From Candidatus Methanoplasma termitum (GTDB lineage Archaea; Thermoplasmatota; Thermoplasmata; Methanomassiliicoccales; Methanomethylophilaceae): a stretch of 64,000 bases of DNA. The translations under genes were made by a program, and so were the position numbers. Shown here in pieces: positions 1 through 64,000 of the stretch. The stretch spans positions 1,116,001 to 1,180,000 of the forward strand of contig NZ_CP010070.1 of NCBI RefSeq assembly GCF_000800805.1, written 5' to 3'. The notes below the pieces were generated by a model. It worked only from the letters and a program-made list of their open reading frames with translations, made no database searches and had not been told where the DNA came from. The number at the start of each line of letters is the position of its first letter. Positions within the stretch are counted from its first letter, which is position 1.

Positions 1-39
1 GACGAACGTCCTTCCCCTTTCCATCTCCAGAGACCTCAT
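1..39 (-). CDS. Possible 5' end of a gene running off the window
   Basis: An ATG on the minus strand at 39 opens a frame that stays open for 13 codons to the window edge (MRSLEMERGRTFV). The short peptide resembles the start of PPC/DUF296 DNA-binding proteins, where a GRTFVLR-like strand opens the domain, but 13 residues cannot settle this. It would follow the small gene at 46-402 by a few bases, so the two may be cotranscribed. Confidence 0.3.
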   Translation of the reverse strand, partial: MRSLEMERGRTFV

Positions 40-45
40 GTCCGC

Positions 46-402
46 TTAACGGTATTTGCTGTATTTATCCATTAGTCTGCTGATCTTATCGAATTCGTCC
101 TTCGTCAGATCGCCTGCGTCCAGGAACGTTTTCACATAGTCTTTAGCATCCCTCGTGGAAACTCTGGTCGCTTTTGCGATAACAGATGCAAGGAAAGCCG
201 ATGATTTGGCCGGGTCCATCGCTGATGCGGAAAGCACTTCGTTCATGTCATATTTGAACGGTGCAAGTTTTTGGGTATTGAGCATAGATTGCCTTTTGCT
301 GCTTACCTTCACTTTTGGTTTTGGTTTTTTTGTCACGCTGTCAGAATTCCCCTTATAAGTGGAAGGGGCCTTCTTGACCGTACCGCTTTTGATATCTGCC
401 AA
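46..402 (-). CDS. Small basic hypothetical protein
   Basis: This 118-residue protein is not recognised. The first 40 residues are rich in Lys, Ser and Pro and look disordered; residues 45-118 are predicted helical with acidic and basic residues in alternation and end in DKYSKYR. No signal peptide or membrane segment is visible. An AT-rich stretch around 430-460 upstream could supply its promoter, and the gene is divergent from the membrane protein at 526. Codon use looks like that of its neighbours, so it is probably real, but no function can be given. Confidence 0.6.
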   Translation of the reverse strand: MADIKSGTVKKAPSTYKGNSDSVTKKPKPKVKVSSKRQSMLNTQKLAPFKYDMNEVLSASAMDPAKSSAFLASVIAKATRVSTRDAKDYVKTFLDAGDLTKDEFDKISRLMDKYSKYR

Positions 403-525
403 ATAGATTACTCCGCAGTACTGCTACCTCTTAATGTTATTTAATATTCACTGAGAAAAAATCAGTGCGCAGAAGATTAATATTTTAAGGTAAAAATAAA
501 TAGGAACCAGCTGATTCTACTAACA

Positions 526-1716
526 ATGCCTAGGGAGACAGAGGTAGCCATCAATGAGGATAACCACCCCGTTGGAAAAAGATCTCGCCGGATCCTTTAT
601 GTGGTCTATATAGCAATGCTTGTGGTATCTGTCGTTATCCTTTTAGTGGGCATATACAAAGGGAATTTTCTTCGTGTCTTCGTGGTCGTGCCTGTTGCAC
701 TGATACTTGCCAATGCTATCTTCATTGACAGAAGGACGCTGCATATGCCTCCGCTGATGATCTTTCTTTTAGTCAGCCTTATGGTGATAGTCATAGTGGA
801 AAAGTTCATGTTCAATGCCAACCCGATCTACATGGCTCTGACAGACCTTGTCTTCGGGATATTACTGGGAGTGTGCGGGATCATTTTGACCTATTCTTTT
901 GTGACAATGATATTCGATATATACGGCGACAAATCAACAAAAGCGTTGCTGGTCTCGATCTCCGTGTCACTATCGATATATGTCACGTGGCTCATTTTCC
1001 AATATTATATCGGCTTAGCGGTTAATGCCGACAAATCACCCTTTACACGAGGTTTCATGATCCTGACCAGCATGGAACAGACAATGAATCAGCTGACATA
1101 TGTCATAATAGGGATATTGATCGTGTCAGCGGCCTTCTATTTCGGAAGGAAATCCTCTGCGGTCAAACTTCTGGTCACAAAATACCCCGTGCTTGGCGCA
1201 ACCCTGTTGAAAGTGGAATACAACGAGATGAAGGGGATCGAGAAAGCAATCGAAGGCGGAGAATGCGAGACGGTTGAGTTCAAATCAACATTAAGAACAA
1301 GTCTTATCACCGGGGAAAGGGACGAAATGATCGAGAGGGCGGTCCTAAAGACCTTGGTCGCATTCCTTAATAGCAAGGGCGGATTGCTCCTTATAGGTGT
1401 GGAGGACAACGGGAATGTCATAGGAATAGACCCGTCTTTTAAGAACAGAGACAAGGCCGGTCTGCACCTGACGAACCTTATAACTACCCATATCGGGAAC
1501 GAGTTTCTCCCTTACATTTCTTTCAAAGTAGCTGACCACAAGGGAAAAGAGATAATGGTCGTTACTTGTACGAAGAGCCACAGCCCCGTATTTCTGAAGG
1601 AGTGGCCGCATGAGACATTCTTTGTAAGATCCGGGTCGGCAAGCGTAGAGTTGGATGGGGCCAATATGCTGAAATATATCAGCAACCATCGTTTTAAGAA
1701 AGAAGTAAAAAGATAA
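526..1716 (+). CDS. Membrane protein with C-terminal AlbA_2 (Schlafen-like) domain
   Basis: The 396-residue protein has an N-terminal half of about six hydrophobic segments (residues 25-210) followed by a cytosolic domain. Around residues 245-300 it carries ETVEFKSTL followed by AFLNSKGGLLLIGVEDNGNVIGID, which is the signature of the AlbA_2 / Schlafen-type putative nucleic-acid-binding domain (formerly AAA_4). In other proteins this domain occurs in transcription regulators and Schlafen nucleases; fusion to a multi-pass membrane anchor suggests a membrane-tethered sensor or regulator, which is inference. The ATG at 526 follows an A/T-rich stretch near 490-502 that could be a TATA box, implying a leaderless transcript. 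It stands alone between two genes of the opposite strand. Confidence 0.75.
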   Translation: MPRETEVAINEDNHPVGKRSRRILYVVYIAMLVVSVVILLVGIYKGNFLRVFVVVPVALILANAIFIDRRTLHMPPLMIFLLVSLMVIVIVEKFMFNANPIYMALTDLVFGILLGVCGIILTYSFVTMIFDIYGDKSTKALLVSISVSLSIYVTWLIFQYYIGLAVNADKSPFTRGFMILTSMEQTMNQLTYVIIGILIVSAAFYFGRKSSAVKLLVTKYPVLGATLLKVEYNEMKGIEKAIEGGECETVEFKSTLRTSLITGERDEMIERAVLKTLVAFLNSKGGLLLIGVEDNGNVIGIDPSFKNRDKAGLHLTNLITTHIGNEFLPYISFKVADHKGKEIMVVTCTKSHSPVFLKEWPHETFFVRSGSASVELDGANMLKYISNHRFKKEVKR

Positions 1717-1735
1717 ATTGTTTTTAAAATGGGTT

Positions 1736-1993
1736 TTACTCTTTATCTTCTGCTTTTATCTGATCCGTCAGTTTCTTGGTCTGCCTGGCAATTATTAGTA
1801 TCATTATGACTGCCAGTATCGTGACGAGGATCGCATAGATGAACAACCCTACAAGGTTGCTTCCGGGGCCGAGGACCTCGTCTATCGCCGCTTTGATCGC
1901 TTGGTTCCAGGCCAATGCCGCAACAAGGCCGAATGCGGCCGTGATGAGGGCAGAGAACGTTGTAACGAACTGAAGCTTTGTATCCGTTTTCAT
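1736..1993 (-). CDS. Small two-helix membrane protein, DUF5654-like
   Basis: The 85-residue protein starts with a short polar stretch (MKTDTKLQF), has two hydrophobic segments at about residues 10-30 and 47-68, and ends in a charged tail. Its layout, with AFGLVAALAWNQAIKAAID between the helices, matches the small DUF5654 membrane proteins found in archaea and some bacteria, whose function is unknown. It has a good GGAGG-like site just before the ATG (aggaggttgaaac on the minus strand). The frame shifted by one base is also open over the same length but encodes an unlikely Arg/His-rich peptide. Confidence 0.75.
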   Translation of the reverse strand: MKTDTKLQFVTTFSALITAAFGLVAALAWNQAIKAAIDEVLGPGSNLVGLFIYAILVTILAVIMILIIARQTKKLTDQIKAEDKE

Positions 1994-2070
1994 GTTTCAA
2001 CCTCCTTTTGGTGATTACCGGCCTATAGCTTATTCCATATACTTAATCCATATTGCTTAGTATTGGGATT

Positions 2071-2547
2071 TTAGCTTCTAAACGCGGCTGAATCGACCAA
2101 ATTATCCTCATAATCCCGTACAAAATACCGCTTGCCTTTCTGAACGATGACATGACCTTCGGCTTCGAGCAGGAGTTTTTGATGATCTATGCCTCCGGGA
2201 TATTTCTCATTGAGCTCGCCTTTAGACTTGAGAGTTCTCCACCATGGGATCTTATTGTCATTACGTTCTTCGCTCGCGTGTGCGCAAACATTTATGAAGA
2301 TCCCGGCTGTGAGCGGACAAGTAGTATCTGCCCCCGCCCGAGATGCGAGTTCCGCACGGATAAGGTCGGTCGTGATGAGTTTGCCCTCTTGGATCTTTGC
2401 CATAAGGTCATTATACTGGATCGGGGCAGCAATCAGCATTCTCGTCCCACCCATGAGCTTTGCGGCATCTGGCTTATAGGAAAGGTCTTCGATCTTCGGC
2501 AAGTCGCCGCTGTGGTTCAGCTTTTCATTGTATGTCTTTTTTGCCAT
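2071..2547 (-). CDS. MGMT-family, alkyltransferase-like (ATL) DNA-binding protein
   Basis: ATL proteins bind O6-alkylguanine and flip the base without repairing it themselves. Here the family signature is recognisable: an N-terminal PIQYNDLMAKI stretch, a helix-turn-helix region (GKLITTDLIRAELASRAGADTTCPLTAGIF), and at the position of the methyltransferase active site the sequence PWWRTLKSKGEL, so the acceptor Cys of PCHR is replaced by Trp. A LLLEAEGH segment follows, as in the family. I chose the start at MAKKTYNEKL (2547), 29 bases after the stop of the deaminase gene; an upstream in-frame Met at 2601 would overlap that gene. Length 158 residues. Likely cotranscribed with the deaminase. 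Confidence 0.7.
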   Translation of the reverse strand: MAKKTYNEKLNHSGDLPKIEDLSYKPDAAKLMGGTRMLIAAPIQYNDLMAKIQEGKLITTDLIRAELASRAGADTTCPLTAGIFINVCAHASEERNDNKIPWWRTLKSKGELNEKYPGGIDHQKLLLEAEGHVIVQKGKRYFVRDYEDNLVDSAAFRS

Positions 2548-2576
2548 TGGACCCTCGGTAGTAAAGATATGCCGGA

Positions 2577-3047
2577 TCAGTATTTGATATCGTTTTTGCA
2601 TGATTCGAAAGCTTGGATCAGAGTGTCAAAGTGCTCCTCATCGATCTGTTCCCAATGGTCATCTTCCGCTTCAAAATCTTCGTAAAACGATTGGTCGTCA
2701 AAGTTGAGTTTCTTGGTATCTTCATAATCGCCGGAGAAGAATACGTCCTTGATCCTGCTCCATTGAATGACCCCTATGCACATCGGACATGGTTTTGCCG
2801 AAGCGTACAGCGTGCAGCCGCCGAGATCTATTGTGTTCAGCTTCCTGCATGCCTTACGTATGGCGACAACCTCGGCATGGGCGGTCGGATCGTTCTTGAG
2901 AAGTACCTGATTGTGAGCTTTTGATATGACCTTGCCGTCTTTGACGATAACCGCACCGAATGGGCCGCCGTGCTTTTTGGAAATGCCGTATAGAGCCTCT
3001 TTGTATGCTATTTCCATGAACCTGTCCATCTTTTCACCCTGTATCAC
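2577..3047 (-). CDS. Nucleoside/guanine deaminase (CMP/dCMP deaminase fold)
   Basis: Zinc-dependent hydrolytic deaminase. The zinc and catalytic motifs are complete: HAE at residues 57-59 and PCPMC at 86-90 give the His, Glu and two Cys ligands. The downstream DVFFSGDYEDTKKLNFDDQSFYEDF stretch resembles bacterial guanine deaminases (GuaD type), which turn guanine into xanthine, but adenine or cytosine substrates cannot be excluded. Length 156 residues is normal. A Met at residue 7 (MDRFMEIAY) is an alternative start with better agreement to the family. It precedes the ATL-like gene on the same strand. Confidence 0.85.
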   Translation of the reverse strand: MIQGEKMDRFMEIAYKEALYGISKKHGGPFGAVIVKDGKVISKAHNQVLLKNDPTAHAEVVAIRKACRKLNTIDLGGCTLYASAKPCPMCIGVIQWSRIKDVFFSGDYEDTKKLNFDDQSFYEDFEAEDDHWEQIDEEHFDTLIQAFESCKNDIKY

Positions 3048-3242
3048 ATATCTTCAAGAGAAAGTACTCTAAGGTCGATATCCAACCCGTTCTATTAGAC
3101 ATTTGCTTATTTTTCGCTTATTGAAAGTGACGGTGGTTTTTATGTCTGGAACTACAAAAACATTATTGAGTCGGTAACATAGTTAAGTCAATGGTTCTCA
3201 TGAGCAATGCGCATAGCGGCCATCGATTAAAGATCATACAGG

Positions 3243-3797
3243 TCAGGCCCTTACGGTGATCATCCTGCGTAAAAGCTCATCCACATCATATGCTCCGTTG
3301 ACCCAATCAAGCGTATCTTTTGACATTAGTCTTTTTGCACGTTCTTTGCCTGCCAATCGAACAAGCTTTTGAGCACGTCCGTGATATTTCTGATAGTTGG
3401 CATACGCTTCTTCTTTGGGTCGATCTTCGGGCCACCTCATGCTGTTGTGCCGCATGTCTGCGAATTTTACCTCTGTGGCTATATCACTCGTTGCGACACG
3501 TTTCAGATAATCGGATTTCTTCTCGCCTTCCCGCTTTGATACGCAGTCAACGGCCATGATGATATCCTTGTCATACCCTTCCGCGAGGAGATCGTCCAGT
3601 GTTACCGATGTATCTTCCACGACATCATGGAGAAGCCCGACGATCTTTCCTTTCTCGGTTATGCAGAAACCGGAAACGGCGATCGGGTGGTGGATATAAT
3701 CGTTCCCCGACATGTCCTTCTGCCCTTCGTGCGCTTTCGTGGCTATGTTCAGGGCCTTTTCATATTCTTCATTAAAAGATGTCATCGGTGGGGTCAC
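3243..3797 (-). CDS. HD-domain phosphohydrolase related to RelA/SpoT hydrolases
   Basis: The 184-residue protein contains the HD signature of the SpoT/Mesh1 hydrolase group: AHEGQKDMSGNDYIHHPIAV (about residues 22-41), GLLHDVVEDT (54-63) and KFADMRHN (112-119). Such stand-alone proteins hydrolyse (p)ppGpp-like or other nucleotides and need a divalent metal. No synthetase domain is present. The substrate in an archaeon is unknown. The second Met (MTSFNEEYEKAL) is an equally good start. Confidence 0.8.
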   Translation of the reverse strand: MTPPMTSFNEEYEKALNIATKAHEGQKDMSGNDYIHHPIAVSGFCITEKGKIVGLLHDVVEDTSVTLDDLLAEGYDKDIIMAVDCVSKREGEKKSDYLKRVATSDIATEVKFADMRHNSMRWPEDRPKEEAYANYQKYHGRAQKLVRLAGKERAKRLMSKDTLDWVNGAYDVDELLRRMITVRA

Positions 3798-3859
3798 CGC
3801 CGCCAGCTGTCTCTTTGTTCTCGAATTCAGTCATTCCGTTCATTTGCCGATCGTTCCTT

Positions 3860-4204
3860 TCATTTCGGAATGAGCTCCGGCCACGCCGCATACTCATATC
3901 TTAAACCGTTCTCAGAGCAGAATTTTTGGAATCTGGTACATCCGTTCTTACCGCCGAAATGCCGTATCAGGGATTCCCCTGGTCCGTTTCCGTAATTTGA
4001 TATTATCCTTATGAGTTCTGAAGTATCTTCCTCGTTCAACTTATACCTGTACTCGCGCTCGTCCCTCCATGTACAGGTCATTGCCGAATCGTCAAAGATG
4101 TGACCGAATATCTCGAGACAACCGTTCTCGATCTTTGCAGTGATCTTTGTTTCACACAGGCCTTCGTTTCCTTCATACAGAATAACAGTATCCGCTTGTC
4201 TCAT
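3860..4204 (-). CDS. Hypothetical protein, 114 residues
   Basis: Not recognised. The protein is soluble, slightly acidic and rich in Glu, Tyr and Gly; it alternates short strands (TVILYEGNEGLCETKITAKIENGCLEI-like) with a C-terminal helical part ending in AAWPELIPK. It has Cys residues but no paired metal motif. The gene lies just upstream of, and on the same strand as, the HD protein (62 bases apart), so they may share a transcript. Base composition and codon use match the surrounding chromosome. Confidence 0.55.
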   Translation of the reverse strand: MRQADTVILYEGNEGLCETKITAKIENGCLEIFGHIFDDSAMTCTWRDEREYRYKLNEEDTSELIRIISNYGNGPGESLIRHFGGKNGCTRFQKFCSENGLRYEYAAWPELIPK

Positions 4205-4339
4205 CCTTCTTCTCCCGGCCTTTTTTTTCTTTCGTTGATTTTTCTGTAAGCAATAGTATTCTTTATTTGTTTTCTGACCGCGTCGAGAAATGAATGCGGC
4301 AATAATAACAAATAACCAAAGAACGAATATACTATTGAA

Positions 4340-4975
4340 ATGCCGCCGAAAAAGAAAAGCGATAACATTGTGGATGAAATAGTCGATTTCCTCAGAAAGA
4401 ACGTGAACGGCAGGACTCTGTACACCGATGAGACGACATTTGCTATCGAGGGCGGAAGACTCCTATTGACATATTCGGACCAGATATCCCTCTCAAATAT
4501 GTTCTTTTCAAAGGTAAAGTACACAATGGATATGTTCGTTGTCGGAAAGGAAAAGATCACCGATACTAAAACCGGGAACGTCATCAAAGATACGTACTCA
4601 TCCTCTCTTTACAGATACAGCGTCGCAAAACGACAAAGCACCGGGGCTGTGACCGGCATTTTGACGCTTGTCGCTTCGTCGCTCATGTCCGACACTGCCC
4701 CCGAGGAGTCGATCGCATCTGTAGCATGGAACATAAAGTTAGAGAATAACGAATTCAGCTGGATCGAAGAGCAGATGCTGTATAGAGATCAAATAGGCTT
4801 TGACGGAAAATACAGACCGATCGCACTCAGAACAAAATGCAGGATTTTCGTCGACAATGGGAATACGGTGTATGTACATGATGTCGAGTGTTTCGACGTC
4901 GACCCGGAAACGCTGGTAAGGACGCCGTCTGAGACAAAATATCCCCGGTTCATATCAAAAGAAAGGAGGGCGTGA
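4340..4975 (+). CDS. Hypothetical protein, first of a tandem paralogous pair
   Basis: The 211-residue product is not recognised. It aligns along its whole length with the following gene: shared blocks include IVDFLRKNV near residue 15, IEGGRLLLTYS..I.LSN (about 37-55), YRYSVAKRQSTGAVTGIL (about 92-109), and the C-terminal FDVDPETL..ETKYPRFISKERR. There is no signal peptide or membrane helix. The stop overlaps the next start by four bases (4972-4975), so the two are translationally coupled and the products may form a heteromer. A long frame on the other strand at 4201-4587 covers the N-terminal part but is less credible. Confidence 0.7.
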   Translation: MPPKKKSDNIVDEIVDFLRKNVNGRTLYTDETTFAIEGGRLLLTYSDQISLSNMFFSKVKYTMDMFVVGKEKITDTKTGNVIKDTYSSSLYRYSVAKRQSTGAVTGILTLVASSLMSDTAPEESIASVAWNIKLENNEFSWIEEQMLYRDQIGFDGKYRPIALRTKCRIFVDNGNTVYVHDVECFDVDPETLVRTPSETKYPRFISKERRA

Positions 4976-5607
4976 ATATGCCTGGCGGAAAACCCTCCGT
5001 GTCCGCAGAGAAGATCATTGATTTCTTGGAAAAGAATGTGATCGGCAAGACCGTTTATTCCGAAGAGGTGCTATATGACATTGACTTTGGAAGGTTTGAG
5101 GGGTCGTATTCCACAGAGATCGCGTTCTCCAACCTGCTGCGGTCTGAGACCGGATTCACAATGGGGGGATTCACTGTCTCCCGAGAGAAGATCTTTGGGC
5201 CCGGCGATCCCACGACCCTGGTCAAGGATCAGCGCTTGATCTCTTTCTTCCAGTATGAGTTCTCTAAGCGTACAAGTACGGGAGAGATCACGGGGCTGCT
5301 GAGATTTGTGTCCTCTTCGGTTGCCTCCATTCCGTCGCACGCGGAAGCGACCACCAGTTCTATCTTCGGAGTGACGATCAAAGATAATGAGTTAAGGTGG
5401 GTGGAGGATCAGATACTCTACAGAGAACAACAGAACGCTGATGGTACATACAGTCCGAAAGCGTTCATATCGGAACGCTATTTGAAGATGCGGGGCGGAA
5501 AGCTTGAGCATGGTTTCTCGGCAGAGTGTTATGTTGTGGACCCCAGAACATTAGAGAGAAAGAAAGCGTTCGAATACTATTCGCCTTTCATTGCCAGAGA
5601 AAGATGA
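4972..5607 (+). CDS. Hypothetical protein, second of a tandem paralogous pair
   Basis: This product has exactly the same length (211 residues) as the preceding one and is its divergent duplicate: IIDFLEKNVIGKTVY, SYSTEIAFSNLL, FQYEFSKRTSTGEITGLLRFVSSS and CYVVDPRTLERKKAFEYYSPFIARER correspond to blocks in the first copy. The GTG at 4972 (GTGAATATG) overlaps the TGA of the first gene; the ATG at 4978 is the alternative. Function unknown. Conservation is strongest around the (S/T)TG motif in the middle and the aromatic C-terminus. Confidence 0.7.
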   Translation: MNMPGGKPSVSAEKIIDFLEKNVIGKTVYSEEVLYDIDFGRFEGSYSTEIAFSNLLRSETGFTMGGFTVSREKIFGPGDPTTLVKDQRLISFFQYEFSKRTSTGEITGLLRFVSSSVASIPSHAEATTSSIFGVTIKDNELRWVEDQILYREQQNADGTYSPKAFISERYLKMRGGKLEHGFSAECYVVDPRTLERKKAFEYYSPFIARER

Positions 5608-5631
5608 ACCTGAGTAAAAATACAGGCGGCA

Positions 5632-6189
5632 TCATAGTTCCTTCCCAAGCAGTATTGCCTTTTCCATAAGCTCATCATTCTTCTTTGCGGCATTTTTAGA
5701 CCCTTTGGCGGCAAGCACGATCCTGCCTACTGCATTAAATGAGAAATAGTTCACAAACATCCACTCGATTTCATCTGCAACTGTCTCCGCGATCTCGACG
5801 TCGTCTTCACAAGTGACTATGGTCACAAGCTTCTTTCCGCTCGGGAGAACGCCAGATCCATCCTTCTCGATAAAGGAGAACAATCTGTCCTCAAAAACCT
5901 TGTATTGGGCTGACGCGTGCCCGAAATACACAGGCGTGGCAACGATTATCGAATCCGATTCTTTGACAAGACTCAAAATCGGTGTCAGATCATCCTTTGC
6001 TACACATGAGCCGGTAAATTTGCAGCCCATACATGCCTGGCATCCGTTCATGAGTCTTAGGGTGTTCAGATTCACGATGTCCAACATGTTCGAAGTGAAC
6101 CTCATCGCCCCGTCCGTTATTGCATTCACTATGGTCTCGCAGTTCCCTCCTCTTCTTGGACTTGCGTTGACCGCCAATATCTTTGACAT
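5632..6189 (-). CDS. Flavodoxin-like NADPH-dependent FMN reductase / iron-sulfur flavoprotein
   Basis: The protein begins MSKILAVNASPRRGGNCETIV, the FMN phosphate-binding loop of the flavodoxin-like reductase family. It continues with a cysteine cluster CQACMGCKFTGSC (about residues 49-61) as in the iron-sulfur flavoproteins of methanogens, then VATPVYFGHASAQYKVFEDR, the second flavin contact. It probably transfers electrons from ferredoxin or NAD(P)H in the cytosol. About 185 residues. I start it at 6189 because the family begins there; the frame is open up to 6315 but the extra 42 residues are unlike the family. The start codon lies inside an 18-bp palindrome (6183-6200), a likely operator, and a MarR gene follows upstream on the same strand. 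Confidence 0.85.
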   Translation of the reverse strand: MSKILAVNASPRRGGNCETIVNAITDGAMRFTSNMLDIVNLNTLRLMNGCQACMGCKFTGSCVAKDDLTPILSLVKESDSIIVATPVYFGHASAQYKVFEDRLFSFIEKDGSGVLPSGKKLVTIVTCEDDVEIAETVADEIEWMFVNYFSFNAVGRIVLAAKGSKNAAKKNDELMEKAILLGKEL

Positions 6190-6200
6190 ATATATGTCAA
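6183..6200. promoter_or_regulatory. Perfect 18-bp palindrome over the flavoprotein start codon
   Basis: TTGACATATATATGTCAA reads the same on both strands and covers the start codon of the flavoprotein gene. The form TTG-(N12)-CAA with an AT centre is typical of binding sites for winged-helix dimers such as MarR proteins, and a MarR gene lies 430 bases upstream. Binding by that regulator is inference. Confidence 0.5.
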
Positions 6201-6630
6201 TACTTTTTGTATAAATTAATTTTACCATCATACAGGAAAATAATATTGTATTACTCATTATATCATGATAATTCTCTTTGGAGTTAAAAGCTCTGAAAAG
6301 GGTGAATAAGGGCATCTTGGAGGAGGAGTAAGCTCACTTCAGTGGGGAGATGCCCCTATTCTGTGTGCATTTTTTAAGGTACACACCATAAACAAGATGT
6401 CCTTCATAGTATTTAATATTGACTACTCAATATTTTTATTAGTGTAATAATCTCATTATTACTCAAATAAAATATTGACTGACATAACATTTAACAAATA
6501 AGTCTATGTAATATCGTGCAAAATACGGTGCTACCGCTTTTCCTTCTTTAGAATTAAACTTGGAATATTGCATCCAACGCTTTGCTCAGTTGAGATCTTG
6601 AGGTATTCCAAAAAACAACGGCTTCAAAGA
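6190..6630. other. AT-rich 441-base intergenic region
   Basis: No gene is supported here. Besides the two structures annotated separately (6183-6200 and 6304-6361) it holds a perfect inverted repeat GTAATAAT-CTC-ATTATTAC at 6444-6462 and two copies of the string AATATTGACT (6419-6428 and 6481-6490). The stretch lies downstream of the MarR gene and upstream of the flavoprotein gene and probably holds the promoter of the latter. Confidence 0.5.
6304..6361. repeat. Nested hairpin resembling the right end of an IS200/IS605 (TnpB) element
   Basis: Arms GAATAAGGGCATCT (6304-6317) and AGATGCCCCTATTC (6348-6361) pair at 13 of 14 positions. Inside, CTCAC-TTCA-GTGGG forms a second hairpin preceded by GGAGTAAG and followed by GGAG. 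Such a short stem preceded by AAG and followed by GGAG near the element edge is what the 3' part of a TnpB guide RNA looks like in many archaeal elements. No transposase gene remains next to it. It could equally be a structured leader or terminator. Confidence 0.35.
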
Positions 6631-7203
6631 TCACTTTTTATGCTTACCGTGATCGTCCTCGATCAGACGCCGAGGTATCATCACAAAGTCAATGTTCGCC
6701 GGTATTGCCTGTAAATATGTATAATACGGATCGTTCGACTCAGACTTTATGTACTTATCAAGATCGGGATCAATGTTCTGCAGCACTTTGATCAGAGTAT
6801 TGCGCATTCTGACAACATCCTCCCTCGGGATGCCCTCGAAATAACTATTGTTAAGATCGGTCAGGCCCGTCATTATTGTTTTTGCCAGTTCCCTCCCGGA
6901 GTCTGTCAGAAATACCGAGTATTTTTTACTGGCCTCGGTTTTTCTGTCATCATATACGAACCCCTTGTCTTTAAGTGTCTTTAAAACTCGATTTGTGTTC
7001 GCGGGGTCGAGATCCAAAAAGTGAGACAGCTGAACCATCGTCTGGCCGTCTTGGAGATTCAAAGCAATAAGATAGATTGAGTGTGCACTAGTGAGACCGT
7101 GTTCGCTTACGATCTTTGTCATATTTTTTCTCATGATGGTGCTCATTCTATCAAAGAAAACGGGCAGGAAAGAGTTCCAATATGTGTCTTCGCGCGTCAC
7201 CAT
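6631..7203 (-). CDS. MarR-family transcriptional regulator
   Basis: The 190-residue protein has a central winged helix-turn-helix: LTSAHSIYLIALNLQDGQTMVQLSHFLDLDPANTNRVLKTLKDKGFVYDDR..EASKKYSVFLTDSGRELAKTI, which covers helices, recognition helix and wing of MarR repressors. The DPANTNRVLKTLKDKGFV segment is the recognition helix region. The extra C-terminal 40 residues (ending DDHGKHKK) are not part of the core fold. MarR dimers usually respond to small phenolic ligands or oxidants. The gene lies next to a flavin reductase with palindromic candidate operators, suggesting it controls that enzyme and perhaps itself. Confidence 0.85.
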   Translation of the reverse strand: MVTREDTYWNSFLPVFFDRMSTIMRKNMTKIVSEHGLTSAHSIYLIALNLQDGQTMVQLSHFLDLDPANTNRVLKTLKDKGFVYDDRKTEASKKYSVFLTDSGRELAKTIMTGLTDLNNSYFEGIPREDVVRMRNTLIKVLQNIDPDLDKYIKSESNDPYYTYLQAIPANIDFVMIPRRLIEDDHGKHKK

Positions 7204-7249
7204 AATTGAATTGAGAAGATAACGACAGTTAAAACGTTTGTGGGTGTAG

Positions 7250-7349
7250 TGCGAGGGAGGGGATTCGAACCCCTGAACCCCTGCGGGACAGAATTTCTTC
7301 CCTTTGGAGTCTTAAGTCCTGCGCCTTTGGCCAACTCGGCTACCCTCGC
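7250..7349 (-). tRNA. tRNA-Leu(UAA) with a 16-nt intron
   Basis: Read on the minus strand, acceptor arms GCGAGGG and CCCTCGC pair fully, with discriminator A at 7250 and no encoded CCA. The anticodon arm is CAGGA-CTTAAG...A-TTCTG with anticodon TAA, the long variable arm is TCCCGCAGGGGTTC as expected for tRNA-Leu, and the T arm is AGGGG-TTCGAAT-CCCCT. To close the anticodon stem, 16 bases (ACTCCAAAGGGAAGAA, 7295-7310) after position 37 must be removed, the canonical archaeal intron position. Confidence 0.93.
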
Positions 7350-7433
7350 ATCTGTTCCGACTAAAGCGCCTTACCTTAAAAACCTATTTCATTCTCAGAA
7401 ATTGTTAATACCGAACACGTCTATTTCAACAGC

Positions 7434-8093
7434 ATGCGATTCAAGGTCCCCGATGAAGAGGTCGTTTCCCAAGCAATCAATAAAGTGATGACCAAGAACA
7501 ACCACATCGAGACCCAGACAGAATTTTTACGATTAGTAAGAAAAGAACTTTCAAAACTTGATGAGGATTACAGAGTAAGCGGCGAGAGGATCCGAAGGAT
7601 CGGGCTGGACAATAATCTTATCAAAATAACGATAGAGTACCGCGAATCGGACATCAAAGACCTCCCGCACATATGCCCTGTTTGCAGGAACGCCATGTCT
7701 CCCGTGATGAACCGCTCTCTGGAAGGAGAATATGTTGAGATCAAACGAAAATGCTCCGTGTGTCCGTACACAATAGGAAAGACCGTCCTTGTGCCCGGAA
7801 GGTATGTTTTCTCGAGAGCAAAGAACAACGACCTATCTCAGCAAGAACTTTCTGTCAGAAAGTTGAAGAAAGCCGGTGCGAAGATCAAAGAAGCCATGGG
7901 GCTTATTGAAGAAGCATTGAAGGGGACCGATCTTGAAGAACGGGGTTCCGAACTTGTCTCCGACCTTAAAGAGATGGTAGATTCTCCGGAACTTGCGATA
8001 AGCATAAAGAACATCTCCTTGGACATGAAACAAAGCGGTAAAGATCCTATTTGGACGAGACCGACTGTTTCGATCAAAAACTCAGAAAAATGA
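7434..8093 (+). CDS. Archaeal zinc-ribbon protein of unknown function
   Basis: The 219-residue protein has an N-terminal helical domain (residues 1-65, with FLRLVRKELSKLDEDYRVSGERIRRIGL), a four-Cys zinc ribbon with CPVC at about 83-86 and CSVC at about 107-110, and a C-terminal helical part. The pattern, a helical domain reading VSGERIRRIGLDN followed by a ribbon, looks like conserved archaeal proteins without known role, perhaps nucleic-acid binding. It starts with an ATG 85 bases from tRNA-Leu and is read away from it. Confidence 0.7.
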   Translation: MRFKVPDEEVVSQAINKVMTKNNHIETQTEFLRLVRKELSKLDEDYRVSGERIRRIGLDNNLIKITIEYRESDIKDLPHICPVCRNAMSPVMNRSLEGEYVEIKRKCSVCPYTIGKTVLVPGRYVFSRAKNNDLSQQELSVRKLKKAGAKIKEAMGLIEEALKGTDLEERGSELVSDLKEMVDSPELAISIKNISLDMKQSGKDPIWTRPTVSIKNSEK

Positions 8094-8323
8094 TCCTTTT
8101 CCTGCAAAATTGATACTTTTTCGGTACTTTCTGATACTTTCGGTCACCCCCCTGGAAAACCTATATACTGTTATTTCCTGTTGAAATTTGCAGGCAGATG
8201 GGTTTCCAACCGGCTGCTACAAGGATCGAGAGAGAGTTTAGGTCTCAGCCGAAATCAAGGCATTGCAAAGAGAACGATGTCTTGATTTTGAACTAACTTG
8301 CACCAAAAGAAAGGTGTATTTAA

Positions 8324-9189
8324 ATGAGCGATAAACAATCGATAAGACAAGGACCTTAAAGATCCGGAATACAAGCAGTTCGAAGACATCAAGCATATCC
8401 GTGAAGACGGAACCGAGTATTGCTGGGACGCGAGCTCGCAAAGGTGCTTGACTATGATGATTGGCGGAATTTTACGAAGGTCATAGACAAAGCCATAATC
8501 ACCAGTGACACAAGCGGCCATATGATAATTGACCATTTCGTTGACATTAACAAAATGGTCGAGATAGGAAGCAAAACAGAAAGAAGAGTGAACGATTTTG
8601 AGCTTTCAAGATGTACTTGTTACCTCATTGTCCAAAACGGCGACCCGCGCAAAGAGACGATCGCCCTCGGGCAGACATATTTTGCCATCCAGACATACAG
8701 GCAGGAATTAGCGGACAGATTCAATCAGCTCGATGAGGATCGAAAGAGGCCTGTCATTCGCGGAGATATAAGACAATGGAACCAATTGCTTGTGGAGGCT
8801 GCGAAGGATGCGGGAGTGATCACTCCGATGCAATTTTCTGCATTTCAGAATGCAGGCTATACGGGACTTTACGGCGGACTCACTATGGAAGATATCCACA
8901 AGACAAGGGAAATTGGTCCCGTGACAAGATACTTGATTTCATGGGTGGCGAGGAACTTGCGGCAAATCTGTTCCGTATAACTCAGACCGAAGGAAAACTC
9001 AAACGTGACCGGATCGACAACGCCGAAGATGCGAACATTACTAATCATATAGTCGGAAGCGAGGTGCGCGAAGCGATAAAGCGTATGGGCGGCACAATGC
9101 CGGAGGATCTGCCGACACCGAGCAAAAGCATCTCGGAGGTCGAGTGCGAACAGATAGAAAAACTGAAAAAAAACAAAAGAAACCGCTGA
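8324..9189 (+). pseudogene. dinD: dinD (DNA-damage-inducible protein D) with frameshifts
   Basis: The three frames together give a nearly complete DinD: an N-terminal YKQFEDIKHIREDGTEY, then RELAKVLDYDDWRNF, SGHMIIDHFVDINKMVEIGS, LSRCTCYLIVQNGDP, IALGQTYFAIQTYRQELAD, FSAFQNAGYTGLYGGL, and at the end ILDFMGGEELAANLFRITQTEGKLKRD and GGTMPEDLPTP, each a hallmark of bacterial DinD. The frame changes near 8348 (a TAA follows at once), near 8424 and near 8907, so at least three indels break it. DinD is an SOS-regulated protein in E. coli that affects RecA. This is likely a decayed horizontal acquisition; sequencing error is unlikely to explain three breaks. Confidence 0.85.
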
Positions 9190-9288
9190 TGCCTGATGAA
9201 TAAGACGAATTCGCTTATTCAATAAGCCGATATAAAAACCGAAAAGATATATGATTCAATTCTATTCCCACTAAGCACAGAGGGTAAA

Positions 9289-10200
9289 ATGAAGAACTGG
9301 GAATTCACCAAGATCGTAGACAACAAGATCCACATCGGCAGATGGTTGAGTGCTGTAATGGGATTGGTCGAGGGCGGCTACATCTACAGCTCGCTCTTCA
9401 AGTATCCAGACAAGGGGCCGAAGAGATATGAGCTCATACTCTCAATGTATCCTCAGGAGAATTTCAGAACCCTGACCCATGTGGACGTATACATGGAGGA
9501 TGTCCCAGGCGCGACCGTTCAATCGGCGAAGTTCCTTGCCGAACAGGGAATAAACATCCTCAACTCCGTCTCCCTGAACGGAATATCCGAGACCACGATC
9601 ATCTGGAACATCATGTGTGAGCTGAACTTCGCAGGCGAAGGCGAGATCATCAAGGAAAGGTTCGGAAAGCTGAAAGCCGCAGGAGATCCCTCCGTTGCAA
9701 AGATAAAATATATCAGCATCAAACCCGCAAACGTAGGAAGGATATTCAGGAACGAAGAATCGGAAGGTCAGGTCAAGGAACAGGTCCGCCACGGCTCACC
9801 GATAACATTCCACTCCGAAGCGTTCGATCTCAACATTGAATACGGCGACATTCTGAACGACGTGAACGGCGAAGAGGTTATGATCACCGTCGACCCTTAT
9901 TCTTGGCTGGTCTCGGTGGTGTTCTTCAAGAAGGACACTAAACTCGTAAGGATCAATATCGATATACCGGACTGCCCCGGAAGCATCAACACCGCTCTGC
10001 AGCTCCTTGCGGACGAAAAAGTGAATCTGATATCCATTTTCTCAAAGATCATGATATCTTATCAAACAATGTCGCTGGAGGTCGTTGCGGATATGAAACA
10101 CAGCGGAAAGACGATAGATGAGCTCAGAAAAGCGCTAGATCTCTACCTTTCAGAGCAGAACGGGATGTTCAAGCTGATCAACATTTCCCCGCTGGGATGA
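9289..10200 (+). CDS. ACT-domain protein
   Basis: The 303-residue protein holds two ACT-like ligand-binding modules. The first is around residues 60-105 (LTHVDVYMEDVPGATVQSAKFLAEQGINILNSVSL), the second around 222-270 (LVRINIDIPDCPGSINTALQLLADEKVNLISIFS). Both show the beta-alpha-beta layout with the V/CPG turn. ACT modules bind amino acids or other small ligands and control enzymes or transcription. No catalytic or DNA-binding domain is seen. It lies 4 bases upstream of the NrdG-like gene and is surely cotranscribed, which suggests that it regulates or partners with that radical enzyme. Confidence 0.8.
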   Translation: MKNWEFTKIVDNKIHIGRWLSAVMGLVEGGYIYSSLFKYPDKGPKRYELILSMYPQENFRTLTHVDVYMEDVPGATVQSAKFLAEQGINILNSVSLNGISETTIIWNIMCELNFAGEGEIIKERFGKLKAAGDPSVAKIKYISIKPANVGRIFRNEESEGQVKEQVRHGSPITFHSEAFDLNIEYGDILNDVNGEEVMITVDPYSWLVSVVFFKKDTKLVRINIDIPDCPGSINTALQLLADEKVNLISIFSKIMISYQTMSLEVVADMKHSGKTIDELRKALDLYLSEQNGMFKLINISPLG

Positions 10201-10204
10201 TCTC

Positions 10205-10897
10205 ATGAAGATCGCAGGGTTCGTGAAGACGACCCTTCAGGATTGGGAAGGCAAGAACGCCTGCATGATACTGCTGTCCGGGTGCAACTTCAGATGCCCG
10301 TATTGCAACAAACCAGAGCTTATCTCCAACACCCACGAGGAAATGGATCTGGCATCTATAACCAAGTACATCAAAGAGAATAAAGACTTCCTTGAGGCGG
10401 TTGTCATTTCCGGCGGGGAACCGACCATCAACGAGGAGCTCTACAAACTCCTCGGAGATCTCAAGAAGCTTAAATTAAAGATCAAATTGGACACTAACGG
10501 CTACGAGCCTGATATCTTAGATGATCTCATCGGCGCCAAGCTTGTGGATAAAGTTTGCATCAATATCATGGCGCCTCTTGACAACGAGTCGTACTCCAAA
10601 GCAGCTGGAGTCGACGTTGATGTCGAACGCATAAAAAGAAGTTTAAAGATACTCGACGGCTCCGGAATATCCTATGAGATACGGACGGTAATTGTTCCGG
10701 CGATGATCGGCCACGATTCTTTTAAAGCGCTTCTGAGCGGGATCGACGGCATGGACAGCCTGATAATCAGACAGTTCGATGAACGGGTCACTTTGGACCC
10801 TAAGATGAACGTCAAACCATATCCGAAGCCGGTGTTGGTAAAGATGGCGGACACCGCTAAAGGATATGTGAAGAAGGTAAGGATCAGAGGGACCTGA
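10205..10897 (+). CDS. Radical SAM activating enzyme, NrdG-like
   Basis: The 230-residue protein begins MKIAGFVKTTLQDWEGKNACMILLSGCNFRCPYC; Cys27, Cys31 and Cys34 form the CxxxCxxC motif that binds the 4Fe-4S cluster used to cleave S-adenosylmethionine. VISGGEPTI (about residues 62-70) is the SAM-binding glycine motif. The family activates glycyl-radical enzymes, mainly anaerobic ribonucleotide reductase. No NrdD is in the window, so assignment to that enzyme is by similarity only. It follows the ACT protein in one operon. Confidence 0.82.
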   Translation: MKIAGFVKTTLQDWEGKNACMILLSGCNFRCPYCNKPELISNTHEEMDLASITKYIKENKDFLEAVVISGGEPTINEELYKLLGDLKKLKLKIKLDTNGYEPDILDDLIGAKLVDKVCINIMAPLDNESYSKAAGVDVDVERIKRSLKILDGSGISYEIRTVIVPAMIGHDSFKALLSGIDGMDSLIIRQFDERVTLDPKMNVKPYPKPVLVKMADTAKGYVKKVRIRGT

Positions 10898-12319
10898 TCA
10901 TTTCAGAAACGCTTCGGGGGTCGCATACACTGCGGGCTTAAGGTCTGTGTTGCCTTTGTTAACGAATTTGTACATCACATCAACTTCTGCCATAAACCTC
11001 TCGATCGCCCTCGGATCCTTGCTCATTATCCCGGCAGAAAGGCCGCACTCTGTGTTCTCGACCTCGTCCATTGCCGCGTCAAAGTCCCTTACCGTCTTTA
11101 TACAAAGGATCGGGAGGCCTGTGTCCATGAACATCAGTTCACTGTCTTCATCCAGCCCCGAGATTATTGCGGGAGTGAAGTACGAACCGTTCTGAGTGAA
11201 CTCATTGTTGACCTTCTTTGCCCCGTACAGTATGTTCCCTTTTACTCCCTGGGTCTTGTTAACGAACTTCTTTGCGTTCACTTCAGAAATGATTGGCCCG
11301 GAGAACACGTCCGCATCCGCAGGGTCACCGATCTTAAGATCTCTGGCTCTCTCCAGAAGCAAGTTGATGATCTTGTTGCTGTCCTCTGCGGTGATAATGA
11401 TCTTTGATGTCGAGAACAGCCTCTGCCCGCTGTATCTGAATGCGGACGATAATATCTCGTCGACAGTCCCCTTCGGATCGCCCGGCTTATGCACAATGAT
11501 GGGATTCATTCCCTTTAATTCGTTCAGGACCTTCAGCTCATCGTCCACATGAAGGAACATCATCTCATCCAGATATTCTGCGGAACCGGATATCAGGATG
11601 CCGCCTATTTCCGGATCGTTCGCCAACTGCTCATATGCCAGATCTTTCCTGTCTATAAGCAGATTCATAACTCCTGACGGCAAAGCTACGCTCTCCATCA
11701 TGTCGTACACCATGTACACGGGTTCGGGGCAATACCTTGACGGCATCACGATCACAGCGTTGCCTGCGATCATCGCAGCGACCGCATGCCCCACCGGGGA
11801 CGCAAGCGGCGAGTTGTACGAAGTGATTATCCCCCAAACGCCGGTCTTTCCTCTCTTGATGCCCTCGTTCGAGATGCACCCCGAGATTACCTCGATGAGC
11901 CTGTCCACTTCCGAGACAGATTCCTGCCGCGTCATCCCCGAACTTATAAGCACCGCAGCGGCCAGCCTATATCTCTGGGTCTTTATCATCTCGAGCAGAT
12001 CGACAAAGAATTCTATTCTGTTCTTAAGCGGAGTACCGGCCCAAGTGGGATGGACCTTGGCGGCAACATCGACCGCCCATCTCACTGTACCGTCCTCCGG
12101 TTCCTGGAAGGCCCCGAAGCTGATCGTATCGTCAACCGGGCTTTTTACTACGAACTCATGACCTGATGCTACTTTCATTCCGCCGACATATGCGGGGTGG
12201 TCCTTCTTCTTAAGCTGAAGGACGGCCTGGAAAGCAGCCTCGAATTTCTCATCATCGAATTGGCGGATCGCTGAGTTCATCATGCCACAAAGAGGATGGA
12301 GATAGTTAAACTTACGCAA
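10898..12319 (-). CDS. Aldehyde dehydrogenase homologue lacking the catalytic cysteine
   Basis: The protein of up to 473 residues has the aldehyde dehydrogenase fold along its entire length: SYNSPLASPVGHAVAAMIAGNAVIV (with the oxyanion Asn), ISGSAEYLDEM (the cofactor GS turn), NELKGMNPIIVHK (with the general-base Glu) and SGPIISEVNAKKF. However, the usual GQxC reads GQRLFSTSK, so the nucleophile Cys is Leu; the Lys of KPS is Met (VMPSRY); and the EEIFGP motif reads FMDTGLP. It is therefore probably not an active dehydrogenase but a pseudoenzyme or one with altered chemistry. A TTG at 12319 gives the longest form; the ATG pair at 12283/12280 is an alternative start. It is convergent with the NrdG-like gene and follows the SHOCT protein by 13 bases. 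Confidence 0.8.
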   Translation of the reverse strand: MRKFNYLHPLCGMMNSAIRQFDDEKFEAAFQAVLQLKKKDHPAYVGGMKVASGHEFVVKSPVDDTISFGAFQEPEDGTVRWAVDVAAKVHPTWAGTPLKNRIEFFVDLLEMIKTQRYRLAAAVLISSGMTRQESVSEVDRLIEVISGCISNEGIKRGKTGVWGIITSYNSPLASPVGHAVAAMIAGNAVIVMPSRYCPEPVYMVYDMMESVALPSGVMNLLIDRKDLAYEQLANDPEIGGILISGSAEYLDEMMFLHVDDELKVLNELKGMNPIIVHKPGDPKGTVDEILSSAFRYSGQRLFSTSKIIITAEDSNKIINLLLERARDLKIGDPADADVFSGPIISEVNAKKFVNKTQGVKGNILYGAKKVNNEFTQNGSYFTPAIISGLDEDSELMFMDTGLPILCIKTVRDFDAAMDEVENTECGLSAGIMSKDPRAIERFMAEVDVMYKFVNKGNTDLKPAVYATPEAFLK

Positions 12320-12332
12320 AAGAGGACTGTTC

Positions 12333-12689
12333 TCAGAGTCCCAACAATCGCTTTTTGGCTATGTCGAACTCTTCCTGTGTTATTATGCCCTCGTCCAACA
12401 GCTCTTTGTATTTCCTTATCTCGTCCGCCGATGATGCCTTATTTGCTCCCGGATCGTTTGTGCCAGACGAACCTGAATTAAAGAACGGCGACTCCACTTT
12501 GACATCTTGTTTCTGAACTCTGTTGGATATTATGTCATTTACCTGTGTCGGAGTAAGATACTGATAACCCATGATGTCCTTGAGTTTCTTGTTGCATGAA
12601 AGGCATACTTCGCCATAGAATAACTTCGTCCCAATTGCACCTAACACGCCACCGATCGGTTTGCCGCAGCCTATGCATTTTCTTGCCAT
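12333..12689 (-). CDS. Zinc-ribbon and SHOCT-domain protein
   Basis: The protein starts MARKCIGCGKPIGG and has a second Cys pair CLSC around residue 30, which together form a four-Cys ribbon. A Ser/Gly/Asn-rich linker follows, and the C-terminus (DEIRKYKELLDEGIITQEEFDIAKKRLLGL) is a canonical SHOCT helical hairpin. SHOCT modules are found at the ends of many unrelated proteins and are thought to mediate oligomerisation. I chose 12689 over the in-frame Met at 12734 because the ribbon begins there. About 118 residues. Confidence 0.75.
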   Translation of the reverse strand: MARKCIGCGKPIGGVLGAIGTKLFYGEVCLSCNKKLKDIMGYQYLTPTQVNDIISNRVQKQDVKVESPFFNSGSSGTNDPGANKASSADEIRKYKELLDEGIITQEEFDIAKKRLLGL

Positions 12690-12807
12690 CGACCGTTGTA
12701 TTCTATTCCACATATTTATGTTGATTCTGTTCAACGCAAAGCGTGAAAGACTCGAGAAGAAGATATTCTCAATCGTTAAATACCCTGAGAATAATAGGCG
12801 GGAGCAC

Positions 12808-12883
12808 GGGCCTGTGGTCTAGGGGTTATGACGTCTCCTTCACACGGAGAAGGTCGCCGGTTCAAATCCGGCCGGGCCCACCA
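12808..12883 (+). tRNA. tRNA-Val(CAC)
   Basis: Acceptor GGGCCTG pairs with CGGGCCC (one T-G wobble), anticodon arm CTCC-TTCACAC-GGAG gives anticodon CAC, and the T arm is GCCGG-TTCAAAT-CCGGC. Discriminator A at 12880 is followed by an encoded CCA at 12881-12883, unlike tRNA-Leu and tRNA-Gly in this window. Confidence 0.95.
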
Positions 12884-13213
12884 CTTTTAGTTTTCGATGC
12901 CAATGATATACTTCCGCGGGAACAGCGCTATTCGGCCCGCCAGAAAACCATTTCTTTTTCCCGCAAATAGCCGAAGAAATTGCACGTATTGAAGGATATG
13001 TTCGTTCAAAATGATGATACAAAGGGAAAAATTAAAACCGTTTGAACGGAGGAAGAAAGTTCAAACGGTTTTGTGATTAGCCTGGTTGGAAGTATCATCC
13101 ATGTATATATTGTGTGATGTATATAATATGTTGCACATTAAACTCGGCCGCCCGTTTTCGAAGCACCTTGAAGATTAACGGCCATTCAGAACACGTCAAG
13201 TGGAATAACAGAG
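12884..13213. other. 330-base spacer between two inverted tRNA-Val genes
   Basis: No credible gene is present. The two tRNA-Val genes point at each other across it. It holds one strong hairpin, annotated separately at 13034-13072. No copy of a tRNA 3' end, integrase gene or other integration scar was seen. Confidence 0.5.
13034..13072. repeat. Perfect 14-bp inverted repeat, possible bidirectional terminator
   Basis: AAAACCGTTTGAAC (13034-13047) and GTTCAAACGGTTTT (13059-13072) pair perfectly around an 11-base purine-rich loop. The arms end in AAAA and TTTT, so the hairpin carries a T run on either strand and would fit a terminator shared by the two convergent tRNA-Val genes. Confidence 0.6.
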
Positions 13214-13289
13214 TGGTGGGCCCAGCCGGAATTGAACCGGCGATCTGCGCCTTGTAAGGGCGCCGTCATAACCCCTAGACCATGAGCCC
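13214..13289 (-). tRNA. tRNA-Val(UAC)
   Basis: On the minus strand the sequence starts GGGCTCATGGTCTAGGGGTTATGACG and has the anticodon arm GCGCC-CTTACAA-GGCGC, giving anticodon TAC. The T arm is GCCGG-TTCAATT-CCGGC and the acceptor ends GGGCCC-A with an encoded CCA (13214-13216). It is highly similar to the tRNA-Val(CAC) gene at 12808 but in inverted orientation. Confidence 0.95.
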
Positions 13290-13340
13290 GATGCGTCACC
13301 ATATCAGAAGGATTATTAAAAACTGTCCATATGACACACT

Positions 13341-13631
13341 GTGGTAGAATACAACGCGGAACTCCGGATCGGCAAGTCCTCCCGCACGGTCATTTTCCAG
13401 GAAAGAAAAATGGTCTTCAACCGCCCGATATTTTCAAAGGGATTGTTTTCATCCGGAAAAACTGCAACGTATGAGCTCCTTTATTCCGACATAATCTCAG
13501 CGAAGAAATCGCTCGGCGGCATCACTTTCAAATGCGAGGACGGATGGATCTATTCCCTGTCGGGCCGCGGTGTGAAAGATGCGATCGGGATGTTCGTTGC
13601 CGTCTTGAAGGACAATGAGAAAAAGATATAA
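13341..13631 (+). CDS. Small beta-rich protein, PH-like
   Basis: The 96-residue product starts at GTG. It alternates strands (ELRIGKSSRTVIFQERKMVF, TYELLYSDIISAKKSLGGITFKC, GWIYSLSG) and ends with one helix (VKDAIGMFVAVLKDNEKKI). The strand-rich core with a final helix is the layout of PH/GRAM-like domains, but no family was recognised with certainty. It lies between tRNA genes. Confidence 0.5.
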   Translation: MVEYNAELRIGKSSRTVIFQERKMVFNRPIFSKGLFSSGKTATYELLYSDIISAKKSLGGITFKCEDGWIYSLSGRGVKDAIGMFVAVLKDNEKKI

Positions 13632-13656
13632 CCTTCTCACGAATATGCGCAGTCAA

Positions 13657-13728
13657 GCGATTGTAGTCCAGTGGTTAGGACGGAAGCTTCCCAAGCTTCT
13701 AACCCGGGTTCGAATCCCGGCAATCGCA
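13657..13728 (+). tRNA. tRNA-Gly(CCC)
   Basis: Acceptor GCGATTG pairs with CAATCGC, the anticodon arm GAAGC-TTCCCAA-GCTTC gives anticodon CCC, and the T arm CCGGG-TTCGAAT-CCCGG is perfect. Discriminator A at 13728; CCA is not encoded. No intron. Confidence 0.95.
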
Positions 13729-13800
13729 CCTGACCCTCATCAACCTCAGTTTCCTGTTTATAAGATAAATACAACACCTGCAATATAGGCACGATTAACC

Positions 13801-14832
13801 ATGCTTGAGATCGACAGTTCCAGAGGAGAAGGCGGCGGACAGATGGTCAGAACATCGGTGGCCCTGGCCGCCATCACCGGGATGCCGACCAAACTGACAA
13901 GGATACGTGAAACGAGGCCGACCAACGGCCTTTCCAAACAGCACACCACCGCCATCAGCGCGGTTGCGATGATGACCGGATCGACCGCGGATGGGAACAC
14001 GATAGGGTCCAGCGAGCTTACGTTCTACCCCGGCAAAGAGGAACACTCCAATTTAAAAATGGATATCGGGTCGGCGGGCAGCATCAGCTTGGTACTGCAG
14101 GCGATCCTCCTTGCGGCACGGAACAACAAAAAAAGACTTATGGTGGATATCACCGGCGGGACCAACGTTATGTGGGCCCCTCCCCTCGACTCCTACGAAC
14201 TTGTGCTTTTCCCGCTCATGAAAAAGATGGGCATAAACGCTCACCTGAATATAATCGAAAGAGGATTCTATCCCATCGGCGGGGGGCACGTTGTCGTCAC
14301 CCAGGATCCGATAGGGAAGATCAGTCCGCTTGAGGTCAATACTCTGGGCAGGCTGAATTACATAAAGATAAGATGTTTCACTCAGCACCTTTCGGACAGG
14401 ATAGGGAAGGAAATGACAGATGCCTGCGTCAAGACCCTCGGCGATAAATACGACGTTGAGGTCGAGGTCAAGAACTGCACAGGCAACTCAAGAGGCGCCG
14501 GGTTGGTCCTTGTTGCGAACTACGAGAACGGCAAGTTATCAAGCAACGTACTGACTTCAAGGGGTCATTCCACCGAACAATCCGGAATAGATGCAGCCAA
14601 CGACCTGCTGAGGGAGATGGAAGCGGGTTCGACTATGGACGTGCACACCGCCGATCAACTCCTGCCTTACATGGCAATGGCCTGCGGAAAGAGCAGTTTC
14701 ATCGTGTCAAGAATAAGTAAACACCTATTGAGCCAGATGGACACTTTAGAGTCCTTCCTTGATGTCAGGTTCGGCGTAGAGAGGAAGAGCGACGGGTATC
14801 ACTTCTCGGTATCATCAGAGGGATATCCCTGA
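13801..14832 (+). CDS. rtcA: RNA 3'-terminal phosphate cyclase
   Basis: RtcA converts an RNA 3'-phosphate into a 2',3'-cyclic phosphate with ATP through an enzyme-AMP intermediate. The 343-residue protein starts MLEIDSSRGEGGGQMVRTSVALAAITG, the family N-terminus. It has RETRPTNGLSKQH (about residues 38-50), a GSAGSISLVLQAIL stretch, and near the C-terminus SRGHSTEQSGIDAANDLL and VHTADQLLPYMAM, where the conserved His of HTADQL (about 284) is the AMP acceptor. A TTTATAAG box at 13757-13764 stands upstream. The stop codon overlaps the likely start of the next gene. Confidence 0.95.
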   Translation: MLEIDSSRGEGGGQMVRTSVALAAITGMPTKLTRIRETRPTNGLSKQHTTAISAVAMMTGSTADGNTIGSSELTFYPGKEEHSNLKMDIGSAGSISLVLQAILLAARNNKKRLMVDITGGTNVMWAPPLDSYELVLFPLMKKMGINAHLNIIERGFYPIGGGHVVVTQDPIGKISPLEVNTLGRLNYIKIRCFTQHLSDRIGKEMTDACVKTLGDKYDVEVEVKNCTGNSRGAGLVLVANYENGKLSSNVLTSRGHSTEQSGIDAANDLLREMEAGSTMDVHTADQLLPYMAMACGKSSFIVSRISKHLLSQMDTLESFLDVRFGVERKSDGYHFSVSSEGYP

Positions 14833-15461
14833 GACCTTTCATCCATGTCAATTGCGCCATGTCGGCAGACGGAAAGATAGCCGGCACAGACAGGAAACAG
14901 GTGAAGATATCTTCTGATGAGGACAAGAACAGGGTCAAGGAGCTCAGAAGGAAATACGATGCGATATTAGTGGGGGTGGGGACCGTCCTCGCAGACGATC
15001 CGCACCTTACTGTAAAGGACCTTGATTACGACTCTAATCCCATAAGGATTGTCATAGACCCTCACGGAAAGACACCCGACGAAGCGCTGGTGCTGGACGA
15101 AAGAGCGCCGACCGTGATGATCACTTCAAGTGACTGTAAAAAAGAGTGGGACTGCGAAGAGACGCTGTATTTCGACGGGGAACTGTGTCTTTCGGAGATG
15201 CTCGAGACACTTGCGGAAGATATTGGAATAGAAAGCATCCTTGTAGAAGGCGGCGGGGAGACCATAGCCTCCTTTTTCAGAGAGGGGCTTGTGGATAAAT
15301 ACACAGTGTTCATTGGAGGGCTCATCATAGGCGGAAGGACTGCTCCCACTCCGGTCGACGGGGATGATTGGGCCGCAGAAGGCGGCATCTACCTGGTGCT
15401 CAAGGACAGTACGGTATTGGGCAACGGAGTGCTGCTTACCTTCGAGCCTAAGAGCAAATGA
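14829..15461 (+). CDS. Archaeal 2,5-diamino-6-ribosylamino-pyrimidinone 5'-phosphate reductase (RibD C-terminal type)
   Basis: The enzyme reduces the ribosyl side chain of the GTP-derived pyrimidine with NADPH, the second or third step toward riboflavin and coenzyme F420 in archaea. Visible motifs are the N-terminal CAMSADGKIAG, YDAILVGVGTVLADDPHLTV (about 45-64), ILVEGGGETIASFF (about 136-149) and a C-terminal LTFEPK. The only ATG (14859) cuts off the first strand of the fold: the family begins RPxI..N.AMS.DGKIA, and those residues (LRPFIHVNCAM) are encoded immediately upstream. No ATG, GTG or TTG exists there, so I start at CTG 14829, whose last two bases overlap the TGA of rtcA. With the ATG start the protein would have 200 residues. 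Confidence 0.85.
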   Translation: MRPFIHVNCAMSADGKIAGTDRKQVKISSDEDKNRVKELRRKYDAILVGVGTVLADDPHLTVKDLDYDSNPIRIVIDPHGKTPDEALVLDERAPTVMITSSDCKKEWDCEETLYFDGELCLSEMLETLAEDIGIESILVEGGGETIASFFREGLVDKYTVFIGGLIIGGRTAPTPVDGDDWAAEGGIYLVLKDSTVLGNGVLLTFEPKSK

Positions 15462-15551
15462 CCGTTGGCCGCTCTTCAAAAAGTAGTTTATACATAATAT
15501 GGTCTGACTGTCATATCGAAGTTCATTCAGGAAAACAAGGGAGGTGCCGAT

Positions 15552-17024
15552 ATGACAAAGAAAAGTTCTGAAACGATCAAGGAAAGCGATCTTTCGCAAC
15601 TTTTTCTTCCAGAGAATCAGGAAAAGCTCAATCCGTTCCCTGAGATGTTCAGTGTAAAATTGAACTACGATATCATCAAGGACAAACTGGCGGACTGCAA
15701 AGTAAGGGATCATTTTGAAAAAGGGTTCGAATCTTTTCGAAAACGCTGCGCCGCCGATCCTTTTACGGACACTTACAGGAAGGACGTCTTAGACTACTAC
15801 CGCACATTCATGGCTAAGTATGAGCCGAAGATAACAAAGGAGATCGACAGACTGTTCAAAGGGAAATATCCGGAATACATGGTCACGATAGGCATCGGGG
15901 CGAATGAACTGTTCACCCGCTTTGCCGCATCCGTTAACAATAACAATAAGGGTCGCCGCCTCGAATGGCTCGTCATAAACTCCCCGAAGGACATGTCGTC
16001 TTTTCCCGATGATCTTACAATAGAGAACACCATTTTTCTCGAATTCTCGCGCAGCGGCGTTGCGGAGGAGACGGTCAAGATCCATGAATACCTCCCGAGA
16101 AAAGCAAAGAGGATCGTATTCGCTAACGGAGGGCCACTCGGAGAGCTTGCAAAAAGAGATGGCGATATTGTGCTTCCGCTCCCTCCCGAGATCTCCGGAA
16201 GATACGGGAGGAACAAGACGCCGATACTCTTGGCACCGATGATCGTAGCGGGAATGGATGTGGAACAGCACTGGAAAAATATCGATCTGGCTATTAGGAA
16301 GTTTGATATCTCGGATGGGAATTCTCTGCCTTTCGTTATCGCAAAATACATTTACATTTCTCAAAGGCTGCTGCCCCCCGACAGCTCCGTATATCTGGAT
16401 CTCAGCAACAAAAAAGAGCCGCATGCGAAAATGCATCCGTATAGGAATCTCATCTACCTCGGTTGCAACGATAATGACATGGGGCTGCTGGGGGATCAGT
16501 TCCTGCAGTTTTGGAACGAAGGCGTGAACAGACCCGGGAACGACCTGATGGTGACAAAGCTCTTCGGTCTCCCGAGAGACTCCCACATGAATATCGAAGG
16601 CATACTCGGAAATCCATACACAAAAATGGCCGTGTTCCTGCTTAGAACGAACATGCGCGAGCAGAAAATGCACCCCCTCATCTCGGCTACGCCCGATGTT
16701 CTCAACCCGGAGCACAAGGGGCTTCACTTCGGGGATGAGGACGTCATCTTCGCTATGGCAAATTACAGAAGGCTTTCCGAACTTATGCCTACCATATTCA
16801 TCGGCGTCCCGGGCAAGGTCTCGATGAGCCATTCAGCTGTTTTGGGTCAGCTTTTTGCTGACATCACGTTCATTTATTCAAATATGATCAATGTCAGATC
16901 GGGTGAAAATCCCGAAGTGCAATCGATAAGAGAGAACTCCAGCCGCTTCCTTTCATCGGGGGCAAAAGAGATCAGAGAAAAAGATCTGCCCATAGAAAAT
17001 GTTGCCCGGGAATTGACCAAGTAA
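15552..17024 (+). CDS. Phosphoglucose-isomerase-like SIS protein
   Basis: The 490-residue protein looks like a divergent glucose-6-phosphate isomerase. A first SIS domain contains IENTIFLEFSRSGVAEETVKI (about residues 156-176), equivalent to the phosphate-binding SKTxTTxET motif; then GGPLGELAKRDGDIVLPLPPEISGRYGRNKTPIL, and in the second half MNIEGILGNPYTKMAVFLL and SMSHSAVLGQLFADI. It is longer than cupin-type archaeal PGIs and closer to the bacterial type. A good GGGAGGTG site precedes the ATG. The upstream gap carries a TTTATACATAATATGG box near 15490. Glucose-6-phosphate/fructose-6-phosphate interconversion is likely but the exact substrate is unproven. Confidence 0.7.
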   Translation: MTKKSSETIKESDLSQLFLPENQEKLNPFPEMFSVKLNYDIIKDKLADCKVRDHFEKGFESFRKRCAADPFTDTYRKDVLDYYRTFMAKYEPKITKEIDRLFKGKYPEYMVTIGIGANELFTRFAASVNNNNKGRRLEWLVINSPKDMSSFPDDLTIENTIFLEFSRSGVAEETVKIHEYLPRKAKRIVFANGGPLGELAKRDGDIVLPLPPEISGRYGRNKTPILLAPMIVAGMDVEQHWKNIDLAIRKFDISDGNSLPFVIAKYIYISQRLLPPDSSVYLDLSNKKEPHAKMHPYRNLIYLGCNDNDMGLLGDQFLQFWNEGVNRPGNDLMVTKLFGLPRDSHMNIEGILGNPYTKMAVFLLRTNMREQKMHPLISATPDVLNPEHKGLHFGDEDVIFAMANYRRLSELMPTIFIGVPGKVSMSHSAVLGQLFADITFIYSNMINVRSGENPEVQSIRENSSRFLSSGAKEIREKDLPIENVARELTK

Positions 17025-17083
17025 CTGTTTTTTGCATAAGCCTTTATTATCATAACCGATTGACAGAATAGGGAGATTCGATC

Positions 17084-18082
17084 TTGAAAGTAAGAACGGG
17101 CGGCGGAGTCAAGGACATTAGGGCAGTGTGGTTCGACAAAGGGAAAGTCATGATGATCGACCAGAGGGAACTCCCCCATAAGATCGTGACCGTGAGTTTT
17201 GATAAATATCAAGATATTGCAGAAGCTATCAGGAATATGACGACCCGGGGCGCACCCTCTATCGGTGCGACCGCCGCCTACGGCATGTGCCTGGCAGCTC
17301 TTTCCGGCGTCGATCTTGACAAAGCAGCCAAGGACATCAAAGCTGCGAGACCTACCGCCAACGACCTGTTCTTTGCGGTGGATCACATGCTTGCCGGTCT
17401 CAAAGCAGGTTCTGATCCGATAGAAGCCGCGAACGGCTATGCCGACATGATCGTCGATAAATGCACAAAGATCGGGGAGTACGGTTCCGCACTCATTAAG
17501 AACGGAATGAAAGTAATGACCCATTGCAACGCGGGAGCCCTTGCCACCGTTGACGTAGGGACTGCATTGGCCCCTATGAGGAAAGCTTGGGCAGATGGAA
17601 AAAGATTCTTTGTTTATGCATCAGAAACAAGACCCAGGCTCCAAGGTATGCAGCTTACTGCGTGGGAGCTGGGTCAGGAAGGAATAGATCACGCCATCAT
17701 TCCCGACGGCGCTTCCGCATACTACATGGAAAAAGGCGTCGACCTTATCATTACGGGTGCGGACCGCATCACCGCAAACGGAGATTTTGCGAACAAGATC
17801 GGCACCTTCGATAAAGCTATCGCGGCAAAACACTTCGGTATCCCGTTCTATGTGGCGGCTCCGGTCTCCACATTCGACTTCGATACAAAGACCGGCAAGG
17901 ACATAGTGATCGAAGAAAGATCTGAAAAAGAGGTCACAGAGATCTATGGGATGAAGATAGCTCCGAAAGGCTCTCCCGCACTTAATCCCGCATTCGATGT
18001 CACTCCTGCGAAACTTGTCAGAGGATTCATAACAGAAAAAGGCATATTCGCTCCGAAAGATATCGGAAAGGTGAAACAATGA
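17084..18082 (+). CDS. mtnA: S-methyl-5-thioribose-1-phosphate isomerase / related aldose-phosphate isomerase
   Basis: The 332-residue protein shows the eIF2B-related isomerase fold: IRNMTTRGAPSIGATAAYG (about residues 50-68), MTHCNAGALATVDVGTALAP (about 145-164), ASETRPRLQGMQLTAWEL (about 182-199), ITGADRITANGDFANKIGT (about 221-239) and PFYVAAPVSTFD. It converts 5-methylthioribose-1-phosphate (or 5-deoxyribose-1-phosphate) into the ribulose form. Translation starts at TTG 17084, since the family starts directly before IRAVWFD. The stop overlaps the aldolase start by 4 bases (ATGA), so both are coupled; together they fit the anaerobic methylthioadenosine / 5-deoxyadenosine salvage known in methanogens. 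Confidence 0.9.
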   Translation: MKVRTGGGVKDIRAVWFDKGKVMMIDQRELPHKIVTVSFDKYQDIAEAIRNMTTRGAPSIGATAAYGMCLAALSGVDLDKAAKDIKAARPTANDLFFAVDHMLAGLKAGSDPIEAANGYADMIVDKCTKIGEYGSALIKNGMKVMTHCNAGALATVDVGTALAPMRKAWADGKRFFVYASETRPRLQGMQLTAWELGQEGIDHAIIPDGASAYYMEKGVDLIITGADRITANGDFANKIGTFDKAIAAKHFGIPFYVAAPVSTFDFDTKTGKDIVIEERSEKEVTEIYGMKIAPKGSPALNPAFDVTPAKLVRGFITEKGIFAPKDIGKVKQ

Positions 18083-18684
18083 ACGAGCAATCTGCACGCG
18101 TAAAACTGGCAGAGATATGCAAACTTCTCTATGACAGGAATCTCACAGTGTCGGCAGGAGGGAACATGAGCCTTCGCCTCAACGAAAAAGAGTTCATTAT
18201 CACACCTACCGGGAGGAATAAAGGCATGCTCCGACCAGACGAGATGGTTCTGATGAACATCGGAGGGAAAGTTCTTTCCGACGGAAAACCGTCTATTGAA
18301 AGAACATTTCATATTGCATTCTACAAAGCAAACCCCGACACGAACTCGGTGATACACTGCCACCCGCTGTACTGCACTTCGCTGGCGGTCAAAGGGGAGA
18401 AGATAAGAAGTTCGCTTACTCCCGAAGGTGTGCTTCTTTTAGGAGACGTCCCCCTTGTCGGGTACTTCACACCGGGATCGAAGAAACTCGCCGACGCCGT
18501 TGCCGAAAACACTTCATGCAAAGCGATCCTGATGGCGAGGCATGGCGCGATAACCCAAGGCAGGACCATCGAAGAAGCGTTCAACAGAATGGAAGAGTTG
18601 GAATTCCAGGCCAAGCTGCAGATGCTGACGGCCGGTGCTGACGAACTCCCGTTGTCAGAGATCAAGAAACTTGAGAAGATGTGA
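18079..18684 (+). CDS. Class II aldolase (L-fuculose-phosphate-aldolase type)
   Basis: The 201-residue protein has the zinc-aldolase/adducin fold: SAGGNMSLRL (about residues 28-37), ITPTGRNKGMLRPDEMV, the metal ligands HCHP (about 95-98), GDVPLVGYFTPGSKKLADAV and ARHGAITQG with a third His. The catalytic Glu is in the SLTPEG region. Fused by overlap to mtnA, it probably cleaves 5-(methylthio- or deoxy-)ribulose-1-phosphate to dihydroxyacetone phosphate and an aldehyde, as described for the shunt in methanogens and other anaerobes. It is followed 4 bases later by nop5. Confidence 0.88.
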   Translation: MNEQSARVKLAEICKLLYDRNLTVSAGGNMSLRLNEKEFIITPTGRNKGMLRPDEMVLMNIGGKVLSDGKPSIERTFHIAFYKANPDTNSVIHCHPLYCTSLAVKGEKIRSSLTPEGVLLLGDVPLVGYFTPGSKKLADAVAENTSCKAILMARHGAITQGRTIEEAFNRMEELEFQAKLQMLTAGADELPLSEIKKLEKM

Positions 18685-18688
18685 TCCC

Positions 18689-19771
18689 ATGGCAGTCCTC
18701 GTAACAAAATGGTTCGGTATTTTCCTCATTGACGAGAAGACCGGAAAAATTATCGAAAAAAGGCTTATGCCGAAGGACCCGAACCTTATTGCGGAAAGGT
18801 TAGCGTTAGTACAAAGAGGGTCAATTCTTGAAGAGGAAAAAGAGCTTGCCGGAAAGCTGCCGAAGATCTCCGTCTCAAATACCAGACAATCGGGGCTCGG
18901 AAGGCCGATGTTCTATGACTCTTCGTTCCTCGATCCAAAGTCGTTCGGTTTCACTGAAGAGATAATGCACAGCGCCATGCTGGGTCTGGGGAAATTGAGA
19001 ACGTCTGAGCCTGTCCCCAAAGACAGGAATCTCGTCCATGCCATAAGGGGATTGGACGATCTGATCGAAAGCACCAACCTCTTGAACGAAAGGCTTCACG
19101 AATGGTACGGGATGCATTTTCCAGAGCTTGCGGATGTTGCAAAAGATGAAAGATATGCCGCTCTCATTTCAGAACTGGGCGACAGGGATAGCATAATCAA
19201 AGAATTGGGTCTGGATATCAGCTCCATCGGGTCCGACTTTGCCGACCGTGACCTGAAAGAGACAATGGACCTTGCCGAGACAGTGATAAGACTGTACGAA
19301 GAGAAAGAGAGGATGGAACAGTACATAACCGAAATTGCAACCGGAGCAGCGCCTAATATGTGCGCGATCATTGATGCTCCGCTGTCGGCCAGACTCATTT
19401 CATTAGCTGGGGGATTGGATAGACTTTCTACCCTTCCATCTTCAACAGTACAGCTTCTGGGTGCCGAAAAAGCAATGTTCAGACATTTGAGATCGGGCAA
19501 GCGCCCCCCGAAACACGGAGTGATATATCAGCATCCCGACATCCACAGATCACCTTACTGGCAGAGGGGGAAGATAGCCAGAGCGCTTGCCGGGAAGGTC
19601 CTCATCGCCGCGAAGATAGATGCCAACAGAGGGGAGTTCATAGGGGACAAACTGAAAGAAGAGTTTGCGGCACGCGTCAAGGATATTCAGGAGCGTTACC
19701 CTGAAGCGCCGAAAAAACAACAGAGCCAGAACAGGCCGAATAAGAAACGTGGTAATCGGCCCAGGCGCTGA
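18689..19771 (+). CDS. Nop5 / Nop56-58 core protein of box C/D ribonucleoprotein
   Basis: Nop5 bridges L7Ae-bound box C/D RNA and fibrillarin in the archaeal 2'-O-methylation complex. The 360-residue protein starts MAVLVTKWFGIFLIDEKTGKI, followed by a helical coiled-coil region (about residues 110-215: LLNERLHEWYGMHFPELA...), and the Nop domain with TEIATGAAPNMCAIIDAPLSARLISLAGGLDRLSTLPSSTVQLLGAEKAMFRHLRSGKRPPKHGVIYQHPDIHRSPYWQRGKIARALAGKVLIAAKID, which is nearly invariant. The tail is Lys/Arg-rich. ATG at 18689, four bases after the aldolase gene. Fibrillarin, usually adjacent in Euryarchaeota, is not in this window. Confidence 0.95.
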   Translation: MAVLVTKWFGIFLIDEKTGKIIEKRLMPKDPNLIAERLALVQRGSILEEEKELAGKLPKISVSNTRQSGLGRPMFYDSSFLDPKSFGFTEEIMHSAMLGLGKLRTSEPVPKDRNLVHAIRGLDDLIESTNLLNERLHEWYGMHFPELADVAKDERYAALISELGDRDSIIKELGLDISSIGSDFADRDLKETMDLAETVIRLYEEKERMEQYITEIATGAAPNMCAIIDAPLSARLISLAGGLDRLSTLPSSTVQLLGAEKAMFRHLRSGKRPPKHGVIYQHPDIHRSPYWQRGKIARALAGKVLIAAKIDANRGEFIGDKLKEEFAARVKDIQERYPEAPKKQQSQNRPNKKRGNRPRR

Positions 19772-19783
19772 ACCGCTGACAGA

Positions 19784-19793
19784 ATATATTTAA
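19784..19793 (+). promoter_or_regulatory. Probable TATA box of the aIF5A transcript
   Basis: ATATATTTAA lies 31 bases before an ATG at 19824 that opens a 24-codon frame and 120 bases before the aIF5A start. The position suggests transcription begins near 19815-19825, so the leader would contain this small frame. Confidence 0.5.
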
Positions 19794-19823
19794 TATCGGG
19801 GACAGATAAGGAATTCAGATAAT

Positions 19824-19898
19824 ATGCTGTCCCAATACAATAAATCGCAGTTCACCCAGTGTTTCAAAGGGGAGTTGGACTTCAGGCCAGCAGAATAA
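19824..19898 (+). CDS. Possible 24-residue leader ORF before aIF5A
   Basis: A short frame runs from ATG 19824 to TAA 19896-19898 (MLSQYNKSQF...FRPAE) and ends 14 bases before the aIF5A start. Its TAA directly touches the AAGGAAGG element that serves as ribosome-binding site for aIF5A. It could act in cis on aIF5A translation or be an incidental frame; no homologue is recognised. Confidence 0.3.
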   Translation: MLSQYNKSQFTQCFKGELDFRPAE

Positions 19899-19912
19899 GG
19901 AAGGTTAAAAAC

Positions 19913-20290
19913 ATGTGGGAAATGAAAGAGATCAGGGAATTGAAGGTCGGAAGATATGTCAACATTGATGAGTCCCCCTGCAAGATCGTATCGATCAGCA
20001 CATCAAAGCCCGGAAAACACGGATCGGCAAAGGCCAGCATCGATGCGGTAGACATTTTCACAGGATCCAAGAAATCGATCAACGCACCGGTGAGCACAAA
20101 GGTACAGGTCCCCCAGATCGACAGACGGAAAGGACAGGTATTGTCGATACGCGACAACGAAGTCCAGATAATGGATCTTGAAACATTCGAGACCTTCTCA
20201 ATGGCGATCAACGAAGATCATGAGAGCCCCCTCGTAGAGGGTGGAGAGACCATGTACATCGTTGCCATGGGAAAAAGCAAACTCCTGTAA
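19913..20290 (+). CDS. Translation factor aIF5A
   Basis: aIF5A relieves ribosome stalling and carries a (deoxy)hypusine made from spermidine. The 125-residue protein has the N-terminal SH3-like domain with the modification loop STSKPGKHGSAK; Lys35 of GKHG is the modified residue. The C-terminal OB domain follows (GQVLSIRDNEVQIMDLETFETFSMAI). I start at 19913 (MWEMKEIREL), preceded by AAGGAAGG. The gene is followed after one base by agmatinase, which makes the polyamine precursor putrescine, so operon structure links the factor to its own modification. Confidence 0.95.
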   Translation: MWEMKEIRELKVGRYVNIDESPCKIVSISTSKPGKHGSAKASIDAVDIFTGSKKSINAPVSTKVQVPQIDRRKGQVLSIRDNEVQIMDLETFETFSMAINEDHESPLVEGGETMYIVAMGKSKLL

Positions 20291-20291
20291 G

Positions 20292-21161
20292 GTGGATCCT
20301 TTGTCGTATGGGCTGTCTTATGCGGGTGCCGAATCTGATTATGACTCGGCAGACGCATTCCTTTTGGGCATCCCCTATGACAGGACATCGAGTTTTAAGT
20401 CAGGCGCCGCCGAAGCACCTGCCCACATAAGAAGAGCATCTTACAATTTCGAGGAGCTCCACTTCGAACACGGCCTCGACCTTCCTCGGCTGAATATTTT
20501 CGACCAAGGCGACTGCGAGCACGTGTTCCTTCCCGAAGATATGATGGAAGAAGTTAAGTTCTTCATTTCCCCCGCAATAAGGGATAAAAAATTCACTGTC
20601 GCAGTGGGTGGAGAACATTCGATCAACATGCCCATAATACAGTGTTTCAAAAAGAATGACATCGCATTGATAACAATAGATGCGCACCTCGATTCCAGGG
20701 ACGAATACCTCGGGACCCCTTACAGCCACGCATGTGTGACAAGGCGCGCCGCAGAACACCTGGGGATCGATAACGTCTTTGCGCTCGGCGTAAGATCGAT
20801 ATCGAAAGAAGAGCTGGAAAGGGATGATGTCATTCCCTACACAACATCTTTCGAGATCAAAGAAAAAGGGATAGAACGGGCAGTGAAAAAAGCGTTGGAT
20901 AGTGTGAAAAGCGAGCATGTTTATCTTTCACTGGATATAGACGGTATCGACCCTGCTTATGCGCCCGGTACGGGCACCCCCGAGCCGTTCGGCCTTGACC
21001 CACTGGATGTTAAGAGAACGATCAATCTCATAGGCGGTAGGTTAGTGGGTTTTGATGTTACCGAAGTGTGCCCCCCTGCGGATCCGTCGGGAATAACATC
21101 CGCTCTTGCGGCGAGGTTCATAAACGAAGTGCTGGCAGTGCATTCTAAATATCTTACTTGA
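20292..21161 (+). CDS. speB: Agmatinase (ureohydrolase family)
   Basis: The enzyme hydrolyses agmatine to putrescine and urea with two Mn ions. Motifs: AVGGEHSINMPI (about residues 98-109), TIDAHLDSRDEY (about 122-133, the DxHxD metal motif), and LSLDIDGIDPAYAPGTGTPEPFG (about 214-236, the DxDxxDP metal motif). About 289 residues. I start at GTG 20292, two bases after the aIF5A stop; the frame is open further upstream but inside aIF5A. A few bases overlap at the 3' end with the convergent glmM (21154-21161). Confidence 0.92.
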   Translation: MDPLSYGLSYAGAESDYDSADAFLLGIPYDRTSSFKSGAAEAPAHIRRASYNFEELHFEHGLDLPRLNIFDQGDCEHVFLPEDMMEEVKFFISPAIRDKKFTVAVGGEHSINMPIIQCFKKNDIALITIDAHLDSRDEYLGTPYSHACVTRRAAEHLGIDNVFALGVRSISKEELERDDVIPYTTSFEIKEKGIERAVKKALDSVKSEHVYLSLDIDGIDPAYAPGTGTPEPFGLDPLDVKRTINLIGGRLVGFDVTEVCPPADPSGITSALAARFINEVLAVHSKYLT

Positions 21162-22512
21162 ACCACATATTCAGATACTCTTTGACCATTGTTTCATATT
21201 TCTCTGCCCTCTGGTTTGCAACGACCTCGTCCTTTGATTCAGAGAATATTCTGAACGCCGGCTCTGTACCGGAGGGTCTGGCTAAGACCCATCCGTCGTC
21301 GTACGTCGCCTTCATTCCATCGACCTTATCTATCATCGCACCGGCGCTTTCGTTCTCGATATACTCAAGCACATGCTTTTTCATATCGTTGGGGCAGTCT
21401 ATCTTCTTCTTCACAGTATAGTAGATCGGAAGTTTAGATACTTGGTTCTTCAGCGGGCCAGCCTTGGCGACGCATTCGAGCATCTTGGCTATTGCCATCC
21501 CGCCGTCCCTGCAGAACTGTTGCTCCGGGAAGATCAGACCGCCATTCTCCTCCCCCCCGAATATCGCTCCTGTCTCCATCATCTTCCTGGCAACTATGGG
21601 GGACCCGACCGCGGTGAATATGATCGTTCCGCCTGCAGCCTCGACCACCTCCGCGACTAGCGACGATGTACTTACCGGCGTTACGATCAGTCCCTTTTGT
21701 TTGGAAAGAGTATACTTTGACAACAGTGCCAGACTCTTGTCCCCTCCGACGAACTTGCCGTCGCTGGTAATGAATACACACCTGTCTGCGTCTCCGTCGT
21801 GCGCTATTCCGAGGTCCGACCTTGTTGCCCTTGTCAAAGAAAGTACATCCTTGATGTTGTCTTCGGTAGGCTCTATCGGGCGGCCGGGGGACTCTCCCTG
21901 CGGGTTGCAGTTGAGCGTTATCGCCTTTACGTTAAGCTTTTTGAGCAGCAGGGGAGAGGTCTCGTATGCCGCACCGTTTGCACAGTCGAGGCATACTCTC
22001 AGCTCTGCTTTTCTTATGGCATCGGCATCTACCTTAGAAACTATCGCATCGACATATTCCTCTCCGGCACCCCATACTCTCTCCATTTCGCCCGTATAAT
22101 TCCACGCTGCCCCGGGGATCTCTTTTGAGAATTGCTCTTCGATCGCTTCTTCTTCCTTTCTGGTTGCTTCAGTTCCGTCGTATGAAATGCATTTGATGCC
22201 GTTGAACATGGGGGGATTGTGGGAGGCGGTGATCATTACTCCTCCCTTTATGTCGCTGCGCGTTCTCACATAATACTGAAGTGCCGGCGTAGGCAGCACT
22301 CCGAGATCGAGCACGTTTCTTCCCACGGCCATTATGCCTGCAGATATGGCCATCTTCAGCATATCGGCCGATGTCCTTGTATCCGAGGCCACAGCCACCA
22401 TTCCATTCATCACGGTCCCGATGGCCTTCCCCAACTGCAGTACCATTTCCGAGGTCATATCCTCGTTGATGATCCCTCTCACTCCGTTTGTACCGAAAAG
22501 CCTCTCAGCCAA
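21154..22512 (-). CDS. glmM: Phosphoglucosamine mutase / phosphohexomutase
   Basis: The protein of 452 residues converts glucosamine-6-phosphate and -1-phosphate (or the mannose/glucose analogues). It starts MAERLFGTNGVRGIIN, has the phosphoserine loop TASHNPP with Ser97, the magnesium loop AHDGDADRCVF (about residues 236-246), the sugar-binding GGEENGG and the C-terminal phosphate loop RPSGTEPAFRIF. The FGTNGVRG start and GEENGG favour GlmM over phosphomannomutase, though archaeal members of this branch can be mixed in specificity. It leads a minus-strand group and supplies sugar nucleotides for surface glycans. Confidence 0.9.
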   Translation of the reverse strand: MAERLFGTNGVRGIINEDMTSEMVLQLGKAIGTVMNGMVAVASDTRTSADMLKMAISAGIMAVGRNVLDLGVLPTPALQYYVRTRSDIKGGVMITASHNPPMFNGIKCISYDGTEATRKEEEAIEEQFSKEIPGAAWNYTGEMERVWGAGEEYVDAIVSKVDADAIRKAELRVCLDCANGAAYETSPLLLKKLNVKAITLNCNPQGESPGRPIEPTEDNIKDVLSLTRATRSDLGIAHDGDADRCVFITSDGKFVGGDKSLALLSKYTLSKQKGLIVTPVSTSSLVAEVVEAAGGTIIFTAVGSPIVARKMMETGAIFGGEENGGLIFPEQQFCRDGGMAIAKMLECVAKAGPLKNQVSKLPIYYTVKKKIDCPNDMKKHVLEYIENESAGAMIDKVDGMKATYDDGWVLARPSGTEPAFRIFSESKDEVVANQRAEKYETMVKEYLNMWFK

Positions 22513-22513
22513 C

Positions 22514-23170
22514 TCATATCCTCCTCGCAGAAAGTATGATCGCTATCGTGTCCGCACACGCCTTGCATGTGTCGGCGGCCATTTCCATAGCAAATATGAG
22601 CTCTCTTGCCAACATGACCGCGCGTGGATCCATAGGAGAAAGGTGCACCTGTTTCGTGCAGGAAAAATACAGCCCGTCGATTATCTTCTCTTGGTCGTAG
22701 ACCGCATCAATGTTCCCAAGTGTCTCTGTCGGCGATGTTTCCATGTTCTCGGTCGTTTTCACGAGGTGTTTTACGGCTGTGATGAGCTCGGATGCCATTT
22801 TGCCCATTTCTATCCAAATGTAGTCAGGAACAAGTGCTTTGGTCTCGACCAGAAGCTGAATGTGTATAGCGCCCTCCTTGGCCCAGTTTGCTATGGAATC
22901 CATTTTTCTGATGAAGTATATCAGATCCTCTCTCTCCTGGACGCTCAATTCTCCGCCGGAAGCGTCCTCGCATAGCTTATCCTCTATTTTATCGGCCTCC
23001 GCTTCCTGCATGATTAGCCTTTCGATGCATTTCATTGCGTTCACCTGATCCCCTTTCGCCATTGCTTTCATCGCAAGGTCGAGTTCTGTCACGGTATCCT
23101 GAACCATAAGACCATGGCTCCTTGAGCCCATCATCACCGTCTCTCCTTTCCTCTTGGAAAGCCACAACAT
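22514..23170 (-). CDS. PhoU-like protein, DUF47/TIGR00153 family
   Basis: The 218-residue protein is all helical with the repeated Glu/Asp-rich metal-binding pattern of PhoU-like DUF47 proteins: EAEADKIEDKLCEDASGGELSVQEREDLIYFIRKMDSIANWAKEGA is the characteristic block. Such proteins usually accompany low-affinity phosphate transporters and tune uptake. I start at MLWLSKRKGE (23170) because the family begins WLSKRK and the upstream part overlaps the ATPase gene. It lies 13 bases after the ABC ATPase and 1 base before glmM, so it belongs to the importer operon and hints at phosphate or a related oxyanion as substrate. Confidence 0.82.
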   Translation of the reverse strand: MLWLSKRKGETVMMGSRSHGLMVQDTVTELDLAMKAMAKGDQVNAMKCIERLIMQEAEADKIEDKLCEDASGGELSVQEREDLIYFIRKMDSIANWAKEGAIHIQLLVETKALVPDYIWIEMGKMASELITAVKHLVKTTENMETSPTETLGNIDAVYDQEKIIDGLYFSCTKQVHLSPMDPRAVMLARELIFAMEMAADTCKACADTIAIILSARRI

Positions 23171-23183
23171 TATCCCTTTCTTT

Positions 23184-24266
23184 TCATTCAAGTTCGATCG
23201 CCTCTTCCAATCCCTCTTTCGGTCTTTCGAAGACCTTTGTGGCCCTCTTGTTGAAAACAAGATAGACCTTGTCACCCACTTCCGGCACCTCGCTGTTGGC
23301 CGAAATGTTATAGTCAATATAGTCGCCAGTCTCCGCCTGGGTCCTTATCCTCCAATAAAAGCCCATGAACACCACTCCCATTATTCTCGCTCTGAGACCG
23401 TCGTTCGCAGTATATACGTTCTCTGGACGGACAGATATTACCACAGGGGTCCCTTTTTCGAAATCAGACTTAGCCACTCTGATCTTCTGGCCGTCCCTGA
23501 GCCTGACCACCGTCCATCCGTTCTTCGTTTTGCCCAGGACGGTACATTCGAGAAGGTTGGTCTCCCCGATGAAATATGCCGTAAAGACCGTCTTTGGATC
23601 CCTGTACATATCCAGCGGGGTTCCGACCTCTGCGGTCCTTCCCGCCCTGAGAAGTATGATCCTGTCCGATACGGACATCGCTTCCTCCTGATCGTGCGTT
23701 ATGTGAAGAACGGTTATCCCGAGCTTTTTGACCAGCCTTCTTATCTCATATCTCAATTCCACACGCACCCTCGCATCAAGCGCAGAGAACGGTTCATCAA
23801 GCATGAGCATCTTCGATCCGGATGCCAACGCCCTTGCGATGGAGACCTTTTGCTGTTCACCGCCGGAAAGTTCATTGGGGAACATTCCGGCGCGGTCGAA
23901 CATCTTGACGAGTTGGAGATATTCTTCTGCTATCAGACATGTTTCGCCCACGCACATATCTTTGACCCTTGGGCTGTAACCGACATTGTCCTCGACGGTC
24001 ATGTTGGGGAACAGTGCTATGTTCTGGAAAACATATCCTGTATCCCTGTCCTCGATCGGTATTTCTGTAACATCAATACCATCGACAAGGACCCTTCCGC
24101 TTGTCGGCGTAAGTATTCCGGATATGACCTTTATAAGGGTGGTCTTACCGCATCCGGACGGCCCCAGAATTGTCAGATATTCTCCTGTCTCTATTGAGAG
24201 GCTGATGTTCTTTATCGCATAGAAATCTCCGAACTTCATTGAGACATCGTCAAGTTCTATTTTCAT
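23184..24266 (-). CDS. ABC importer ATPase 2 (with TOBE domain)
   Basis: The 360-residue ATPase has Walker A GPSGCGKTT (residues 35-43), Q-loop FQNIALFPNMTV, signature LSGGEQQK (133-140), Walker B MLMLDEPFSALDARV and switch HITHDQEEAMSVSDR. Residues about 240-360 form a TOBE-like regulatory domain (VVISVRPENVY). This is the CUT1/oxyanion/iron importer type of ATPase. Its stop is 13 bases from the PhoU-like gene and its start overlaps the stop of the other ATPase by one base. It differs clearly from its partner, so the motor is probably a heterodimer. Confidence 0.9.
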   Translation of the reverse strand: MKIELDDVSMKFGDFYAIKNISLSIETGEYLTILGPSGCGKTTLIKVISGILTPTSGRVLVDGIDVTEIPIEDRDTGYVFQNIALFPNMTVEDNVGYSPRVKDMCVGETCLIAEEYLQLVKMFDRAGMFPNELSGGEQQKVSIARALASGSKMLMLDEPFSALDARVRVELRYEIRRLVKKLGITVLHITHDQEEAMSVSDRIILLRAGRTAEVGTPLDMYRDPKTVFTAYFIGETNLLECTVLGKTKNGWTVVRLRDGQKIRVAKSDFEKGTPVVISVRPENVYTANDGLRARIMGVVFMGFYWRIRTQAETGDYIDYNISANSEVPEVGDKVYLVFNKRATKVFERPKEGLEEAIELE

Positions 24267-25405
24267 CAGTCCAACCTCAGTTCCGCATCGATGCCTTCCG
24301 GCGGTATTTCAAATACAGTTGCCCTTTCCGGCAGCCAGGAGACCATTACTTCGTCCCCTACGCCGTAATCGTCGAACCTTCTGTTCGAGATCTTAGATGA
24401 GACCAAACCTATATCATCGGCCATGATCTCCACGGTCACTGTGGCCCCTTCATAGAGTATCCTTTCCACTTTGCCTTTGAAGAATCCCTCCGGCATCTCC
24501 GGATCCGGTTTCTCTTCGGTGGGCTTTGGGATCAACGGTATCCTTGTGGACCCGATCTTGATCGCAACTGCGACTTCAGTGCCTGCCGGCACATCGGTCT
24601 TGTGCGCTTTTATCATCGTCCCGTTCTGTATCTCTATCTCGGAGAATTCCTCATTGACCGAACGTATCTTTCCAATGAAGATGTTGGACCTTCCCACGAA
24701 ATTCGCAACGAAGGGGGTCTTTGGGTTCCTGAACACTTCCATTGGTGTGCCGACCTGGATAATCTTTCCGTTCCTTATAATGGCGATGCGATCAGCCATC
24801 TCCAATGCCTCATCCTGATCGTGTGTTACATGTATCGCTGTGTGGCCCATCTCTTTGACAAGTGATTTGAGATCTTGCCTTAGTTCAAGTCTGAGCCTTG
24901 CGTCAAGTGCCCTCAGGGGCTCATCCAGAAGCAGAATATCCGAGTCGGAGGCGAGCGCCCTTGCAAGCGCCGTCCTTTGCTGCTGGCCTCCGCTCAGTTC
25001 GTTCGGGTAGGAATTGGCCTTACTTTCCATATGCACCAGATCCAACATACCCTTTACGAGTTGCTTGGCATCTTCTTCATTCCACCCGTTGATCTGCGGA
25101 GAGAACATCACATTCTCATAAACGGTCTTCGGCGGGAACAACGCATATGTCTGGGACAGCATGGTCGCTTTCCTCTCGCTGACCGGTCTGTTAGTTACGT
25201 CGACCCCATCAAATAATACTTTTCCACGATCCGGCTTGGTAAGCCCGCATATCATTCTCAGGCATGTGGTCTTCCCCGAACCGGTCGGTCCGAGTATACA
25301 TAGGTATTCGCCGTCATTGACCTTAAGGGTTAGGCCATCGGCGGCCTTGTGGCCCTTGTATTCTTTGCACAACCCGTCCAGAACGATCTCAGGCACGGCG
25401 GCCAC
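24266..25405 (-). CDS. ABC importer ATPase 1 (with TOBE domain)
   Basis: The 379-residue ATPase has Walker A GPTGSGKTT (39-47), SQTYALFPPKTVYENV, signature LSGGQQQR (137-144), Walker B ILLLDEPLRALDARL and HVTHDQDEALEMADR. Residues about 240-379 form a TOBE-like domain. The Q-loop has SQTYALFPPKT instead of the usual FQxxALFPHMT. It overlaps the permease gene by 17 bases and the next ATPase by one base, indicating translational coupling of the four genes. Confidence 0.9.
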   Translation of the reverse strand: MAAVPEIVLDGLCKEYKGHKAADGLTLKVNDGEYLCILGPTGSGKTTCLRMICGLTKPDRGKVLFDGVDVTNRPVSERKATMLSQTYALFPPKTVYENVMFSPQINGWNEEDAKQLVKGMLDLVHMESKANSYPNELSGGQQQRTALARALASDSDILLLDEPLRALDARLRLELRQDLKSLVKEMGHTAIHVTHDQDEALEMADRIAIIRNGKIIQVGTPMEVFRNPKTPFVANFVGRSNIFIGKIRSVNEEFSEIEIQNGTMIKAHKTDVPAGTEVAVAIKIGSTRIPLIPKPTEEKPDPEMPEGFFKGKVERILYEGATVTVEIMADDIGLVSSKISNRRFDDYGVGDEVMVSWLPERATVFEIPPEGIDAELRLD

Positions 25406-27077
25406 CCCTGCTGATTACTATTCTTACACCCATAATAAAAATGAAACATATCGCTATCAGGATTATCGAACAAAATGCCGCTTCCGTATAATGATGTTTT
25501 CCAACAAGGTCCATTATGTAAATAGGGACCGTCTTGACCGAGCTGGTTATCGATTGGGTCGCACCCGTCTCGCCGAGACTCCTTGTGAATGCCAGCACTG
25601 CTCCGGCGATTATCGAGGATTTGATTATCGGAACTAGGACCCTTGTGAAGGTCTGGAAAGGTTTTGCTCCGAGCGTCAATGCCACTTCTTCGTATGCGGG
25701 GTCGATTTCTTCGACGGCACCCACAATATTCCTGACCATGAGCGGGAATGTGAAAGAAATGTGTCCAAGTATGACCATTACTAGGCTCAGAGCGCCTCCG
25801 GCATACATACTGCCCCAAAAGAGAGATAGTGAGAAGCCGAGTGCTGCTGTCGGGATTATCAGAGGGACGTTTACTAGTGTATCAAGTATCTTTCCGAATA
25901 ACGCGTTCCGTTTCCTTGCAATATACAGAGCAATGGGGGTGCCGAAAATGACATCAAAAACAACTGCAACTCCCGCTATAAGGAAGGATATGCCTATCGA
26001 ATACAGCAGCTTACCATAGTCAATTTGCGCCATAGGCTGCGTTACATATGTGAAAATATAGAATGTCGGAAGAAGGACGATTACCGCAAGGAAGGCGATC
26101 GAGAAAGCATCCTTCAGCTTAGGTACCGACCCCCTGCTGAGCGTCCTCCCGAATTTTGGCCATACTCTTTTTGTGGGTATCTTGAATTTCATGACCAGAA
26201 TTCTTACTACCAACAGCATCATCAGCGCAAGGACGATCATCAGAGCGCTGATAAGGATCAGGGATCCAATCATGGTGTCGTGGGGGATCAGCTCCGATAC
26301 CTTATTTGGATTTGCAAAGTCCTTCACATATGCAATGAAAGCAGGTCCTGTGAAGAATGTGGGCCCGTCTAGGAATGAACCCTTGAGAGAGTTGTATCCC
26401 ATCATCTGCACTGCCATGTAGGTACCTCCTGTCTCGGAGAGGGACCTGGCAAAACAGAGGATCGTACCGGTCAGCAGACCGGTGCGGAAAAGCGGCAGGG
26501 TTATTGTTCTTACCGCCGTGAATCTTGATGCGGAAAGGGTCATTGCCGCTATCTCATAGTTCGGCTCGATCTGCTCCAAAATTGCGGACAGGGACCTTAC
26601 CATATACGGGAATGAGAACACTATGTGCAGAAGGATTATCATGATAAATGGGGACATTACAATGCCCAGTCCGGGTATGTCGATGCCGTGCGGGGCCCCC
26701 CAGAACATCACTACTGAAATGCCCAAGACCGCAGTCGGGAACACCAGCGGCATATCCATCAGAGTATCGAGATATCTTTTCCCTTTGAACTGTTTCCTTA
26801 CCATTATCCAGGCCATCGGAATGCCCACGATGATATCGATGATTGTTACTATCCCTGCGATGCTGAATGCATTCAGCAGCGACCCGCTGATGATGGTCGT
26901 CATCCTCGAATCGCCGAGTATGTTCTCGACAAGTCCCCACTTTGCAAACAGGTCAAAAACGACGAATATCGCAGGAATAATGATGATTATTACAAGAATC
27001 AGAACTGCAAGGGTGAACCATGCCTTTCTTACTTTTTCGTTATTTGATTTGTCGTTTATCCATTTGAACAGAGGCAT
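25389..27077 (-). CDS. ABC importer permease, fused double-domain type
   Basis: The 562-residue membrane protein contains two binding-protein-dependent permease domains in one chain, about twelve membrane helices in total. Each has an EAA loop for docking the ATPases: EIAAMTLSASRFTAVRTITLPLFRTGLL (about 176-203) and EEVALTLGAKPFQTFTRVLVPIIKSS (about 455-480). The fused layout is common in Fe(III), thiamine and some oxyanion importers, and SLSETGGT / SLGETGAT recall sulfate and molybdate permeases. It is the first gene of the operon. No substrate-binding protein lies in the window, so the substrate stays open. Confidence 0.88.
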   Translation of the reverse strand: MPLFKWINDKSNNEKVRKAWFTLAVLILVIIIIIPAIFVVFDLFAKWGLVENILGDSRMTTIISGSLLNAFSIAGIVTIIDIIVGIPMAWIMVRKQFKGKRYLDTLMDMPLVFPTAVLGISVVMFWGAPHGIDIPGLGIVMSPFIMIILLHIVFSFPYMVRSLSAILEQIEPNYEIAAMTLSASRFTAVRTITLPLFRTGLLTGTILCFARSLSETGGTYMAVQMMGYNSLKGSFLDGPTFFTGPAFIAYVKDFANPNKVSELIPHDTMIGSLILISALMIVLALMMLLVVRILVMKFKIPTKRVWPKFGRTLSRGSVPKLKDAFSIAFLAVIVLLPTFYIFTYVTQPMAQIDYGKLLYSIGISFLIAGVAVVFDVIFGTPIALYIARKRNALFGKILDTLVNVPLIIPTAALGFSLSLFWGSMYAGGALSLVMVILGHISFTFPLMVRNIVGAVEEIDPAYEEVALTLGAKPFQTFTRVLVPIIKSSIIAGAVLAFTRSLGETGATQSITSSVKTVPIYIMDLVGKHHYTEAAFCSIILIAICFIFIMGVRIVISRGGRRA

Positions 27078-27118
27078 GGGGGAGTACCTTTACCGATATG
27101 CCGAGTGATAACATATTT

Positions 27119-27340
27119 TCAGAGTATTGATATACTGACCACATTGTTCCCGCGGAGTACGACCATGCCCAGGCGTCTCTGTTCTTCGCCGGCTGTGTTG
27201 TTCTCGATGGTCTCTTCCAAGACCATGTTCATATACTCATCGAACCCGACGAATTTGCCTTCCATTATCCTCCCGTCCTTCAGAAGGAGCGAGACACGTT
27301 TGTCCAGTGATTTTTCGAGCAAAGTTTGCGGCATTACCAT
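27119..27340 (-). CDS. Lsm/Sm-like RNA-binding protein
   Basis: The 73-residue protein is an archaeal Sm-like protein that forms a heptameric ring on U-rich RNA. The Sm1 motif is VSLLLKDGRIMEGKFVGFDEYMNMVLEET and the Sm2 motif is LGMVVLRGNNVVSISIL. I start at MVMPQTLLEK (27340); the frame is open to 27412, but that part is not Sm-like. It is separated from the importer operon by 41 bases. Confidence 0.93.
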   Translation of the reverse strand: MVMPQTLLEKSLDKRVSLLLKDGRIMEGKFVGFDEYMNMVLEETIENNTAGEEQRRLGMVVLRGNNVVSISIL

Positions 27341-27412
27341 AGTATCGGTCTGACCATGGGATAAATAATTAAAAGCTTTCCTATTGCTTAATCCTATTTT
27401 AAAAAAGAACAA

Positions 27413-27855
27413 GCCGACATAGGTCTGAAATAGCTATAAGCGGTAGGGGGCATGAGTGTTCTCAACGGTTCACGAAGTCTGTTGATTAGACAGCAGAAAG
27501 AGGAAAAGAAATAAAACATACGAACGAACGATATGGTATTCCGGTCATGACCTCTCAGGAACGCAATATGGTCTTTTACTACCAGTCAACATTTTATGAG
27601 GAAACGAAAAACAACATTGTCGTCAATTACAAACCGATCGAAAGTACAGGCGTGAGCCCGGACATTCCGCCGCGCCCGATCCAGAGAAAGATCCCGACGA
27701 GATCCTTTGAACCATTCCAGATCGTGTATGTGGATTTCTGTGCGGTCCTTTCCTTTCTCAAAATGGATCGTTCGTGCATCGATTTTTTCATCAAACATGT
27801 TTTGTTTTATGTGTTAACGGTTTGATCGAACTTCCGACGAAATACCAAACCGTCT
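27413..27855. other. 440-base region with two competing ORFs
   Basis: Two mutually overlapping frames compete: plus strand 27547-27825 (92 residues, MTSQERNMVFYYQ...) and minus strand 27586-27798 (70 residues, MFDEKIDARTIHFEKGKD...). The minus frame has a more natural charged composition, but neither has homology I recognise nor a convincing ribosome-binding site. A 20-codon frame (27452-27514) is also present. Inverted arms ACGGTTTG (27817-27824) and CAAACCGT (27846-27853) form a hairpin just before the next gene. It is uncertain whether this region codes for anything. Confidence 0.35.
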
Positions 27856-27900
27856 GTGGATGTGCAGACTTTTTATTTTAGCCACACGTTCATCATAGCG

Positions 27901-28209
27901 ATGAAAGGAACTGCTCCAGATATGGAAAAAATCAAGGAAAGGATAGAGAACAACGAGATATACTGCCTTGAACTAGACGAGGGTGCCGGCCCCGGACCAT
28001 TGAAGATAACAAGATATTTTTTCAAAGATGGGAGTATAGAGAGTGTGATATTGGCCCCTAATTTCAGGGCCGCATGCCCTTCCTGCAATAATTCATGGAC
28101 CACAGAGGACCTGATCGAAAGGCTTAAAGAAATGCCCTTGCTGGCATACGAATTCGAGATGCCGGGAAAAACAAGGGTTTGGATGCGTTTCGTTACGCTG
28201 CATTCCTGA
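27901..28209 (+). CDS. Hypothetical acidic protein
   Basis: About 102 residues from the ATG at 27901 (MKGTAPDMEKIKERI); a GTG at 27856 would add 15 residues. The protein has strands (YCLELDEGAGPGPLKITRYFFKDGSIESVIL), one CPSC pair around residue 59, and a C-terminal part ending RFVTLHS. A T/A-rich box at 27869-27879 sits at the right distance for a leaderless transcript from 27901. Not recognised. The antisense frame over the same stretch is less credible. Confidence 0.55.
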   Translation: MKGTAPDMEKIKERIENNEIYCLELDEGAGPGPLKITRYFFKDGSIESVILAPNFRAACPSCNNSWTTEDLIERLKEMPLLAYEFEMPGKTRVWMRFVTLHS

Positions 28210-28290
28210 CGGTTCACTCCCGCTTCCGCTCAGATCGGAATGGGCCGTTGTTTCAACACACTTTTATTTGATTAGATATTCCCTTTACCC

Positions 28291-28770
28291 ATGGTAAAGG
28301 TCATACTGCACACGACAGAGGGCGACATAGAGATCAAACTGCACGACGACATGCCCATCACAACGGGCAACTTCACAAAGTTGGCCAAAGAGGGATTCTA
28401 CGACGGGACAATATTTCACAGAGTGATCCGCAACTTCATGATCCAGGGCGGAGACCCCCAAGGTACGGGGATGGGCGGGCCCGGATACACGATCAAGGAC
28501 GAATTCGGAAAAGGTCATTCCAACATCAGGGGTACGATCTCCATGGCTAATACGGGGAGACCGAACACTGGAGGCAGCCAGTTCTTCATCAACTTGGTCA
28601 ATAACTGCTATCTTGACAAAGAGGATCCTTCCACGCCATATGCGCACCCTGTCTTCGGACAGGTAGTAAAGGGAATGGATGTTGTGGATCTCATCGGCAA
28701 CTCGCCCACCGGCCCTAACGACCGCCCGAAGAAAGAAGTGAAGATAACAAAGGCCGAAGTGATCGAATAA
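28291..28770 (+). CDS. Cyclophilin-type peptidyl-prolyl cis-trans isomerase
   Basis: The 159-residue cytosolic enzyme speeds proline isomerisation. It holds the whole cyclophilin core: GTIFHRVIRNFMIQGGDPQGTGMGGPGY (about residues 43-70) with the catalytic Arg in FHRV, GTISMANTGRPNTGGSQFFINL (about 90-111), and HPVFGQVVKGMDVVD (about 129-143). The stop overlaps the ATG of the next gene by one base. Confidence 0.96.
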   Translation: MVKVILHTTEGDIEIKLHDDMPITTGNFTKLAKEGFYDGTIFHRVIRNFMIQGGDPQGTGMGGPGYTIKDEFGKGHSNIRGTISMANTGRPNTGGSQFFINLVNNCYLDKEDPSTPYAHPVFGQVVKGMDVVDLIGNSPTGPNDRPKKEVKITKAEVIE

Positions 28771-29597
28771 TGGCCGACAGACACGTGATAGAATGCTTGG
28801 GTATGTCCAAAGTGATCATAGAGGATGAAAAGGTCACTGTTGTAAGCGGACCAAAGGTCAAGTTCTGTCCGTTGTTCAAAAAATACCGAAACATCGATGA
28901 GATAACCGAAGAGGTCGTGAAGTCGAACATCGAGTTCAGGATCGAGTCGTTCGGTATGTGCTCCGAGAGAAGGGAGATAAGAATGATGGATTTCCTTTCA
29001 TTCGGGATATCTGAGGTTTTGAGCTCGTCCTTGAAACACAGTAAGATCGATGCGGCAGTGATAGCATCGGATGGCTGCGGAACTGTCGTATTGACCGATC
29101 CGGAGATCGTCCAAGGCCTCGGCGGAAGGATCTCCGGAGTATGCGAGACGACCCCCATCGAAAGCGTAATTGACGGCGTAGGAAGAGAGAATGTCCTAGA
29201 CCCAGACACAGCGAAGATGGATATGATCGCCGGCGTGAGGAAGGCAAAGAAGACGGGTTTCGGAACGGTCGCGGTGACCGTTGTTTCAATGGCGGATGCT
29301 TCCGAGTTGAGAAGGGAATTCGGGGATTCGGTGGTCATCATGGCGGTTCATACTTCATGCATGAACAAAAAGGATGCACGCACAGCCTTCAAAGTTTGCG
29401 ACATTATAACGGCATGTGCGTCTGAGACACTCAGGGCGGAAGCGAAGACTAAAGACATTATCATCGCCGGCAACAAAGTTCCAATCTATGGCGTAAGCGA
29501 GAAGGGAAAAGAACTGGTCCTGATGAGGTTAAAAGAAACGGGCAAAGAGCCCTGGGACGGAAAAGAGCCAGAGGTCCCGCCGTATCCGCTTATCTGA
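28770..29597 (+). CDS. Methanogenesis marker protein 8 (DUF2099)
   Basis: The 275-residue protein matches the DUF2099 / methanogenesis-marker-8 family, found almost only in methanogens and of unknown biochemical role. Visible family features are HVIECLGMSKVIIEDEKVTVVSGPKVKFCPLF at the N-terminus, FGMCSERREI, AAVIASDGCGTVVLTDPEIVQGLGGRISGVCETTPI with several Cys residues, and a C-terminal VPIYGVSEKGKELVLMRL. It is the best single marker for the lifestyle of the source organism. It is coupled to the cyclophilin gene by a one-base overlap. Confidence 0.85.
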   Translation: MADRHVIECLGMSKVIIEDEKVTVVSGPKVKFCPLFKKYRNIDEITEEVVKSNIEFRIESFGMCSERREIRMMDFLSFGISEVLSSSLKHSKIDAAVIASDGCGTVVLTDPEIVQGLGGRISGVCETTPIESVIDGVGRENVLDPDTAKMDMIAGVRKAKKTGFGTVAVTVVSMADASELRREFGDSVVIMAVHTSCMNKKDARTAFKVCDIITACASETLRAEAKTKDIIIAGNKVPIYGVSEKGKELVLMRLKETGKEPWDGKEPEVPPYPLI

Positions 29598-29957
29598 TCA
29601 ATCCGCCGGCTCTAAGATAAGATGTGTGCTTGAGCGAAGGAAGATCAGAGGTATCTGTTGCTTCCTTGCGGCGACCCTAAGCTTCTTGTCGTTGGTCAGG
29701 ATGTATCCATTTGTCGCGATAGCTACGTCGATGACCGCATCGTCGCCTGATCGCGTTGTTTGAACAATATCGTACTTCCTCGCAAGTTGGAGTGCGGCTT
29801 TTGCGTATTTGTGGTCCAAGTGTTTAAGCTCGCCTATCAAAGGGCCGGGTACGACGCATCTGAAATCTCCTAGAAGGCCTTTCAGTTCCAGATCCAGATT
29901 CATTTTTATCTCGAACGGCATCAGAAGCGCGTTCGTGTCAAGGACAACGGTCTGCAT
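29598..29957 (-). CDS. PIN-domain RNase (UTP24/FAF1-like archaeal type)
   Basis: The 119-residue protein opens MQTVVLDTNALLMPFEIKMNLDLEL; Asp7 is the first acidic residue of the PIN active site and GELKHL holds a second. SGDDAVIDVAIATNGYILTNDKKLRVAARKQQIPLIFLR carries the others. In many archaea this PIN gene follows the aIF2-gamma gene, as here (4 bases apart). The eukaryotic relatives cut pre-rRNA; a role in rRNA processing is inferred from context. No antitoxin gene is adjacent. Confidence 0.88.
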   Translation of the reverse strand: MQTVVLDTNALLMPFEIKMNLDLELKGLLGDFRCVVPGPLIGELKHLDHKYAKAALQLARKYDIVQTTRSGDDAVIDVAIATNGYILTNDKKLRVAARKQQIPLIFLRSSTHLILEPAD

Positions 29958-29961
29958 GAAC

Positions 29962-31200
29962 TCACTGCTCTATTATCCCGTACCCGATGAGCCTCCACTT
30001 GTTGGAGATCCTTCTGGATATCGCTACCCTCTGTGCGGGAAGGATGCACACGGGTATCTTGAGTACGACTTCCGCCGAGCCCGTCCTTGCGCTCTTGACC
30101 ACGCCCACCGTTGTTGCCGTCCCTACGCTGAGCATGAGGGGCTCGTTGCTCTTGATCTCTTCGACCATAAGGTCGGATGATGAGCCTACGACACGATCTA
30201 AAAGCGTGGTCTTCATTTTGAAATCATGGACCACGGGAGGCAACCGCCCCGGTATTCCGACCACCCTTCCGGTAAGCCCGTCTGATTTGGTTATTGATGG
30301 ATCGAGTGCCGTTCCTATTGCTATGAGCCCGCCTGGAACCACCTCTTTGACGCTCTTCCCCCCTGCCTGCAGCGACGTGACCTTTGCCGTGATCTTCTCG
30401 TAGGATGTCTTCCCTGCGATCTCCACCTTTCTTCCGGGGGCTATCTCGATCTCGTCATCTATCCTCAGCTTGCCCTGTATGAGCGTTCCTCCTATGACCC
30501 CTCCTTTGAGATCCTTGGGGATCGTTCCCGGCATATTGATGTCAAAGGACCTTGCAACGTGCATCAGCGGCGAAGCGTTCATGTTTCTGACGACCTTTGA
30601 CATTATGTGTTCTTCTATGCTCTCGATGAGCATGTCAATGTTCACGCCCCTGTTCGCAGATACTGGTATGATGGGCGCATTCTCTGCTATCGTCCCTTTG
30701 ACGAATTCTTTTATTTGTTTGTAGTTCTCGATAGCCTGTTCCCTTGTGACAATGTCGATCTTGTTCTGAACTATGATTATGTTCTCTATGCCGATTATCG
30801 AAAGGGCCATAAGGTGCTCTTTCGTCTGCGGTTGAGGACATTTCTCGTTCGCCGCGACGAGAAGCAACGCACCGTCCATTAAAGCGGCGCCCGACAGCAT
30901 CGTTGCCATAAGGGTCTCGTGCCCCGGCGCATCGACGAACGATACCGCTCTGTGGAACTCTGCCTTCTCCCCGCAATTGGAACATTTAGGGGATGTCCCG
31001 TAAGCGATCGCACCTTTGCATTTAGGACATTTGTAAAACGCGACATCCGCATATCCCAGCCTGATAGATATACCTCTTTTGACCTCTTCCGAGTGACGAT
31101 CCGTCCACTCTCCGGACAGCGCTTTGGTAAGCGTCGTCTTCCCATGGTCAACGTGGCCTATCATCCCGATGTTGATCTCGGGTTGCTTGGGAACTTTCAT
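29962..31200 (-). CDS. Initiation factor aIF2 subunit gamma
   Basis: The GTPase carries initiator Met-tRNA to the ribosome. The 412-residue protein has [10 protein letters not shown] (about residues 14-23), a zinc knuckle CPKC...CSNC (about 58-74), DAPGHE and NKID, then the two beta-barrel domains of the EF-Tu type (domain II with [32 protein letters not shown]). It overlaps the S6e gene by one base (31200) and precedes the PIN gene. Confidence 0.97.
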
Positions 31201-31613
31201 CAGTGCTTCTCCGCTTTAGCCCCTTCTGCTGGTGCGGGAGGCAAAAGCTCTTCTATGGCCTTAGGTCCGTATTCGGCGATCGCCATGTTTATCTGAACGA
31301 TCTCGCTTGATATTGTGGATCCGCGGACTCCGACCCTCTTCCTCTCGCCCGGATATCTCTCTTTGAAACCGAGTCCGTCTGAGAGAAGGAGTTTCTTTCT
31401 CTTTGGTCCGGGGAGGTCTGACCTCATCGGGGTACCGTTTTTGTCGCTTCCGCCTGTTATCTTCAGCTTGTATCCGGGGAGACCTACGAAAATCCCATCT
31501 ACGATCTCTCCGATGTTTTTACCATTCAGAGAGTTCGCGTGGTGGCCTGAGACCTTCACATTGTATGATTTTCCGGTCTTCACATCGTTTACGATGGTTT
31601 TGAATTCTACCAT
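31200..31613 (-). CDS. Ribosomal protein S6e
   Basis: The 137-residue protein has the S6e pattern [82 protein letters not shown], including the GGSDKxGxPM signature. A TTTATAAG box on the minus strand near 31650 fits its promoter. S6e, aIF2-gamma and PIN form one conserved archaeal operon. Confidence 0.96.
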
Positions 31614-31742
31614 TTGAACACCTGTAGCCCGACCTATTATAGTATCACTTATAAATGTTTGTTCAAAAAAGTCGTTACTGTTTGATCGTCAAAACCTGTG
31701 CCCGGCTTATGCTGCGCTTAACGAATGACGAATAGAATGAGG

Positions 31743-33488
31743 TCACATTCCCCAAAAATTATCTTCCTTTCTTTTTATCTCGATGGTCTCCTGCAGAACC
31801 AGCTTCTCATCCTCGGTTATGTCGAGCGTCGCAAGCTGTTTCACCGCAGACCCTATCAGATCGACGTAAACGATATCCTCTTCGTTGATCTGTCTCCCGG
31901 CGGTCACGCCGTCTATTCCCACGGCGACCTCTTCGCCCTGTTTCGCTTCTTTCAGGGTATCCTCGCCTGTGTGTATGCTTTTTATTTTTCCCAGGTCCCT
32001 TCCGTCGGCACCGATGAGGCGCTGACCGATCCTGATCCTTCCGGCGAGCACCCTCACACCCACGATTGCGGGATGGCTGGCTCTGAAGATACAATTCGGG
32101 AGCACTTTGAATTTGGCAGGGAAAGAGAACTCCGATCTTTTGTCGGTGTCTGTCTTTTTCTTAGACTCTTCCACCCACTCCTGATATTCCTCGATGAGTT
32201 TGTAAACTATCTGATTCGTCATGACCTTGACGTCGTGATTATGGATCTCGACCTCCGCATCCTTTGTTATCGATACGTTGAAACCAAGCACCACGTGGTT
32301 CGCTTTATCGCCGTAGGCCGCCTCCACCACATCCCTTCTGGTGATGTCCCCGACACTGTATTTCCTGATGGGTATCCCGGCGGCCTTTGTTTCAAAGGCG
32401 AGGGCCTCCAGAGAGCCGATCGCATCCGCCTTGACCGTTATTCCCTTTTCGGCGGTCTCTATCTTTATCGCAGAATCCTCTTTGAGCTCTTTCAGCAGTG
32501 GGTCGTTCGGTCCTTTCACGACCATGAACGGTGCTCCTGCGATGGCTCCTTCCATGTTTTGAGTCGCGATCTTCACGCCTGCCGCCGCATGCAGCTCTTT
32601 TACCGAGTCGAAACGGTCCCTCGGGTCCCTTATCTCATCCAGAGGCTTCGGCTTCAGGATCGCTTTTATTTTTGTTACGAGCGGCGCGCCGCTTGTTCCC
32701 AGTGCAACAATATCTCCTCTTGACAACGTCCCCGAGTAAAGGATCACATCCATCGTCTTTCCGAGCCCTTTCTCTTCTTTTATTTCGAGGATCGTTCCTT
32801 TGCCGGGGCCCTCTCCCTTCTCTAGCTGTTGCTCAAGGAAGCGCTGTGCCAGACCTATCAAGACCAAAAGAAGGTCCGGTATTCCTTCTCCCTCTTTTGC
32901 GCTGATCGGTACGAGTGCGACGGTCTTTGTGAAATCGTCTATCCTGTCGTAACGATCTGCGAAGATGTTCTGTTCCGATAACTGAGCGATGATGTTGTAC
33001 ATCTTTTCGTTGAGCGCGTCGAGGGTGTGCTGCTGCTGCGCTTTTTCCGCAAGTACGAACGGTCTTCCGTCGACCGGTATCCACCCCTGTATCGTGTCGA
33101 TCTTGTTCATTGCGATAACGAAGGGGGTCTTGTACTGCCTCAGGATGCGTATAGACTCGATCGTTTGAGGTTTTATTCCCTCTCTTATATCGATCACAAG
33201 GACCGCAAGGTCCGCAAGGGACCCGCCTCTCGCACGCAACGTCACAAAGGAGTGATGTCCCGGAGTATCGATAAAAAGCAGCCCTGGCACATCGAATTTT
33301 TTCTTTCCGATGAGCAATGCGCACACTTTATAAATATGTTCGATCGGCACCTCCGTGGCTCCTATGTGCTGTGTGATCAACCCCGCCTCGCGGGCTTGGA
33401 CCGAAGTGCCCCTGATCCTATCGAGGAGCTTCGTTTTGCCGTGGTCAACGTGCCCCAGCACACTTACGACCGGTTGCCTTATTGCCAT
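31743..33488 (-). CDS. Initiation factor aIF5B
   Basis: The 581-residue GTPase promotes subunit joining. G motifs: [19 protein letters not shown] (residues 12-30), DTPGHHSFVTLRARGG and MNKIDTI. The archaeal/eukaryotic type of C-terminus is present with VFRASHPAIVGVRVLAGRIRIGQRLIGADGRDLGKIKSI and, at the end, IGSAVKQLATLDITEDEKLVLQETIEIKRKEDNFWGM. No intein is visible. It follows NDK by 35 bases on the minus strand. Confidence 0.96.
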   Translation of the reverse strand: MAIRQPVVSVLGHVDHGKTKLLDRIRGTSVQAREAGLITQHIGATEVPIEHIYKVCALLIGKKKFDVPGLLFIDTPGHHSFVTLRARGGSLADLAVLVIDIREGIKPQTIESIRILRQYKTPFVIAMNKIDTIQGWIPVDGRPFVLAEKAQQQHTLDALNEKMYNIIAQLSEQNIFADRYDRIDDFTKTVALVPISAKEGEGIPDLLLVLIGLAQRFLEQQLEKGEGPGKGTILEIKEEKGLGKTMDVILYSGTLSRGDIVALGTSGAPLVTKIKAILKPKPLDEIRDPRDRFDSVKELHAAAGVKIATQNMEGAIAGAPFMVVKGPNDPLLKELKEDSAIKIETAEKGITVKADAIGSLEALAFETKAAGIPIRKYSVGDITRRDVVEAAYGDKANHVVLGFNVSITKDAEVEIHNHDVKVMTNQIVYKLIEEYQEWVEESKKKTDTDKRSEFSFPAKFKVLPNCIFRASHPAIVGVRVLAGRIRIGQRLIGADGRDLGKIKSIHTGEDTLKEAKQGEEVAVGIDGVTAGRQINEEDIVYVDLIGSAVKQLATLDITEDEKLVLQETIEIKRKEDNFWGM

Positions 33489-33523
33489 ACAGTCACGCTC
33501 GCGGAGATATCCGAGTAAAATGT

Positions 33524-33979
33524 TTACTCATATGTCCATTCGTCGGCCGATCTCTTGTATGACATGAGCTCTTCCGGTTTGAAGAAGATCGATATCTCCC
33601 TCTTCGCCGAGTCGACGGAGTCTGAGCCATGAATGAGATTCATTCCGGTGACCATGCCGAAGTCGCCGCGTATCGTACCGGGAGCGGATTCCTGAGGGTT
33701 GGTCTTGCCCATCATGTTTCTGCATACCGCGACCGCATTGTCGCCTTCCAGGACCATGGCGAGGACCGGGCCCGATGTTATGAACGATATCAGGCCGTTG
33801 AAGAATCCTTTTCCTTTGTGCTCGCCGTAGTGGCTCTCGGCTACCGATCTCGGTATGACCATGAATTTCACTGCCACGATCTTCAGGCCTTTCTTCTCGA
33901 AGCGGGACATTATCTCGCCGCAAAGCCCTCTCTGTACACCGTCCGGTTTTACCATGACGTATGTTCGCTCGGTGGCCAT
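33524..33979 (-). CDS. ndk: Nucleoside-diphosphate kinase
   Basis: The enzyme transfers the gamma phosphate between nucleotides. The 151-residue chain starts [39 protein letters not shown] and has the phospho-His motif [16 protein letters not shown] with His at about 114. Length and sequence are typical. It lies between L24e and aIF5B in a conserved archaeal order. Confidence 0.97.
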
Positions 33980-33983
33980 GTTA

Positions 33984-34211
33984 TCATTCCTTCTTCTCTG
34001 CCGCTTTGAGGCGTGCCGCCTTCTCTGCCTGGGCCTTCTCTGTCCACTCGGTCGTCCTTGCGACCCTCTTGAGCTCGATCATGTTCTTGTAACACTTGCT
34101 GGTGTCAAAGTTGAAAACTGTCCCATCCTTCTTGACGTACATTTTCCCCGTTCCGGGCTCGATGTCGCCTCCGCAGAATGAGCACTTCCTTATCTCTGCC
34201 ATTTGAATCAC
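33984..34211 (-). CDS. Ribosomal protein L24e
   Basis: The 75-residue protein has the zinc motif [34 protein letters not shown], the L24e signature, and an Ala/Lys-rich tail. Its start overlaps the S28e stop by four bases. The Met at residue 4 ([12 protein letters not shown]) is an equally likely start. Confidence 0.96.
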
Positions 34212-34423
34212 CTGCCCATTCCGAGCTTTCTTGCCTCTCTCGAGGTCTCTCTGAGCATGAGTATGTCGCCCATCCTTACAGGACCCATGATGTTCCTGGT
34301 GATGATCCTTCCTTTGTCGCGTCCGTCCAAAACACGGACCTTGACCTGAGTGGCCTCGCCGGTCATCCCGGTGCGGCCGATTATCTCAACGACCTCCGAG
34401 GGGATGCTGTCTGTGTCTACCAT
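34208..34423 (-). CDS. Ribosomal protein S28e
   Basis: The 71-residue protein carries the S28e core [58 protein letters not shown]. It is 14 bases from the L7Ae gene and overlaps L24e. Confidence 0.97.
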
Positions 34424-34437
34424 TCAAAACCACCCTC

Positions 34438-34803
34438 TTATTTCTTCAGTGATTTTACTGCCTGGGAGATCTCATCGCAGAGCGGCTTTCCTTTTCCAAC
34501 GTCAATAATGGCGATGGATGCTGTCGGCTTCTCGAGTCCGATCGCGTTGCCGAGTTCCGCTTTGCTCGGAACATATACGTATGCTACATTCCTCTCTTCA
34601 CAGAGAGCGGGTATGTGTGCGAGTATCTCCGGGGGGTTTACGTCTGTTGCCATTATCACAATGGCCGCTGCTCCCCTTTCGACAGCTTTCGTGACCTCGT
34701 TGGTCCCTTTCTTTATCTTTCCGCCGTCCCTTGCGATCTCGGCCAGGGAGTATGCTTTATCGGAGAGCTCTTTCGGTGTCTCAAACTTTACAAATACTGA
34801 CAT
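34438..34803 (-). CDS. Ribosomal protein L7Ae (kink-turn RNA binding)
   Basis: L7Ae binds kink-turns in rRNA, in box C/D and H/ACA guide RNAs and in RNase P RNA. The 121-residue chain has the RNA-binding [58 protein letters not shown] block. It is the first gene of the L7Ae-S28e-L24e-NDK-aIF5B operon; Nop5, its partner in C/D particles, is at 18689. Confidence 0.97.
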
Positions 34804-34998
34804 TTTAATTACCTCTTTCCGGTGCTAAGCACCGTCATCATTCATCGGCTCTTATAAGAGCATTCGAGTTATTTCCTTTTAGTATAAATAGTAGGCGTCC
34901 GCCTTTTTTGTAAGTTCGATGTTAAGTTCAGCAAATCATTAATAGATGCCGCCCCATCTTTTGACATCCGGCACATATATCCGTCGGAGGGGATTTGA

Positions 34999-35586
34999 AT
35001 GTTGAACATAGGAGATTGGCTCATGGAGATCTTCGGTGCCGGCGGCGGGCCCGTGTTGGTCTTCTGCATTTTCCTAATATTCCTGATCGACGCCGCGTTC
35101 TTCCCCACCCTGCCGGAATTGTTCTTCATCGGGGCTTTTTTTTACGACCCCTCGATAACATTCGGCGCGGCGCTTCTCATTGCGGCTATTGCGGCAGAGG
35201 TCCTCGGCCTCGTTGTTTTGTATACCATTGTGGGAAGGATCAGGGTGCCCAAACGTATAGCATCCGTTGCCAACAAATACATCGACTTCCTGTTGCTGAG
35301 CGATGAACGTCTGTTGTTATTGAACAGGATCGCTCCGATGATCCCTTTCAGCGGCGCCTTCGTAAGGATCGCAGGCTGGAACATCAAAAAGTCGATCTTC
35401 TATGTGTTCTTGGGATGTATACTGAAATACGGCGCCATTCTGCTCATGAGCAACTTCTTCTACGAGTTCTACAGCAGCAACACAGCGCAAACGGTCACGA
35501 TAATCTTTGTCCTGGCCGTGATCGGCGTGAGCTTTGTATTGTCTGTAATTATGAAGAAAAGGAAGGGGCTTGACCAGAAGAGCTGA
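34999..35586 (+). CDS. DedA/VTT-like membrane protein
   Basis: The 195-residue protein has about five hydrophobic segments. The region around the first helices (PVLVFCIFLIFLIDAAFFPTLPELFFIGAFFY) and the later LLNRIAPMIPFSGAFVRIAGWNIKKSIFYVFLGCILKYGAILL segment recall the re-entrant loop and the R-x-x-P-x-x-x-x motif of VTT/DedA proteins, which scramble lipids or help flip lipid carriers. Shorter than many DedA members. Function inferred weakly. It is divergent from L7Ae. Confidence 0.65.
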   Translation: MLNIGDWLMEIFGAGGGPVLVFCIFLIFLIDAAFFPTLPELFFIGAFFYDPSITFGAALLIAAIAAEVLGLVVLYTIVGRIRVPKRIASVANKYIDFLLLSDERLLLLNRIAPMIPFSGAFVRIAGWNIKKSIFYVFLGCILKYGAILLMSNFFYEFYSSNTAQTVTIIFVLAVIGVSFVLSVIMKKRKGLDQKS

Positions 35587-35730
35587 ATGTTGCCGCAAAT
35601 AGGAAAGACCGGGCACTGGTGCATAAATCTGGTGCGCTTCGACATTATCCCTATTATTTTAACGGGAACTGTCAGAGCCATACCGTGACATTTATTATAA
35701 TGGTGGAATATTAGAACATAAGGGATACAA

Positions 35731-36765
35731 TTGATCAGGGTCAAACAGGCAGTCATTATGGTGGGGGGGATGGGAACAAGGCTCATGCCTCTCACAAAAT
35801 ACCGTCCTAAACCGATACTTCCGGTGTTGGACAAGCCCTGCCTGAAGTATCTTGTAGAATCCCTCGCAAGTTCCGGGATCGAGGAAATAATCATGGCCTG
35901 CGGTTACAAATCCTCACAGCTCATGGAAGCTATCGGAGACGGTTCCGACATCGGGATCGGGATAGAATACGCATTCGAGGACGAACCCATCGGGACTGCC
36001 GGGGCAATGAAGAATGTAGAGGAACGGCTTGATGATGTTTTCGTTGCCGCGAACGGCGACGTATTTGCCGACATCTCCCTCGGGGATCAGATAGAGATGC
36101 ACTTTTCATCGAACGCGGAGGTCACCATTGCACTGACATCGGTGAACAACCCGTGCGAGTTCGGAATAGCTAGGGTCAAAGATGATGATGAGATCACAGA
36201 GTTCAAAGAAAAACCGAAACCGGAAGAGGTGTTCTCCGACCTGATCAACGCCGGAGTCTACATAATAAACCGATCGGCCCTGTCTTATGTGCCGGAAGGA
36301 AAGTTCTTTGATTTCTCTAAAGAATTGATCCCGATACTTATGAGGGAGGAGAAAAAGATCCAGGGATACCGGCTAAAGGGACTGTGGAGGGATGTTGGCC
36401 GCCCGGTGGACCTTCTTGCCGCAAATTTATGTATGGCCTCCAAGGTGGGCAACCAGATATCATGGGGAGGGACCCAGGTGGAAGGGACCGCAATAAGAAA
36501 GCCATTCTATCTCGGAAAGGGTTCAAGCGTTACCGACTCCGAAGTTTCTGCTGCGGTGGTAATGGAGAACTCCACTGTTGTCAACAGCAAACTGATCAAC
36601 AGCATGATAATGAGGGATTGTAAAGTAAATTCCGCAAAGATAGAGAACAGCATCATCGGTGTCGGATGCAGGATCGGCAACGGGACCACAATAACAGGTT
36701 CGGTCATAGGTGACGGCCTTATCATCGAAGCGGGGAAAAAAATAGTTGACGAAAGGATGGGGTAA
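35731..36765 (+). CDS. Sugar-1-phosphate nucleotidyltransferase with beta-helix domain (HddC-like)
   Basis: The N-terminal domain is a nucleotidyltransferase: VIMVGGMGTRLMPLTKYRPKPILPVLDKP (about residues 8-36), followed by the sugar-binding stretch EFKEKPKPEEVFSDLINAGVYIINRSAL. Residues about 245-344 form a left-handed beta-helix of hexapeptide repeats (VVMENSTVVNSKLINSMIMRD). Translation starts at TTG 35731. The neighbouring kinase and isomerase-phosphatase are heptose enzymes, so the natural substrate is most likely D-glycero-D-manno-heptose-1-phosphate; the base (GDP or other) is not known. The usual bacterial HddC is shorter and lacks the beta-helix. Confidence 0.8.
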   Translation: MIRVKQAVIMVGGMGTRLMPLTKYRPKPILPVLDKPCLKYLVESLASSGIEEIIMACGYKSSQLMEAIGDGSDIGIGIEYAFEDEPIGTAGAMKNVEERLDDVFVAANGDVFADISLGDQIEMHFSSNAEVTIALTSVNNPCEFGIARVKDDDEITEFKEKPKPEEVFSDLINAGVYIINRSALSYVPEGKFFDFSKELIPILMREEKKIQGYRLKGLWRDVGRPVDLLAANLCMASKVGNQISWGGTQVEGTAIRKPFYLGKGSSVTDSEVSAAVVMENSTVVNSKLINSMIMRDCKVNSAKIENSIIGVGCRIGNGTTITGSVIGDGLIIEAGKKIVDERMG

Positions 36766-36766
36766 T

Positions 36767-37780
36767 TTGACAGAGTATTACAGAGCCAGAGCTCCGTTGA
36801 GAATAGGTATCGCGGGCGGAGGCACGGATGTGGATCCGTACGCCTCGAAAAAAGGGGGATGCGTCCTTAACACCACAATTAACAAGTATGCATACTGCAC
36901 GCTGACGCCAAGGAGCGACAACACTATGTGCGTCCACTCATCATATTACGGCAGATTCGAAGCGCCGCTTGACGGCGGCCCTCTGAAATTCGATGGGAAT
37001 AACGATCTGATAAAAGCGGTCACAAACTACTTCGGAGTGACCGACGGTTTCGATCTTTTGATAGAATCCGATGCGCCGGCCGGTTCCGGGCTCGGCGGGT
37101 CATCGACTATGATCGTTGCGATGATCTCGGCGGTGTCCAGCTGGATAGGGAAGAAGATGTATCATGATGACATTGCGAAGCTGGCATATCACTTGGAAAG
37201 AGAGGTCATCGGCCTTAAAGGCGGATTACAGGATCAGTACGCTGCGGCATACGGCGGATTCAACCTCATGGATATCGATTCGAGAGGAGTAAAGGTGCAG
37301 AAAGTGGATATCGACGAGGATGTTGCGGATGAATTGCAATACCGTTCTCTGCTGTGCTACACCGGAACATCCAGAGAATCGGCCGGGATCATCAAATCCC
37401 AGATAGAGTCCTTTAACAAAGGAGAGAACGAGAACGCATTGGACGAATCGAAAAGGCTTGCCAAAGAAATGGGCAAGGCGCTCATTAACGGGGATATCGA
37501 AGAGGCGGGCGTGCTTCTGCACGAGTCCTGGGGCTATAAGAAACAATTCTCGGATAAGATCTCCAACGACACGATCAACAAACTGTACGACCTGGCGATC
37601 CGCAGCGGCGCGATCGGAGGGAAGGTCTCGGGGGCCGGCGGCGGAGGCTTCATGTATTATATCTGTAAATACAATAAGAGAGCCGATGTGGCACAGGAGC
37701 TTCAGAAACACGGCGTAATGGTGACGAACTTCATGTTCGACCCCAAGGGAGTAACGTCGTGGAGGTGCAAAAATGAATGA
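36767..37780 (+). CDS. GHMP kinase, heptose-7-phosphate kinase type (HddA-like)
   Basis: The enzyme phosphorylates heptose-7-phosphate at C1. The protein starts YRARAPLRIGIAGGGTDVDPYASKKGGCVLNTTINKYAY, has the ATP loop SDAPAGSGLGGSSTMIVAM (about residues 103-121), QDQYAAAYGGFN (about 152-163) and the C-terminal KVSGAGGGGFMYY. These are the hallmarks of the HddA/fucokinase-like branch. I start at TTG 36767, two bases after the nucleotidyltransferase stop; a TTG at 36746 is also possible. About 337 residues. It overlaps the following gene by eight bases. Confidence 0.85.
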   Translation: MTEYYRARAPLRIGIAGGGTDVDPYASKKGGCVLNTTINKYAYCTLTPRSDNTMCVHSSYYGRFEAPLDGGPLKFDGNNDLIKAVTNYFGVTDGFDLLIESDAPAGSGLGGSSTMIVAMISAVSSWIGKKMYHDDIAKLAYHLEREVIGLKGGLQDQYAAAYGGFNLMDIDSRGVKVQKVDIDEDVADELQYRSLLCYTGTSRESAGIIKSQIESFNKGENENALDESKRLAKEMGKALINGDIEEAGVLLHESWGYKKQFSDKISNDTINKLYDLAIRSGAIGGKVSGAGGGGFMYYICKYNKRADVAQELQKHGVMVTNFMFDPKGVTSWRCKNE

Positions 37781-38813
37781 TATTATCAAAGCGGAACTGG
37801 AGAGACACGCAAAAGTGATCTCCGGCATAGATGTCAGTTCCATCAGAAAGGTCGCAGACCTAATAATCGCATCGGTGAAGGCCGGAGGGCAGATCATTTT
37901 TATGGGGAACGGAGGATCGTCCGCGGACGCACAGCACATGGCCGCCGAGTTTTCCGGGAAATATCTTTTCGACAGACCTGCGATGGCGGGAGTCTCTTTG
38001 TCAAACATAGCTCCGGTCACGGCGATCGGCAACGATTATTCCTACGACCTTGTTTTTCAGAGACAGATCGAAGCTGTATGCAGAAAAGGCGATGTCGTGA
38101 TAGGTCTCAGTACCTCCGGTAATTCGAGGAACGTCATATTAGCGGTCGAGGCGGCAAAAAGACTTGGTGCCAACACCGTTTCGTTCACAGGGGACGGCGG
38201 GGTGCTGAAAGACATGACGGACATCAGCGTGATAATTCCGACAAAAGAGACCCCCAGGATACAGGAGGGCTATTTCGTTTCGCTTCACATGATATGCGGT
38301 ATGGTCGAAAGGGAGATGTTCGGCAAGAAAGCGGTGCTCGTCGACAGGGATGACACATTGGTGAAGGACGTGGTGTATTGCAGCGATCCGGAGAAACTCC
38401 AGCTGCTTCCCGGCGTACCGAAAGCAGTCGCTAAACTGAACAAAGCGGGATATATTGTTATAGTTGTTACAAACCAATCCGGTATAGCCAGAGGCCTCCT
38501 TGATGAAAAGATCCTTGCCGCGATCCATGAAAAGATGGTCGGAGAGATCGAGGCGGAAGGGGGCCACATCACAGACATATTCTACTGCCCGCACCACCCG
38601 GACGACTGCTGTTCATGCAGGAAACCTGAGACAGACCTTGGCGTAGCGGCGATCATGAAATACCACATCAATCCCAGCATATCATACATGATCGGCGATC
38701 ATGATAAGGATATCGAGTTCGGAAGAAGGCTCGGTCTGAAAACATACCAGATATCAGAGAAAAGAACTTTCGTAAAGATCGTGGATGAGATACTCACTGC
38801 CGATAAAAGATGA
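37773..38813 (+). CDS. Fused phosphoheptose isomerase and heptose-bisphosphate phosphatase (GmhA-GmhB)
   Basis: The 346-residue protein joins two enzymes. Residues 1-185 are a GmhA-type SIS domain (MGNGGSSADAQHMAAEFSGKYLFDRPAMAGVSL, GLSTSGNSRNVI, QEGYFVSLHMICGMVE), which turns sedoheptulose-7-phosphate into heptose-7-phosphate. Residues about 187-346 are a HAD phosphatase of GmhB type (AVLVDRDDTLVKDVVYCSDPEKLQLLPGVPKAVAKL, VVTNQSGIARG, a CPHHP...CSCRKP zinc loop, IGDHDKDIEFGRRLGLKT), which removes the C7 phosphate. Fusion brings steps 1 and 3 of the pathway together, while the kinase and nucleotidyltransferase lie directly upstream. Its end overlaps the convergent glycosyltransferase by 20 bases. 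Confidence 0.9.
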   Translation: MNDIIKAELERHAKVISGIDVSSIRKVADLIIASVKAGGQIIFMGNGGSSADAQHMAAEFSGKYLFDRPAMAGVSLSNIAPVTAIGNDYSYDLVFQRQIEAVCRKGDVVIGLSTSGNSRNVILAVEAAKRLGANTVSFTGDGGVLKDMTDISVIIPTKETPRIQEGYFVSLHMICGMVEREMFGKKAVLVDRDDTLVKDVVYCSDPEKLQLLPGVPKAVAKLNKAGYIVIVVTNQSGIARGLLDEKILAAIHEKMVGEIEAEGGHITDIFYCPHHPDDCCSCRKPETDLGVAAIMKYHINPSISYMIGDHDKDIEFGRRLGLKTYQISEKRTFVKIVDEILTADKR

Positions 38814-39552
38814 CCCTATAGATCCCGGCAAGGAATCTTCCGACGATCCCGCACTGGTGGAACGATAAGTAGATCACTTTCGGACTCACCTTGGAACTTC
38901 CGCTTGCCCTCTTCCCGAACTCGTACGATATCTCGCTGACATTGACGTCGGAGGGCCCGTTCCTCAGGAAATCATAGAGGAGCTTGAATCCTTTCATTTC
39001 GAACTTGCTTCCCTCTTCGTTTATCACCTTTGAGAAAAGCTCCACGTTTCCTCCGAAGAGTCCGCTTGCTATGTCCTTCGTCCTTGTCTTTCCGTGTACG
39101 AAAAGCACCGAAGATGCCAATGTGGCGAACGCGTATGAGCCGAGGCTTCTCTTGAATCCGAGGGCTCTTCTGTTGACCCTCACACCTATTACAAGATCGA
39201 ATCCTTTGTTCAATTCATCATATATCCTTCCCGCCGCTTCCAAGGGATGTTGGAAGTCGGAGTCCATGCACATGAAGTAATCCGTTCCGCATGCCAGGAT
39301 CCCGTCGCAAACGCTGACCGTCACACCTCGGACATCAGAGTCTCTTACGATCATTCTCACCTTGTCTAGGTTCAGGGCATCAACGACCTCCTTCGTTCTG
39401 TCTTTGGAATTGTCGTCCATTATCAGGATATGAAAATCAGGATACATCCCCTTCAGAGAGGTCAGCATATCCGCGATACCTTCCTCCTCATTGTAAGTGG
39501 GCAATATTATCGTAAAGGTTTTTCTGCTGTCCACTATTATGTTATTAGACAA
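38794..39552 (-). CDS. GT2 glycosyltransferase, dolichyl-phosphate-mannose-synthase-like
   Basis: The 252-residue protein has the GT-A fold of Dpm1-like enzymes: TIILPTYNEEEGIADML (residues 14-30), ILIMDDNSKDRTKEVV, YFMCMDSDFQHPLEAAGRI with the DxD motif, and VNRRALGFKRSLGSYAFATLASSV. No C-terminal membrane helices are present, only a short amphipathic end. Such enzymes move a sugar from GDP- or UDP-sugar to polyprenyl phosphate at the inner face of the membrane. The lipid-linked sugar could feed the GT-C proteins further downstream. Confidence 0.85.
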   Translation of the reverse strand: MSNNIIVDSRKTFTIILPTYNEEEGIADMLTSLKGMYPDFHILIMDDNSKDRTKEVVDALNLDKVRMIVRDSDVRGVTVSVCDGILACGTDYFMCMDSDFQHPLEAAGRIYDELNKGFDLVIGVRVNRRALGFKRSLGSYAFATLASSVLFVHGKTRTKDIASGLFGGNVELFSKVINEEGSKFEMKGFKLLYDFLRNGPSDVNVSEISYEFGKRASGSSKVSPKVIYLSFHQCGIVGRFLAGIYRVIFYRQ

Positions 39553-39601
39553 CCACTATTTCATATATACGCAAACTTATCAACGTCTGAGTGTGGTTAT
39601 A

Positions 39602-39964
39602 ATGCACGTAATATCCTTGATAGTCAAGAATGAGTTCGGCGTTATGCAGCGTGTCATGGGCGAGTTCACTCGCAACAAGATCAACGTTGAGACTATAGTC
39701 GTCGGAAAATGCGAAGTCCCCAACAGGTCAAGAATGGTGCTCTCGGTAATAGACAAAGGCGAGGCCGAGCTTGTAATGGGAAGGCTCAACAAACTGCAGG
39801 ATGTATATAGTGCGGAAATGGTGCCGCCGGAAGGCCAATCGGCATATGCACTGATGTCAACATCCAATGGAAATGTCGGTCTGGTCGGAGGAGCCGCTCA
39901 GGTCGATGAGATAATAGAGCGCAGCCAAGAAAAGAAATACGTTATGGCGCTCAATGCGCTTTGA
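39602..39964 (+). CDS. ilvN: Acetolactate synthase regulatory subunit (small, ACT)
   Basis: The 120-residue protein starts MHVISLIVKNEFGVMQRVMGEFTRNKINVETIVVGKCEVPNRSRMVLSVI, an ACT domain that senses valine in IlvN/IlvH. It is shorter than the usual 160 residues; the C-terminal half is reduced. The catalytic subunit IlvB is not in this window. IlvE follows 24 bases downstream, which supports a branched-chain amino acid role. Confidence 0.78.
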   Translation: MHVISLIVKNEFGVMQRVMGEFTRNKINVETIVVGKCEVPNRSRMVLSVIDKGEAELVMGRLNKLQDVYSAEMVPPEGQSAYALMSTSNGNVGLVGGAAQVDEIIERSQEKKYVMALNAL

Positions 39965-39988
39965 AGCGCAAAACGGAAAGGGAAAAAG

Positions 39989-40915
39989 ATGGAAAAAGGA
40001 GAAAAGATCTGGATAGACGGTAAACTGATAAACTGGGCCGATGCGAAGGTCCACATAATGACCCATGCCCTGAACTACGGTACAGGGGTCTTCGAAGGGA
40101 TCAGAGTATATCAGACGCCTAAAGGTCCGGCCGTCTTCAGGCTGAAAGAACACACAAAGAGACTCTTTGACGGATGCAAGACCATGGGGATAGATCCGGT
40201 GTTCGGCGGAAAGAGATACACTGTCGAAGAAGTGATGGATGTCATCAAAGAAACGATAAAAGCAAACAAAAAGGTCGATTACGTCAAGCCCTGCGTATTC
40301 CTCAGCGGAGAGGCTGTCGGGCTTAACCCGGTCGGGCTACCGGCGAGCCTTTCGATAACGTGCATATACATGGGGTCATACCTCGGCGAGGATTCCAAGT
40401 CCGGCGCGAAGCTGATAACATCCTCCTGGCACAGACCCGATAATCTATGCGGTCCTGCCGGCGCGAAGGTTAACGGCACATACGTGACCTCCTGCCTTGC
40501 TAAGCAGGAGGCCGTCCGCCAAGGTGCCAACGAAGCGGTGATGCTGAACTCGATCGGTCACGTTGCAGAATGCACGGGAGAGAACATCTTCATCTACAGG
40601 AACGGAAAGATATTCACTCCTCTGACGTCCGAATGCATCCTCGAAGGAATAACAAGGGACTCGGTCATTCAGGTGGCGCGCGACCTAGGTTATGAGGTCA
40701 TCGAGACAGAGATAACAAGAATGCAGCTTGTCACAGCCGATGAGGTGTGGATGACAGGCACGGCAGCGGAAGTTGCACCCGTCACCATGATAGACGGCAG
40801 GGTCATCGGCGACGGGAAGGTCGGAAAAGTGGCTGCGAAGATACAGCACAAGTTCCATGATATCGCAGAAGGAAAAGACCAGAAATACGACGGCTGGCTA
40901 TACTACGTTAAATAA
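39989..40915 (+). CDS. ilvE: Branched-chain amino acid aminotransferase
   Basis: This fold-IV PLP enzyme makes Val, Ile and Leu from their keto acids. The 308-residue chain shows HALNYGTGVFEGIRVYQTPKGPAVFRLKEHTKRLFDGCK (about residues 26-64), the PLP lysine in AKVNGTYVTSCLAKQEA (about 152-168), and the C-terminal EVWMTGTAAEVAPVTMIDGRVIGDGK cofactor loop. It forms a two-gene operon with ilvN. Confidence 0.95.
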   Translation: MEKGEKIWIDGKLINWADAKVHIMTHALNYGTGVFEGIRVYQTPKGPAVFRLKEHTKRLFDGCKTMGIDPVFGGKRYTVEEVMDVIKETIKANKKVDYVKPCVFLSGEAVGLNPVGLPASLSITCIYMGSYLGEDSKSGAKLITSSWHRPDNLCGPAGAKVNGTYVTSCLAKQEAVRQGANEAVMLNSIGHVAECTGENIFIYRNGKIFTPLTSECILEGITRDSVIQVARDLGYEVIETEITRMQLVTADEVWMTGTAAEVAPVTMIDGRVIGDGKVGKVAAKIQHKFHDIAEGKDQKYDGWLYYVK

Positions 40916-40930
40916 ACTTTTTAATGCCTT

Positions 40931-41401
40931 TCAGGCATTTTCTTTTTCTTTATTCTTTCTGAAAACAATGAACTTGCTGAAAAGATAGTTCAAAATCGTC
41001 TCTATCACGGTAACGATCACCAGAGCAACTGCGCCTTCCACTCCGAAGATCGATTGATTCAATCCGAAATACCTTATCAGGATCTCAAACCCTAAAGTTC
41101 TGATAAAGATGATCGTCAGTATGCGGAACCCGAAGAATGAAATTATCTCTTTAACGAGTATATTTCTCTTGAGTGAACGACTCTTGAAAACAAACCACTT
41201 GTTTGTAGCGAACGCAAAGATCAGGGAGCATATGATGGAAAGTATGTTGCTGACGCTGATGTCTATTCCTGCCAGGACAAATAATGCATATGTGCCCCAA
41301 CTGACAACAACGGACAGACCTCCGAATATCACATAAAGGATTCCTTCCTCATGTTTCTCTAAAAAGTTCGCAACAAATCCCATCTGACCTATCAGTATCA
41401 A
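40931..41401 (-). CDS. GtrA-family membrane protein
   Basis: The 156-residue protein has four membrane helices with the GtrA pattern: YVIFGGLSVVVSWGTYALFVLAGIDISVSNILSIICSLIFAFATNKWFVFKS (about residues 23-74) and a C-terminal YLFSKFIVFRKN. GtrA-like proteins are thought to flip or support polyprenyl-phosphate-linked sugars. It stands in the glycan region together with a Dpm1-like enzyme and GT-C transferases, in line with a lipid-linked sugar route. The Met at residue 7 is an alternative start. Confidence 0.85.
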   Translation of the reverse strand: MILIGQMGFVANFLEKHEEGILYVIFGGLSVVVSWGTYALFVLAGIDISVSNILSIICSLIFAFATNKWFVFKSRSLKRNILVKEIISFFGFRILTIIFIRTLGFEILIRYFGLNQSIFGVEGAVALVIVTVIETILNYLFSKFIVFRKNKEKENA

Positions 41402-41521
41402 TGTTGCTCATAAATAAAGCCTTATGCGTATGCGTTCGCATATTTTTATATGTTAACACCAATGTCAATCAGCGTTAATTATGATGTTACTGCCATACGT
41501 TCCTGACCCGAGGTTGGGACA

Positions 41522-42574
41522 ATGAGGACAAACGCAATCCTGTCAATGTTGTTTGTGATCGTGCTCGGTGCGGTCCTTATCGGAGAAGTATATGTGTATA
41601 CATTCAACACCGGCGGATATTCCTCAGACGTTTCTTTGTCCGGTAATGAGATCGATTACGGCGTCACATCTCATATTTCAACGACCTATTCGATAATAAT
41701 CACCGATAACGGAAATTTCAGTCCCAACACATCCTATTATATCTACTATGACGAAAGCTATGCTTCCAAAGTAAACGCCGTTGAGATCCCTGTCGGTGCG
41801 AAGGCACTGACGGAGGATTATTACATTTCGCAGCTTGTGCATATGTTAGATTACCGCGGGATCACGAACATAGAGATATTGAACGCCAGGGAGCTGGAAG
41901 AAAGATTGTCTGCAGATACGGAAGCAGGCACGTGCGCAAAGGGGCTTATTGTTCTTTCCGGTGCACTTCCGGATACAGTCTATACGGGACAGAACAGCGA
42001 CATTATCTTCAGCTGGCTCAATGACGGCGGAAGGCTATACTGGGCAGGGAATCTTCTTGGTCGGTATGTCTCAACACCCGATGGCATTACTGACCTCGGA
42101 GAAAAGAATAACGAATATCAGGTTGGATTCTTCGGGACAGAATGTCTCAACACCGGAGAAACAACAACGGCCTACTCGGATGTGACGGATAACGAATATC
42201 GCTTCACACTTTCAATGATGAACAACAACGTCAAGTACGGCGTTGATACTTCTGCTCTTCCGTTATCCTTGCATGTTGGATATACCGAGGGCGGATATTA
42301 CAGCACTGTGCTGACTGCCTTCGGAACGAACGGCGGCATGATATGCGTGCTCGGGGGAGACTATTCCAGTTATCAAAGACACGACCTTGCGCAAGTGATC
42401 TCGTCCGGGCTGAGTCCCTCTTCCGTGATGATAGGTCATGCGACGGGCGATTTGAAAAGGACTACCTTGCATGGTACGATCGAGATCGGCACCCATGATC
42501 GAAATGTCATGGCGTACGTTTATTACGGCGGATACTTCCCCACATACGGCAGGCTCACGGAGTTGAACCCTTGA
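41522..42574 (+). CDS. Exported membrane-anchored protein, copy 1 of a repeated cassette
   Basis: The 350-residue protein has one N-terminal hydrophobic segment (residues 6-28) and then an entirely hydrophilic, Tyr/Ser/Thr/Gly-rich external domain (IDYGVTSHISTTYSIIITDNGNFSP, YISQLVHMLDYRGITNIEIL, KGLIVLSGALPDTVYTG, FSWLNDGGRLYWAG, GGMICVLGGDYSS). It aligns with the protein at 45687 over its length. Its stop overlaps the start of the membrane glycosyltransferase by four bases. Function unknown; it may be a receptor or substrate of the transferase, or hold it at the surface. It has the layout of a domain that could resemble a class I amidotransferase-like fold, which I cannot confirm. Confidence 0.7.
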   Translation: MRTNAILSMLFVIVLGAVLIGEVYVYTFNTGGYSSDVSLSGNEIDYGVTSHISTTYSIIITDNGNFSPNTSYYIYYDESYASKVNAVEIPVGAKALTEDYYISQLVHMLDYRGITNIEILNARELEERLSADTEAGTCAKGLIVLSGALPDTVYTGQNSDIIFSWLNDGGRLYWAGNLLGRYVSTPDGITDLGEKNNEYQVGFFGTECLNTGETTTAYSDVTDNEYRFTLSMMNNNVKYGVDTSALPLSLHVGYTEGGYYSTVLTAFGTNGGMICVLGGDYSSYQRHDLAQVISSGLSPSSVMIGHATGDLKRTTLHGTIEIGTHDRNVMAYVYYGGYFPTYGRLTELNP

Positions 42575-43989
42575 CCGAAATCAGCGTAAGCTCCTTCCGA
42601 AAATGGGTCACGGACAAGGATGAGATATCTGTTTCCATACCGTTCTTTTGCAAGACCACCTTACTGATAATAGTCCTTGGAATCATAATTAGGGTTGCAT
42701 TGGGATTTTTCATGACCCACAATTATGATATGTATCATTGGGGGGTGGTGATCCAAAACATCAACAGCGGCAATGGGCTGTATGAGATAACCGGATACTT
42801 CTACACTCCGCCTTGGGGATATTTACTGGGATTGGACTCGATCTTCCAGAACTTTATCGGATTGGCCACGACAGGTGGGATATTGACAGCGACATTCCCG
42901 CTGTCGGACACCATCGGACATTTCACTTCGGTTATAATCGATCCGTTCTTCAACCTTTCAGTTGAAATAATATTCATATTGAGCGACCTTGCCGCCGGAT
43001 ACCTTGTATTCTGGATAATACGTGATATTACTCGGGATCGCAGAAAAGCCGTCATCGGGTTCGCACTTTGGTTCTTGTGCCCCTTTTTGATCACTGCGGG
43101 CACTGTCAGCGAGATGTTCGACACGCTGACCGTGGTGATGACACTCCTTTCGATCATCTTTCTAAGAAAGGGACGTTATGTGGAATCGGGAGTGATGCTG
43201 TGTCTCGCCACACTTACAAAATTCTTCCCCGGGTTCTTCATTTTGGTAATCATTGCATATATTTGGTCCAAAGGCAAAGAGACAGGCACCTCAAAGAAAA
43301 ACGTACTGATGTTCCTCATCGGAGTTGTTGCTACAGCATTTGTAATATTATTGCCGCAAATACTTGACGGGACGCTCGCCGATTGTTTCCTGTTCATAAC
43401 TTCCAGAGTGAGCGAGGGCATCAGCACCGGAATGGTCGGGCGGTTGGGAGGATATGCTGCGCCGGTAGTTTATGTAATTACTATCGTTGTTTCGGCAATA
43501 TTCGCTTTGCGCATTATCAGGAATAGAACCATGGCAAATATGGATGGTCTTCTTTTCGACGCTTTGTTGGTGACCGCCGCTGTTATGTTCCTATACCCGC
43601 CCCAGCCGCATTACTTGCTTCTTCTTTTACCGTTCGTTATATTCGCAATGCTGTCGGATAGAAGATACAGGGCTCCGCTCATCCTGCTGATGATAGGAGC
43701 AACGACCGCCGCAGTGGCGGGAGGTCCGATGGATCTTTTGTCTATTGCGGGATTCACCGACCTATTCGGTCTTGACTCGATGGTGCATGCGGTCGAGGTC
43801 TATTCCTCTCCGTTATTCGGCATAGGAATAATATCGGGAATTAACTTGGTAGCGGGTGCGGGATATGTGCTGCAGTATATTTCGATCCTCTTTATTTTGT
43901 GGGTCAGGTTCGGTGAAGAAATAAAAAGAAGGATAATGAAAAAGAGTACTGCTGGCTCTGTGGATCGATCCTCTGACTCCGAGGATTGA
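42571..43989 (+). CDS. GT-C (GT87-like) membrane glycosyltransferase, copy 1
   Basis: The 472-residue protein has about eleven membrane helices. The first outer loop reads THNYDMYHWGVVIQNINSGNGLYEITGYFYTPPWGY (about residues 49-84); the Asp in this loop and the Y-x-P-P motif are typical of GT-C enzymes that use polyprenyl-phosphate mannose or glucose. Later: GFALWFLCPFLITAGTVSEMFDTLTVVMTLLS and FLYPPQPHYLLLLLPFVIF. It is translationally coupled to the exported partner protein and is followed by two relatives (44202 and 46721). Sugar and acceptor are unknown. Confidence 0.78.
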   Translation: MTEISVSSFRKWVTDKDEISVSIPFFCKTTLLIIVLGIIIRVALGFFMTHNYDMYHWGVVIQNINSGNGLYEITGYFYTPPWGYLLGLDSIFQNFIGLATTGGILTATFPLSDTIGHFTSVIIDPFFNLSVEIIFILSDLAAGYLVFWIIRDITRDRRKAVIGFALWFLCPFLITAGTVSEMFDTLTVVMTLLSIIFLRKGRYVESGVMLCLATLTKFFPGFFILVIIAYIWSKGKETGTSKKNVLMFLIGVVATAFVILLPQILDGTLADCFLFITSRVSEGISTGMVGRLGGYAAPVVYVITIVVSAIFALRIIRNRTMANMDGLLFDALLVTAAVMFLYPPQPHYLLLLLPFVIFAMLSDRRYRAPLILLMIGATTAAVAGGPMDLLSIAGFTDLFGLDSMVHAVEVYSSPLFGIGIISGINLVAGAGYVLQYISILFILWVRFGEEIKRRIMKKSTAGSVDRSSDSED

Positions 43990-44201
43990 GCCGACTCTTT
44001 CGGTGGCCCAAATAATATTTAATCAACTCATGCGTTAATAGAACAGCGGCAAATATATTGCGGAGACCTCTGAATGATATCAAAAACATCTCTCTTTCCT
44101 TCGATGAACATCCGCTTCGGATCGCCAAAGGAAAAGAGAACAACAAATTGCTCCCGCTCATATTTTGTCTCCAAAAAAATGCTGTTTGAGAAGGTGTCGC
44201 C

Positions 44202-45605
44202 TTGCTTCTGAGCCCGATTAGCTCTGAGATCTCGTCCCCTGAAACATTGCTGAGACATCCGATTTTCATTATTGCGGCCATTGGGATCGCAATAAGAATT
44301 ATACTTATCCCCTTGCTTCAATACGGATATGACATGGACTACTGGGCCGTGATCATAAGAAATATCGAGAGCGGCCAAGGACTGTATGGATTGGAGGGTT
44401 ACTATTACACGCCCGTTTGGGGCTATTTCCTTTCTTTTCAGTCGGTGATACAAGAGTTGTTCATGAACATCAACGTTATGGGACTGAGGGTGCCGGAAAC
44501 ATTCTCGATCGAAACACTGCCTTGGGGATTTACATCAAATGTCACGTCGGTAGCTTTTAACACCGCCATAAAAATACCATTCCTGATCAGTGATCTGATA
44601 GTTGGATATCTTGTATACTGGCTCATCAAAGATAGAACACAAGATATGAGAAAGGCAACTGTCGGGTTCGCCCTTTGGTTCCTTTGCCCGATCGTGATAA
44701 TGGTCACATCTGCCGCAGGTATGTTCGACACGTTCGCCGTCTTATTCACTTTGCTTTGCATAGTGATGGTAAGAAAGGACAAATTGTTCCTCGCAGGTGT
44801 CCTGCTGACATTTGCGATCCTGACAAAGTTCTTCCCGATCTACCTGCTCTTCATCCTACTGGCATATGTCTATGTAAAACACCGCGGAGAGGGCAGTCTG
44901 TCGCGGTCGCTCTTTAAGGCGGTTGCAGGCGCACTTGCGGCATTCTTTATCCTAATGCTGCCCCAGATATGGAATGGCGAGGTATCAGACAGCCTGTTGT
45001 TCCTTTCCTCGAGGATCAGCGAGGAGGGCGGGTCCATACTGATCAAAGGTGCAATGTTGTTGAATATCATCTGCCTGGCAGCAGCGATCCTATTTGGAAT
45101 TCTGCTTTCCAGAAAAAGCAAAGAAAAAGTGGACGATTACTTCTTTATTTATGCTTTGCCTCTTGTTCTGATGCCTTTCATAAGCCCGGGATTGCCTCAG
45201 TATCTGGTGCTGGCGATACCTTTCCTGGCATTTTTCATTGTCTGGAGGAATAAACATTATTTCTGGCCCTGGTTGCTTATTTCGATCGGAGGGTCGATGT
45301 TCATAATAGCCAGATATTGTGGCCTTTTGGTGTCAGCCGGCGCATTCACCGATCTTATTTCTTTGAATGATATCGTTTCCGCGATGATCACATTCAACAC
45401 TCCGTTATCGCATTGGTCCAGGCTGATAGACCTTTCTTACCAGATAGCTCATGCCGTAGAGTTAGGTGTGGTGCTGGGGTTGCTCTTTTTTGTGTTAGAA
45501 TGGTACAAAAAAGGCTGCCGCGGGGAGGATGTCTTCGGATCTGTCGGATTGGCATTCGTATTACGTTTACGACACAAGCTGTTAAGAACCATTGGGGGAA
45601 AGTAA
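44202..45605 (+). CDS. GT-C (GT87-like) membrane glycosyltransferase, copy 2
   Basis: The 467-residue protein has about eleven membrane helices and a close resemblance to the copy at 46721: QYGYDMDYWAVIIRNIESGQGLYGLEGYYYTPVWGY in the first loop is almost identical. It starts at TTG 44202 (LLLSPISSEI). This copy has no exported partner gene immediately upstream: about 210 bases without a supported gene precede it (43990-44201). It probably arose by duplication and loss of the partner gene. Confidence 0.78.
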   Translation: MLLSPISSEISSPETLLRHPIFIIAAIGIAIRIILIPLLQYGYDMDYWAVIIRNIESGQGLYGLEGYYYTPVWGYFLSFQSVIQELFMNINVMGLRVPETFSIETLPWGFTSNVTSVAFNTAIKIPFLISDLIVGYLVYWLIKDRTQDMRKATVGFALWFLCPIVIMVTSAAGMFDTFAVLFTLLCIVMVRKDKLFLAGVLLTFAILTKFFPIYLLFILLAYVYVKHRGEGSLSRSLFKAVAGALAAFFILMLPQIWNGEVSDSLLFLSSRISEEGGSILIKGAMLLNIICLAAAILFGILLSRKSKEKVDDYFFIYALPLVLMPFISPGLPQYLVLAIPFLAFFIVWRNKHYFWPWLLISIGGSMFIIARYCGLLVSAGAFTDLISLNDIVSAMITFNTPLSHWSRLIDLSYQIAHAVELGVVLGLLFFVLEWYKKGCRGEDVFGSVGLAFVLRLRHKLLRTIGGK

Positions 45606-45686
45606 CATGAACAGGATCGGTTTTTGCAATGGTTTAATAAACATCCTGCAATTGCATCCATGCGATCCGCTTTCGGAGGTGTTTGA

Positions 45687-46730
45687 ATGAAAATAGATAA
45701 ACTTGTCCTGCTGGCAGTGGTGATCTGCGCCATTGTGCTTGCCGGCGAGTTTATGGCATACGGCCCCAACGTACATAATTATGGGGCTGATGCAAACATA
45801 AACGGCGGCTCTGTTGATATCTCGATATCTTCTTCCGGCGCCGACACCTACTCAGCAATAGTGATGGATAATGGAGATCACCAGCCCATTACACAGCTTT
45901 ACATATACACGGACGACAGATATGAGGAGTTCTTCGGGGAAGCGAGTGATATGGTCCGCATGGCAAGGATAGACAGAAGCTATTCGATCGACCAGATCTG
46001 GAGGACGCTTTATGTTCGAGGATTTACTAACATTGAACTGCTGAACGATGAACAGCTGCTTAATGCATTAGGGGGGGATCTGAATACTCAGGACCAGAAG
46101 GGCTTGCTTATATTGTCCTATGCCTTACCTGAGGAGGTCTATTCCGGAAACGCCGAAGACCTTATCTTTAAGTGGATCGACCATGGAGGATACGTTTATT
46201 CAATGTCCTCGCCACTTGGGTTGTTCTATCATGGTAAAGAGGGATTGGTGGCGGTTGAAAACGGCCAAGAACTGTTCTTTGGGAAAGATTGCATGTACAC
46301 TGGGATGGCCTCTGACAGGCCGGATACCGGTGTTGCACACACTGTGATCGACGATGGAGGCTTGACTGCGGCACTTGGCTTAAAATGGAACAGGATACCG
46401 TTTGCGCTGGATGTCTCAGGTACCGATGGCGCACTGGCAATGGGGTTCTCTGAGGATGGGTACTCGACTGTATCCATGGTACCATTCGGCCACGGCATGA
46501 TCTGTGTTCTCGGAGGATTCTATGAGAGACAGCAGGTCGATGATATCGGGCAGATAATAGCCTCCGGCATGACCTGTTATTCGGAAATATTAGGGATAAT
46601 GAACGGAAACATTACCAGACAGACAATCCACCTTGATCAGGAGATCCCGAATGACAAAGATAATGTCTCCGTTTATGTTTCGATCGGCGGCAATTACCTT
46701 ACGTTCGGGAGACTGATCCAGTGCTCTTGA
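45687..46730 (+). CDS. Exported membrane-anchored protein, copy 2 of a repeated cassette
   Basis: The 347-residue protein is the paralogue of the one at 41522: an N-terminal hydrophobic anchor (residues 5-25: KLVLLAVVICAIVLAGEFMAYG), SGADTYSAIVMDNGDHQPITQLYIY, YSIDQIWRTLYVRGFTNIELLNDEQLLNALGG, GLLILSYALPEEVYSG, IFKWIDHGGYVYSMS and GHGMICVLGGFYERQQVDDIGQIIASGM occur at the same relative positions. Its stop overlaps the GTG of the following GT-C gene by ten bases. Confidence 0.7.
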   Translation: MKIDKLVLLAVVICAIVLAGEFMAYGPNVHNYGADANINGGSVDISISSSGADTYSAIVMDNGDHQPITQLYIYTDDRYEEFFGEASDMVRMARIDRSYSIDQIWRTLYVRGFTNIELLNDEQLLNALGGDLNTQDQKGLLILSYALPEEVYSGNAEDLIFKWIDHGGYVYSMSSPLGLFYHGKEGLVAVENGQELFFGKDCMYTGMASDRPDTGVAHTVIDDGGLTAALGLKWNRIPFALDVSGTDGALAMGFSEDGYSTVSMVPFGHGMICVLGGFYERQQVDDIGQIIASGMTCYSEILGIMNGNITRQTIHLDQEIPNDKDNVSVYVSIGGNYLTFGRLIQCS

Positions 46731-48121
46731 ACAGCATGAGTTCCCCGGTGGTCTCTTTGAGAACGCTGTTGATGCATCCCATCTTTTTCATTGCGGTGGT
46801 TGGGATTGCGATCAGGCTTATCATATCCCCATTCGTGGCCGTCGGATACGACATTGATTATTGGGCGGTGATAATAAGGAACATTGAAAGCGGCCAGGGA
46901 CTGTATGGATTGGAGGGATACTATTACACTCCCGTCTGGGGGTACAGCCTTTCCTTCCAATCGATGTTCCATGAACTGTTCCTGAATATCAATGTTATGG
47001 GGCAAAAGGTACCGGAGTTTTTCCAAGCGGAATTTTATTCGGAATGGTGGACGGCCAATGTGACCTCCACATCATTCAACTTCTTTCTGAAGATACCATT
47101 CGTGATCAGCGACATCATAGTCGGATATCTGATATACTGGCTCATAAAGGATAAGACCCAGGACACAAAAAAAGCAACTATCGGCTTTACACTTTGGTTC
47201 CTTTGTCCGTTGATAATCATCGCGACCTCTGTCTCTGGTATGTTTGACACTTTTTCTATACTCTTTGCGCTTCTCTGCGTTGTGATGGTAAGAAAGGACA
47301 AACTCTTCCTTGCGGGGATCTTGTTCTCTTTCGCAGTGTTAACGAAGTTCTTCCCCGCCTATTTCATCTTCATCATACTTGCTTACATTTTAGTGGCCCA
47401 CCGCACTGACGGCAAGGCGTTCAGTTCCATACTGAAAGCTGTGGCCGGCGCTATCATCGCGTTCTTTGTGTTGATGGCCCCTCAGATAATTAACGGAGAG
47501 ATGGGAGAAAGCCTTCTGTTCATCACATCGAGGGCAACGTCTGGCAGCGCCTCAACATCGATCTTAGATGTGATCACCAACGGGGCAGTCGTCGTTTTCC
47601 TGCTGGGCATCGTTGTAGCGGCGGTCATGGGATATTTGCTGACAAAGAAGAGCAAAGAGGAACTGGACGATTCATTCTTCAAATATGCACTATTCATTGC
47701 TGCATTCCTGTTCCTGTACCCTCCGCTCCCGCAATACCTTGTTTTCCTCTTGCCTTTCTTGGTGATCTACATTTCCATCCGGAACGGTAAATTCAAGTGG
47801 GCATGGCTGTTGATATCGATCGGGGGTTCTTTGTTCATCCTTGCGGCAAATTTCTCCATTTTGATGCCTGCGGGAGCGTTCACCGAGCTAACCTCCTCCG
47901 GCCACATAATGTCATTGATCGACTGGTTCCAACAACCGATAATCATGAGCTATTCCGCGACAAACCTGCTGCTATACGTTTCGGGAGTGATACAGTACCT
48001 CGGCATATTGGCCATAATGGGATTGCTCGGAATAGAATGGTACATCGATTTCCGTAAATCGGACGTTAAAATATGGGCATATATGCAGATGCGTTTTTCG
48101 TTAAAAAGGTCAAAGACCTGA
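46721..48121 (+). CDS. GT-C (GT87-like) membrane glycosyltransferase, copy 3
   Basis: The 466-residue protein starts at GTG 46721 inside the end of its partner gene. First outer loop AVGYDIDYWAVIIRNIESGQGLYGLEGYYYTPVWGY, then WLIKDKTQDTKKATIGFTLWFLCP and FLYPPLPQYLVFLLPFLVIY are the same as in copy 2 with few changes. Together with copy 2 it is a recent duplicate; copy 1 is more distant. Confidence 0.78.
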   Translation: MLLNSMSSPVVSLRTLLMHPIFFIAVVGIAIRLIISPFVAVGYDIDYWAVIIRNIESGQGLYGLEGYYYTPVWGYSLSFQSMFHELFLNINVMGQKVPEFFQAEFYSEWWTANVTSTSFNFFLKIPFVISDIIVGYLIYWLIKDKTQDTKKATIGFTLWFLCPLIIIATSVSGMFDTFSILFALLCVVMVRKDKLFLAGILFSFAVLTKFFPAYFIFIILAYILVAHRTDGKAFSSILKAVAGAIIAFFVLMAPQIINGEMGESLLFITSRATSGSASTSILDVITNGAVVVFLLGIVVAAVMGYLLTKKSKEELDDSFFKYALFIAAFLFLYPPLPQYLVFLLPFLVIYISIRNGKFKWAWLLISIGGSLFILAANFSILMPAGAFTELTSSGHIMSLIDWFQQPIIMSYSATNLLLYVSGVIQYLGILAIMGLLGIEWYIDFRKSDVKIWAYMQMRFSLKRSKT

Positions 48122-48133
48122 TCGGATGCCGGA

Positions 48134-49006
48134 TCATGTTCGGATGACCATTTTTGCAACATTTGAACCGACCTGTGTACCTATCTCGGCCGCCACAGGA
48201 GTACATTTTGCTTTCAGAAGAAACGCTGTCGGCTGGAGTCTTTCTTCCCCCAATGATTCGAAGTTGGCCATACCTTTGGCGATGATCATGCTGGCTGCTT
48301 CCAGCTCTTTTTTCGTTTCACCACCGATCTTCCTCATATCCACTCCGATCGCGAACGCACCGGTTGTGAGCAGTCTGTCCAATTGATCCTCCAGCCCTAT
48401 GCGCTGCGCGTCTTCCAGCGTGACGTCGTTCAGGATCGGTTCTCCTCTTACAACACCCACGACCCTGCACCCCATCGCCCTTATCTGCTGTATCAGGGGA
48501 ATGTCGAACACTGTCTCTCCGCAGTTATCAAAAATGTATACAACGGTCCCTTTTGAATTGATGATCTCTTTCATCATTCCGGTGTCATCGATCGCAAGCT
48601 CCATTTTCAGCAAAGATTCGAAAACGCTGTCAAATTCTTCGGGGCTTTCGATCGCAATGCCGGCTCCGAAGTCCATTATATTTCCCAGTATCGCTACTTT
48701 TACAGCCGCTTTGAATATGTCGTCAGAGTTTTGTATGTATTCCCTAACTCGGCTATCATACTTCATTGCGGCAATATCCGCCCTTACCTTAAGGTCACGA
48801 TACGGATCACTCACGCCTAACGCATCGTACGAGCTCCTATGTACCAGCGTCGCTAATCTCGCGGAGTTCGGTTCGACCGATATCGTCTCGGCAAATTTTT
48901 TCAATGCGGCCTCGCAAGATGCTTCCTCTTTTCCGTTATTAGGGAGTCTTGACTGAAAAAGGACCCTTCCCATTAGGCACGGAATGCACTCAGGCGCATG
49001 TTTCAT
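48134..49006 (-). CDS. DUF89 / ARMT1-type metal-dependent phosphatase
   Basis: The 290-residue protein starts MKHAPECIPCLMGRVLFQ and has the DUF89 motif YIFDNCGETVFDIPLIQQI (Asp-Asn metal site, about residues 155-173) and CTPVAAEIGTQVGSNVAKM at the end. DUF89 enzymes hydrolyse damaged or reactive sugar and cofactor phosphates. In a region rich in sugar-phosphate enzymes this damage-control role fits. I start at 49006; the upstream in-frame extension to 49114 contains no family residues. Confidence 0.85.
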   Translation of the reverse strand: MKHAPECIPCLMGRVLFQSRLPNNGKEEASCEAALKKFAETISVEPNSARLATLVHRSSYDALGVSDPYRDLKVRADIAAMKYDSRVREYIQNSDDIFKAAVKVAILGNIMDFGAGIAIESPEEFDSVFESLLKMELAIDDTGMMKEIINSKGTVVYIFDNCGETVFDIPLIQQIRAMGCRVVGVVRGEPILNDVTLEDAQRIGLEDQLDRLLTTGAFAIGVDMRKIGGETKKELEAASMIIAKGMANFESLGEERLQPTAFLLKAKCTPVAAEIGTQVGSNVAKMVIRT

Positions 49007-49137
49007 ACTACATCTAACGTTAGGGAAAGAGATAATTGTTTTGTCCTTATACATTGAACAAATACAAGCGCTTATCTGAAGAGATATATTGTCGTTAAAT
49101 ACAAGCAGCCCCATAGATTACTGCCGGAGGAAGAGAA

Positions 49138-50112
49138 GTGATCGTCACCAGGACCCCTTTAAGGATCAGTTTTTGCGGTGGGGGAAGTGACCTACCCTCT
49201 TTCTACAAAAGGCACGGGGGGCATGTGGTCAGCACCACTGTCGACAAATACGTGTACCTTTCATTAGAGCGGTCCTTCAACCCGATTGCCACTTCACTCA
49301 AGTATTCAACGGTGGAGAAAGTCGACTCCGTTGATGAGATAAAACACCCGATCTTCAGAGAATGCCTGAAAATGCACAACGTGCAGGGAGTTGAGATAAA
49401 CAGCACGGCGGATATACCAAGCGGAACCGGCATGGGTTCATCCAGTTCATTCACCGTCGGTCTGATAAATTTACTGAGAGCCTACAACGGCAACTTCTCT
49501 GATAGAAGATTTCTTGCAGAAAGCGCCTGCGAGATGGAGATAGATATCCTTCACGAGCCGATAGGAAAACAGGATCAGTACGCCGCTGCATATGGTGGAC
49601 TGAATTACTATCATTTCAAAAAGGACCACAGTGTAGAAGTGGAACATCTGGCTCTGTCAAAAGAGCTCAAGGACACCCTTAACAAAAGACTTGTTCTTTT
49701 TTACATCGGCGGCGATCGGAGTGCATCGACCATCCTGAAAGAACAGAGTGAAAGTGACGAGAGAAAGGATGAGGCAACAAAAAAATTGTGCTCCCTTGCG
49801 ATAAAACTGAAAGACGATCTGAAGTCGGGAGATATCGACTCGCTGGGAAAACTTCTTGATGAGAGTTGGAAGCTGAAAAGGGAGATCACATCACGCATCT
49901 CTAACAACAAGATAGACGAAATATACGATCTGGGCTTATCAAACGGAGCAGTTGGAGGAAAGCTCCTTGGAGCCGGCGGCGCAGGATTCATGCTTTTCTA
50001 TGCTCATGAGGAAGATCAGACCGGTCTGAAGGCCGCCCTGAGCCGATGCAGAGACATTCCGTTTCGTATGGAGTGCGAAGGCTCTAAAGTCGTGTTCAAC
50101 GATCAGCACTGA
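49138..50112 (+). CDS. GHMP kinase, second heptose-7-phosphate-kinase-like copy
   Basis: The 324-residue protein starts at GTG with IVTRTPLRISFCGGGSDLPSFYKRHGGHVVSTTVDKYVYLSL, then STADIPSGTGMGSSSSFTVGL (ATP loop, about residues 88-108), EPIGKQDQYAAAYGGLNYYHF and KLLGAGGAGFMLFY. It belongs to the same branch as the kinase at 36767 but is clearly distinct. The end overlaps the convergent epimerase by 17 bases. Confidence 0.85.
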   Translation: MIVTRTPLRISFCGGGSDLPSFYKRHGGHVVSTTVDKYVYLSLERSFNPIATSLKYSTVEKVDSVDEIKHPIFRECLKMHNVQGVEINSTADIPSGTGMGSSSSFTVGLINLLRAYNGNFSDRRFLAESACEMEIDILHEPIGKQDQYAAAYGGLNYYHFKKDHSVEVEHLALSKELKDTLNKRLVLFYIGGDRSASTILKEQSESDERKDEATKKLCSLAIKLKDDLKSGDIDSLGKLLDESWKLKREITSRISNNKIDEIYDLGLSNGAVGGKLLGAGGAGFMLFYAHEEDQTGLKAALSRCRDIPFRMECEGSKVVFNDQH

Positions 50113-51046
50113 TGTTGATGTCCTCAAGGGTCTTTCTTACTGATCCGGATGAATCATAATTGTACTTCCAACCCTTCTTTTCAGCCTTCTTGACATCATA
50201 ATCAAATGTGGGCACATCTCCCTTCCAACCGCAGTCCCCCCCTGTGTACTCGTATCTCACATCGGAAAGCCCCATCCTCTCACAGACCATGTTTGCGATC
50301 TCATTCACCGTTGTGAAAGAATTAGTTGAAATATTATACAAATTGTATCCCTTTTCGATCTTTGAAGAAAAGTCTGCGATACCGTCGGCAAGATCTTTGA
50401 CATACACATACTGCTTAGACTGTTTTCCGTTCCCCAGGATCTCTAACTTTTTAGGGTTCGCCTTCAACTTTTTTATGAAATCGAATATCACACCATGTGT
50501 AAGTCTGGGTCCAACCACATTGGGGAACCTGAACACCAAAGAATCAATGTCATTCATATAAGAGTAGGAGGATATCATTGCCTCCGAAGCAAGCTTTGCG
50601 GCCCCGTAGAACGATATCGGCTGCAGACCTCCCGTCTCTTCATTCAGCTTGCCTTTGATATCGCCATAGACCGCGGACGTTGACGAAAAGAAGAATTTTC
50701 TGATGCCGTTGACCCTTGCCGCCTCCAACATCGATACTGTCGTAAGGAATGTGTCATTGAGGTCGATACTCGGGTCTCTGCCACCTTTTTGGATATCCGA
50801 GTTTGCGGCGAGGTGGAAAATCATGTCCGCACCCTCGGTCAATTTGTTGACGGATGACTGATATTTCATATTGTTCTCAACATAAACGAATCTCTTCTCA
50901 GAGACCAGATGTTTTATGTTGGACGCATTTTGCGCCGGGATCCTGTCTGTCGCCACAACATCCCACCCTCTTTTCAAAAGAGAATCGGCGAGATGGCTTC
51001 CGATAAAACCTGCACCGCCCGAAATCACCGCTTTTCCGCTGGTCAT
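50096..51046 (-). CDS. NAD-dependent sugar epimerase/dehydratase
   Basis: The 316-residue extended SDR has the Rossmann motif GGAGFIGSHL (residues 9-18), DMIFHLAANSDIQKGG, the active site SSTSAVYGD with YGAAK (Tyr and Lys, about residues 151-155), FRFPNVVGPR and a C-terminal sugar-binding part. It modifies a nucleotide-activated sugar; substrate unknown. Last gene of a three-gene minus-strand group with GT2 and a phosphosugar isomerase. Confidence 0.88.
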   Translation of the reverse strand: MTSGKAVISGGAGFIGSHLADSLLKRGWDVVATDRIPAQNASNIKHLVSEKRFVYVENNMKYQSSVNKLTEGADMIFHLAANSDIQKGGRDPSIDLNDTFLTTVSMLEAARVNGIRKFFFSSTSAVYGDIKGKLNEETGGLQPISFYGAAKLASEAMISSYSYMNDIDSLVFRFPNVVGPRLTHGVIFDFIKKLKANPKKLEILGNGKQSKQYVYVKDLADGIADFSSKIEKGYNLYNISTNSFTTVNEIANMVCERMGLSDVRYEYTGGDCGWKGDVPTFDYDVKKAEKKGWKYNYDSSGSVRKTLEDINISADR

Positions 51047-51101
51047 TATCGGTTACAGAAAAGCGGGGGATTTAATGTTATCGCCATTGCCGCTCCCGCC
51101 A

Positions 51102-52106
51102 TTATGCTTTTTTAGGTTTTCTGAAACATTTATTGTCTTTGTAGTATATTTTACGAAGATAATATTCAACAAAAGAGTAGTACAGCGAAGGGGCGACCTT
51201 GAACAATACCACTTCCGGAGAAACAGAGTTGTGAAGATTCGCATTCAACATTGTTCTGCAATCCTCACTCCTTGCATATTCCATAAAACTCGCTTTATCC
51301 ATATGGACCGCTGACCTTATTCGGATCAGTGCGGACCTTTTTTTGAAGACCCCGATGATATCTTCATCGCCGGAGAACAGCTCCTCTAATTTTGCGTATC
51401 TGTCTATCTCTGCTTTACCGCGTATGTTCCTGTTCTTATCGGTATTGCAGATGGAACCCTCATTCTGGATGTATAGGTAGAGGGGTTTTTCGCAGAAACA
51501 TATTTTTTCAGACTTGTTGACAAGATTATACGTATGCCAAACGTCTTCGGCATAACCGAACGAGAACTCGATCCCATTGTCGGTAAGGAGTTTTTTTCTA
51601 ATGATCTTTGACCATGCCGTGACCGGAAGTTCGAGATGAAGAAGCGCCGCTATCGCTTCATTCCTGCTCATCTCATCGATCCCGAATTCTCCGGAAGGGG
51701 GTTTAACATCTGCGGATCGAGTTCTTATGAAATTGAACATGACAACGTCCGCATTCTTTTCCGCCATTATCCGGACTGTTTCGCTTAGAAGTTCAGGTAC
51801 TGCCACATCGTCAACATCAAAGAACCATACTATCTCGCCTTCTGATGCTTGGAGGCCTTCGTTCCTGGCACCCCCCAGTTTTGTATCTCCCTGCTGAACG
51901 ATCACTTTGACATCAGACAACCTGCCCTTCTCTTCTTCCATTATCTTGAGAGAATCGTCGCTGGTCTTCTTGTCGACGACAAATATCGTTTCAAAATTAT
52001 CATAGGTCTGTTTTGACAGAACGTCAAATGCACTGCGTATGTGTGCGGCACCGTTAAAGACGGGTATTATTACGCTTACTTTCTCAGAGGCTTTCAATGC
52101 TTCCAA
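51102..52106 (-). CDS. GT2 glycosyltransferase
   Basis: The 334-residue protein has the GT-A fold: VSVIIPVFNGAAHIRSAFDVLSKQTYDNFETIFVVDKKTSDDSLKIM (residues 10-56) and GEIVWFFDVDDVAVPELL with the DVDD metal motif (about 94-97). The C-terminal third has no known domain and no membrane helix. It probably adds a sugar to a surface polysaccharide repeat in the cytosol. Confidence 0.87.
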   Translation of the reverse strand: MEALKASEKVSVIIPVFNGAAHIRSAFDVLSKQTYDNFETIFVVDKKTSDDSLKIMEEEKGRLSDVKVIVQQGDTKLGGARNEGLQASEGEIVWFFDVDDVAVPELLSETVRIMAEKNADVVMFNFIRTRSADVKPPSGEFGIDEMSRNEAIAALLHLELPVTAWSKIIRKKLLTDNGIEFSFGYAEDVWHTYNLVNKSEKICFCEKPLYLYIQNEGSICNTDKNRNIRGKAEIDRYAKLEELFSGDEDIIGVFKKRSALIRIRSAVHMDKASFMEYARSEDCRTMLNANLHNSVSPEVVLFKVAPSLYYSFVEYYLRKIYYKDNKCFRKPKKA

Positions 52107-52157
52107 AGTATATGCGACGGATTTAAAATTGTAACGCAGGCTGTTTTGGGATTTCCT

Positions 52158-52748
52158 TCAACACATGGTAACGCCGAGTCTTTTGGCAACCGCTCTGGCG
52201 ATCAGATGCAGGAATATCATGTGTGCATCCTCTGCCTTCTGCATGTCTTCCAACGGGAAGTGGATGTTTATATCCGCCTTCTTGTAAAGCTTGCCGCCGT
52301 CATAGCCTGTGAACCCTATTACTTTGCAGCCGATGTTTTTTGCATAATCGGCTGCTCTGATGATATTCTCAGAGTTCCCGCTCCCTGAAATAAGGATCAG
52401 GATGTCACCTTTTTTCATCCTTCCCATTAGGTATCGGACAAATATCTCCCCATATTCTACATCATTTGCAATGGCGGTAAGCATGGGGATACTGTCGCTC
52501 AGACAAATCATCTCGAACTTTTTATCAAGTGTAGACGATATCCCTTTATTAAAGTCACAGACAATGTGCGAAGCGGTGGCGGAACTTCCGCCGTTGCCGG
52601 CTGTGAATATTTTGGAACCTCTGCCATGTGCTTCGATCAGCGCCTCTATCGCGGCATCGACCCCACTGAGATCCACCTTCCCTATGGTCGATGTCAGTTC
52701 GCTGAGATATTCTTTTGCAAACGAAGCGTTGTCTGCACTACCTTTCAT
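52158..52748 (-). CDS. SIS-domain phosphosugar isomerase (GmhA-like)
   Basis: The 196-residue protein has IFTAGNGGSSATASHIVCDFNKGIS (about residues 49-73), AIANDVEYGEIFVRYLMGRMKKGDILILISGSGNSENIIRAADYAK and AEDAHMIFLHLIARAVAKRL. These are the SIS phosphate-binding motifs of the GmhA/DiaA group. The chain is stand-alone, in contrast to the fused copy at 37773, and is the first gene of the minus-strand trio. Confidence 0.85.
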   Translation of the reverse strand: MKGSADNASFAKEYLSELTSTIGKVDLSGVDAAIEALIEAHGRGSKIFTAGNGGSSATASHIVCDFNKGISSTLDKKFEMICLSDSIPMLTAIANDVEYGEIFVRYLMGRMKKGDILILISGSGNSENIIRAADYAKNIGCKVIGFTGYDGGKLYKKADINIHFPLEDMQKAEDAHMIFLHLIARAVAKRLGVTMC

Positions 52749-52883
52749 AGTTAGTGGTTAACACCTATTGGGATATATCTTTTCCTAACTGATTCTTTTC
52801 AGATATCGGACCTGTTGTTTATAAGTAAATAATTGTTCTATCCACTATGCGGGTGGATCCCTATCGGGAGGAGATGAGATTTC

Positions 52884-54371
52884 ATGCTGGCACATAAAAT
52901 AATAGTGAAAATAATCACCGGCATAGTATCGTCATTACTCATGTTCGCTTCGCTTATGATAATGACAAGACACGTGTTCTCAGAGTATGGAGTAATGATG
53001 TACGGATGGTCCATAGTCGGTCTGATGAACACATTGACGGATCTAGGTTTCGATGCCGCCACCGTAAAGTCGATTTCTCAAAAAAAGGATCTGAACACCT
53101 GCATTTCTACACATTTGTTCCTTAAGCTGATCCTCATCGGAATAATGGCCCTCATAACGGTCGCATACCTTGCGATCTCAGTGCTATCGGATCATATAAG
53201 CACCGAGAATGCGACCATCGTGATAATGTTCCTTATCTATTATGCTGCAGCAGGAATTGCGTGGGTATTCATACGCACCTTCGACGGCAGGCTGGAGGCT
53301 GCAAAGTCCTCATTTGTGCAGGCCTCGGATACCAGTATGCGTTCATTGGTCCTCATCGTGATCGCATTAGCTGGGTCATCCGCTACGGTACTCTCCTTCG
53401 GATATGTTGCGGGGGCCGTCTTCTCGATAATCATTGCATTATATCTTTTCAGAAAAATAGGATACAGGCCTGTAGCTCCATCATATGTCAAGGACTACTT
53501 GCTTTTTGCGAAACCTGTCGCGATCGGGCTTCTGCTTATAGCGGCAATGTCGTTCATAGACAGGGTCATGGTGGGTTCATTCTGCGGCACCGACGAACTG
53601 GGCTACTACTCGGTAGCGATGGGCGTGGCCTTTGCCGCAACATCGATCGGACTCGCATTGAATTACGTTCTCCTGCCCAAATTCTCCGAATTGGTCTCGG
53701 TGAACGAGCACGATTCTTTGAAAAACATTCTTTGGAGTTCTGAAAAATACCTTTCCCTTCTTCTGCTGCCAGTTGTTGTTTTTGCGATGGTGTTCGGTAC
53801 AGATATAGCGACCGTACTGTTTGGCGCGAACACTGCTCCCGCCGGAACCGTCATTTCTATCCTCGCGGCATACATCTATCTATACATTATTCTGGGCATT
53901 CTGACACAGATATTGCTTTCCACCGGACACAACGGCCTTTACCGCAATGCTGCGATAGTCTTTGCCACTTCTACTTTTATTATGTTAATCGTTCTAGTGC
54001 CAGATAACATAGGTTCTTTGAAACTTGCAGGACTCGGAGCCAATGGTGCGGCAATCGCTGTGACCCTTGGATACCTGATCTTCACCATAATAACAAGCTA
54101 CTACGTCAAAGCCTCCATGAAACTGTCTTTGCACAAAGGTCTCATACACCAGTTCATTGCCGCCACAGTCGTATTCTTACTGGCATTCATAACAAAAAGA
54201 GAGTTCTCTTTCAGACTGATTGAGTTGCTGCTTTTCCTGCTGATATGCTATGTTCTGTTCATTGGAATATCATATGCTTTCAGAGAGATCACAAAAGATG
54301 ATATTGCCTCAATGCTGCGTGTTCTAAGCCTAAAAAGCATCAAAGAATGCTCGAATGACAAAAAGGATTAA
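52884..54371 (+). CDS. Polysaccharide/oligosaccharide flippase (Wzx-like, MOP superfamily)
   Basis: The 495-residue membrane protein has 12-14 hydrophobic segments and the MOP layout: IIVKIITGIVSSLLMFASLMIM at the start, a central SFIDRVMVGSFCGTDELGYYSVAMGVAFAATSIGLALNYVLLPKFSEL (about residues 221-268) and NGAAIAVTLGYLIFTIITSYYVK near the end. It would carry lipid-linked glycan units across the membrane, closing the surface glycan region. It is divergent from the SIS gene at 52748. Confidence 0.88.
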   Translation: MLAHKIIVKIITGIVSSLLMFASLMIMTRHVFSEYGVMMYGWSIVGLMNTLTDLGFDAATVKSISQKKDLNTCISTHLFLKLILIGIMALITVAYLAISVLSDHISTENATIVIMFLIYYAAAGIAWVFIRTFDGRLEAAKSSFVQASDTSMRSLVLIVIALAGSSATVLSFGYVAGAVFSIIIALYLFRKIGYRPVAPSYVKDYLLFAKPVAIGLLLIAAMSFIDRVMVGSFCGTDELGYYSVAMGVAFAATSIGLALNYVLLPKFSELVSVNEHDSLKNILWSSEKYLSLLLLPVVVFAMVFGTDIATVLFGANTAPAGTVISILAAYIYLYIILGILTQILLSTGHNGLYRNAAIVFATSTFIMLIVLVPDNIGSLKLAGLGANGAAIAVTLGYLIFTIITSYYVKASMKLSLHKGLIHQFIAATVVFLLAFITKREFSFRLIELLLFLLICYVLFIGISYAFREITKDDIASMLRVLSLKSIKECSNDKKD

Positions 54372-54572
54372 TCTTGCGAACTCCCAACACATGATATTAC
54401 CGCTAAGCCTTGACAATATCAGATAACAGCGTAGAAAACACCTCACTGTGAAAATGGGTAAAAGTTAGCCCCATCGTAAGAAGAAAAAATCAAACCCCTC
54501 TCTGTTCTGCAACATGTCAAAAAATACAACACACCTCAAACACACCCAAAAAACAGATCAGTATTTATCAAA
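54372..54572. other. Non-coding flank between the flippase and the IS1634-like element
   Basis: About 200 bases without a supportable gene. They contain A/C-rich stretches and end with the 6-bp target duplication ATCAAA (54567-54572) at the left edge of the insertion sequence. Confidence 0.5.
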
Positions 54573-56223
54573 CCTGACTTTGACAGTAGCTCCGCTGCCT
54601 GATTGTTAAATCTTAATAATTTGACAGAAGAGAAGACCTCGTTTCCGAGGAACACTTCACCCTCTCTTCTACACGAAAAGACCGCTTTTACATGTGTTAT
54701 GTCTCCGATAACAGCCCGAACGAACGCATTATGGAGATGTTAAGAGGGTTGAAGTTCGATAATATGCGTCTTTCCCTGCCGTCCGCTCCCCTTTCCACAG
54801 TAAGTGTCAACTTTTGCATGCTGTCCGTAATGAATTTCGTTGCCGTCGAAGATGCTGGCTTAGTGAAAAGACGTTTCACGGAAACCAACGCCTGAGCGAG
54901 AAAACCTATCAAAAGGATCCCGTACACGCCGTTCTCGGTCCATGCTCTGATGGGCCTTATCCCGATGTCCGACTTCATCGACGAGAACAGTTTCTCGATG
55001 ACATCCTTGTCCCTGTATATCGACCGTGCTTTCAGCGGTTCCATGTCCGCGTCGGACACTAAACAGAAGAACCCCTCCCTCCCGGTGACCTCCTTTTCCC
55101 TGAGGATCCGCAACGCCTCTTCATCCGATATTCCGGAAAGTTTCGTTTGGAGATAGATGTCTGCCTTGATCAGGACGTTATCGATCTCGTACCTCTTCTT
55201 CATCTTCTTTCCTTTTTCGAGATCTTCCTGAAGGGACTTTGCTTCCCTGAGCTTCTTCCCTATCTTCTTTTCAATGCCCTTCATCTCGAGCTCATAAAGC
55301 TCCCCGGAAAAATAGTAGTAATTCACCCTGGACGGGAATGCCTTCTTGAGACAATATTCCTCCTTCTCCTTATCCAGGCATTCCCATTCTTCCGTTGAGA
55401 ATCGGGCGAAGAGTTTATCATCGCTCTTGTTGAGCTGCTTCCTTGTCAGAAAATGTCTCCTGTCGTTGACGATGCCGTCCAGAACGTCCTTTTGACTGGC
55501 ACCCGCGTCGAAGACCATCATCGATCCTTCGGAAAGGACATCCTTTACCTGACCGTAAGTGCGGATCATATGCTTCCCGTCGTGGGTGTTGCCGGGCATG
55601 ACGGTCATTCTGACGGGGACGCAGAACGGCTTCGCCAGCTGGGATATCCCTATGGTGACCTGGCATTCCTCGGGTTGACCATCTCTGGAATGCCCCCTCG
55701 CCGCCAGTTCCGGCTCGCTGCCGAAATAGACAAGCGAGGTCCAATAGAATATCATATCCGTTATCTCCGGGCCGTACATTCTCATGAATGTTCTCCTGAA
55801 GTGGCCGATGATCAGTTCGCGGTTCTCTCCCATGGTCTCAACGGCACGGTACAAAGTTTTGACATTAAATCCGGGCAGCCCCATATGCTTCCGCACAGGC
55901 TCCCGCATTGCGAATTCATGGCATCTCAGGATGCTGAAGTTGTCGCCGAGCTTGTATGCGACCATAAGCTCGGCAAGCTTGCCGAGGTCTATGCCCTTGG
56001 TCTTCAGATCGTTCAGGAGACGGGACAGACCGAAAAGTTCAAAGAACGCCTCGGTCAGAAGGATGTTCCCGATGGGAACGGATATATTTGCGTTAGGCTT
56101 TATCTCAGATGTTCTGAAATTGGTTTGTTTGGTCATAAACTTGTATTTCAGAACACCCCCTTATCTTTTTGCCGGAACAGCCTGCCAGCATTACATCGAA
56201 AGCGACCTCATGTCAAAGTCAGG
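54573..56223. mobile_element. IS1634-like insertion sequence with inverted repeats and target duplication
   Basis: The element is bounded by the perfect inverted repeat CCTGACTTTGACA (54573-54585) and TGTCAAAGTCAGG (56211-56223). Directly outside, ATCAAA is repeated on both sides (54567-54572 and 56224-56229), the expected 6-bp target duplication. Between them lies one intact transposase gene. Total length 1651 bases. The intact structure suggests a recent insertion. Confidence 0.9.
54697..56136 (-). CDS. IS1634/IS4-group transposase
   Basis: The 479-residue DDE transposase has an N-terminal domain with LLTEAFFELFGLSRLLNDLKTKGIDLGKLAELMVAYKLGDNFSI, the first catalytic region VTIGISQLAKPFCVPVRMTVMPGNTHDGKHM, the second Asp in SMMVFDAGASQKDV, and the late RSIYRDKDVIEKLFSSMKSDIGIRPIRAWTENGVYGILLIGFLAQAL with the catalytic Glu. 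No frameshift. It fills the IS between its inverted repeats. Confidence 0.92.
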   Translation of the reverse strand: MTKQTNFRTSEIKPNANISVPIGNILLTEAFFELFGLSRLLNDLKTKGIDLGKLAELMVAYKLGDNFSILRCHEFAMREPVRKHMGLPGFNVKTLYRAVETMGENRELIIGHFRRTFMRMYGPEITDMIFYWTSLVYFGSEPELAARGHSRDGQPEECQVTIGISQLAKPFCVPVRMTVMPGNTHDGKHMIRTYGQVKDVLSEGSMMVFDAGASQKDVLDGIVNDRRHFLTRKQLNKSDDKLFARFSTEEWECLDKEKEEYCLKKAFPSRVNYYYFSGELYELEMKGIEKKIGKKLREAKSLQEDLEKGKKMKKRYEIDNVLIKADIYLQTKLSGISDEEALRILREKEVTGREGFFCLVSDADMEPLKARSIYRDKDVIEKLFSSMKSDIGIRPIRAWTENGVYGILLIGFLAQALVSVKRLFTKPASSTATKFITDSMQKLTLTVERGADGRERRILSNFNPLNISIMRSFGLLSET

Positions 56224-56229
56224 ATCAAA

Positions 56230-56408
56230 ATAAATTAAGAAACACACTTAACAAAGGAAATCCGCCATCATTAAAAGTTGGTCTGTGATATTAGTTTACC
56301 ACAACAGAAAACCACAGACCGTATGTATAAAGGGGCGGCGGGGTTATAAAATAATCGATTTCCGGTGCGTACGGAAGCGGTCCTCTGTTTTGGAGGAGGA
56401 ACGCATAG
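56230..56408 (+). ncRNA. Left non-coding part of an IS110-family element, possible bridge RNA region
   Basis: The 179 bases before the IS110 recombinase hold two hairpins: GGTCTGTG (56280-56287) with CACAGACC (56313-56320), and TTCCG-GTGCGTA-CGGAA. In IS110 elements a structured bridge RNA that pairs with donor and target is encoded in a non-coding end. Whether it lies in this part or downstream of the gene is not decided by the sequence alone. Confidence 0.35.
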
Positions 56409-57542
56409 ATGAAAATAGCGATCGGGATAGATGTGCATAAGGAAAAATGTGCGACGTTTGCAGTGTACGCAGGCAAAGAAGAGCCGAGAAAGAAGAACCT
56501 GGATTTTTTGGAAAGATTCAACGCCGATTTCCGGAGATTCCCTTCGGACGCTGCGGGAATGGTCGGACTGACGAACCGCCTTCACGGTCAGGATGCGTAT
56601 ATTCTGATAGAGAATTCGACCAAGTCTCGCGACGTCTATTGGATGCTGACCAATCTCGGGTTCAGAGTGACGGTGGCTCATGCCGCCGACCTGTACAGGA
56701 TAACCAGGTCCAAAACAAAGAACGATGATAACGACGCTGCTGAACTGGCGGGGTATATGCGCAGGCGGCTGATGAGGGAGATCGAGTTCGCCGTCGCCCA
56801 TATGCCTTCGCGGGAGGTGCTGGTGCAGAGGGAATTGTGCAGGTTCGATATCAACGACAGGAATGATCTGACCGCTTTGAAAAAACAGATCAGATCCCAT
56901 CTTCTGATAAGAGGAATGAAGCTGTCCCGCGATTACTCCGACATCACCTGTGTTCTTGCCCTCAGGGAGCTGAAGGCAACGGGAGACCACATTCTCATTC
57001 TGGATGCGGCGAAGGCCGAGAGTATCAAAGCGAGAAAGTCTCAGACAGAGAAGATGATCCGATACAGGATGGAAGGCAACAGGATGTTCGATATCGTTTG
57101 GTCGGTCCCGGGATTCGGTATCCTATCTGCGGCGTATGTCACGTGCATGGCCGATGATATGACACGTTTCGTGGACGGGCGGGCATTCGCCGCATCTGCC
57201 GGAATAACCCCCAAACTTGACGAATCCGCCGACAGACCGAAGAACTGCGGGATCAGCCGCAGAGGGGACCCGGGGCTCAGGAGGCTGTTGTGCCAAGCAA
57301 CGTTCGTTCACATAAACCATGCGGACTCGTTCATATCCGAGAAATACAAACGTCTGAAGGCCAACGGCAAACATCACAACGAGGCGTTGGTGGCATGTGC
57401 GAATTCCATGGCCCGCATGATCTGGGCCATGGTGACCCATGACAGGAAATATTCCGCAGACCCGACAGTGATGGCTGTGACAAGATATCTCGCCGATTCC
57501 GACGAGATAGAGGATGAGATGGAGGCAGCGCAGACAGAATGA
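56409..57542 (+). CDS. IS110-family recombinase (DEDD transposase)
   Basis: The 377-residue protein has the RuvC-like N-terminal catalytic domain: AIGIDVHKEKCATFAVY (Asp8), YILIENSTKSRDVYWML (Glu about 62), and TRSKTKNDDNDAAELAGYM with the last Asp pair (about 103-107). The C-terminal Transposase_20 domain follows: MFDIVWSVPGFGILSAAYVTCMADDMTRFVDGRAFAASAGITPKLDESADRPKNCGISRRGDPGLRRLLCQATFV, containing the catalytic Ser region. The chain is complete and has a GGAGGAGG ribosome site before ATG 56409. IS110 elements lack normal terminal inverted repeats, so the element borders cannot be fixed. Confidence 0.92.
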   Translation: MKIAIGIDVHKEKCATFAVYAGKEEPRKKNLDFLERFNADFRRFPSDAAGMVGLTNRLHGQDAYILIENSTKSRDVYWMLTNLGFRVTVAHAADLYRITRSKTKNDDNDAAELAGYMRRRLMREIEFAVAHMPSREVLVQRELCRFDINDRNDLTALKKQIRSHLLIRGMKLSRDYSDITCVLALRELKATGDHILILDAAKAESIKARKSQTEKMIRYRMEGNRMFDIVWSVPGFGILSAAYVTCMADDMTRFVDGRAFAASAGITPKLDESADRPKNCGISRRGDPGLRRLLCQATFVHINHADSFISEKYKRLKANGKHHNEALVACANSMARMIWAMVTHDRKYSADPTVMAVTRYLADSDEIEDEMEAAQTE

Positions 57543-57980
57543 ACATGAACGATCGGGATGCGGTGAAGCACAGCCGGACGGGAAAGGATGTCGGCTTCTT
57601 TTTGGCCTTCGTGGTCGCTTAGAAAATCGATACAGTATCGTCGGGCATATCGGGAACGCGGAAATGGCCTTCGGGGCCGGGCAATAAATCGATGATGCGG
57701 AACTGCGGGGGACCCGACCGCATGGGTTGATGGATATCACAGACCGATGCCTCCACGGTCGGCATCGGAACATGGGGACAACTTTAGGTTGTTTTTATGG
57801 GTACGATCAGCGGATGCGGTAACAACCTTTATCAAAAACTGAGTGGTTTATGTGGTAACAGACCGACTTTTAATGGAATAAATGAAGTAAGAAGCACAGC
57901 TACAGAAATAATAAATTATTAAGTAGGGGCTGGCCAGTTAATGGCACGCTCCCTACTTAATCTAACAGGTTTTTAGCCAC
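57543..57980. other. 438-base spacer between the IS110 recombinase and the peptide gene
   Basis: No gene is supported. It holds a perfect hairpin CCGATGCC-(9)-GGCATCGG (57744-57768), a short ACAAC-TTTAG-GTTGT-TTTT terminator-like element (57778-57796) that could end the IS110 transcript, and the long hairpin at 57919-57960. The first part probably belongs to the IS110 right end. Composition changes visibly from GC-rich to AT-rich along it. Confidence 0.5.
57919..57960 (-). terminator. Strong hairpin downstream of the peptide gene, probable terminator
   Basis: TTAAGTAGGG (57919-57928) and CCCTACTTAA (57951-57960) pair perfectly and the pairing partly continues inward (GC..GCCA with TGGC..GC). 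On the minus strand the hairpin is followed by TAATAATTTATTATTT. It lies 20 bases after the stop of the double-glycine peptide gene. Confidence 0.6.
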
Positions 57981-58415
57981 TCAGCTTGCACGCGTTTCGA
58001 ATCCATCCAATACCGTTCCAAACCATCCCCAATGATCATAGACTGCCCAGCTCTTACCTTTCGAGTAATAATTGTCGCGCGCACTCACGTAAGAATTCCA
58101 CATACTCGTCGTTAAGTTTCCGGCAATCCATGATCCAACAGCACCCACAAGTGCCGATATTCCGGCCGTAAACGGTGCAGCTCCATATCCAACTATTGCT
58201 GAGGCGGTCGCTATCGAGATGGTTAGGCCAGCTGCTGCAGCTGTCGTCATAACCATCAGGTTGAGACCACTGCTGCCACTGTATTGCCCAAGTTTATCCC
58301 AGTGATCGCCAAAAATGCCTCCTGTGATATATTCCATTTCATCACTATCTATATCAACATAACCATTTGGTAATTTGAATCCATTATGGTTATAATCCAT
58401 AAAACTTGTTTCCAT
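57981..58415 (-). CDS. Double-glycine leader peptide, bacteriocin-like precursor
   Basis: The 144-residue precursor has a 33-residue leader ending IDSDEMEYITGG, which matches the LSxxELxxIxGG consensus cut by peptidase-C39 transporters after Gly-Gly. The mature part would be 111 residues beginning IFGDHWDKLGQ. It contains a long hydrophobic, Gly/Ala-rich stretch (about residues 54-98, MVMTTAAAAGLTISI and ISALVGAVGSWIAG) able to span a membrane as a helical hairpin, and a Trp/Tyr-rich tail (AVYDHWGWFGTVLDGF). AGGAGG at 58423-58428 stands 7 bases before the ATG. A C39 transporter and an HlyD adaptor follow divergently, so an exported antimicrobial or signalling peptide is likely; activity is not shown. 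Confidence 0.85.
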   Translation of the reverse strand: METSFMDYNHNGFKLPNGYVDIDSDEMEYITGGIFGDHWDKLGQYSGSSGLNLMVMTTAAAAGLTISIATASAIVGYGAAPFTAGISALVGAVGSWIAGNLTTSMWNSYVSARDNYYSKGKSWAVYDHWGWFGTVLDGFETRAS

Positions 58416-58501
58416 TTTATTTCCTCCTGTTGCTTTTTAACGCAACTAAATATAATAAGATTATAATAGATATTTATATATTGGTATATTGTTTATAGAT
58501 T
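58416..58501. promoter_or_regulatory. Divergent promoter of the peptide export module
   Basis: The 86 AT-rich bases carry TTTATATA (58473-58480) placed about 25 bases before the ATG at 58502, which fits a leaderless plus-strand transcript. The same run read on the minus strand (TATATAAATATC) would give the peptide gene a leader of some 35 bases including its AGGAGG site. A second minus-strand box TTATATTT is at 58448-58455. Expression of precursor and export genes may thus be coordinated. Confidence 0.55.
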
Positions 58502-58894
58502 ATGGAAAACAGAACTGACAGACAAAGTTTCATTGTATTAGCGGCTCTAGTGGGGTCTCTTTTCTCTTGGTTGTTTGTATGGTCATTTATAGGCTCCATA
58601 TACGTTTTGTCTTTAATGTCCATAGCTTTGTTGACATTGGCAACGATAATGTATAGGCCACGCAACGAGGGCTGGTTTGAAAACTGGGATGGAAGACCAC
58701 GCCACGCATTTACTTTTGCGTCGGCATTGGGGTTAATCGCTGGGTCAATGAATATATTGTTTTATGACGGTCGAAGTTTTTCTTCATTGTTGTGTGGCAT
58801 CATTGCTTTTGTGGTGGGCATAGCTACTCTCATAATGTGCATATATGCAAACAATAACTACAGGGTACAAATAGTTAAAAAAAATATCCAATAA
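58502..58894 (+). CDS. Four-helix membrane protein, candidate immunity protein
   Basis: The 130-residue protein has four hydrophobic segments (about residues 10-30, 32-50, 69-87, 94-112) with a polar loop RPRNEGWFENWDGRPRH between pairs and a basic tail. No family is recognised. Small multi-pass membrane proteins next to a bacteriocin gene often give self-immunity, and this one is the only such candidate in the module, divergent from the precursor. The role is inference from position. Strongly AT-rich. Confidence 0.65.
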   Translation: MENRTDRQSFIVLAALVGSLFSWLFVWSFIGSIYVLSLMSIALLTLATIMYRPRNEGWFENWDGRPRHAFTFASALGLIAGSMNILFYDGRSFSSLLCGIIAFVVGIATLIMCIYANNNYRVQIVKKNIQ

Positions 58895-58928
58895 ATGTAT
58901 ACAATCATCATCAAAAGGCATATTGAAA

Positions 58929-59387
58929 ATGGTTCACACAATAGATATAAAAAATGAAAAGTATTTAGTTACAAAGCAAGTAGTTTTCATGTCTATTGAT
59001 AATGCGTTCCAGATGGGCACATCAGTAAATACGTTTGCTACAAAGCTAAAAGCATATAGACTATCAGTAACGGGGCCACCCATTATTCGAGGAAGGGTCG
59101 ATTTCAATGGGGGCGAAGTTCTTATAAAAAAAGACATAATGTTACAATTTGTAGGTAATCCCGTGACTCTTCCAAAGGAGTTCGAATGGAAAGAACATTT
59201 AAAGATAGGTCCATGCGTTTATGCACGGTTCCGAGGGAGAGAAGAAAATCTCATTTTTGCCTCTCAGAAAATATCTGTTTATGCATATGAGAATGAGATC
59301 GAACTGAAAAAAGAAAGCTATACTGTATATGTTGAAAAAACTAATGTCGCAGTAACAATTGATATTTTCATACCACACGAGGATTGA
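58929..59387 (+). CDS. GyrI-like (effector-binding fold) protein in the peptide module
   Basis: About 152 residues from ATG 58929 (MVHTIDIKNEKYLVTKQ); an ATG at 58923 adds two. The C-terminal half, GPCVYARFRGREENLIFASQKISVYAYENEIELKKESYTVYVEKTNVAVTIDIFIP, follows the pattern of GyrI-like / AraC effector-binding domains, which bind amphipathic small molecules or peptides. There is no DNA-binding domain. It is 4 bases from the HlyD gene and so probably works with the exporter, perhaps in peptide binding or protection. The fold assignment is tentative. Confidence 0.6.
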   Translation: MVHTIDIKNEKYLVTKQVVFMSIDNAFQMGTSVNTFATKLKAYRLSVTGPPIIRGRVDFNGGEVLIKKDIMLQFVGNPVTLPKEFEWKEHLKIGPCVYARFRGREENLIFASQKISVYAYENEIELKKESYTVYVEKTNVAVTIDIFIPHED

Positions 59388-59390
59388 CTC

Positions 59391-60485
59391 ATGGTGATTA
59401 AACGTATTCAACACCTTAATGATTTGAAAGACAGCGCATTGTTATATAATAAGAATCCACCAAAATTTATGACAATCATCATATTAGTGATTTTTATTGC
59501 TTTGATTATAACTGTTGTAATAGCAGATAATAAACAGAAATCAGAATCCATTCAGAGCATAGGGATTGTTCAATCAGAAAGCAAACAATATGTTATGTCT
59601 CCATTTGGTGGAGAGATAGACGAAATCTGTGTTGAAGAAGGTGTGGCGGTCGAGAAAGGCGACATACTAATTATTATTGGTGCAACCGATGAAAAAGCCC
59701 AACTGGAACTTTATAAAAATCTTTCGAACTATTACTTTGACATCTTGAAAGGATATTATAAAATGTATGATGCCGTCGATAACTACAACATTAATAATGA
59801 TGCAGGAGCTGACCTTTACAATAAAAACCCTTTTGATGCAAATTCAGAAAAAATAATGTACATTTCATATCAGAATTTTTTACGTCAAATGGCTGAAGTT
59901 ACAGATGACGATAATCACTCATTGATGGAGAACAGACAATTGTATTTAGATCAATCATTAATGAGTTGTAATCAAATGATAATGCAATATGAACCAACAT
60001 ATAAACAGACTCTTTATCAGAAAGAATATTATCAGGCCATTATTGATAAGCACACCATTACGGCAGAGACAGATGGCACGGTTCATTTTGAAACAACTCT
60101 TGGTACGAGGATGGTAGTATCTGTCGGTACCGTATTGTTTTCTATTTCAAACATGGCTGAAGATAATAGTGCGCTCATAAAGCTCCAAATTCCTGCCGCA
60201 TATCGCCCACATATATCCATAGGCTATAAAACTCAAATCGAAGTGGCTGGCTATCCAAGTGAAGCATATGGGAAGTTAAACGGCAGAATTACAGAGATAT
60301 CAAGTGACAGCAATGTAGATTCAAATGGTAACGTGTGGTTCACAGCTTACGTGATTGTAGACGATACAATCATGATTGGAAGGGCAGGAGCTGTCAAAGT
60401 TGTCAATGGCATGATGGTTTCAGCCACCATTATTTATGAAAATTCTACTTGGTTGGAGTGGATTCTAAAAGGATTAGGACTATAA
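59391..60485 (+). CDS. HlyD-family adaptor for peptide export
   Basis: The 364-residue protein has one N-terminal membrane helix (about residues 25-46), a biotinyl-lipoyl-like segment (YVMSPFGGEIDEICVEEGVAVEKGDILIIIGATDEKAQLEL), a helical hairpin (about 105-210) and the second half of the lipoyl and beta-barrel domains (DKHTITAETDGTVHFETTLGTRMVVSVGTVLFSIS). This is the bacteriocin secretion accessory protein type (LcnD/MesE-like). The stop TAA overlaps the ATG of the transporter gene by one base. Confidence 0.88.
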   Translation: MVIKRIQHLNDLKDSALLYNKNPPKFMTIIILVIFIALIITVVIADNKQKSESIQSIGIVQSESKQYVMSPFGGEIDEICVEEGVAVEKGDILIIIGATDEKAQLELYKNLSNYYFDILKGYYKMYDAVDNYNINNDAGADLYNKNPFDANSEKIMYISYQNFLRQMAEVTDDDNHSLMENRQLYLDQSLMSCNQMIMQYEPTYKQTLYQKEYYQAIIDKHTITAETDGTVHFETTLGTRMVVSVGTVLFSISNMAEDNSALIKLQIPAAYRPHISIGYKTQIEVAGYPSEAYGKLNGRITEISSDSNVDSNGNVWFTAYVIVDDTIMIGRAGAVKVVNGMMVSATIIYENSTWLEWILKGLGL

Positions 60486-62731
60486 TGAGAAAGAACATAA
60501 TCGTTAAACAACACGACTCAACAGATTGTGGTGCTGCAGCACTTGCGATGATATGTTTATATTATGGCAAAGAGGTCACTATTACTGGCCTCAGAGATGC
60601 GTGCGGCACGGACATTCTTGGAACAAATGTTGAGGGATTGTGTACAGGGGCAAAGAAACTTGGATTAGACACCAAGCCAATACGCATATCAGATGATGAA
60701 TTTATAAAAGGAGAATTCACATTGCCAGCAATTTGTCATGTTGTAACGAAGAGTGGTTTCCATCACTATGTCGTACTAACAAAAATAAGCGCTGAGGGTG
60801 TGGTTGTTTTAGATCCAGCTCTTGGAAAACGTAAACTCTCACATGAGGAGTTCTCAAAAGAGTTTGACAATATTGTTATTCTAATAAAACCCTCATCTGA
60901 TTTCAAAGCTTCAAAAGTCGATAAAAAGTCTTTATTTTATAGGCTTATGAGTCTTGTTTTGAATCAAAAATGGTTATTTATTACAACAATAATTGCTGGA
61001 TTCCTCATCACGGTGTTGGGAATTGTGTCTTCCTTTTTTAATAAGTTTCTTATAGATGAGATACTGCCATTCGGCCTTAAGGATCAACTACTAACTTTGG
61101 TGCTAATTTTTATTATAGTTGCTTTAACGAATATTGCATTGGGTGCAATAAGACAACACGTTGTTCTTCACTTGTCACAGAAGATCAGCATACCGCTTAT
61201 GCTGGGATACTATACACACGTACTGAACCTCCCAATGAAGTTCTTTGGAACAAGGAAAACAGGAGACATCATCACAAGATTCCAAGATGCCGGGACTGTT
61301 GTTTCTGTGGTATCTGGAATAATACTGACACTAATACTTGACGTGCTATTTGCAATTGTAACGGGAGTTGTTCTTTATATGATCAATCCATCCTTGTTTG
61401 GAGTAATAGTTGTTTTTACTTTGGTCAGTGTGGTTTTAGTGTACATATTCAGGCAACCTTACAAGAAAATCAACCGTGAACAAATGGAAGCCGCCGCATC
61501 GTTAAACTCTACAACAATAGAATCGCTAAGGGGGATTGAAACAGTAAAGGGAAATGCTGCCGAAGAAGAAACGATGGAGAAAATTGAAAATCGATTTGTA
61601 AGAACATTGCGCATAGCCTACAGAGCGAATGTACTCTCAAATTATCAAGGTATTGTATCCTCGTCGATTTCAATGATCGGTGGCTTGTTGATAATGTGGC
61701 TTGGTGCAATGTATGTAATAAGTGGAGATATCACACTTGGAACCCTTATGGCATTTTCATCACTAACTGGATTCTTCATGGGCCCAATAGGTAGGCTAGT
61801 CAATGTCCAATTTCAAATTCAAGAAGCTGATATCGCTCTCAGGAGGCTCAGTGAAATACTTGATGTAGAAGAAGAGTGTGAAACACATAAAGGAAAAAGT
61901 ATTCCCGAAACTTTCTTTGGAAACATCTCCATTGAGAATCTGAGTTTCAGATATGGGTTCAGAAAACCCATTTTGTCTGATGTTTCGATAGAAATAAAAG
62001 GTGGCGAAAAAGTAGCTCTCGTGGGGGAGAGTGGTTGTGGAAAGACAACAATTTGTAAAGTCATCATGGGACTCTGGGTTCCTGAAAGCGGAAAGGTGAA
62101 TATTGCCGGATACGACCTTGAAGAACTTGACATACAATCATATAGAAAAAGAGTGGCATACGTCCGACAAGAAGTTGAATTGTTCAGCGGAACAATAACA
62201 GATAACATTCGAGTTTCACTTCCAACAGCCACCGACGATGACATTCGAAGGGCGTGTGAAATGGCAGGTTGTTCAGATTTCATCAGCAGGCTACCTTCAA
62301 GATATGAAACTTATCTAGAAGAGGCGGGAGCAAACCTTTCCGGTGGTGAAAGGCAACGCATAGGGTTGGCAAGAGCGTTTGTGAAGAAACCGGAGTTACT
62401 GATCCTGGATGAAGCCACCAGTAATCTCGATTTCTTATCTGAAGCAAAAGTTTACGACACGTTATTCAATAAGCTGAAGTGCACCACTATCATCGTTGCG
62501 CACAGACTATCTACAATAAGAAGATGTGATAAAATTTTCATGATGGCCAATGGGAAGGTTGCAGAGGCTGGAACTCACGATGAGCTTATTGAAAAGCATG
62601 GGTTATACTGGAAGATGTGGAATAGCCAGATAGGGAATGATGTTTCTTCAACAAAAGAAGACAAGCTGAAGAATCAATCGAAAGAAGACGCCATGTATGA
62701 AAATGATGATGATTTCATTTCATATGTGTGA
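60485..62731 (+). CDS. Peptidase-C39 ABC transporter (peptide processing and export)
   Basis: The 748-residue protein removes double-glycine leaders and exports the peptide. The N-terminal C39 peptidase has KQHDSTDCGAAAL with Gln9 and nucleophile Cys15, FHHYVVL with His94, and VVLDPALGK with Asp110, so the triad is complete. A six-helix exporter domain follows (about 150-440) with MKFFGTRKTGDIITRFQDAGTV. The ATPase domain has Walker A GESGCGKTT (about 513-521), LSGGERQRIGLARA (about 618-631) and LLILDEATSNLD. I start at ATG 60485, which overlaps the HlyD stop; the frame is open to 60449. AT-rich relative to the chromosome. Confidence 0.95.
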   Translation: MRKNIIVKQHDSTDCGAAALAMICLYYGKEVTITGLRDACGTDILGTNVEGLCTGAKKLGLDTKPIRISDDEFIKGEFTLPAICHVVTKSGFHHYVVLTKISAEGVVVLDPALGKRKLSHEEFSKEFDNIVILIKPSSDFKASKVDKKSLFYRLMSLVLNQKWLFITTIIAGFLITVLGIVSSFFNKFLIDEILPFGLKDQLLTLVLIFIIVALTNIALGAIRQHVVLHLSQKISIPLMLGYYTHVLNLPMKFFGTRKTGDIITRFQDAGTVVSVVSGIILTLILDVLFAIVTGVVLYMINPSLFGVIVVFTLVSVVLVYIFRQPYKKINREQMEAAASLNSTTIESLRGIETVKGNAAEEETMEKIENRFVRTLRIAYRANVLSNYQGIVSSSISMIGGLLIMWLGAMYVISGDITLGTLMAFSSLTGFFMGPIGRLVNVQFQIQEADIALRRLSEILDVEEECETHKGKSIPETFFGNISIENLSFRYGFRKPILSDVSIEIKGGEKVALVGESGCGKTTICKVIMGLWVPESGKVNIAGYDLEELDIQSYRKRVAYVRQEVELFSGTITDNIRVSLPTATDDDIRRACEMAGCSDFISRLPSRYETYLEEAGANLSGGERQRIGLARAFVKKPELLILDEATSNLDFLSEAKVYDTLFNKLKCTTIIVAHRLSTIRRCDKIFMMANGKVAEAGTHDELIEKHGLYWKMWNSQIGNDVSSTKEDKLKNQSKEDAMYENDDDFISYV

Positions 62732-62775
62732 TGAGAGTGATCAAGGTTTCTGCCTACTGCTAACAGGAAATCACA

Positions 62776-63631
62776 TCAGCATCCCCGAACTTGACATTTC
62801 CAGACCAACCCCGAAGTTGTGACTATGCATCTAAACCTGGCCTTGGCGTGTCTTGTTTCCTCCTTACGCCCGGCCAGCACTTCTCCCAGAACGCGTTTTA
62901 TCATTGAATTCACGGTTTCGGCGATAGCCCTGATGCCGTACGTTGATTTGAGTTCCGTTCCTTCCGTCAGCTCCCTCTTCATCCTGTTCCTGTTGACCCC
63001 TCTTGTTCTCGTTCCGTTCCTGAACGTCCTTGCGGGTATGACGGCCTCGGCATCCAGATACTTCCTGACCATCTTGTGGACGTACTCGGCATCGTATCCC
63101 TTGTCTGCAACCAACGCCTCGATCCGGAACTCCGCATCGGCGAGTTTTGTCAGAAGGGCCCCATTCTTTTCACGTCGGCGGTCCTTGAGTCGGCGCGGTG
63201 TCCGCGGTCAATATCGCTTTCGTATGAACGCATACGGCCAGCGTCAGCTTCGTATACCCTCTGACGACCGCTTCCTCAATGCCGAAGTACTTCAGCTGGA
63301 GGATATAATGTTTGGATGCATGCGAAGTCGGCATCCCCGTCGCATCCGCCGCAACGATGACGTCATCGTTGCCGACGATCATCATGCTCTGGGTCGCCAG
63401 GATGCGGCCCAATACTCCGGGGTTCAAACGCCCCCTGAATTTGCGGAGGGTCGTCTCTTCGGGAATATCCGATATCCCCGTCGCTTCCGTGACGGTGACA
63501 AGCGACGGAAGTATCATAGAGAACTCGGCAAAGGATTTCCCGAGATATTCTTTCACCGCCAATAAGGCCACCTTCGCATGGTCTGAATATGTTCTCTTGC
63601 TCTTCTTCGACGAATATTCCAGATATCCCAT
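62776..63631 (-). pseudogene. IS5-like transposase gene broken by a frameshift
   Basis: The start is MGYLEYSSKKSKRTYSDHAK at 63631. The upstream part runs to about 63185 and contains VIVAADATGMPTSHASKHY (first Asp) and KLTLAVCVHTKAILTADTA. The coding then continues in a different frame as RRLKDRRREKNGALLTKLADAEFRIEALVADKGYDAE (second Asp) and AETVNSMIKRVLGEVLAGRKE (Glu) to 62776. One frame change near 63185-63195 separates the halves. No typical slippery site is seen, so decay or a read error is more likely than programmed frameshifting. The frame extends to 63802 but that part is not transposase-like. Confidence 0.85.
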
Positions 63632-63858
63632 ACCTGAAAGTATCAAGAATGTTGTCCTCACTATACCGGCTAACCTGTCGGCTCTCCGAGCCGTTCCTCT
63701 GCATCCCACACTAATCCCATCCTTGGGATGGCCATTCTCTGATCGGATCAGCCATCCCGTGGGAGTGAAATGGTCTTGCCAGCGATAAAAATATAATGCC
63801 AAAACAATTCAAGATCGGTCAACAGTATAATTTCCTGAAAGCCTTGACCTACATTTCT

Positions 63859-63866
63859 TTTATATA
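63859..63866 (+). promoter_or_regulatory. TATA box of the zinc-ribbon gene
   Basis: TTTATATA ends 22 bases before the ATG at 63889, which is the distance expected for a leaderless archaeal mRNA. Confidence 0.6.
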
Positions 63867-63888
63867 CAGGCAACACATCGCCAACCCC

Positions 63889-64000
63889 ATGGTAAAGGAT
63901 AAGATATGTTCCTCCTGTGGAAAGAGGCTTATCGGTCACGGGAACACCACATTCAAATGCCCGAAATGCGGGAACACCGACATCGGAAGATGTGACCAGT
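63889..64000 (+). CDS. Archaeal zinc-ribbon protein, cut by the window end
   Basis: The first 37 residues are visible: a CSSC pair at positions 7-10, then KRLIGHGNTTFKCPKCGNTDIGRC. This pattern of CxxC, a GNTTFxCPxCG ribbon and IGRC matches the small (about 60 residues) zinc-ribbon proteins found widely in archaea near aEF-1 beta and thought to bind RNA. The rest lies outside the window. Its GC-rich codons mark the return to chromosomal sequence after the mobile island. Confidence 0.8.
   Translation, partial: MVKDKICSSCGKRLIGHGNTTFKCPKCGNTDIGRCDQ

What the first reader, a model, noticed from the sequence alone, without database searches (positions are those of the whole stretch)
57981..62731. 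Complete double-glycine peptide export system in a methanogen-like archaeon
Precursor with a Gly-Gly leader, small membrane protein, GyrI-like protein, HlyD adaptor and a C39 peptidase ABC transporter sit in one compact module. Seen directly: leader consensus, complete Cys/His/Asp peptidase triad, one-base coupled HlyD-transporter genes. Known: this set defines class II bacteriocin export in Gram-positive bacteria. Inference: an archaeal antimicrobial or signalling peptide, probably gained from gut or sediment bacteria. Defined archaeocins (halocins, sulfolobicins) do not use this route.
Basis: partly seen in the sequence, partly recalled or inferred. Interest (0 to 1): 0.88.

Follow-up and report, generated by a model that had tools for sequence, protein, structure and literature searches.

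The report
Gut-methanogen peptide exporter with immunity-like protein
A methane-producing archaeon of the Methanoplasma genus (known from termite guts) carries a compact gene set, shared with a spore-forming bacterium from human faeces, that looks built to make, hold safely, cut and export a membrane-active peptide, probably a weapon against microbial competitors.

Summary
A divergent five-gene module at 57981-62731 has a Gly-Gly precursor, a 4-TM protein, a GyrI-fold protein, HlyD and a C39 ABC transporter, in a closed 1.49-Mb Methanoplasma-genus chromosome. It is not contamination and not unique. A sister genome has all five genes. The transporter, HlyD and GyrI-fold trio recurs in about a dozen related genomes, and a spore-forming human-gut Firmicute contig carries it with the same leader. 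Thirty leader hits (about 19 core types) share a conserved proline (-18 or -17) and tyrosine (-15 or -14), while their cores vary. Leader family, GyrI-fold gene and C39 co-occur across 199 relatives.

The GyrI-fold protein is closest to DUF5085, whose studied members bind glycine zippers of pore-forming toxins before secretion. The leader register (Pro-18, Tyr-15) matches that recognised by the pneumococcal RtgAB exporter, whose locus also holds a GyrI-like gene.

Best reading: a horizontally exchanged, Rtg-type exporter of glycine-rich hydrophobic peptides; the GyrI-fold protein shields cargo in the cytosol and the 4-TM protein gives immunity outside. Export is well supported. Antagonism and the shielding role are inferred, and a formal glycine zipper is not significant.

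The parts
57981..58415 (-). Gly-Gly leader precursor gene, 144 aa
   Evidence: Leader profile E=6.4e-12 in own genome; homologue 39-44% identical in L045 at the same divergent position; no family above cut-off
58317..58415 (-). leader peptide, residues 1-33 (Pro-18, Tyr-15, Ile-12, Met-7, Ile-4, Gly-Gly)
   Evidence: register as in RtgG of pneumococcus (PMC7018657)
57984..58316 (-). predicted mature peptide, 111 aa, glycine/alanine-rich hydrophobic core
   Evidence: AlphaFold2 uninformative (pLDDT 34.5)
58423..58428 (-). AGGAGG ribosome-binding site of the precursor
   Evidence: sequence
58502..58894 (+). 130-aa membrane protein with 4 predicted TM segments, candidate outer-face immunity protein
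   Evidence: hydropathy; 32-33% identical homologue only in L045; fastest-evolving gene of the module (pN/pS 0.63)
58923..59387 (+). GyrI-fold, DUF5085-like protein (start TTG 58923 or GTG 58932)
   Evidence: conserved in 15 of 199 relatives, 14 with C39; 8 of 13 members match DUF5085, best E=3.4e-6; AF2 and Foldseek
59391..60485 (+). HlyD-type adaptor, 364 aa, one N-terminal TM
   Evidence: Pfam HlyD_3 E=6.8e-12; TIGR01000/TIGR01843 below cut-off
60485..62731 (+). peptidase-containing ABC transporter, 748 aa
   Evidence: TIGR01193 above cut-off; catalytic and ATPase motifs
60500..60898 (+). C39 peptidase domain with Cys15/His94/Asp110
56409..57542 (+). flanking IS110-family transposase
   Evidence: Pfam; 7 near-identical chromosomal copies
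54697..56136 (-). flanking DDE transposase
   Evidence: Pfam DDE_Tnp_1
62776..63802 (-). probable decayed transposase in two frames on the other flank
   Evidence: ORFs; no Pfam hit for 63170-63802; transposase identity inferred from sequence; single copy

Best explanation
A horizontally exchanged exporter of Gly-Gly peptides of the type first described as pneumococcal Rtg. The precursor is made in the cytosol. Its leader (Pro-18...Tyr-15...Ile-12...Met-7...Ile-4-Gly-Gly) docks on the C39 domain, which cuts after Gly33 while the ABC transporter, aided by HlyD, passes the 111-residue product through the cell membrane. The mature part is a glycine/alanine-rich hydrophobic helix former that acts on membranes of competing microbes. 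The GyrI-fold, DUF5085-like protein binds the hydrophobic part of the cargo before export (a chaperone and cytosolic safety catch, as ExiB does for EsxX). The fast-evolving 4-TM protein protects the producer's membrane from the outside. Shown: gene content, fold, leader family, co-occurrence, sharing with a gut Firmicute. Inferred: cleavage, export, membrane activity, both protective roles.
For: Transporter family and catalytic residues. Leader family and register equal to Pro-18 and Tyr/Leu/Met/Leu of RtgG, in a locus that also lists rtgX 'GyrI-like' (PMC7018657). Co-occurrence in 199 relatives: C39 with DUF5085-like 14 of 15 (Fisher 2.5e-14), C39 with leader 14 of 18 (4e-12). GyrI fold and DUF5085 profile hits. 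DUF5085 proteins ExiB and TipE neutralise glycine-zipper toxins (PMC12744356, PMC10434224). Divergence gradient against the sister locus: transporter 82%, HlyD 61%, DUF5085-like 55%, precursor 44%, membrane protein 33%, as for cargo and immunity genes. About 19 unrelated cores behind one leader. Glycine spacing i+7 and i+11 enriched and i+3 depleted (P 0.001, 0.024, 0.9995), as for a helix with a glycine face. Firmicute homologue and tree.
Against: Formal glycine-zipper motifs are not enriched over shuffles (28 against 24, P=0.24) and the window precursor has none. The window GyrI-fold protein itself has no DUF5085 hit, and the best family member scores 28 bits against a cut-off of 30. Fisher tests ignore shared ancestry. 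RtgA and ExiB could not be fetched for direct comparison. No expression or activity data; the function of the rtg peptides is itself unproven.
Confidence: 0.58

Rival explanations
1. The exported peptide is a signal (pheromone) for cell-cell communication, not a toxin.
For: C39 transporters also export pheromones; a conserved leader fits either use (PMC7018657).
Against: The mature product is mostly about 60-124 aa, hydrophobic and extremely variable, with up to 7 per genome, unlike short pheromones; no sensor kinase or regulator gene in the module.
Confidence: 0.13
2. The peptide is a structural or cell-surface protein (adhesion, biofilm) exported by the C39 route, as for Gly-Gly microproteins of Synechococcus.
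For: Gly-Gly proteins with biofilm roles exist (PMC4997328, abstract); conserved aromatic C-terminus GWFG-VLDGFE in the window and L045 precursors.
Against: High core diversity and a fast-evolving membrane partner; DUF5085 proteins characterised so far guard against membrane toxins.
Confidence: 0.13
3. The GyrI-fold protein binds a small molecule or antibiotic (like CtaZ, STM3175 or SbmC) and is only a resistance or sensing gene carried along with the exporter.
For: Foldseek's best matches are small-molecule binders.
Against: Near-obligate partnership with the exporter in 14 of 15 genomes, lying directly next to HlyD and/or the transporter; the only sequence family that matches, DUF5085, is a protein-binding immunity family.
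Confidence: 0.16
4. The locus is a decaying remnant with no current function.
For: Transposases on both sides; a second copy in the same genome is clearly broken (stop in the leader, truncated HlyD and C39); copies in G012 are broken too.
Against: All five genes are intact with purifying selection (pN/pS 0.14-0.63 against L045) and a good ribosome-binding site.
Confidence: 0.08

Closest known systems
Pneumococcal rtg locus (RtgAB peptidase-containing ABC transporter with rtg Gly-Gly peptides and rtgX 'GyrI-like'), PMC7018657
   Same: C39 ABC transporter plus adaptor, Gly-Gly peptides, a GyrI-like gene and small membrane proteins in one locus; leader with Pro-18 and Tyr-15/hydrophobic-12/Met-7/hydrophobic-4
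DUF5085 immunity proteins ExiA/ExiB (EsxX) and TipE (TelE) of type VII secretion loci, PMC12744356 and PMC10434224
   Same: About 150-aa GyrI-fold cytosolic protein encoded beside a secreted protein with a glycine-rich hydrophobic segment; separate membrane proteins
   Different: C39 ABC exporter instead of T7SS; one protein rather than a pair; below the Pfam gathering score; conserved as a partner of the transporter rather than of one toxin
Caulobacter CDZ system (CdzABCDI), PMC5380434
   Same: Two divergent operons of five genes; type I ABC and adaptor; small hydrophobic bacteriocin proteins; small membrane immunity protein
   Different: CDZ has two glycine-zipper peptides, an outer membrane to cross, and no GyrI-fold gene among its five genes
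Class II bacteriocin export (LagD/ComA/BlpA type, TIGR01193)
   Same: Peptidase-containing ABC transporter above cut-off, HlyD-type adaptor, Gly-Gly leader
   Different: 111-aa core, additional GyrI-fold gene, no match to class II bacteriocin families
Archaeal C39/Gly-Gly island of Makarova et al. 2019 (PMC6393860, Fig. 2E) and C39 genes in Methanobacterium (PMC8115248)
   Same: C39 with Gly-Gly leader proteins, or C39 alone, in an archaeon
   Different: The passages read mention no GyrI-fold gene, leader family or sharing with gut bacteria

Membership tests
Peptidase-containing ABC transporter (TIGR01193) | score over curated cut-off and C39 + TMD + NBD architecture | tested here: met
   612.6 against 523.9 bits; Pfam C39, ABC_membrane, ABC_tran
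Peptidase-containing ABC transporter (TIGR01193) | catalytic Cys/His/Asp | tested here: met
   C15, H94, D110 invariant in 15 sequences
Gly-Gly leader peptide | hydrophobic -4/-7/-12/-15 and GG at -2/-1 next to a cognate transporter | tested here: met
   I-4, M-7, I-12, Y-15, GG
Gly-Gly leader peptide | cleavage by the C39 domain | not testable with these tools
   needs an enzyme assay
Rtg-type system | leader with Pro-18 and the Tyr/Leu/Met/Leu-like hydrophobic register | tested here: met
   Pro-18 in window, L045, L041, L080, L077 and bacterial L094; Pro-17 in 23 others. Use in recognition by the transporter not tested
Rtg-type system | transporter and GyrI-like protein homologous to RtgA and RtgX | not testable with these tools
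   those sequences were not reached in the collections searched
DUF5085 (PF16895) | Pfam score over the gathering cut-off | tested here: not met
   best member L054 28 against 30 bits, E=3.4e-6; window copy no hit
DUF5085 / GyrI-like superfamily | GyrI-like fold (duplicated SHS2) | tested here: met
   AF2 pLDDT 90.8, Foldseek CtaZ, CTR107, BmrR, SbmC
Class II bacteriocin | match to a class II bacteriocin family | tested here: not met
   PF10439 10.1 against 27.1 bits; no such NCBIfam hit for the window precursor
Glycine-zipper toxin | (G/A/S)xxxGxxxG or GxxxGxxx(G/S/T) in the core, above chance | tested here: not met
   none in the window core; pooled P=0.24. i+7 glycine spacing enriched
Class II bacteriocin | antimicrobial activity | not testable with these tools
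   needs a bioassay

The most novel reading that the evidence does not exclude
A GyrI-fold, DUF5085-like protein is a dedicated cytosolic cargo guard of a distinct class of C39 peptide exporters, found in archaea and Firmicutes. It links the pre-secretion immunity of type VII toxins with ABC-exported peptides, and host-associated methanogens use it to deploy a large, variable repertoire of membrane-active peptides exchanged with gut bacteria.
Probability: 0.4. Interest if true: 0.78.

Novelty: new variant of a known kind. Interest (0 to 1): 0.64.

Why it matters
Known weapons of archaea are few, and to my knowledge none of the experimentally studied ones uses the Gly-Gly/C39 route. This family gives testable candidates in gut methanogens, shows a peptide-export module crossing between archaea and gut Firmicutes, and proposes a role for an uncharacterised GyrI-fold partner gene that also appears in streptococcal loci.

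Tried and rejected
Contamination: rejected (single closed contig, IS copies elsewhere in it, sister genomes). Plain glycine-zipper claim: tested and not significant. Precursor structure: AlphaFold2 uninformative (pLDDT 34.5). GyrI-fold family against solved structures by sequence: nothing useful. Search of viral contigs with the GyrI-fold alignment and with the bacterial transporter: nothing; plasmids with the bacterial GyrI-fold protein: nothing. PADLOC: nothing. Double-membrane envelope of the order as a reason for HlyD: papers found did not address it, dropped. Monophyly of the archaeal transporters: only 70/55 support, so the number and direction of transfers stay open. Paraclostridium plasmid hits were not fetched.
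Full report
Where it is. The window is positions 1,116,001-1,180,000 of a closed 1,488,669-base chromosome, 99.96% complete. The genome labelled 'same genus' G012 holds a contig of 31,072 bases, the same length as a contig of Candidatus Methanoplasma glyptotermitis (L040/L060). The host is therefore a Methanoplasma-type methanogen (order Methanomassiliicoccales); size and closure fit Ca. Methanoplasma termitum, which is from memory and not tested.

Observation. All five genes are present and intact as described. The transporter passes the curated cut-off for peptide cleavage/export transporters. The precursor gene faces away from the other four, with an 86-base gap between them. HlyD and transporter overlap by one base. 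G+C falls to 34-39% in the core of the module against about 44-53% in most of the window, and transposases flank it; the left IS110 has six further near-identical chromosomal copies. That ties the locus to this chromosome and suggests acquisition.

Not a one-off. A search of 199 relatives finds C39 in 24, the GyrI-fold gene in 15 and the leader family in 18. Overlaps with C39 are 14 of 15 and 14 of 18 (not corrected for ancestry). In an even sample of 293 genomes of the phylum, only members of the same family had a close transporter. L045 (the contig of Methanomassiliicoccaceae MAG Co191P4bin17, also held as L039) has the full divergent module. In most other relatives the order is transporter, GyrI-fold gene, HlyD. 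The host also holds a second, broken copy near 955,700-957,000: a stop in the leader, truncated HlyD and C39, with an intact 6-TM gene beside it.

The precursor family. Leader hits in the relatives share P-x-x-Y-x-x-(L/I/M)...E-M-E-Y...G-G; of 30 examined, 24 end in GG. In the window and five others, including a bacterial one, the proline sits at -18 with Tyr or Phe at -15, hydrophobic -12 and hydrophobic -7; in 23 it sits at -17. In pneumococcus, RtgAB selects its substrates through residues -22 to -18, Pro-18 among them, and RtgG carries Tyr/Leu/Met/Leu at -15/-12/-7/-4 (PMC7018657). That locus also lists rtgX, a GyrI-like hypothetical protein, and putative integral membrane proteins. I take this as the closest known system. 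The cores behind this leader fall into about 19 unrelated types, mostly hydrophobic and glycine-rich. Formal glycine-zipper motifs are not more common than in shuffled cores. Glycines are however spaced at i+7 (43 against 28 expected, P=0.001) and i+11, with i+3 depleted, the pattern of a helix with a glycine face. The i+7 result survives correction for 14 spacings; it is modest evidence.

The GyrI-fold protein. By sequence, 8 of 13 members hit Pfam DUF5085, best E=3.4e-6, just under the gathering score. DUF5085 proteins ExiA/ExiB form a dimer whose ExiB groove sequesters the glycine zipper of EsxX in the cytosol before secretion, while the membrane pair ExiCD protects from outside (PMC12744356); TipE neutralises TelE (PMC10434224). 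By analogy the archaeal protein guards the cargo before export and the 4-TM protein guards from outside. Two observations refine this. First, genomes such as G061 have one GyrI-fold gene and seven precursors, so the protein must serve many cores: a general guard or leader-binding chaperone fits better than one-to-one immunity. Second, the 4-TM protein has a relative only in L045 and evolves fastest, as expected of cargo-specific immunity.

Exchange with bacteria. Two human-faecal contigs filed as phage, L094 and L095, carry transporter (46% identical), GyrI-fold gene (E about 1e-38) and HlyD, and L094 has a precursor with the -18 leader. L094 also encodes the sporulation factor SigG and GlmS, so it is a spore-forming Firmicute fragment rather than a phage. 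In the tree these, the window clade and the other archaeal clade form one group with 100/100 support against Bacilli transporters; the archaea are not firmly one clade. Exchange is likely, its direction is open.

Verdict. Gly-Gly peptide export is about 0.9 likely. Antagonistic use is about 0.6. The cargo-guard role of the GyrI-fold protein is about 0.5. The module is a new variant of a known kind: an archaeal, Rtg-like exporter with a DUF5085-like partner. Literature searches in the open library found no description of this combination in archaea; that is a limited search, since most subscription papers are not held.

Noticed in passing
L050:10700-13078 and L053:8276-11788: HlyD adaptors of 792 and 1170 aa in relatives: the hairpin region contains near-repeats of a block (e.g. 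'NIDILLDLVADYDGTPVSSPF...DEFRFYYLFENF'), so adaptor length varies from 350 to 1170 aa.
   Followed up: partly
L046:11647-11931, L047:9050-9328, L048:5475-5753: In genus g4 a different C39 system lies near a 92-94-aa protein whose Nif11/NHLP-like leader (LSEEQLGAVTGG) is followed by a zinc-ribbon-like core (CPxCG...YYECxxCG), an odd cargo for Gly-Gly export.
   Followed up: no
G000:C1:955764-957000 (L062:7381-8984): Second, broken copy of the module in the same chromosome; an intact 214-aa 6-TM gene remains beside it, possibly a retained immunity gene; a similar 214-aa gene sits beside the precursor in L049.
   Followed up: partly
L040/L060:1299-5358: In Ca. Methanoplasma glyptotermitis the transporter gene is split near residue 85 by an inserted stretch with a 565-aa ORF, and the other C39 genes of that genome are fragments, although it keeps several precursors.
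   Followed up: partly
L050:932-1555 and L051:2938-3579: Pair of related 207-213-aa proteins (two N-terminal and one C-terminal TM, soluble middle) near the exporter in two relatives, no Pfam family for L050; other candidate immunity or accessory genes.
   Followed up: no
window 7250-7349 (-): Rfam reports a tRNA of about 100 bases (RF00005, 47.7 bits) that ARAGORN did not list, possibly an intron-containing tRNA.
   Followed up: no
L094:12701-14201: Downstream of the module in the gut Firmicute lies a protein with Ig-like-looking repeats and a C-terminal membrane anchor; not checked for a link to the exporter.
   Followed up: no

Follow-up and report, generated by a model that had tools for sequence, protein, structure and literature searches.

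A Gly-Gly leader peptide encoded beside a C39-ABC exporter operon in Candidatus Methanoplasma termitum: a candidate large antagonist

The precursor gene and the divergent operon

We analysed a window of 64,000 nucleotides of Candidatus Methanoplasma termitum (NZ_CP010070.1, positions 1,116,001 to 1,180,000), in which a minus-strand ORF encodes a Gly-Gly (GG) leader precursor (Table 1). A sequence-only reading of this DNA had counted 111 residues behind the Gly-Gly site, and this count held: the pair occupies residues 32-33 of 144, closing a leader of 33 residues (ending EMEYITGG). Residues 13-33 read FKLPNGYVDIDSDEMEYITGG, placing P-18, Y-15, I-12, E-8, M-7, I-4, G-2 and G-1. A strong ribosome site, AGGAGG, lies 7 nt 5' of the ATG. 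An M-started ORF of this length arose in 0.6% of shuffles of a 900-nt region, and a full-length ortholog (39-44% identity) was found in synteny in a termite-gut MAG; the latter is the stronger proof, and judged by these sequence comparisons the ORF is a genuine gene.

Table 1. Features of the cassette and its flanks, in window coordinates
Feature	Coordinates	Strand	Description	Basis
IS110-family transposase	56409..57542	plus	flanks the cassette	PF02371, PF01548
GG-leader precursor gene	57981..58415	minus (58415->57981)	144 aa, ATG start	translation, leader profile, syntenic ortholog (G040, WQTN01000131.1)
Aromatic C-terminal tail	57984..58085	minus	residues 111-144, SARDNYYSKGKSWAVYDHWGWFGTVLDGFETRAS	59% identical to G040 ortholog; motif recurs in longer relatives
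Putative divergent promoter region	58416..58501		AT-rich; holds AGGAGG of the precursor	sequence
Candidate immunity protein	58502..58894	plus	130 aa, four hydrophobic segments	same-place ortholog in G040
Predicted GyrI-fold protein	58929..59387	plus	152 aa, distant DUF5085 relative, no DNA-binding domain	AlphaFold, Foldseek
HlyD/bacteriocin-accessory membrane fusion protein	59391..60485	plus	364 aa	PF13437 6.8e-12; TIGR01000 2.2e-16 (below curated cut-off)
Peptidase C39-ABC exporter (PCAT)	60485..62731	plus	748 aa	TIGR01193 1e-183 (over cut-off); PF03412 6.7e-36
DDE transposase fragment	62776..63114	minus	other flank	PF01609 1.6e-4, just under curated cut-off

The mature peptide contains 16 Ala and 15 Gly and has a net charge (KR-DE) of -1. 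Its longest run lacking D, E, K, R and H spans 71 residues, which 0 of 20,000 shuffles matched, and its best 45-residue hydropathy window scored 1.47, a value reached in 0.04% of shuffles; the Gly/Ala-rich hydrophobic stretch of about 45 residues described earlier is thus present. In contrast, the best 19-residue window was ordinary (1.65, reached in 11% of shuffles), so that the core is a long, mildly hydrophobic Gly/Ala-rich stretch and not one strong transmembrane helix. The aromatic end was also recovered: aromatic residues fill nine of the final 38 positions. No family of Pfam, NCBIfam, PHROG or PDB matched the mature region, and hence none of the non-antimicrobial kind that the sequence-only reading had named as evidence against itself. 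Searches of phages, plasmids and viral contigs returned no relatives, nor did a sequence search of PDB, and an AlphaFold model of the precursor computed with five relatives was of low confidence (pLDDT 36). Lanthipeptide-type modification of the peptide was rejected, as no modification enzyme was seen in or next to the operon.

Divergent from the precursor runs a tight operon of four genes, encoding a protein with four transmembrane segments (4-TM), a GyrI-fold protein, an HlyD-like adaptor and a C39-ABC exporter; the second to fourth genes either overlap or have 3 nt between them. The exporter matched PCAT1 (4ry2) with an E value of 6.7e-166 and retains the peptidase Cys/His/Asp as well as the Walker and signature nucleotide-binding motifs. 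The proposal of a GG-leader peptide, probably secreted, with a hydrophobic Gly-rich core and an aromatic tail is thus supported, and its own exporter adjoins it. The 4-TM protein has few relatives and shares only 32% identity with its ortholog in the MAG, as compared to 55-82% for the exporter genes.

An AlphaFold model of the 152-aa partner (pLDDT 90) retrieved with Foldseek CtaZ (7zhe, TM 0.71 at 16% identity), CTR107, the drug-binding domain of BmrR and SbmC/GyrI, with 3e0h and 1jyh also among the matches, and this protein is accordingly modelled with a GyrI-like, multidrug-binding-domain fold. DUF5085 was matched weakly to moderately by 10 of 15 members of its family (best 3.4e-6) and not by the window protein.

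The GC content of the cassette is 38%, against 48% for positions 1-54000 of the window, and transposase genes lie on both sides; therefore, we consider the cassette an island. It is surrounded by transposase sequences, whole or fragmentary, from two or more families (54697-56136, 56409-57542 and 62776-63802). No histidine kinase or Rgg-type receptor was seen beside the cassette. Elsewhere in the window, Pfam matches alone revealed two sugar-activation gene sets resembling a heptose pathway, unusual in an archaeon (35731-38813 and 49138-52748), which comprise a nucleotidyltransferase, a GHMP kinase and a SIS isomerase with a HAD phosphatase, together with a second GHMP kinase and SIS.

Relatives of the cassette in archaea and Clostridia

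The termite-gut MAG G040 (WQTN01000131.1) carries all five genes in the arrangement of the window, with identities of 39-44% for the peptide, 32% for the 4-TM protein, 55% for the 152-aa protein, 61% for HlyD and 82% for the exporter. Along the peptide, identity was highest in the leader (67%), followed by the aromatic tail (59%), the first 15 mature residues (47%) and the core (28%). As the tail is conserved while the core drifts, the tail appears to be constrained and the core free apart from staying hydrophobic. Two further genomes, G034 and G025, contain more distant long relatives whose similar tails finish with FG-x-V/L-x(2)-G-F/Y; a mature-region profile built from two sequences found one of them (18.8 bits, best shuffle 9.9), and the reverse search was marginal (P0001, 16.5 bits against 13.3 for the best shuffle).

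Two other loci resemble this cargo in part. A frame-broken ORF pair in genome G093 (G093:C20, L134 about 6519-7261, minus) has a core and tail like those of the long archaeal cargos; an apparent Sec-type signal peptide and a pro-region take the place of the GG leader, a gene for a small membrane protein comes next, and no C39 was found in this genome. If the pair is real, such a cargo can take another export route. The organism's own genome holds a second GG-leader ORF (L002 1501-1833; C1:955776-956112) with an in-frame TAG in its leader (MPARYVELSED*MEYKGG), at a position that its relatives fill with either an acidic or a small residue. The adjoining HlyD and C39 are truncated, the latter to a 27-bit remnant; the locus has probably decayed, although pyrrolysine read-through is conceivable in this order. 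Several low-scoring family matches were dropped, either as one unrelated membrane protein family (L007, L010, L011, L014) or for lacking a leader and containing stops (L008, L013).

Across the order, the leader type occurred in 20 of 147 genomes, all within the family of the window, Methanomethylophilaceae, where tandem cargo paralogs with hypervariable mature parts reach up to 10 per genome. C39 was present in 23 of the 147. Peptide and C39 occurred together in 15 of the 20 peptide-bearing genomes (Fisher 5e-11), and 14 of the 15 genomes with the 152-aa protein also had C39 (9e-13), values computed as if the genomes were independent, although they are not. Nearly every full-length archaeal cassette of this type, and the clostridial cassettes examined, contained the whole set of exporter, 152-aa protein and HlyD. 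A different type of C39 exporter, lacking the 152-aa partner, is represented by four other proteins of the order (L120-L122, L132); two matches of the class search (L139, L140) look like chance. At L056 (G059:C5:17721-18940), four or more short genes for GG-leader peptides lie in tandem, their leaders nearly identical and their cores variable.

Clostridial carriers include Clostridium frigoris (L089), whose exporter is about 55% and whose leader is 67% (over 21 residues) identical to those of the window, and genomes across the wider class Clostridia. Their gene set, leader register and long, variable cargos are like those of the window, with ABC identities of about 48-55%; in contrast, their mature regions cannot be aligned with that of the window, the gene order is mostly ABC-GyrI-HlyD and the tail motif is absent. 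Clostridial cargos have 76-106 mature residues, and some look soluble and not membrane-inserting. Two of them matched Bacteriocin_IIc of Pfam weakly, below the cut-off (2.4e-5 and 0.0032), and a structure search with one cargo gave chance matches only. A distinct cargo type behind the shared leader, of the form ...EIYAHAxxYY...ANPIDIxDGxD...IW and matching nothing in Pfam past its leader, was noted in three clostridial cassettes (L108, L113, L114).

Over archaeal and clostridial cassettes of this type, about 50-124 mature residues follow one leader type, which makes 111 residues normal for the class. Measured against class II bacteriocins of lactic acid bacteria, the window peptide is indeed longer than most, but the claim fails against its own cassette relatives (mature 52-124 aa); the proposal that its size sets it apart as a type of its own finds no support, given the cargos of similar length throughout the archaeal and clostridial family.

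The window leader matched a 37-leader profile common to archaea and Clostridia; its register is the clostridial one, which exceeds the common archaeal register by one residue. In the exporter tree the window exporter grouped with G040 (and G051), away from those of the other archaeal cassettes, at moderate support values below star level (93/87, 86/92), and a single clade of archaeal cassettes, tried as an alternative, found no support there, that for the split being itself only moderate. Tree and leader register together hint at more than one transfer between the archaeal and clostridial groups, with a single origin as the alternative reading.

Comparison with known export systems

Published PCAT recognition relies on leaders ending in G(-2)G/A/S(-1) with hydrophobic residues at -12, -7 and -4 and E-8. 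The window leader has this pattern (I-12, E-8, M-7, I-4, GG), and the nearby C39-ABC transporter with catalytic residues expected for a PCAT substrate is encoded at 60485-62731. PCAT1-CtA of Clostridium thermocellum and ComAB/BlpAB are similar in their C39-ABC proteins with catalytic and nucleotide-binding motifs and in GG leaders with the -12/-8/-7/-4 pattern; the window cassette differs by its archaeal host, its added GyrI-fold partner and a longer leader motif (P-18, Y-15). The GyrI-fold partner and P-18 recall the pneumococcal rtg locus, which encodes the RtgAB PCAT, GG peptides and the GyrI-like RtgX, and in whose leaders the segment from -22 to -18, including P-18, directs export and transporter choice. 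The likeness is one of gene content and leader position, comprising the PCAT, the GG peptides, the P-18 leader and the GyrI-like gene; unlike the window cassette, the rtg locus has rtgX in only 21% of strains and is under Rgg/SHP regulation.

CtaZ, which confers self-resistance to closthioamide, and other GyrI-like domains share the fold of the 152-aa partner. However, they bind small molecules, whereas the partner is fixed within a peptide exporter operon. Its constant presence in the cassettes led us to consider a role in export, such as holding hydrophobic cargo, and the GyrI-fold protein might be a standing partner of the exporter that holds the hydrophobic precursor or cargo in the cytoplasm. 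The recurrence of this partner suggests an unrecognised exporter subunit.

Class II bacteriocins (Bacteriocin_IIc, PF10439) resemble the window peptide and its cassette in the GG leader, the Gly-rich hydrophobic core, the PCAT with an HlyD-type accessory protein and the candidate immunity gene. They are unmodified antimicrobial peptides, usually under 10 kDa and typically cationic. At 111 aa the mature peptide of the window exceeds this usual range, being about twice the usual length, its net charge is -1, and the match to PF10439 (E 0.85, 10.1 bits) stayed below the curated cut-off of 27.1.

Among characterised proteins, the nearest to share this leader type is MAM of Faecalibacterium, a human gut bacterium. 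MAM has 135 aa, with a 21-aa leader, a cargo of about 114 aa and an adjacent PCAT gene; it is reported to form a surface lattice, as an envelope protein with anti-inflammatory effects, and is described as genus-wide and highly abundant. Its leader (P-18, Y-15, I-12, E-8, M-7, Y-5, V-4, GG) has the register of the window leader, and its first 42 residues, the part compared, scored 24.9 bits against the leader profile, compared with 14.2 for the best of 1000 shuffles. Leader type, cargo length and adjacent PCAT are thus alike in both; the MAM pattern MMMPANx(8,11)VxGG is not found in the window leader (KLPNGY...ITGG), the similarity being one of register alone. With an envelope protein as the nearest characterised counterpart, the peptide is a candidate antimicrobial only.

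Possible function of the exported peptide

From features legible in the DNA itself (the gene, its leader motif, the cassette, the exporter motifs and the conservation pattern), we favour the following mechanism. The C39 domain of the adjacent PCAT would recognise the leader through P-18/Y-15/I-12/E-8/M-7/I-4 and cut after Gly33, and the PCAT, aided by the HlyD-like adaptor, would export the 111-residue cargo, while in the cytoplasm the GyrI-fold protein would hold the hydrophobic precursor or cargo. Once exported, the Gly/Ala-rich core would enter membranes as a single loosely hydrophobic helix or a pair of them, and the aromatic tail would dock at an interface or target, the cargo acting as a bacteriocin-like antagonist of close competitors and the 4-TM protein providing immunity to the producer. 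That the adjacent PCAT cleaves and exports the peptide is highly probable, because the leader fits the PCAT motif and profile, an intact PCAT and adaptor lie in a tight operon, and GG peptides co-occur with C39. We favoured a bacteriocin-like antagonist on account of the hypervariable tandem cargos, the patchy island, the small, fast-evolving membrane neighbour and the hydrophobic core; the syntenic five-gene ortholog and the weak Bacteriocin_IIc matches of two clostridial cargos also count in its favour. Against it stand the net charge of -1, the ordinary 19-residue hydropathy, the unmatched PF10439 and the use of the same leader type by an envelope protein, MAM. By its place and fast evolution, the 130-aa 4-TM protein is a reasonable candidate for the immunity gene. 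Antagonism and immunity are thus moderately well indicated, pore formation by the mature peptide and the holding role of the GyrI-fold protein only faintly so, and the reading as a whole, that of a large class-II-like antagonist exported and cleaved by the PCAT, with 4-TM immunity and a membrane-inserting core, stands slightly above an even chance.

The strongest competing reading is that of a MAM-like envelope protein, which the PCAT would export to the surface of the producer and which, not being a toxin, would use its core and aromatic tail for assembly. The shared leader register, cargo length and adjacent PCAT, the leader profile score of MAM and its reported surface lattice all speak for it, and the conserved tail could serve as the assembly interface. 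However, MAM is described as genus-wide and highly abundant, while the window gene occurs sporadically, is rich in AT and has IS elements on both sides; its relatives form hypervariable arrays, and a fast-evolving membrane gene lies alongside the peptide. Moreover, a leader is a transporter address and carries little information on cargo function. We therefore regard an envelope role as rather unlikely, if the most serious of the alternatives.

An improbable variant is a secreted toxin against competitors in which the tail is active, by receptor blocking or enzyme inhibition, and the core is an anchor only, forming no pore. Such a division of labour would agree with a tail that, beside a drifting core, shows the highest conservation within the mature region, with the similar tail behind a Sec-type signal in G093 and with the soluble appearance of certain cargos in clostridial cassettes of this type, yet there is neither an enzymatic motif nor a family match. 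Since PCATs also export pheromones, and archaeal C39-linked GG-leader loci were considered possible bacteriocin or quorum-sensing systems in a 2019 survey of archaeal dark matter (PMC6393860), an exported quorum-sensing signal was also weighed; 111 residues with a 71-residue uncharged stretch are far from known pheromones, and as neither a histidine kinase nor an Rgg-type receptor was seen next to it, we judge a signal very improbable.

Returning to the bacteriocin-like antagonist, C39 of Methanobacterium has been tied to bacteriocin processing (PMC8115248), and a literature search of partial coverage found no description of these cassettes in Methanomassiliicoccales. A wider proposal, unlikely as it stands, is that a cross-domain class of cassettes (C39-ABC, an obligate GyrI-fold protein and HlyD, with cargo addressed by a P-18 leader) equips gut methanogens with large bacteriocins that form pores in archaeal ether-lipid membranes, the GyrI-fold protein being a new cargo chaperone and MAM a member of the class turned to envelope use. 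Through their leader, the peptides of archaea and Clostridia are linked to MAM, a protein whose export and function are being studied. There is little documentation of antagonism by methanogens, and the complete export cassette described here points to one secreted protein that may take part in it.
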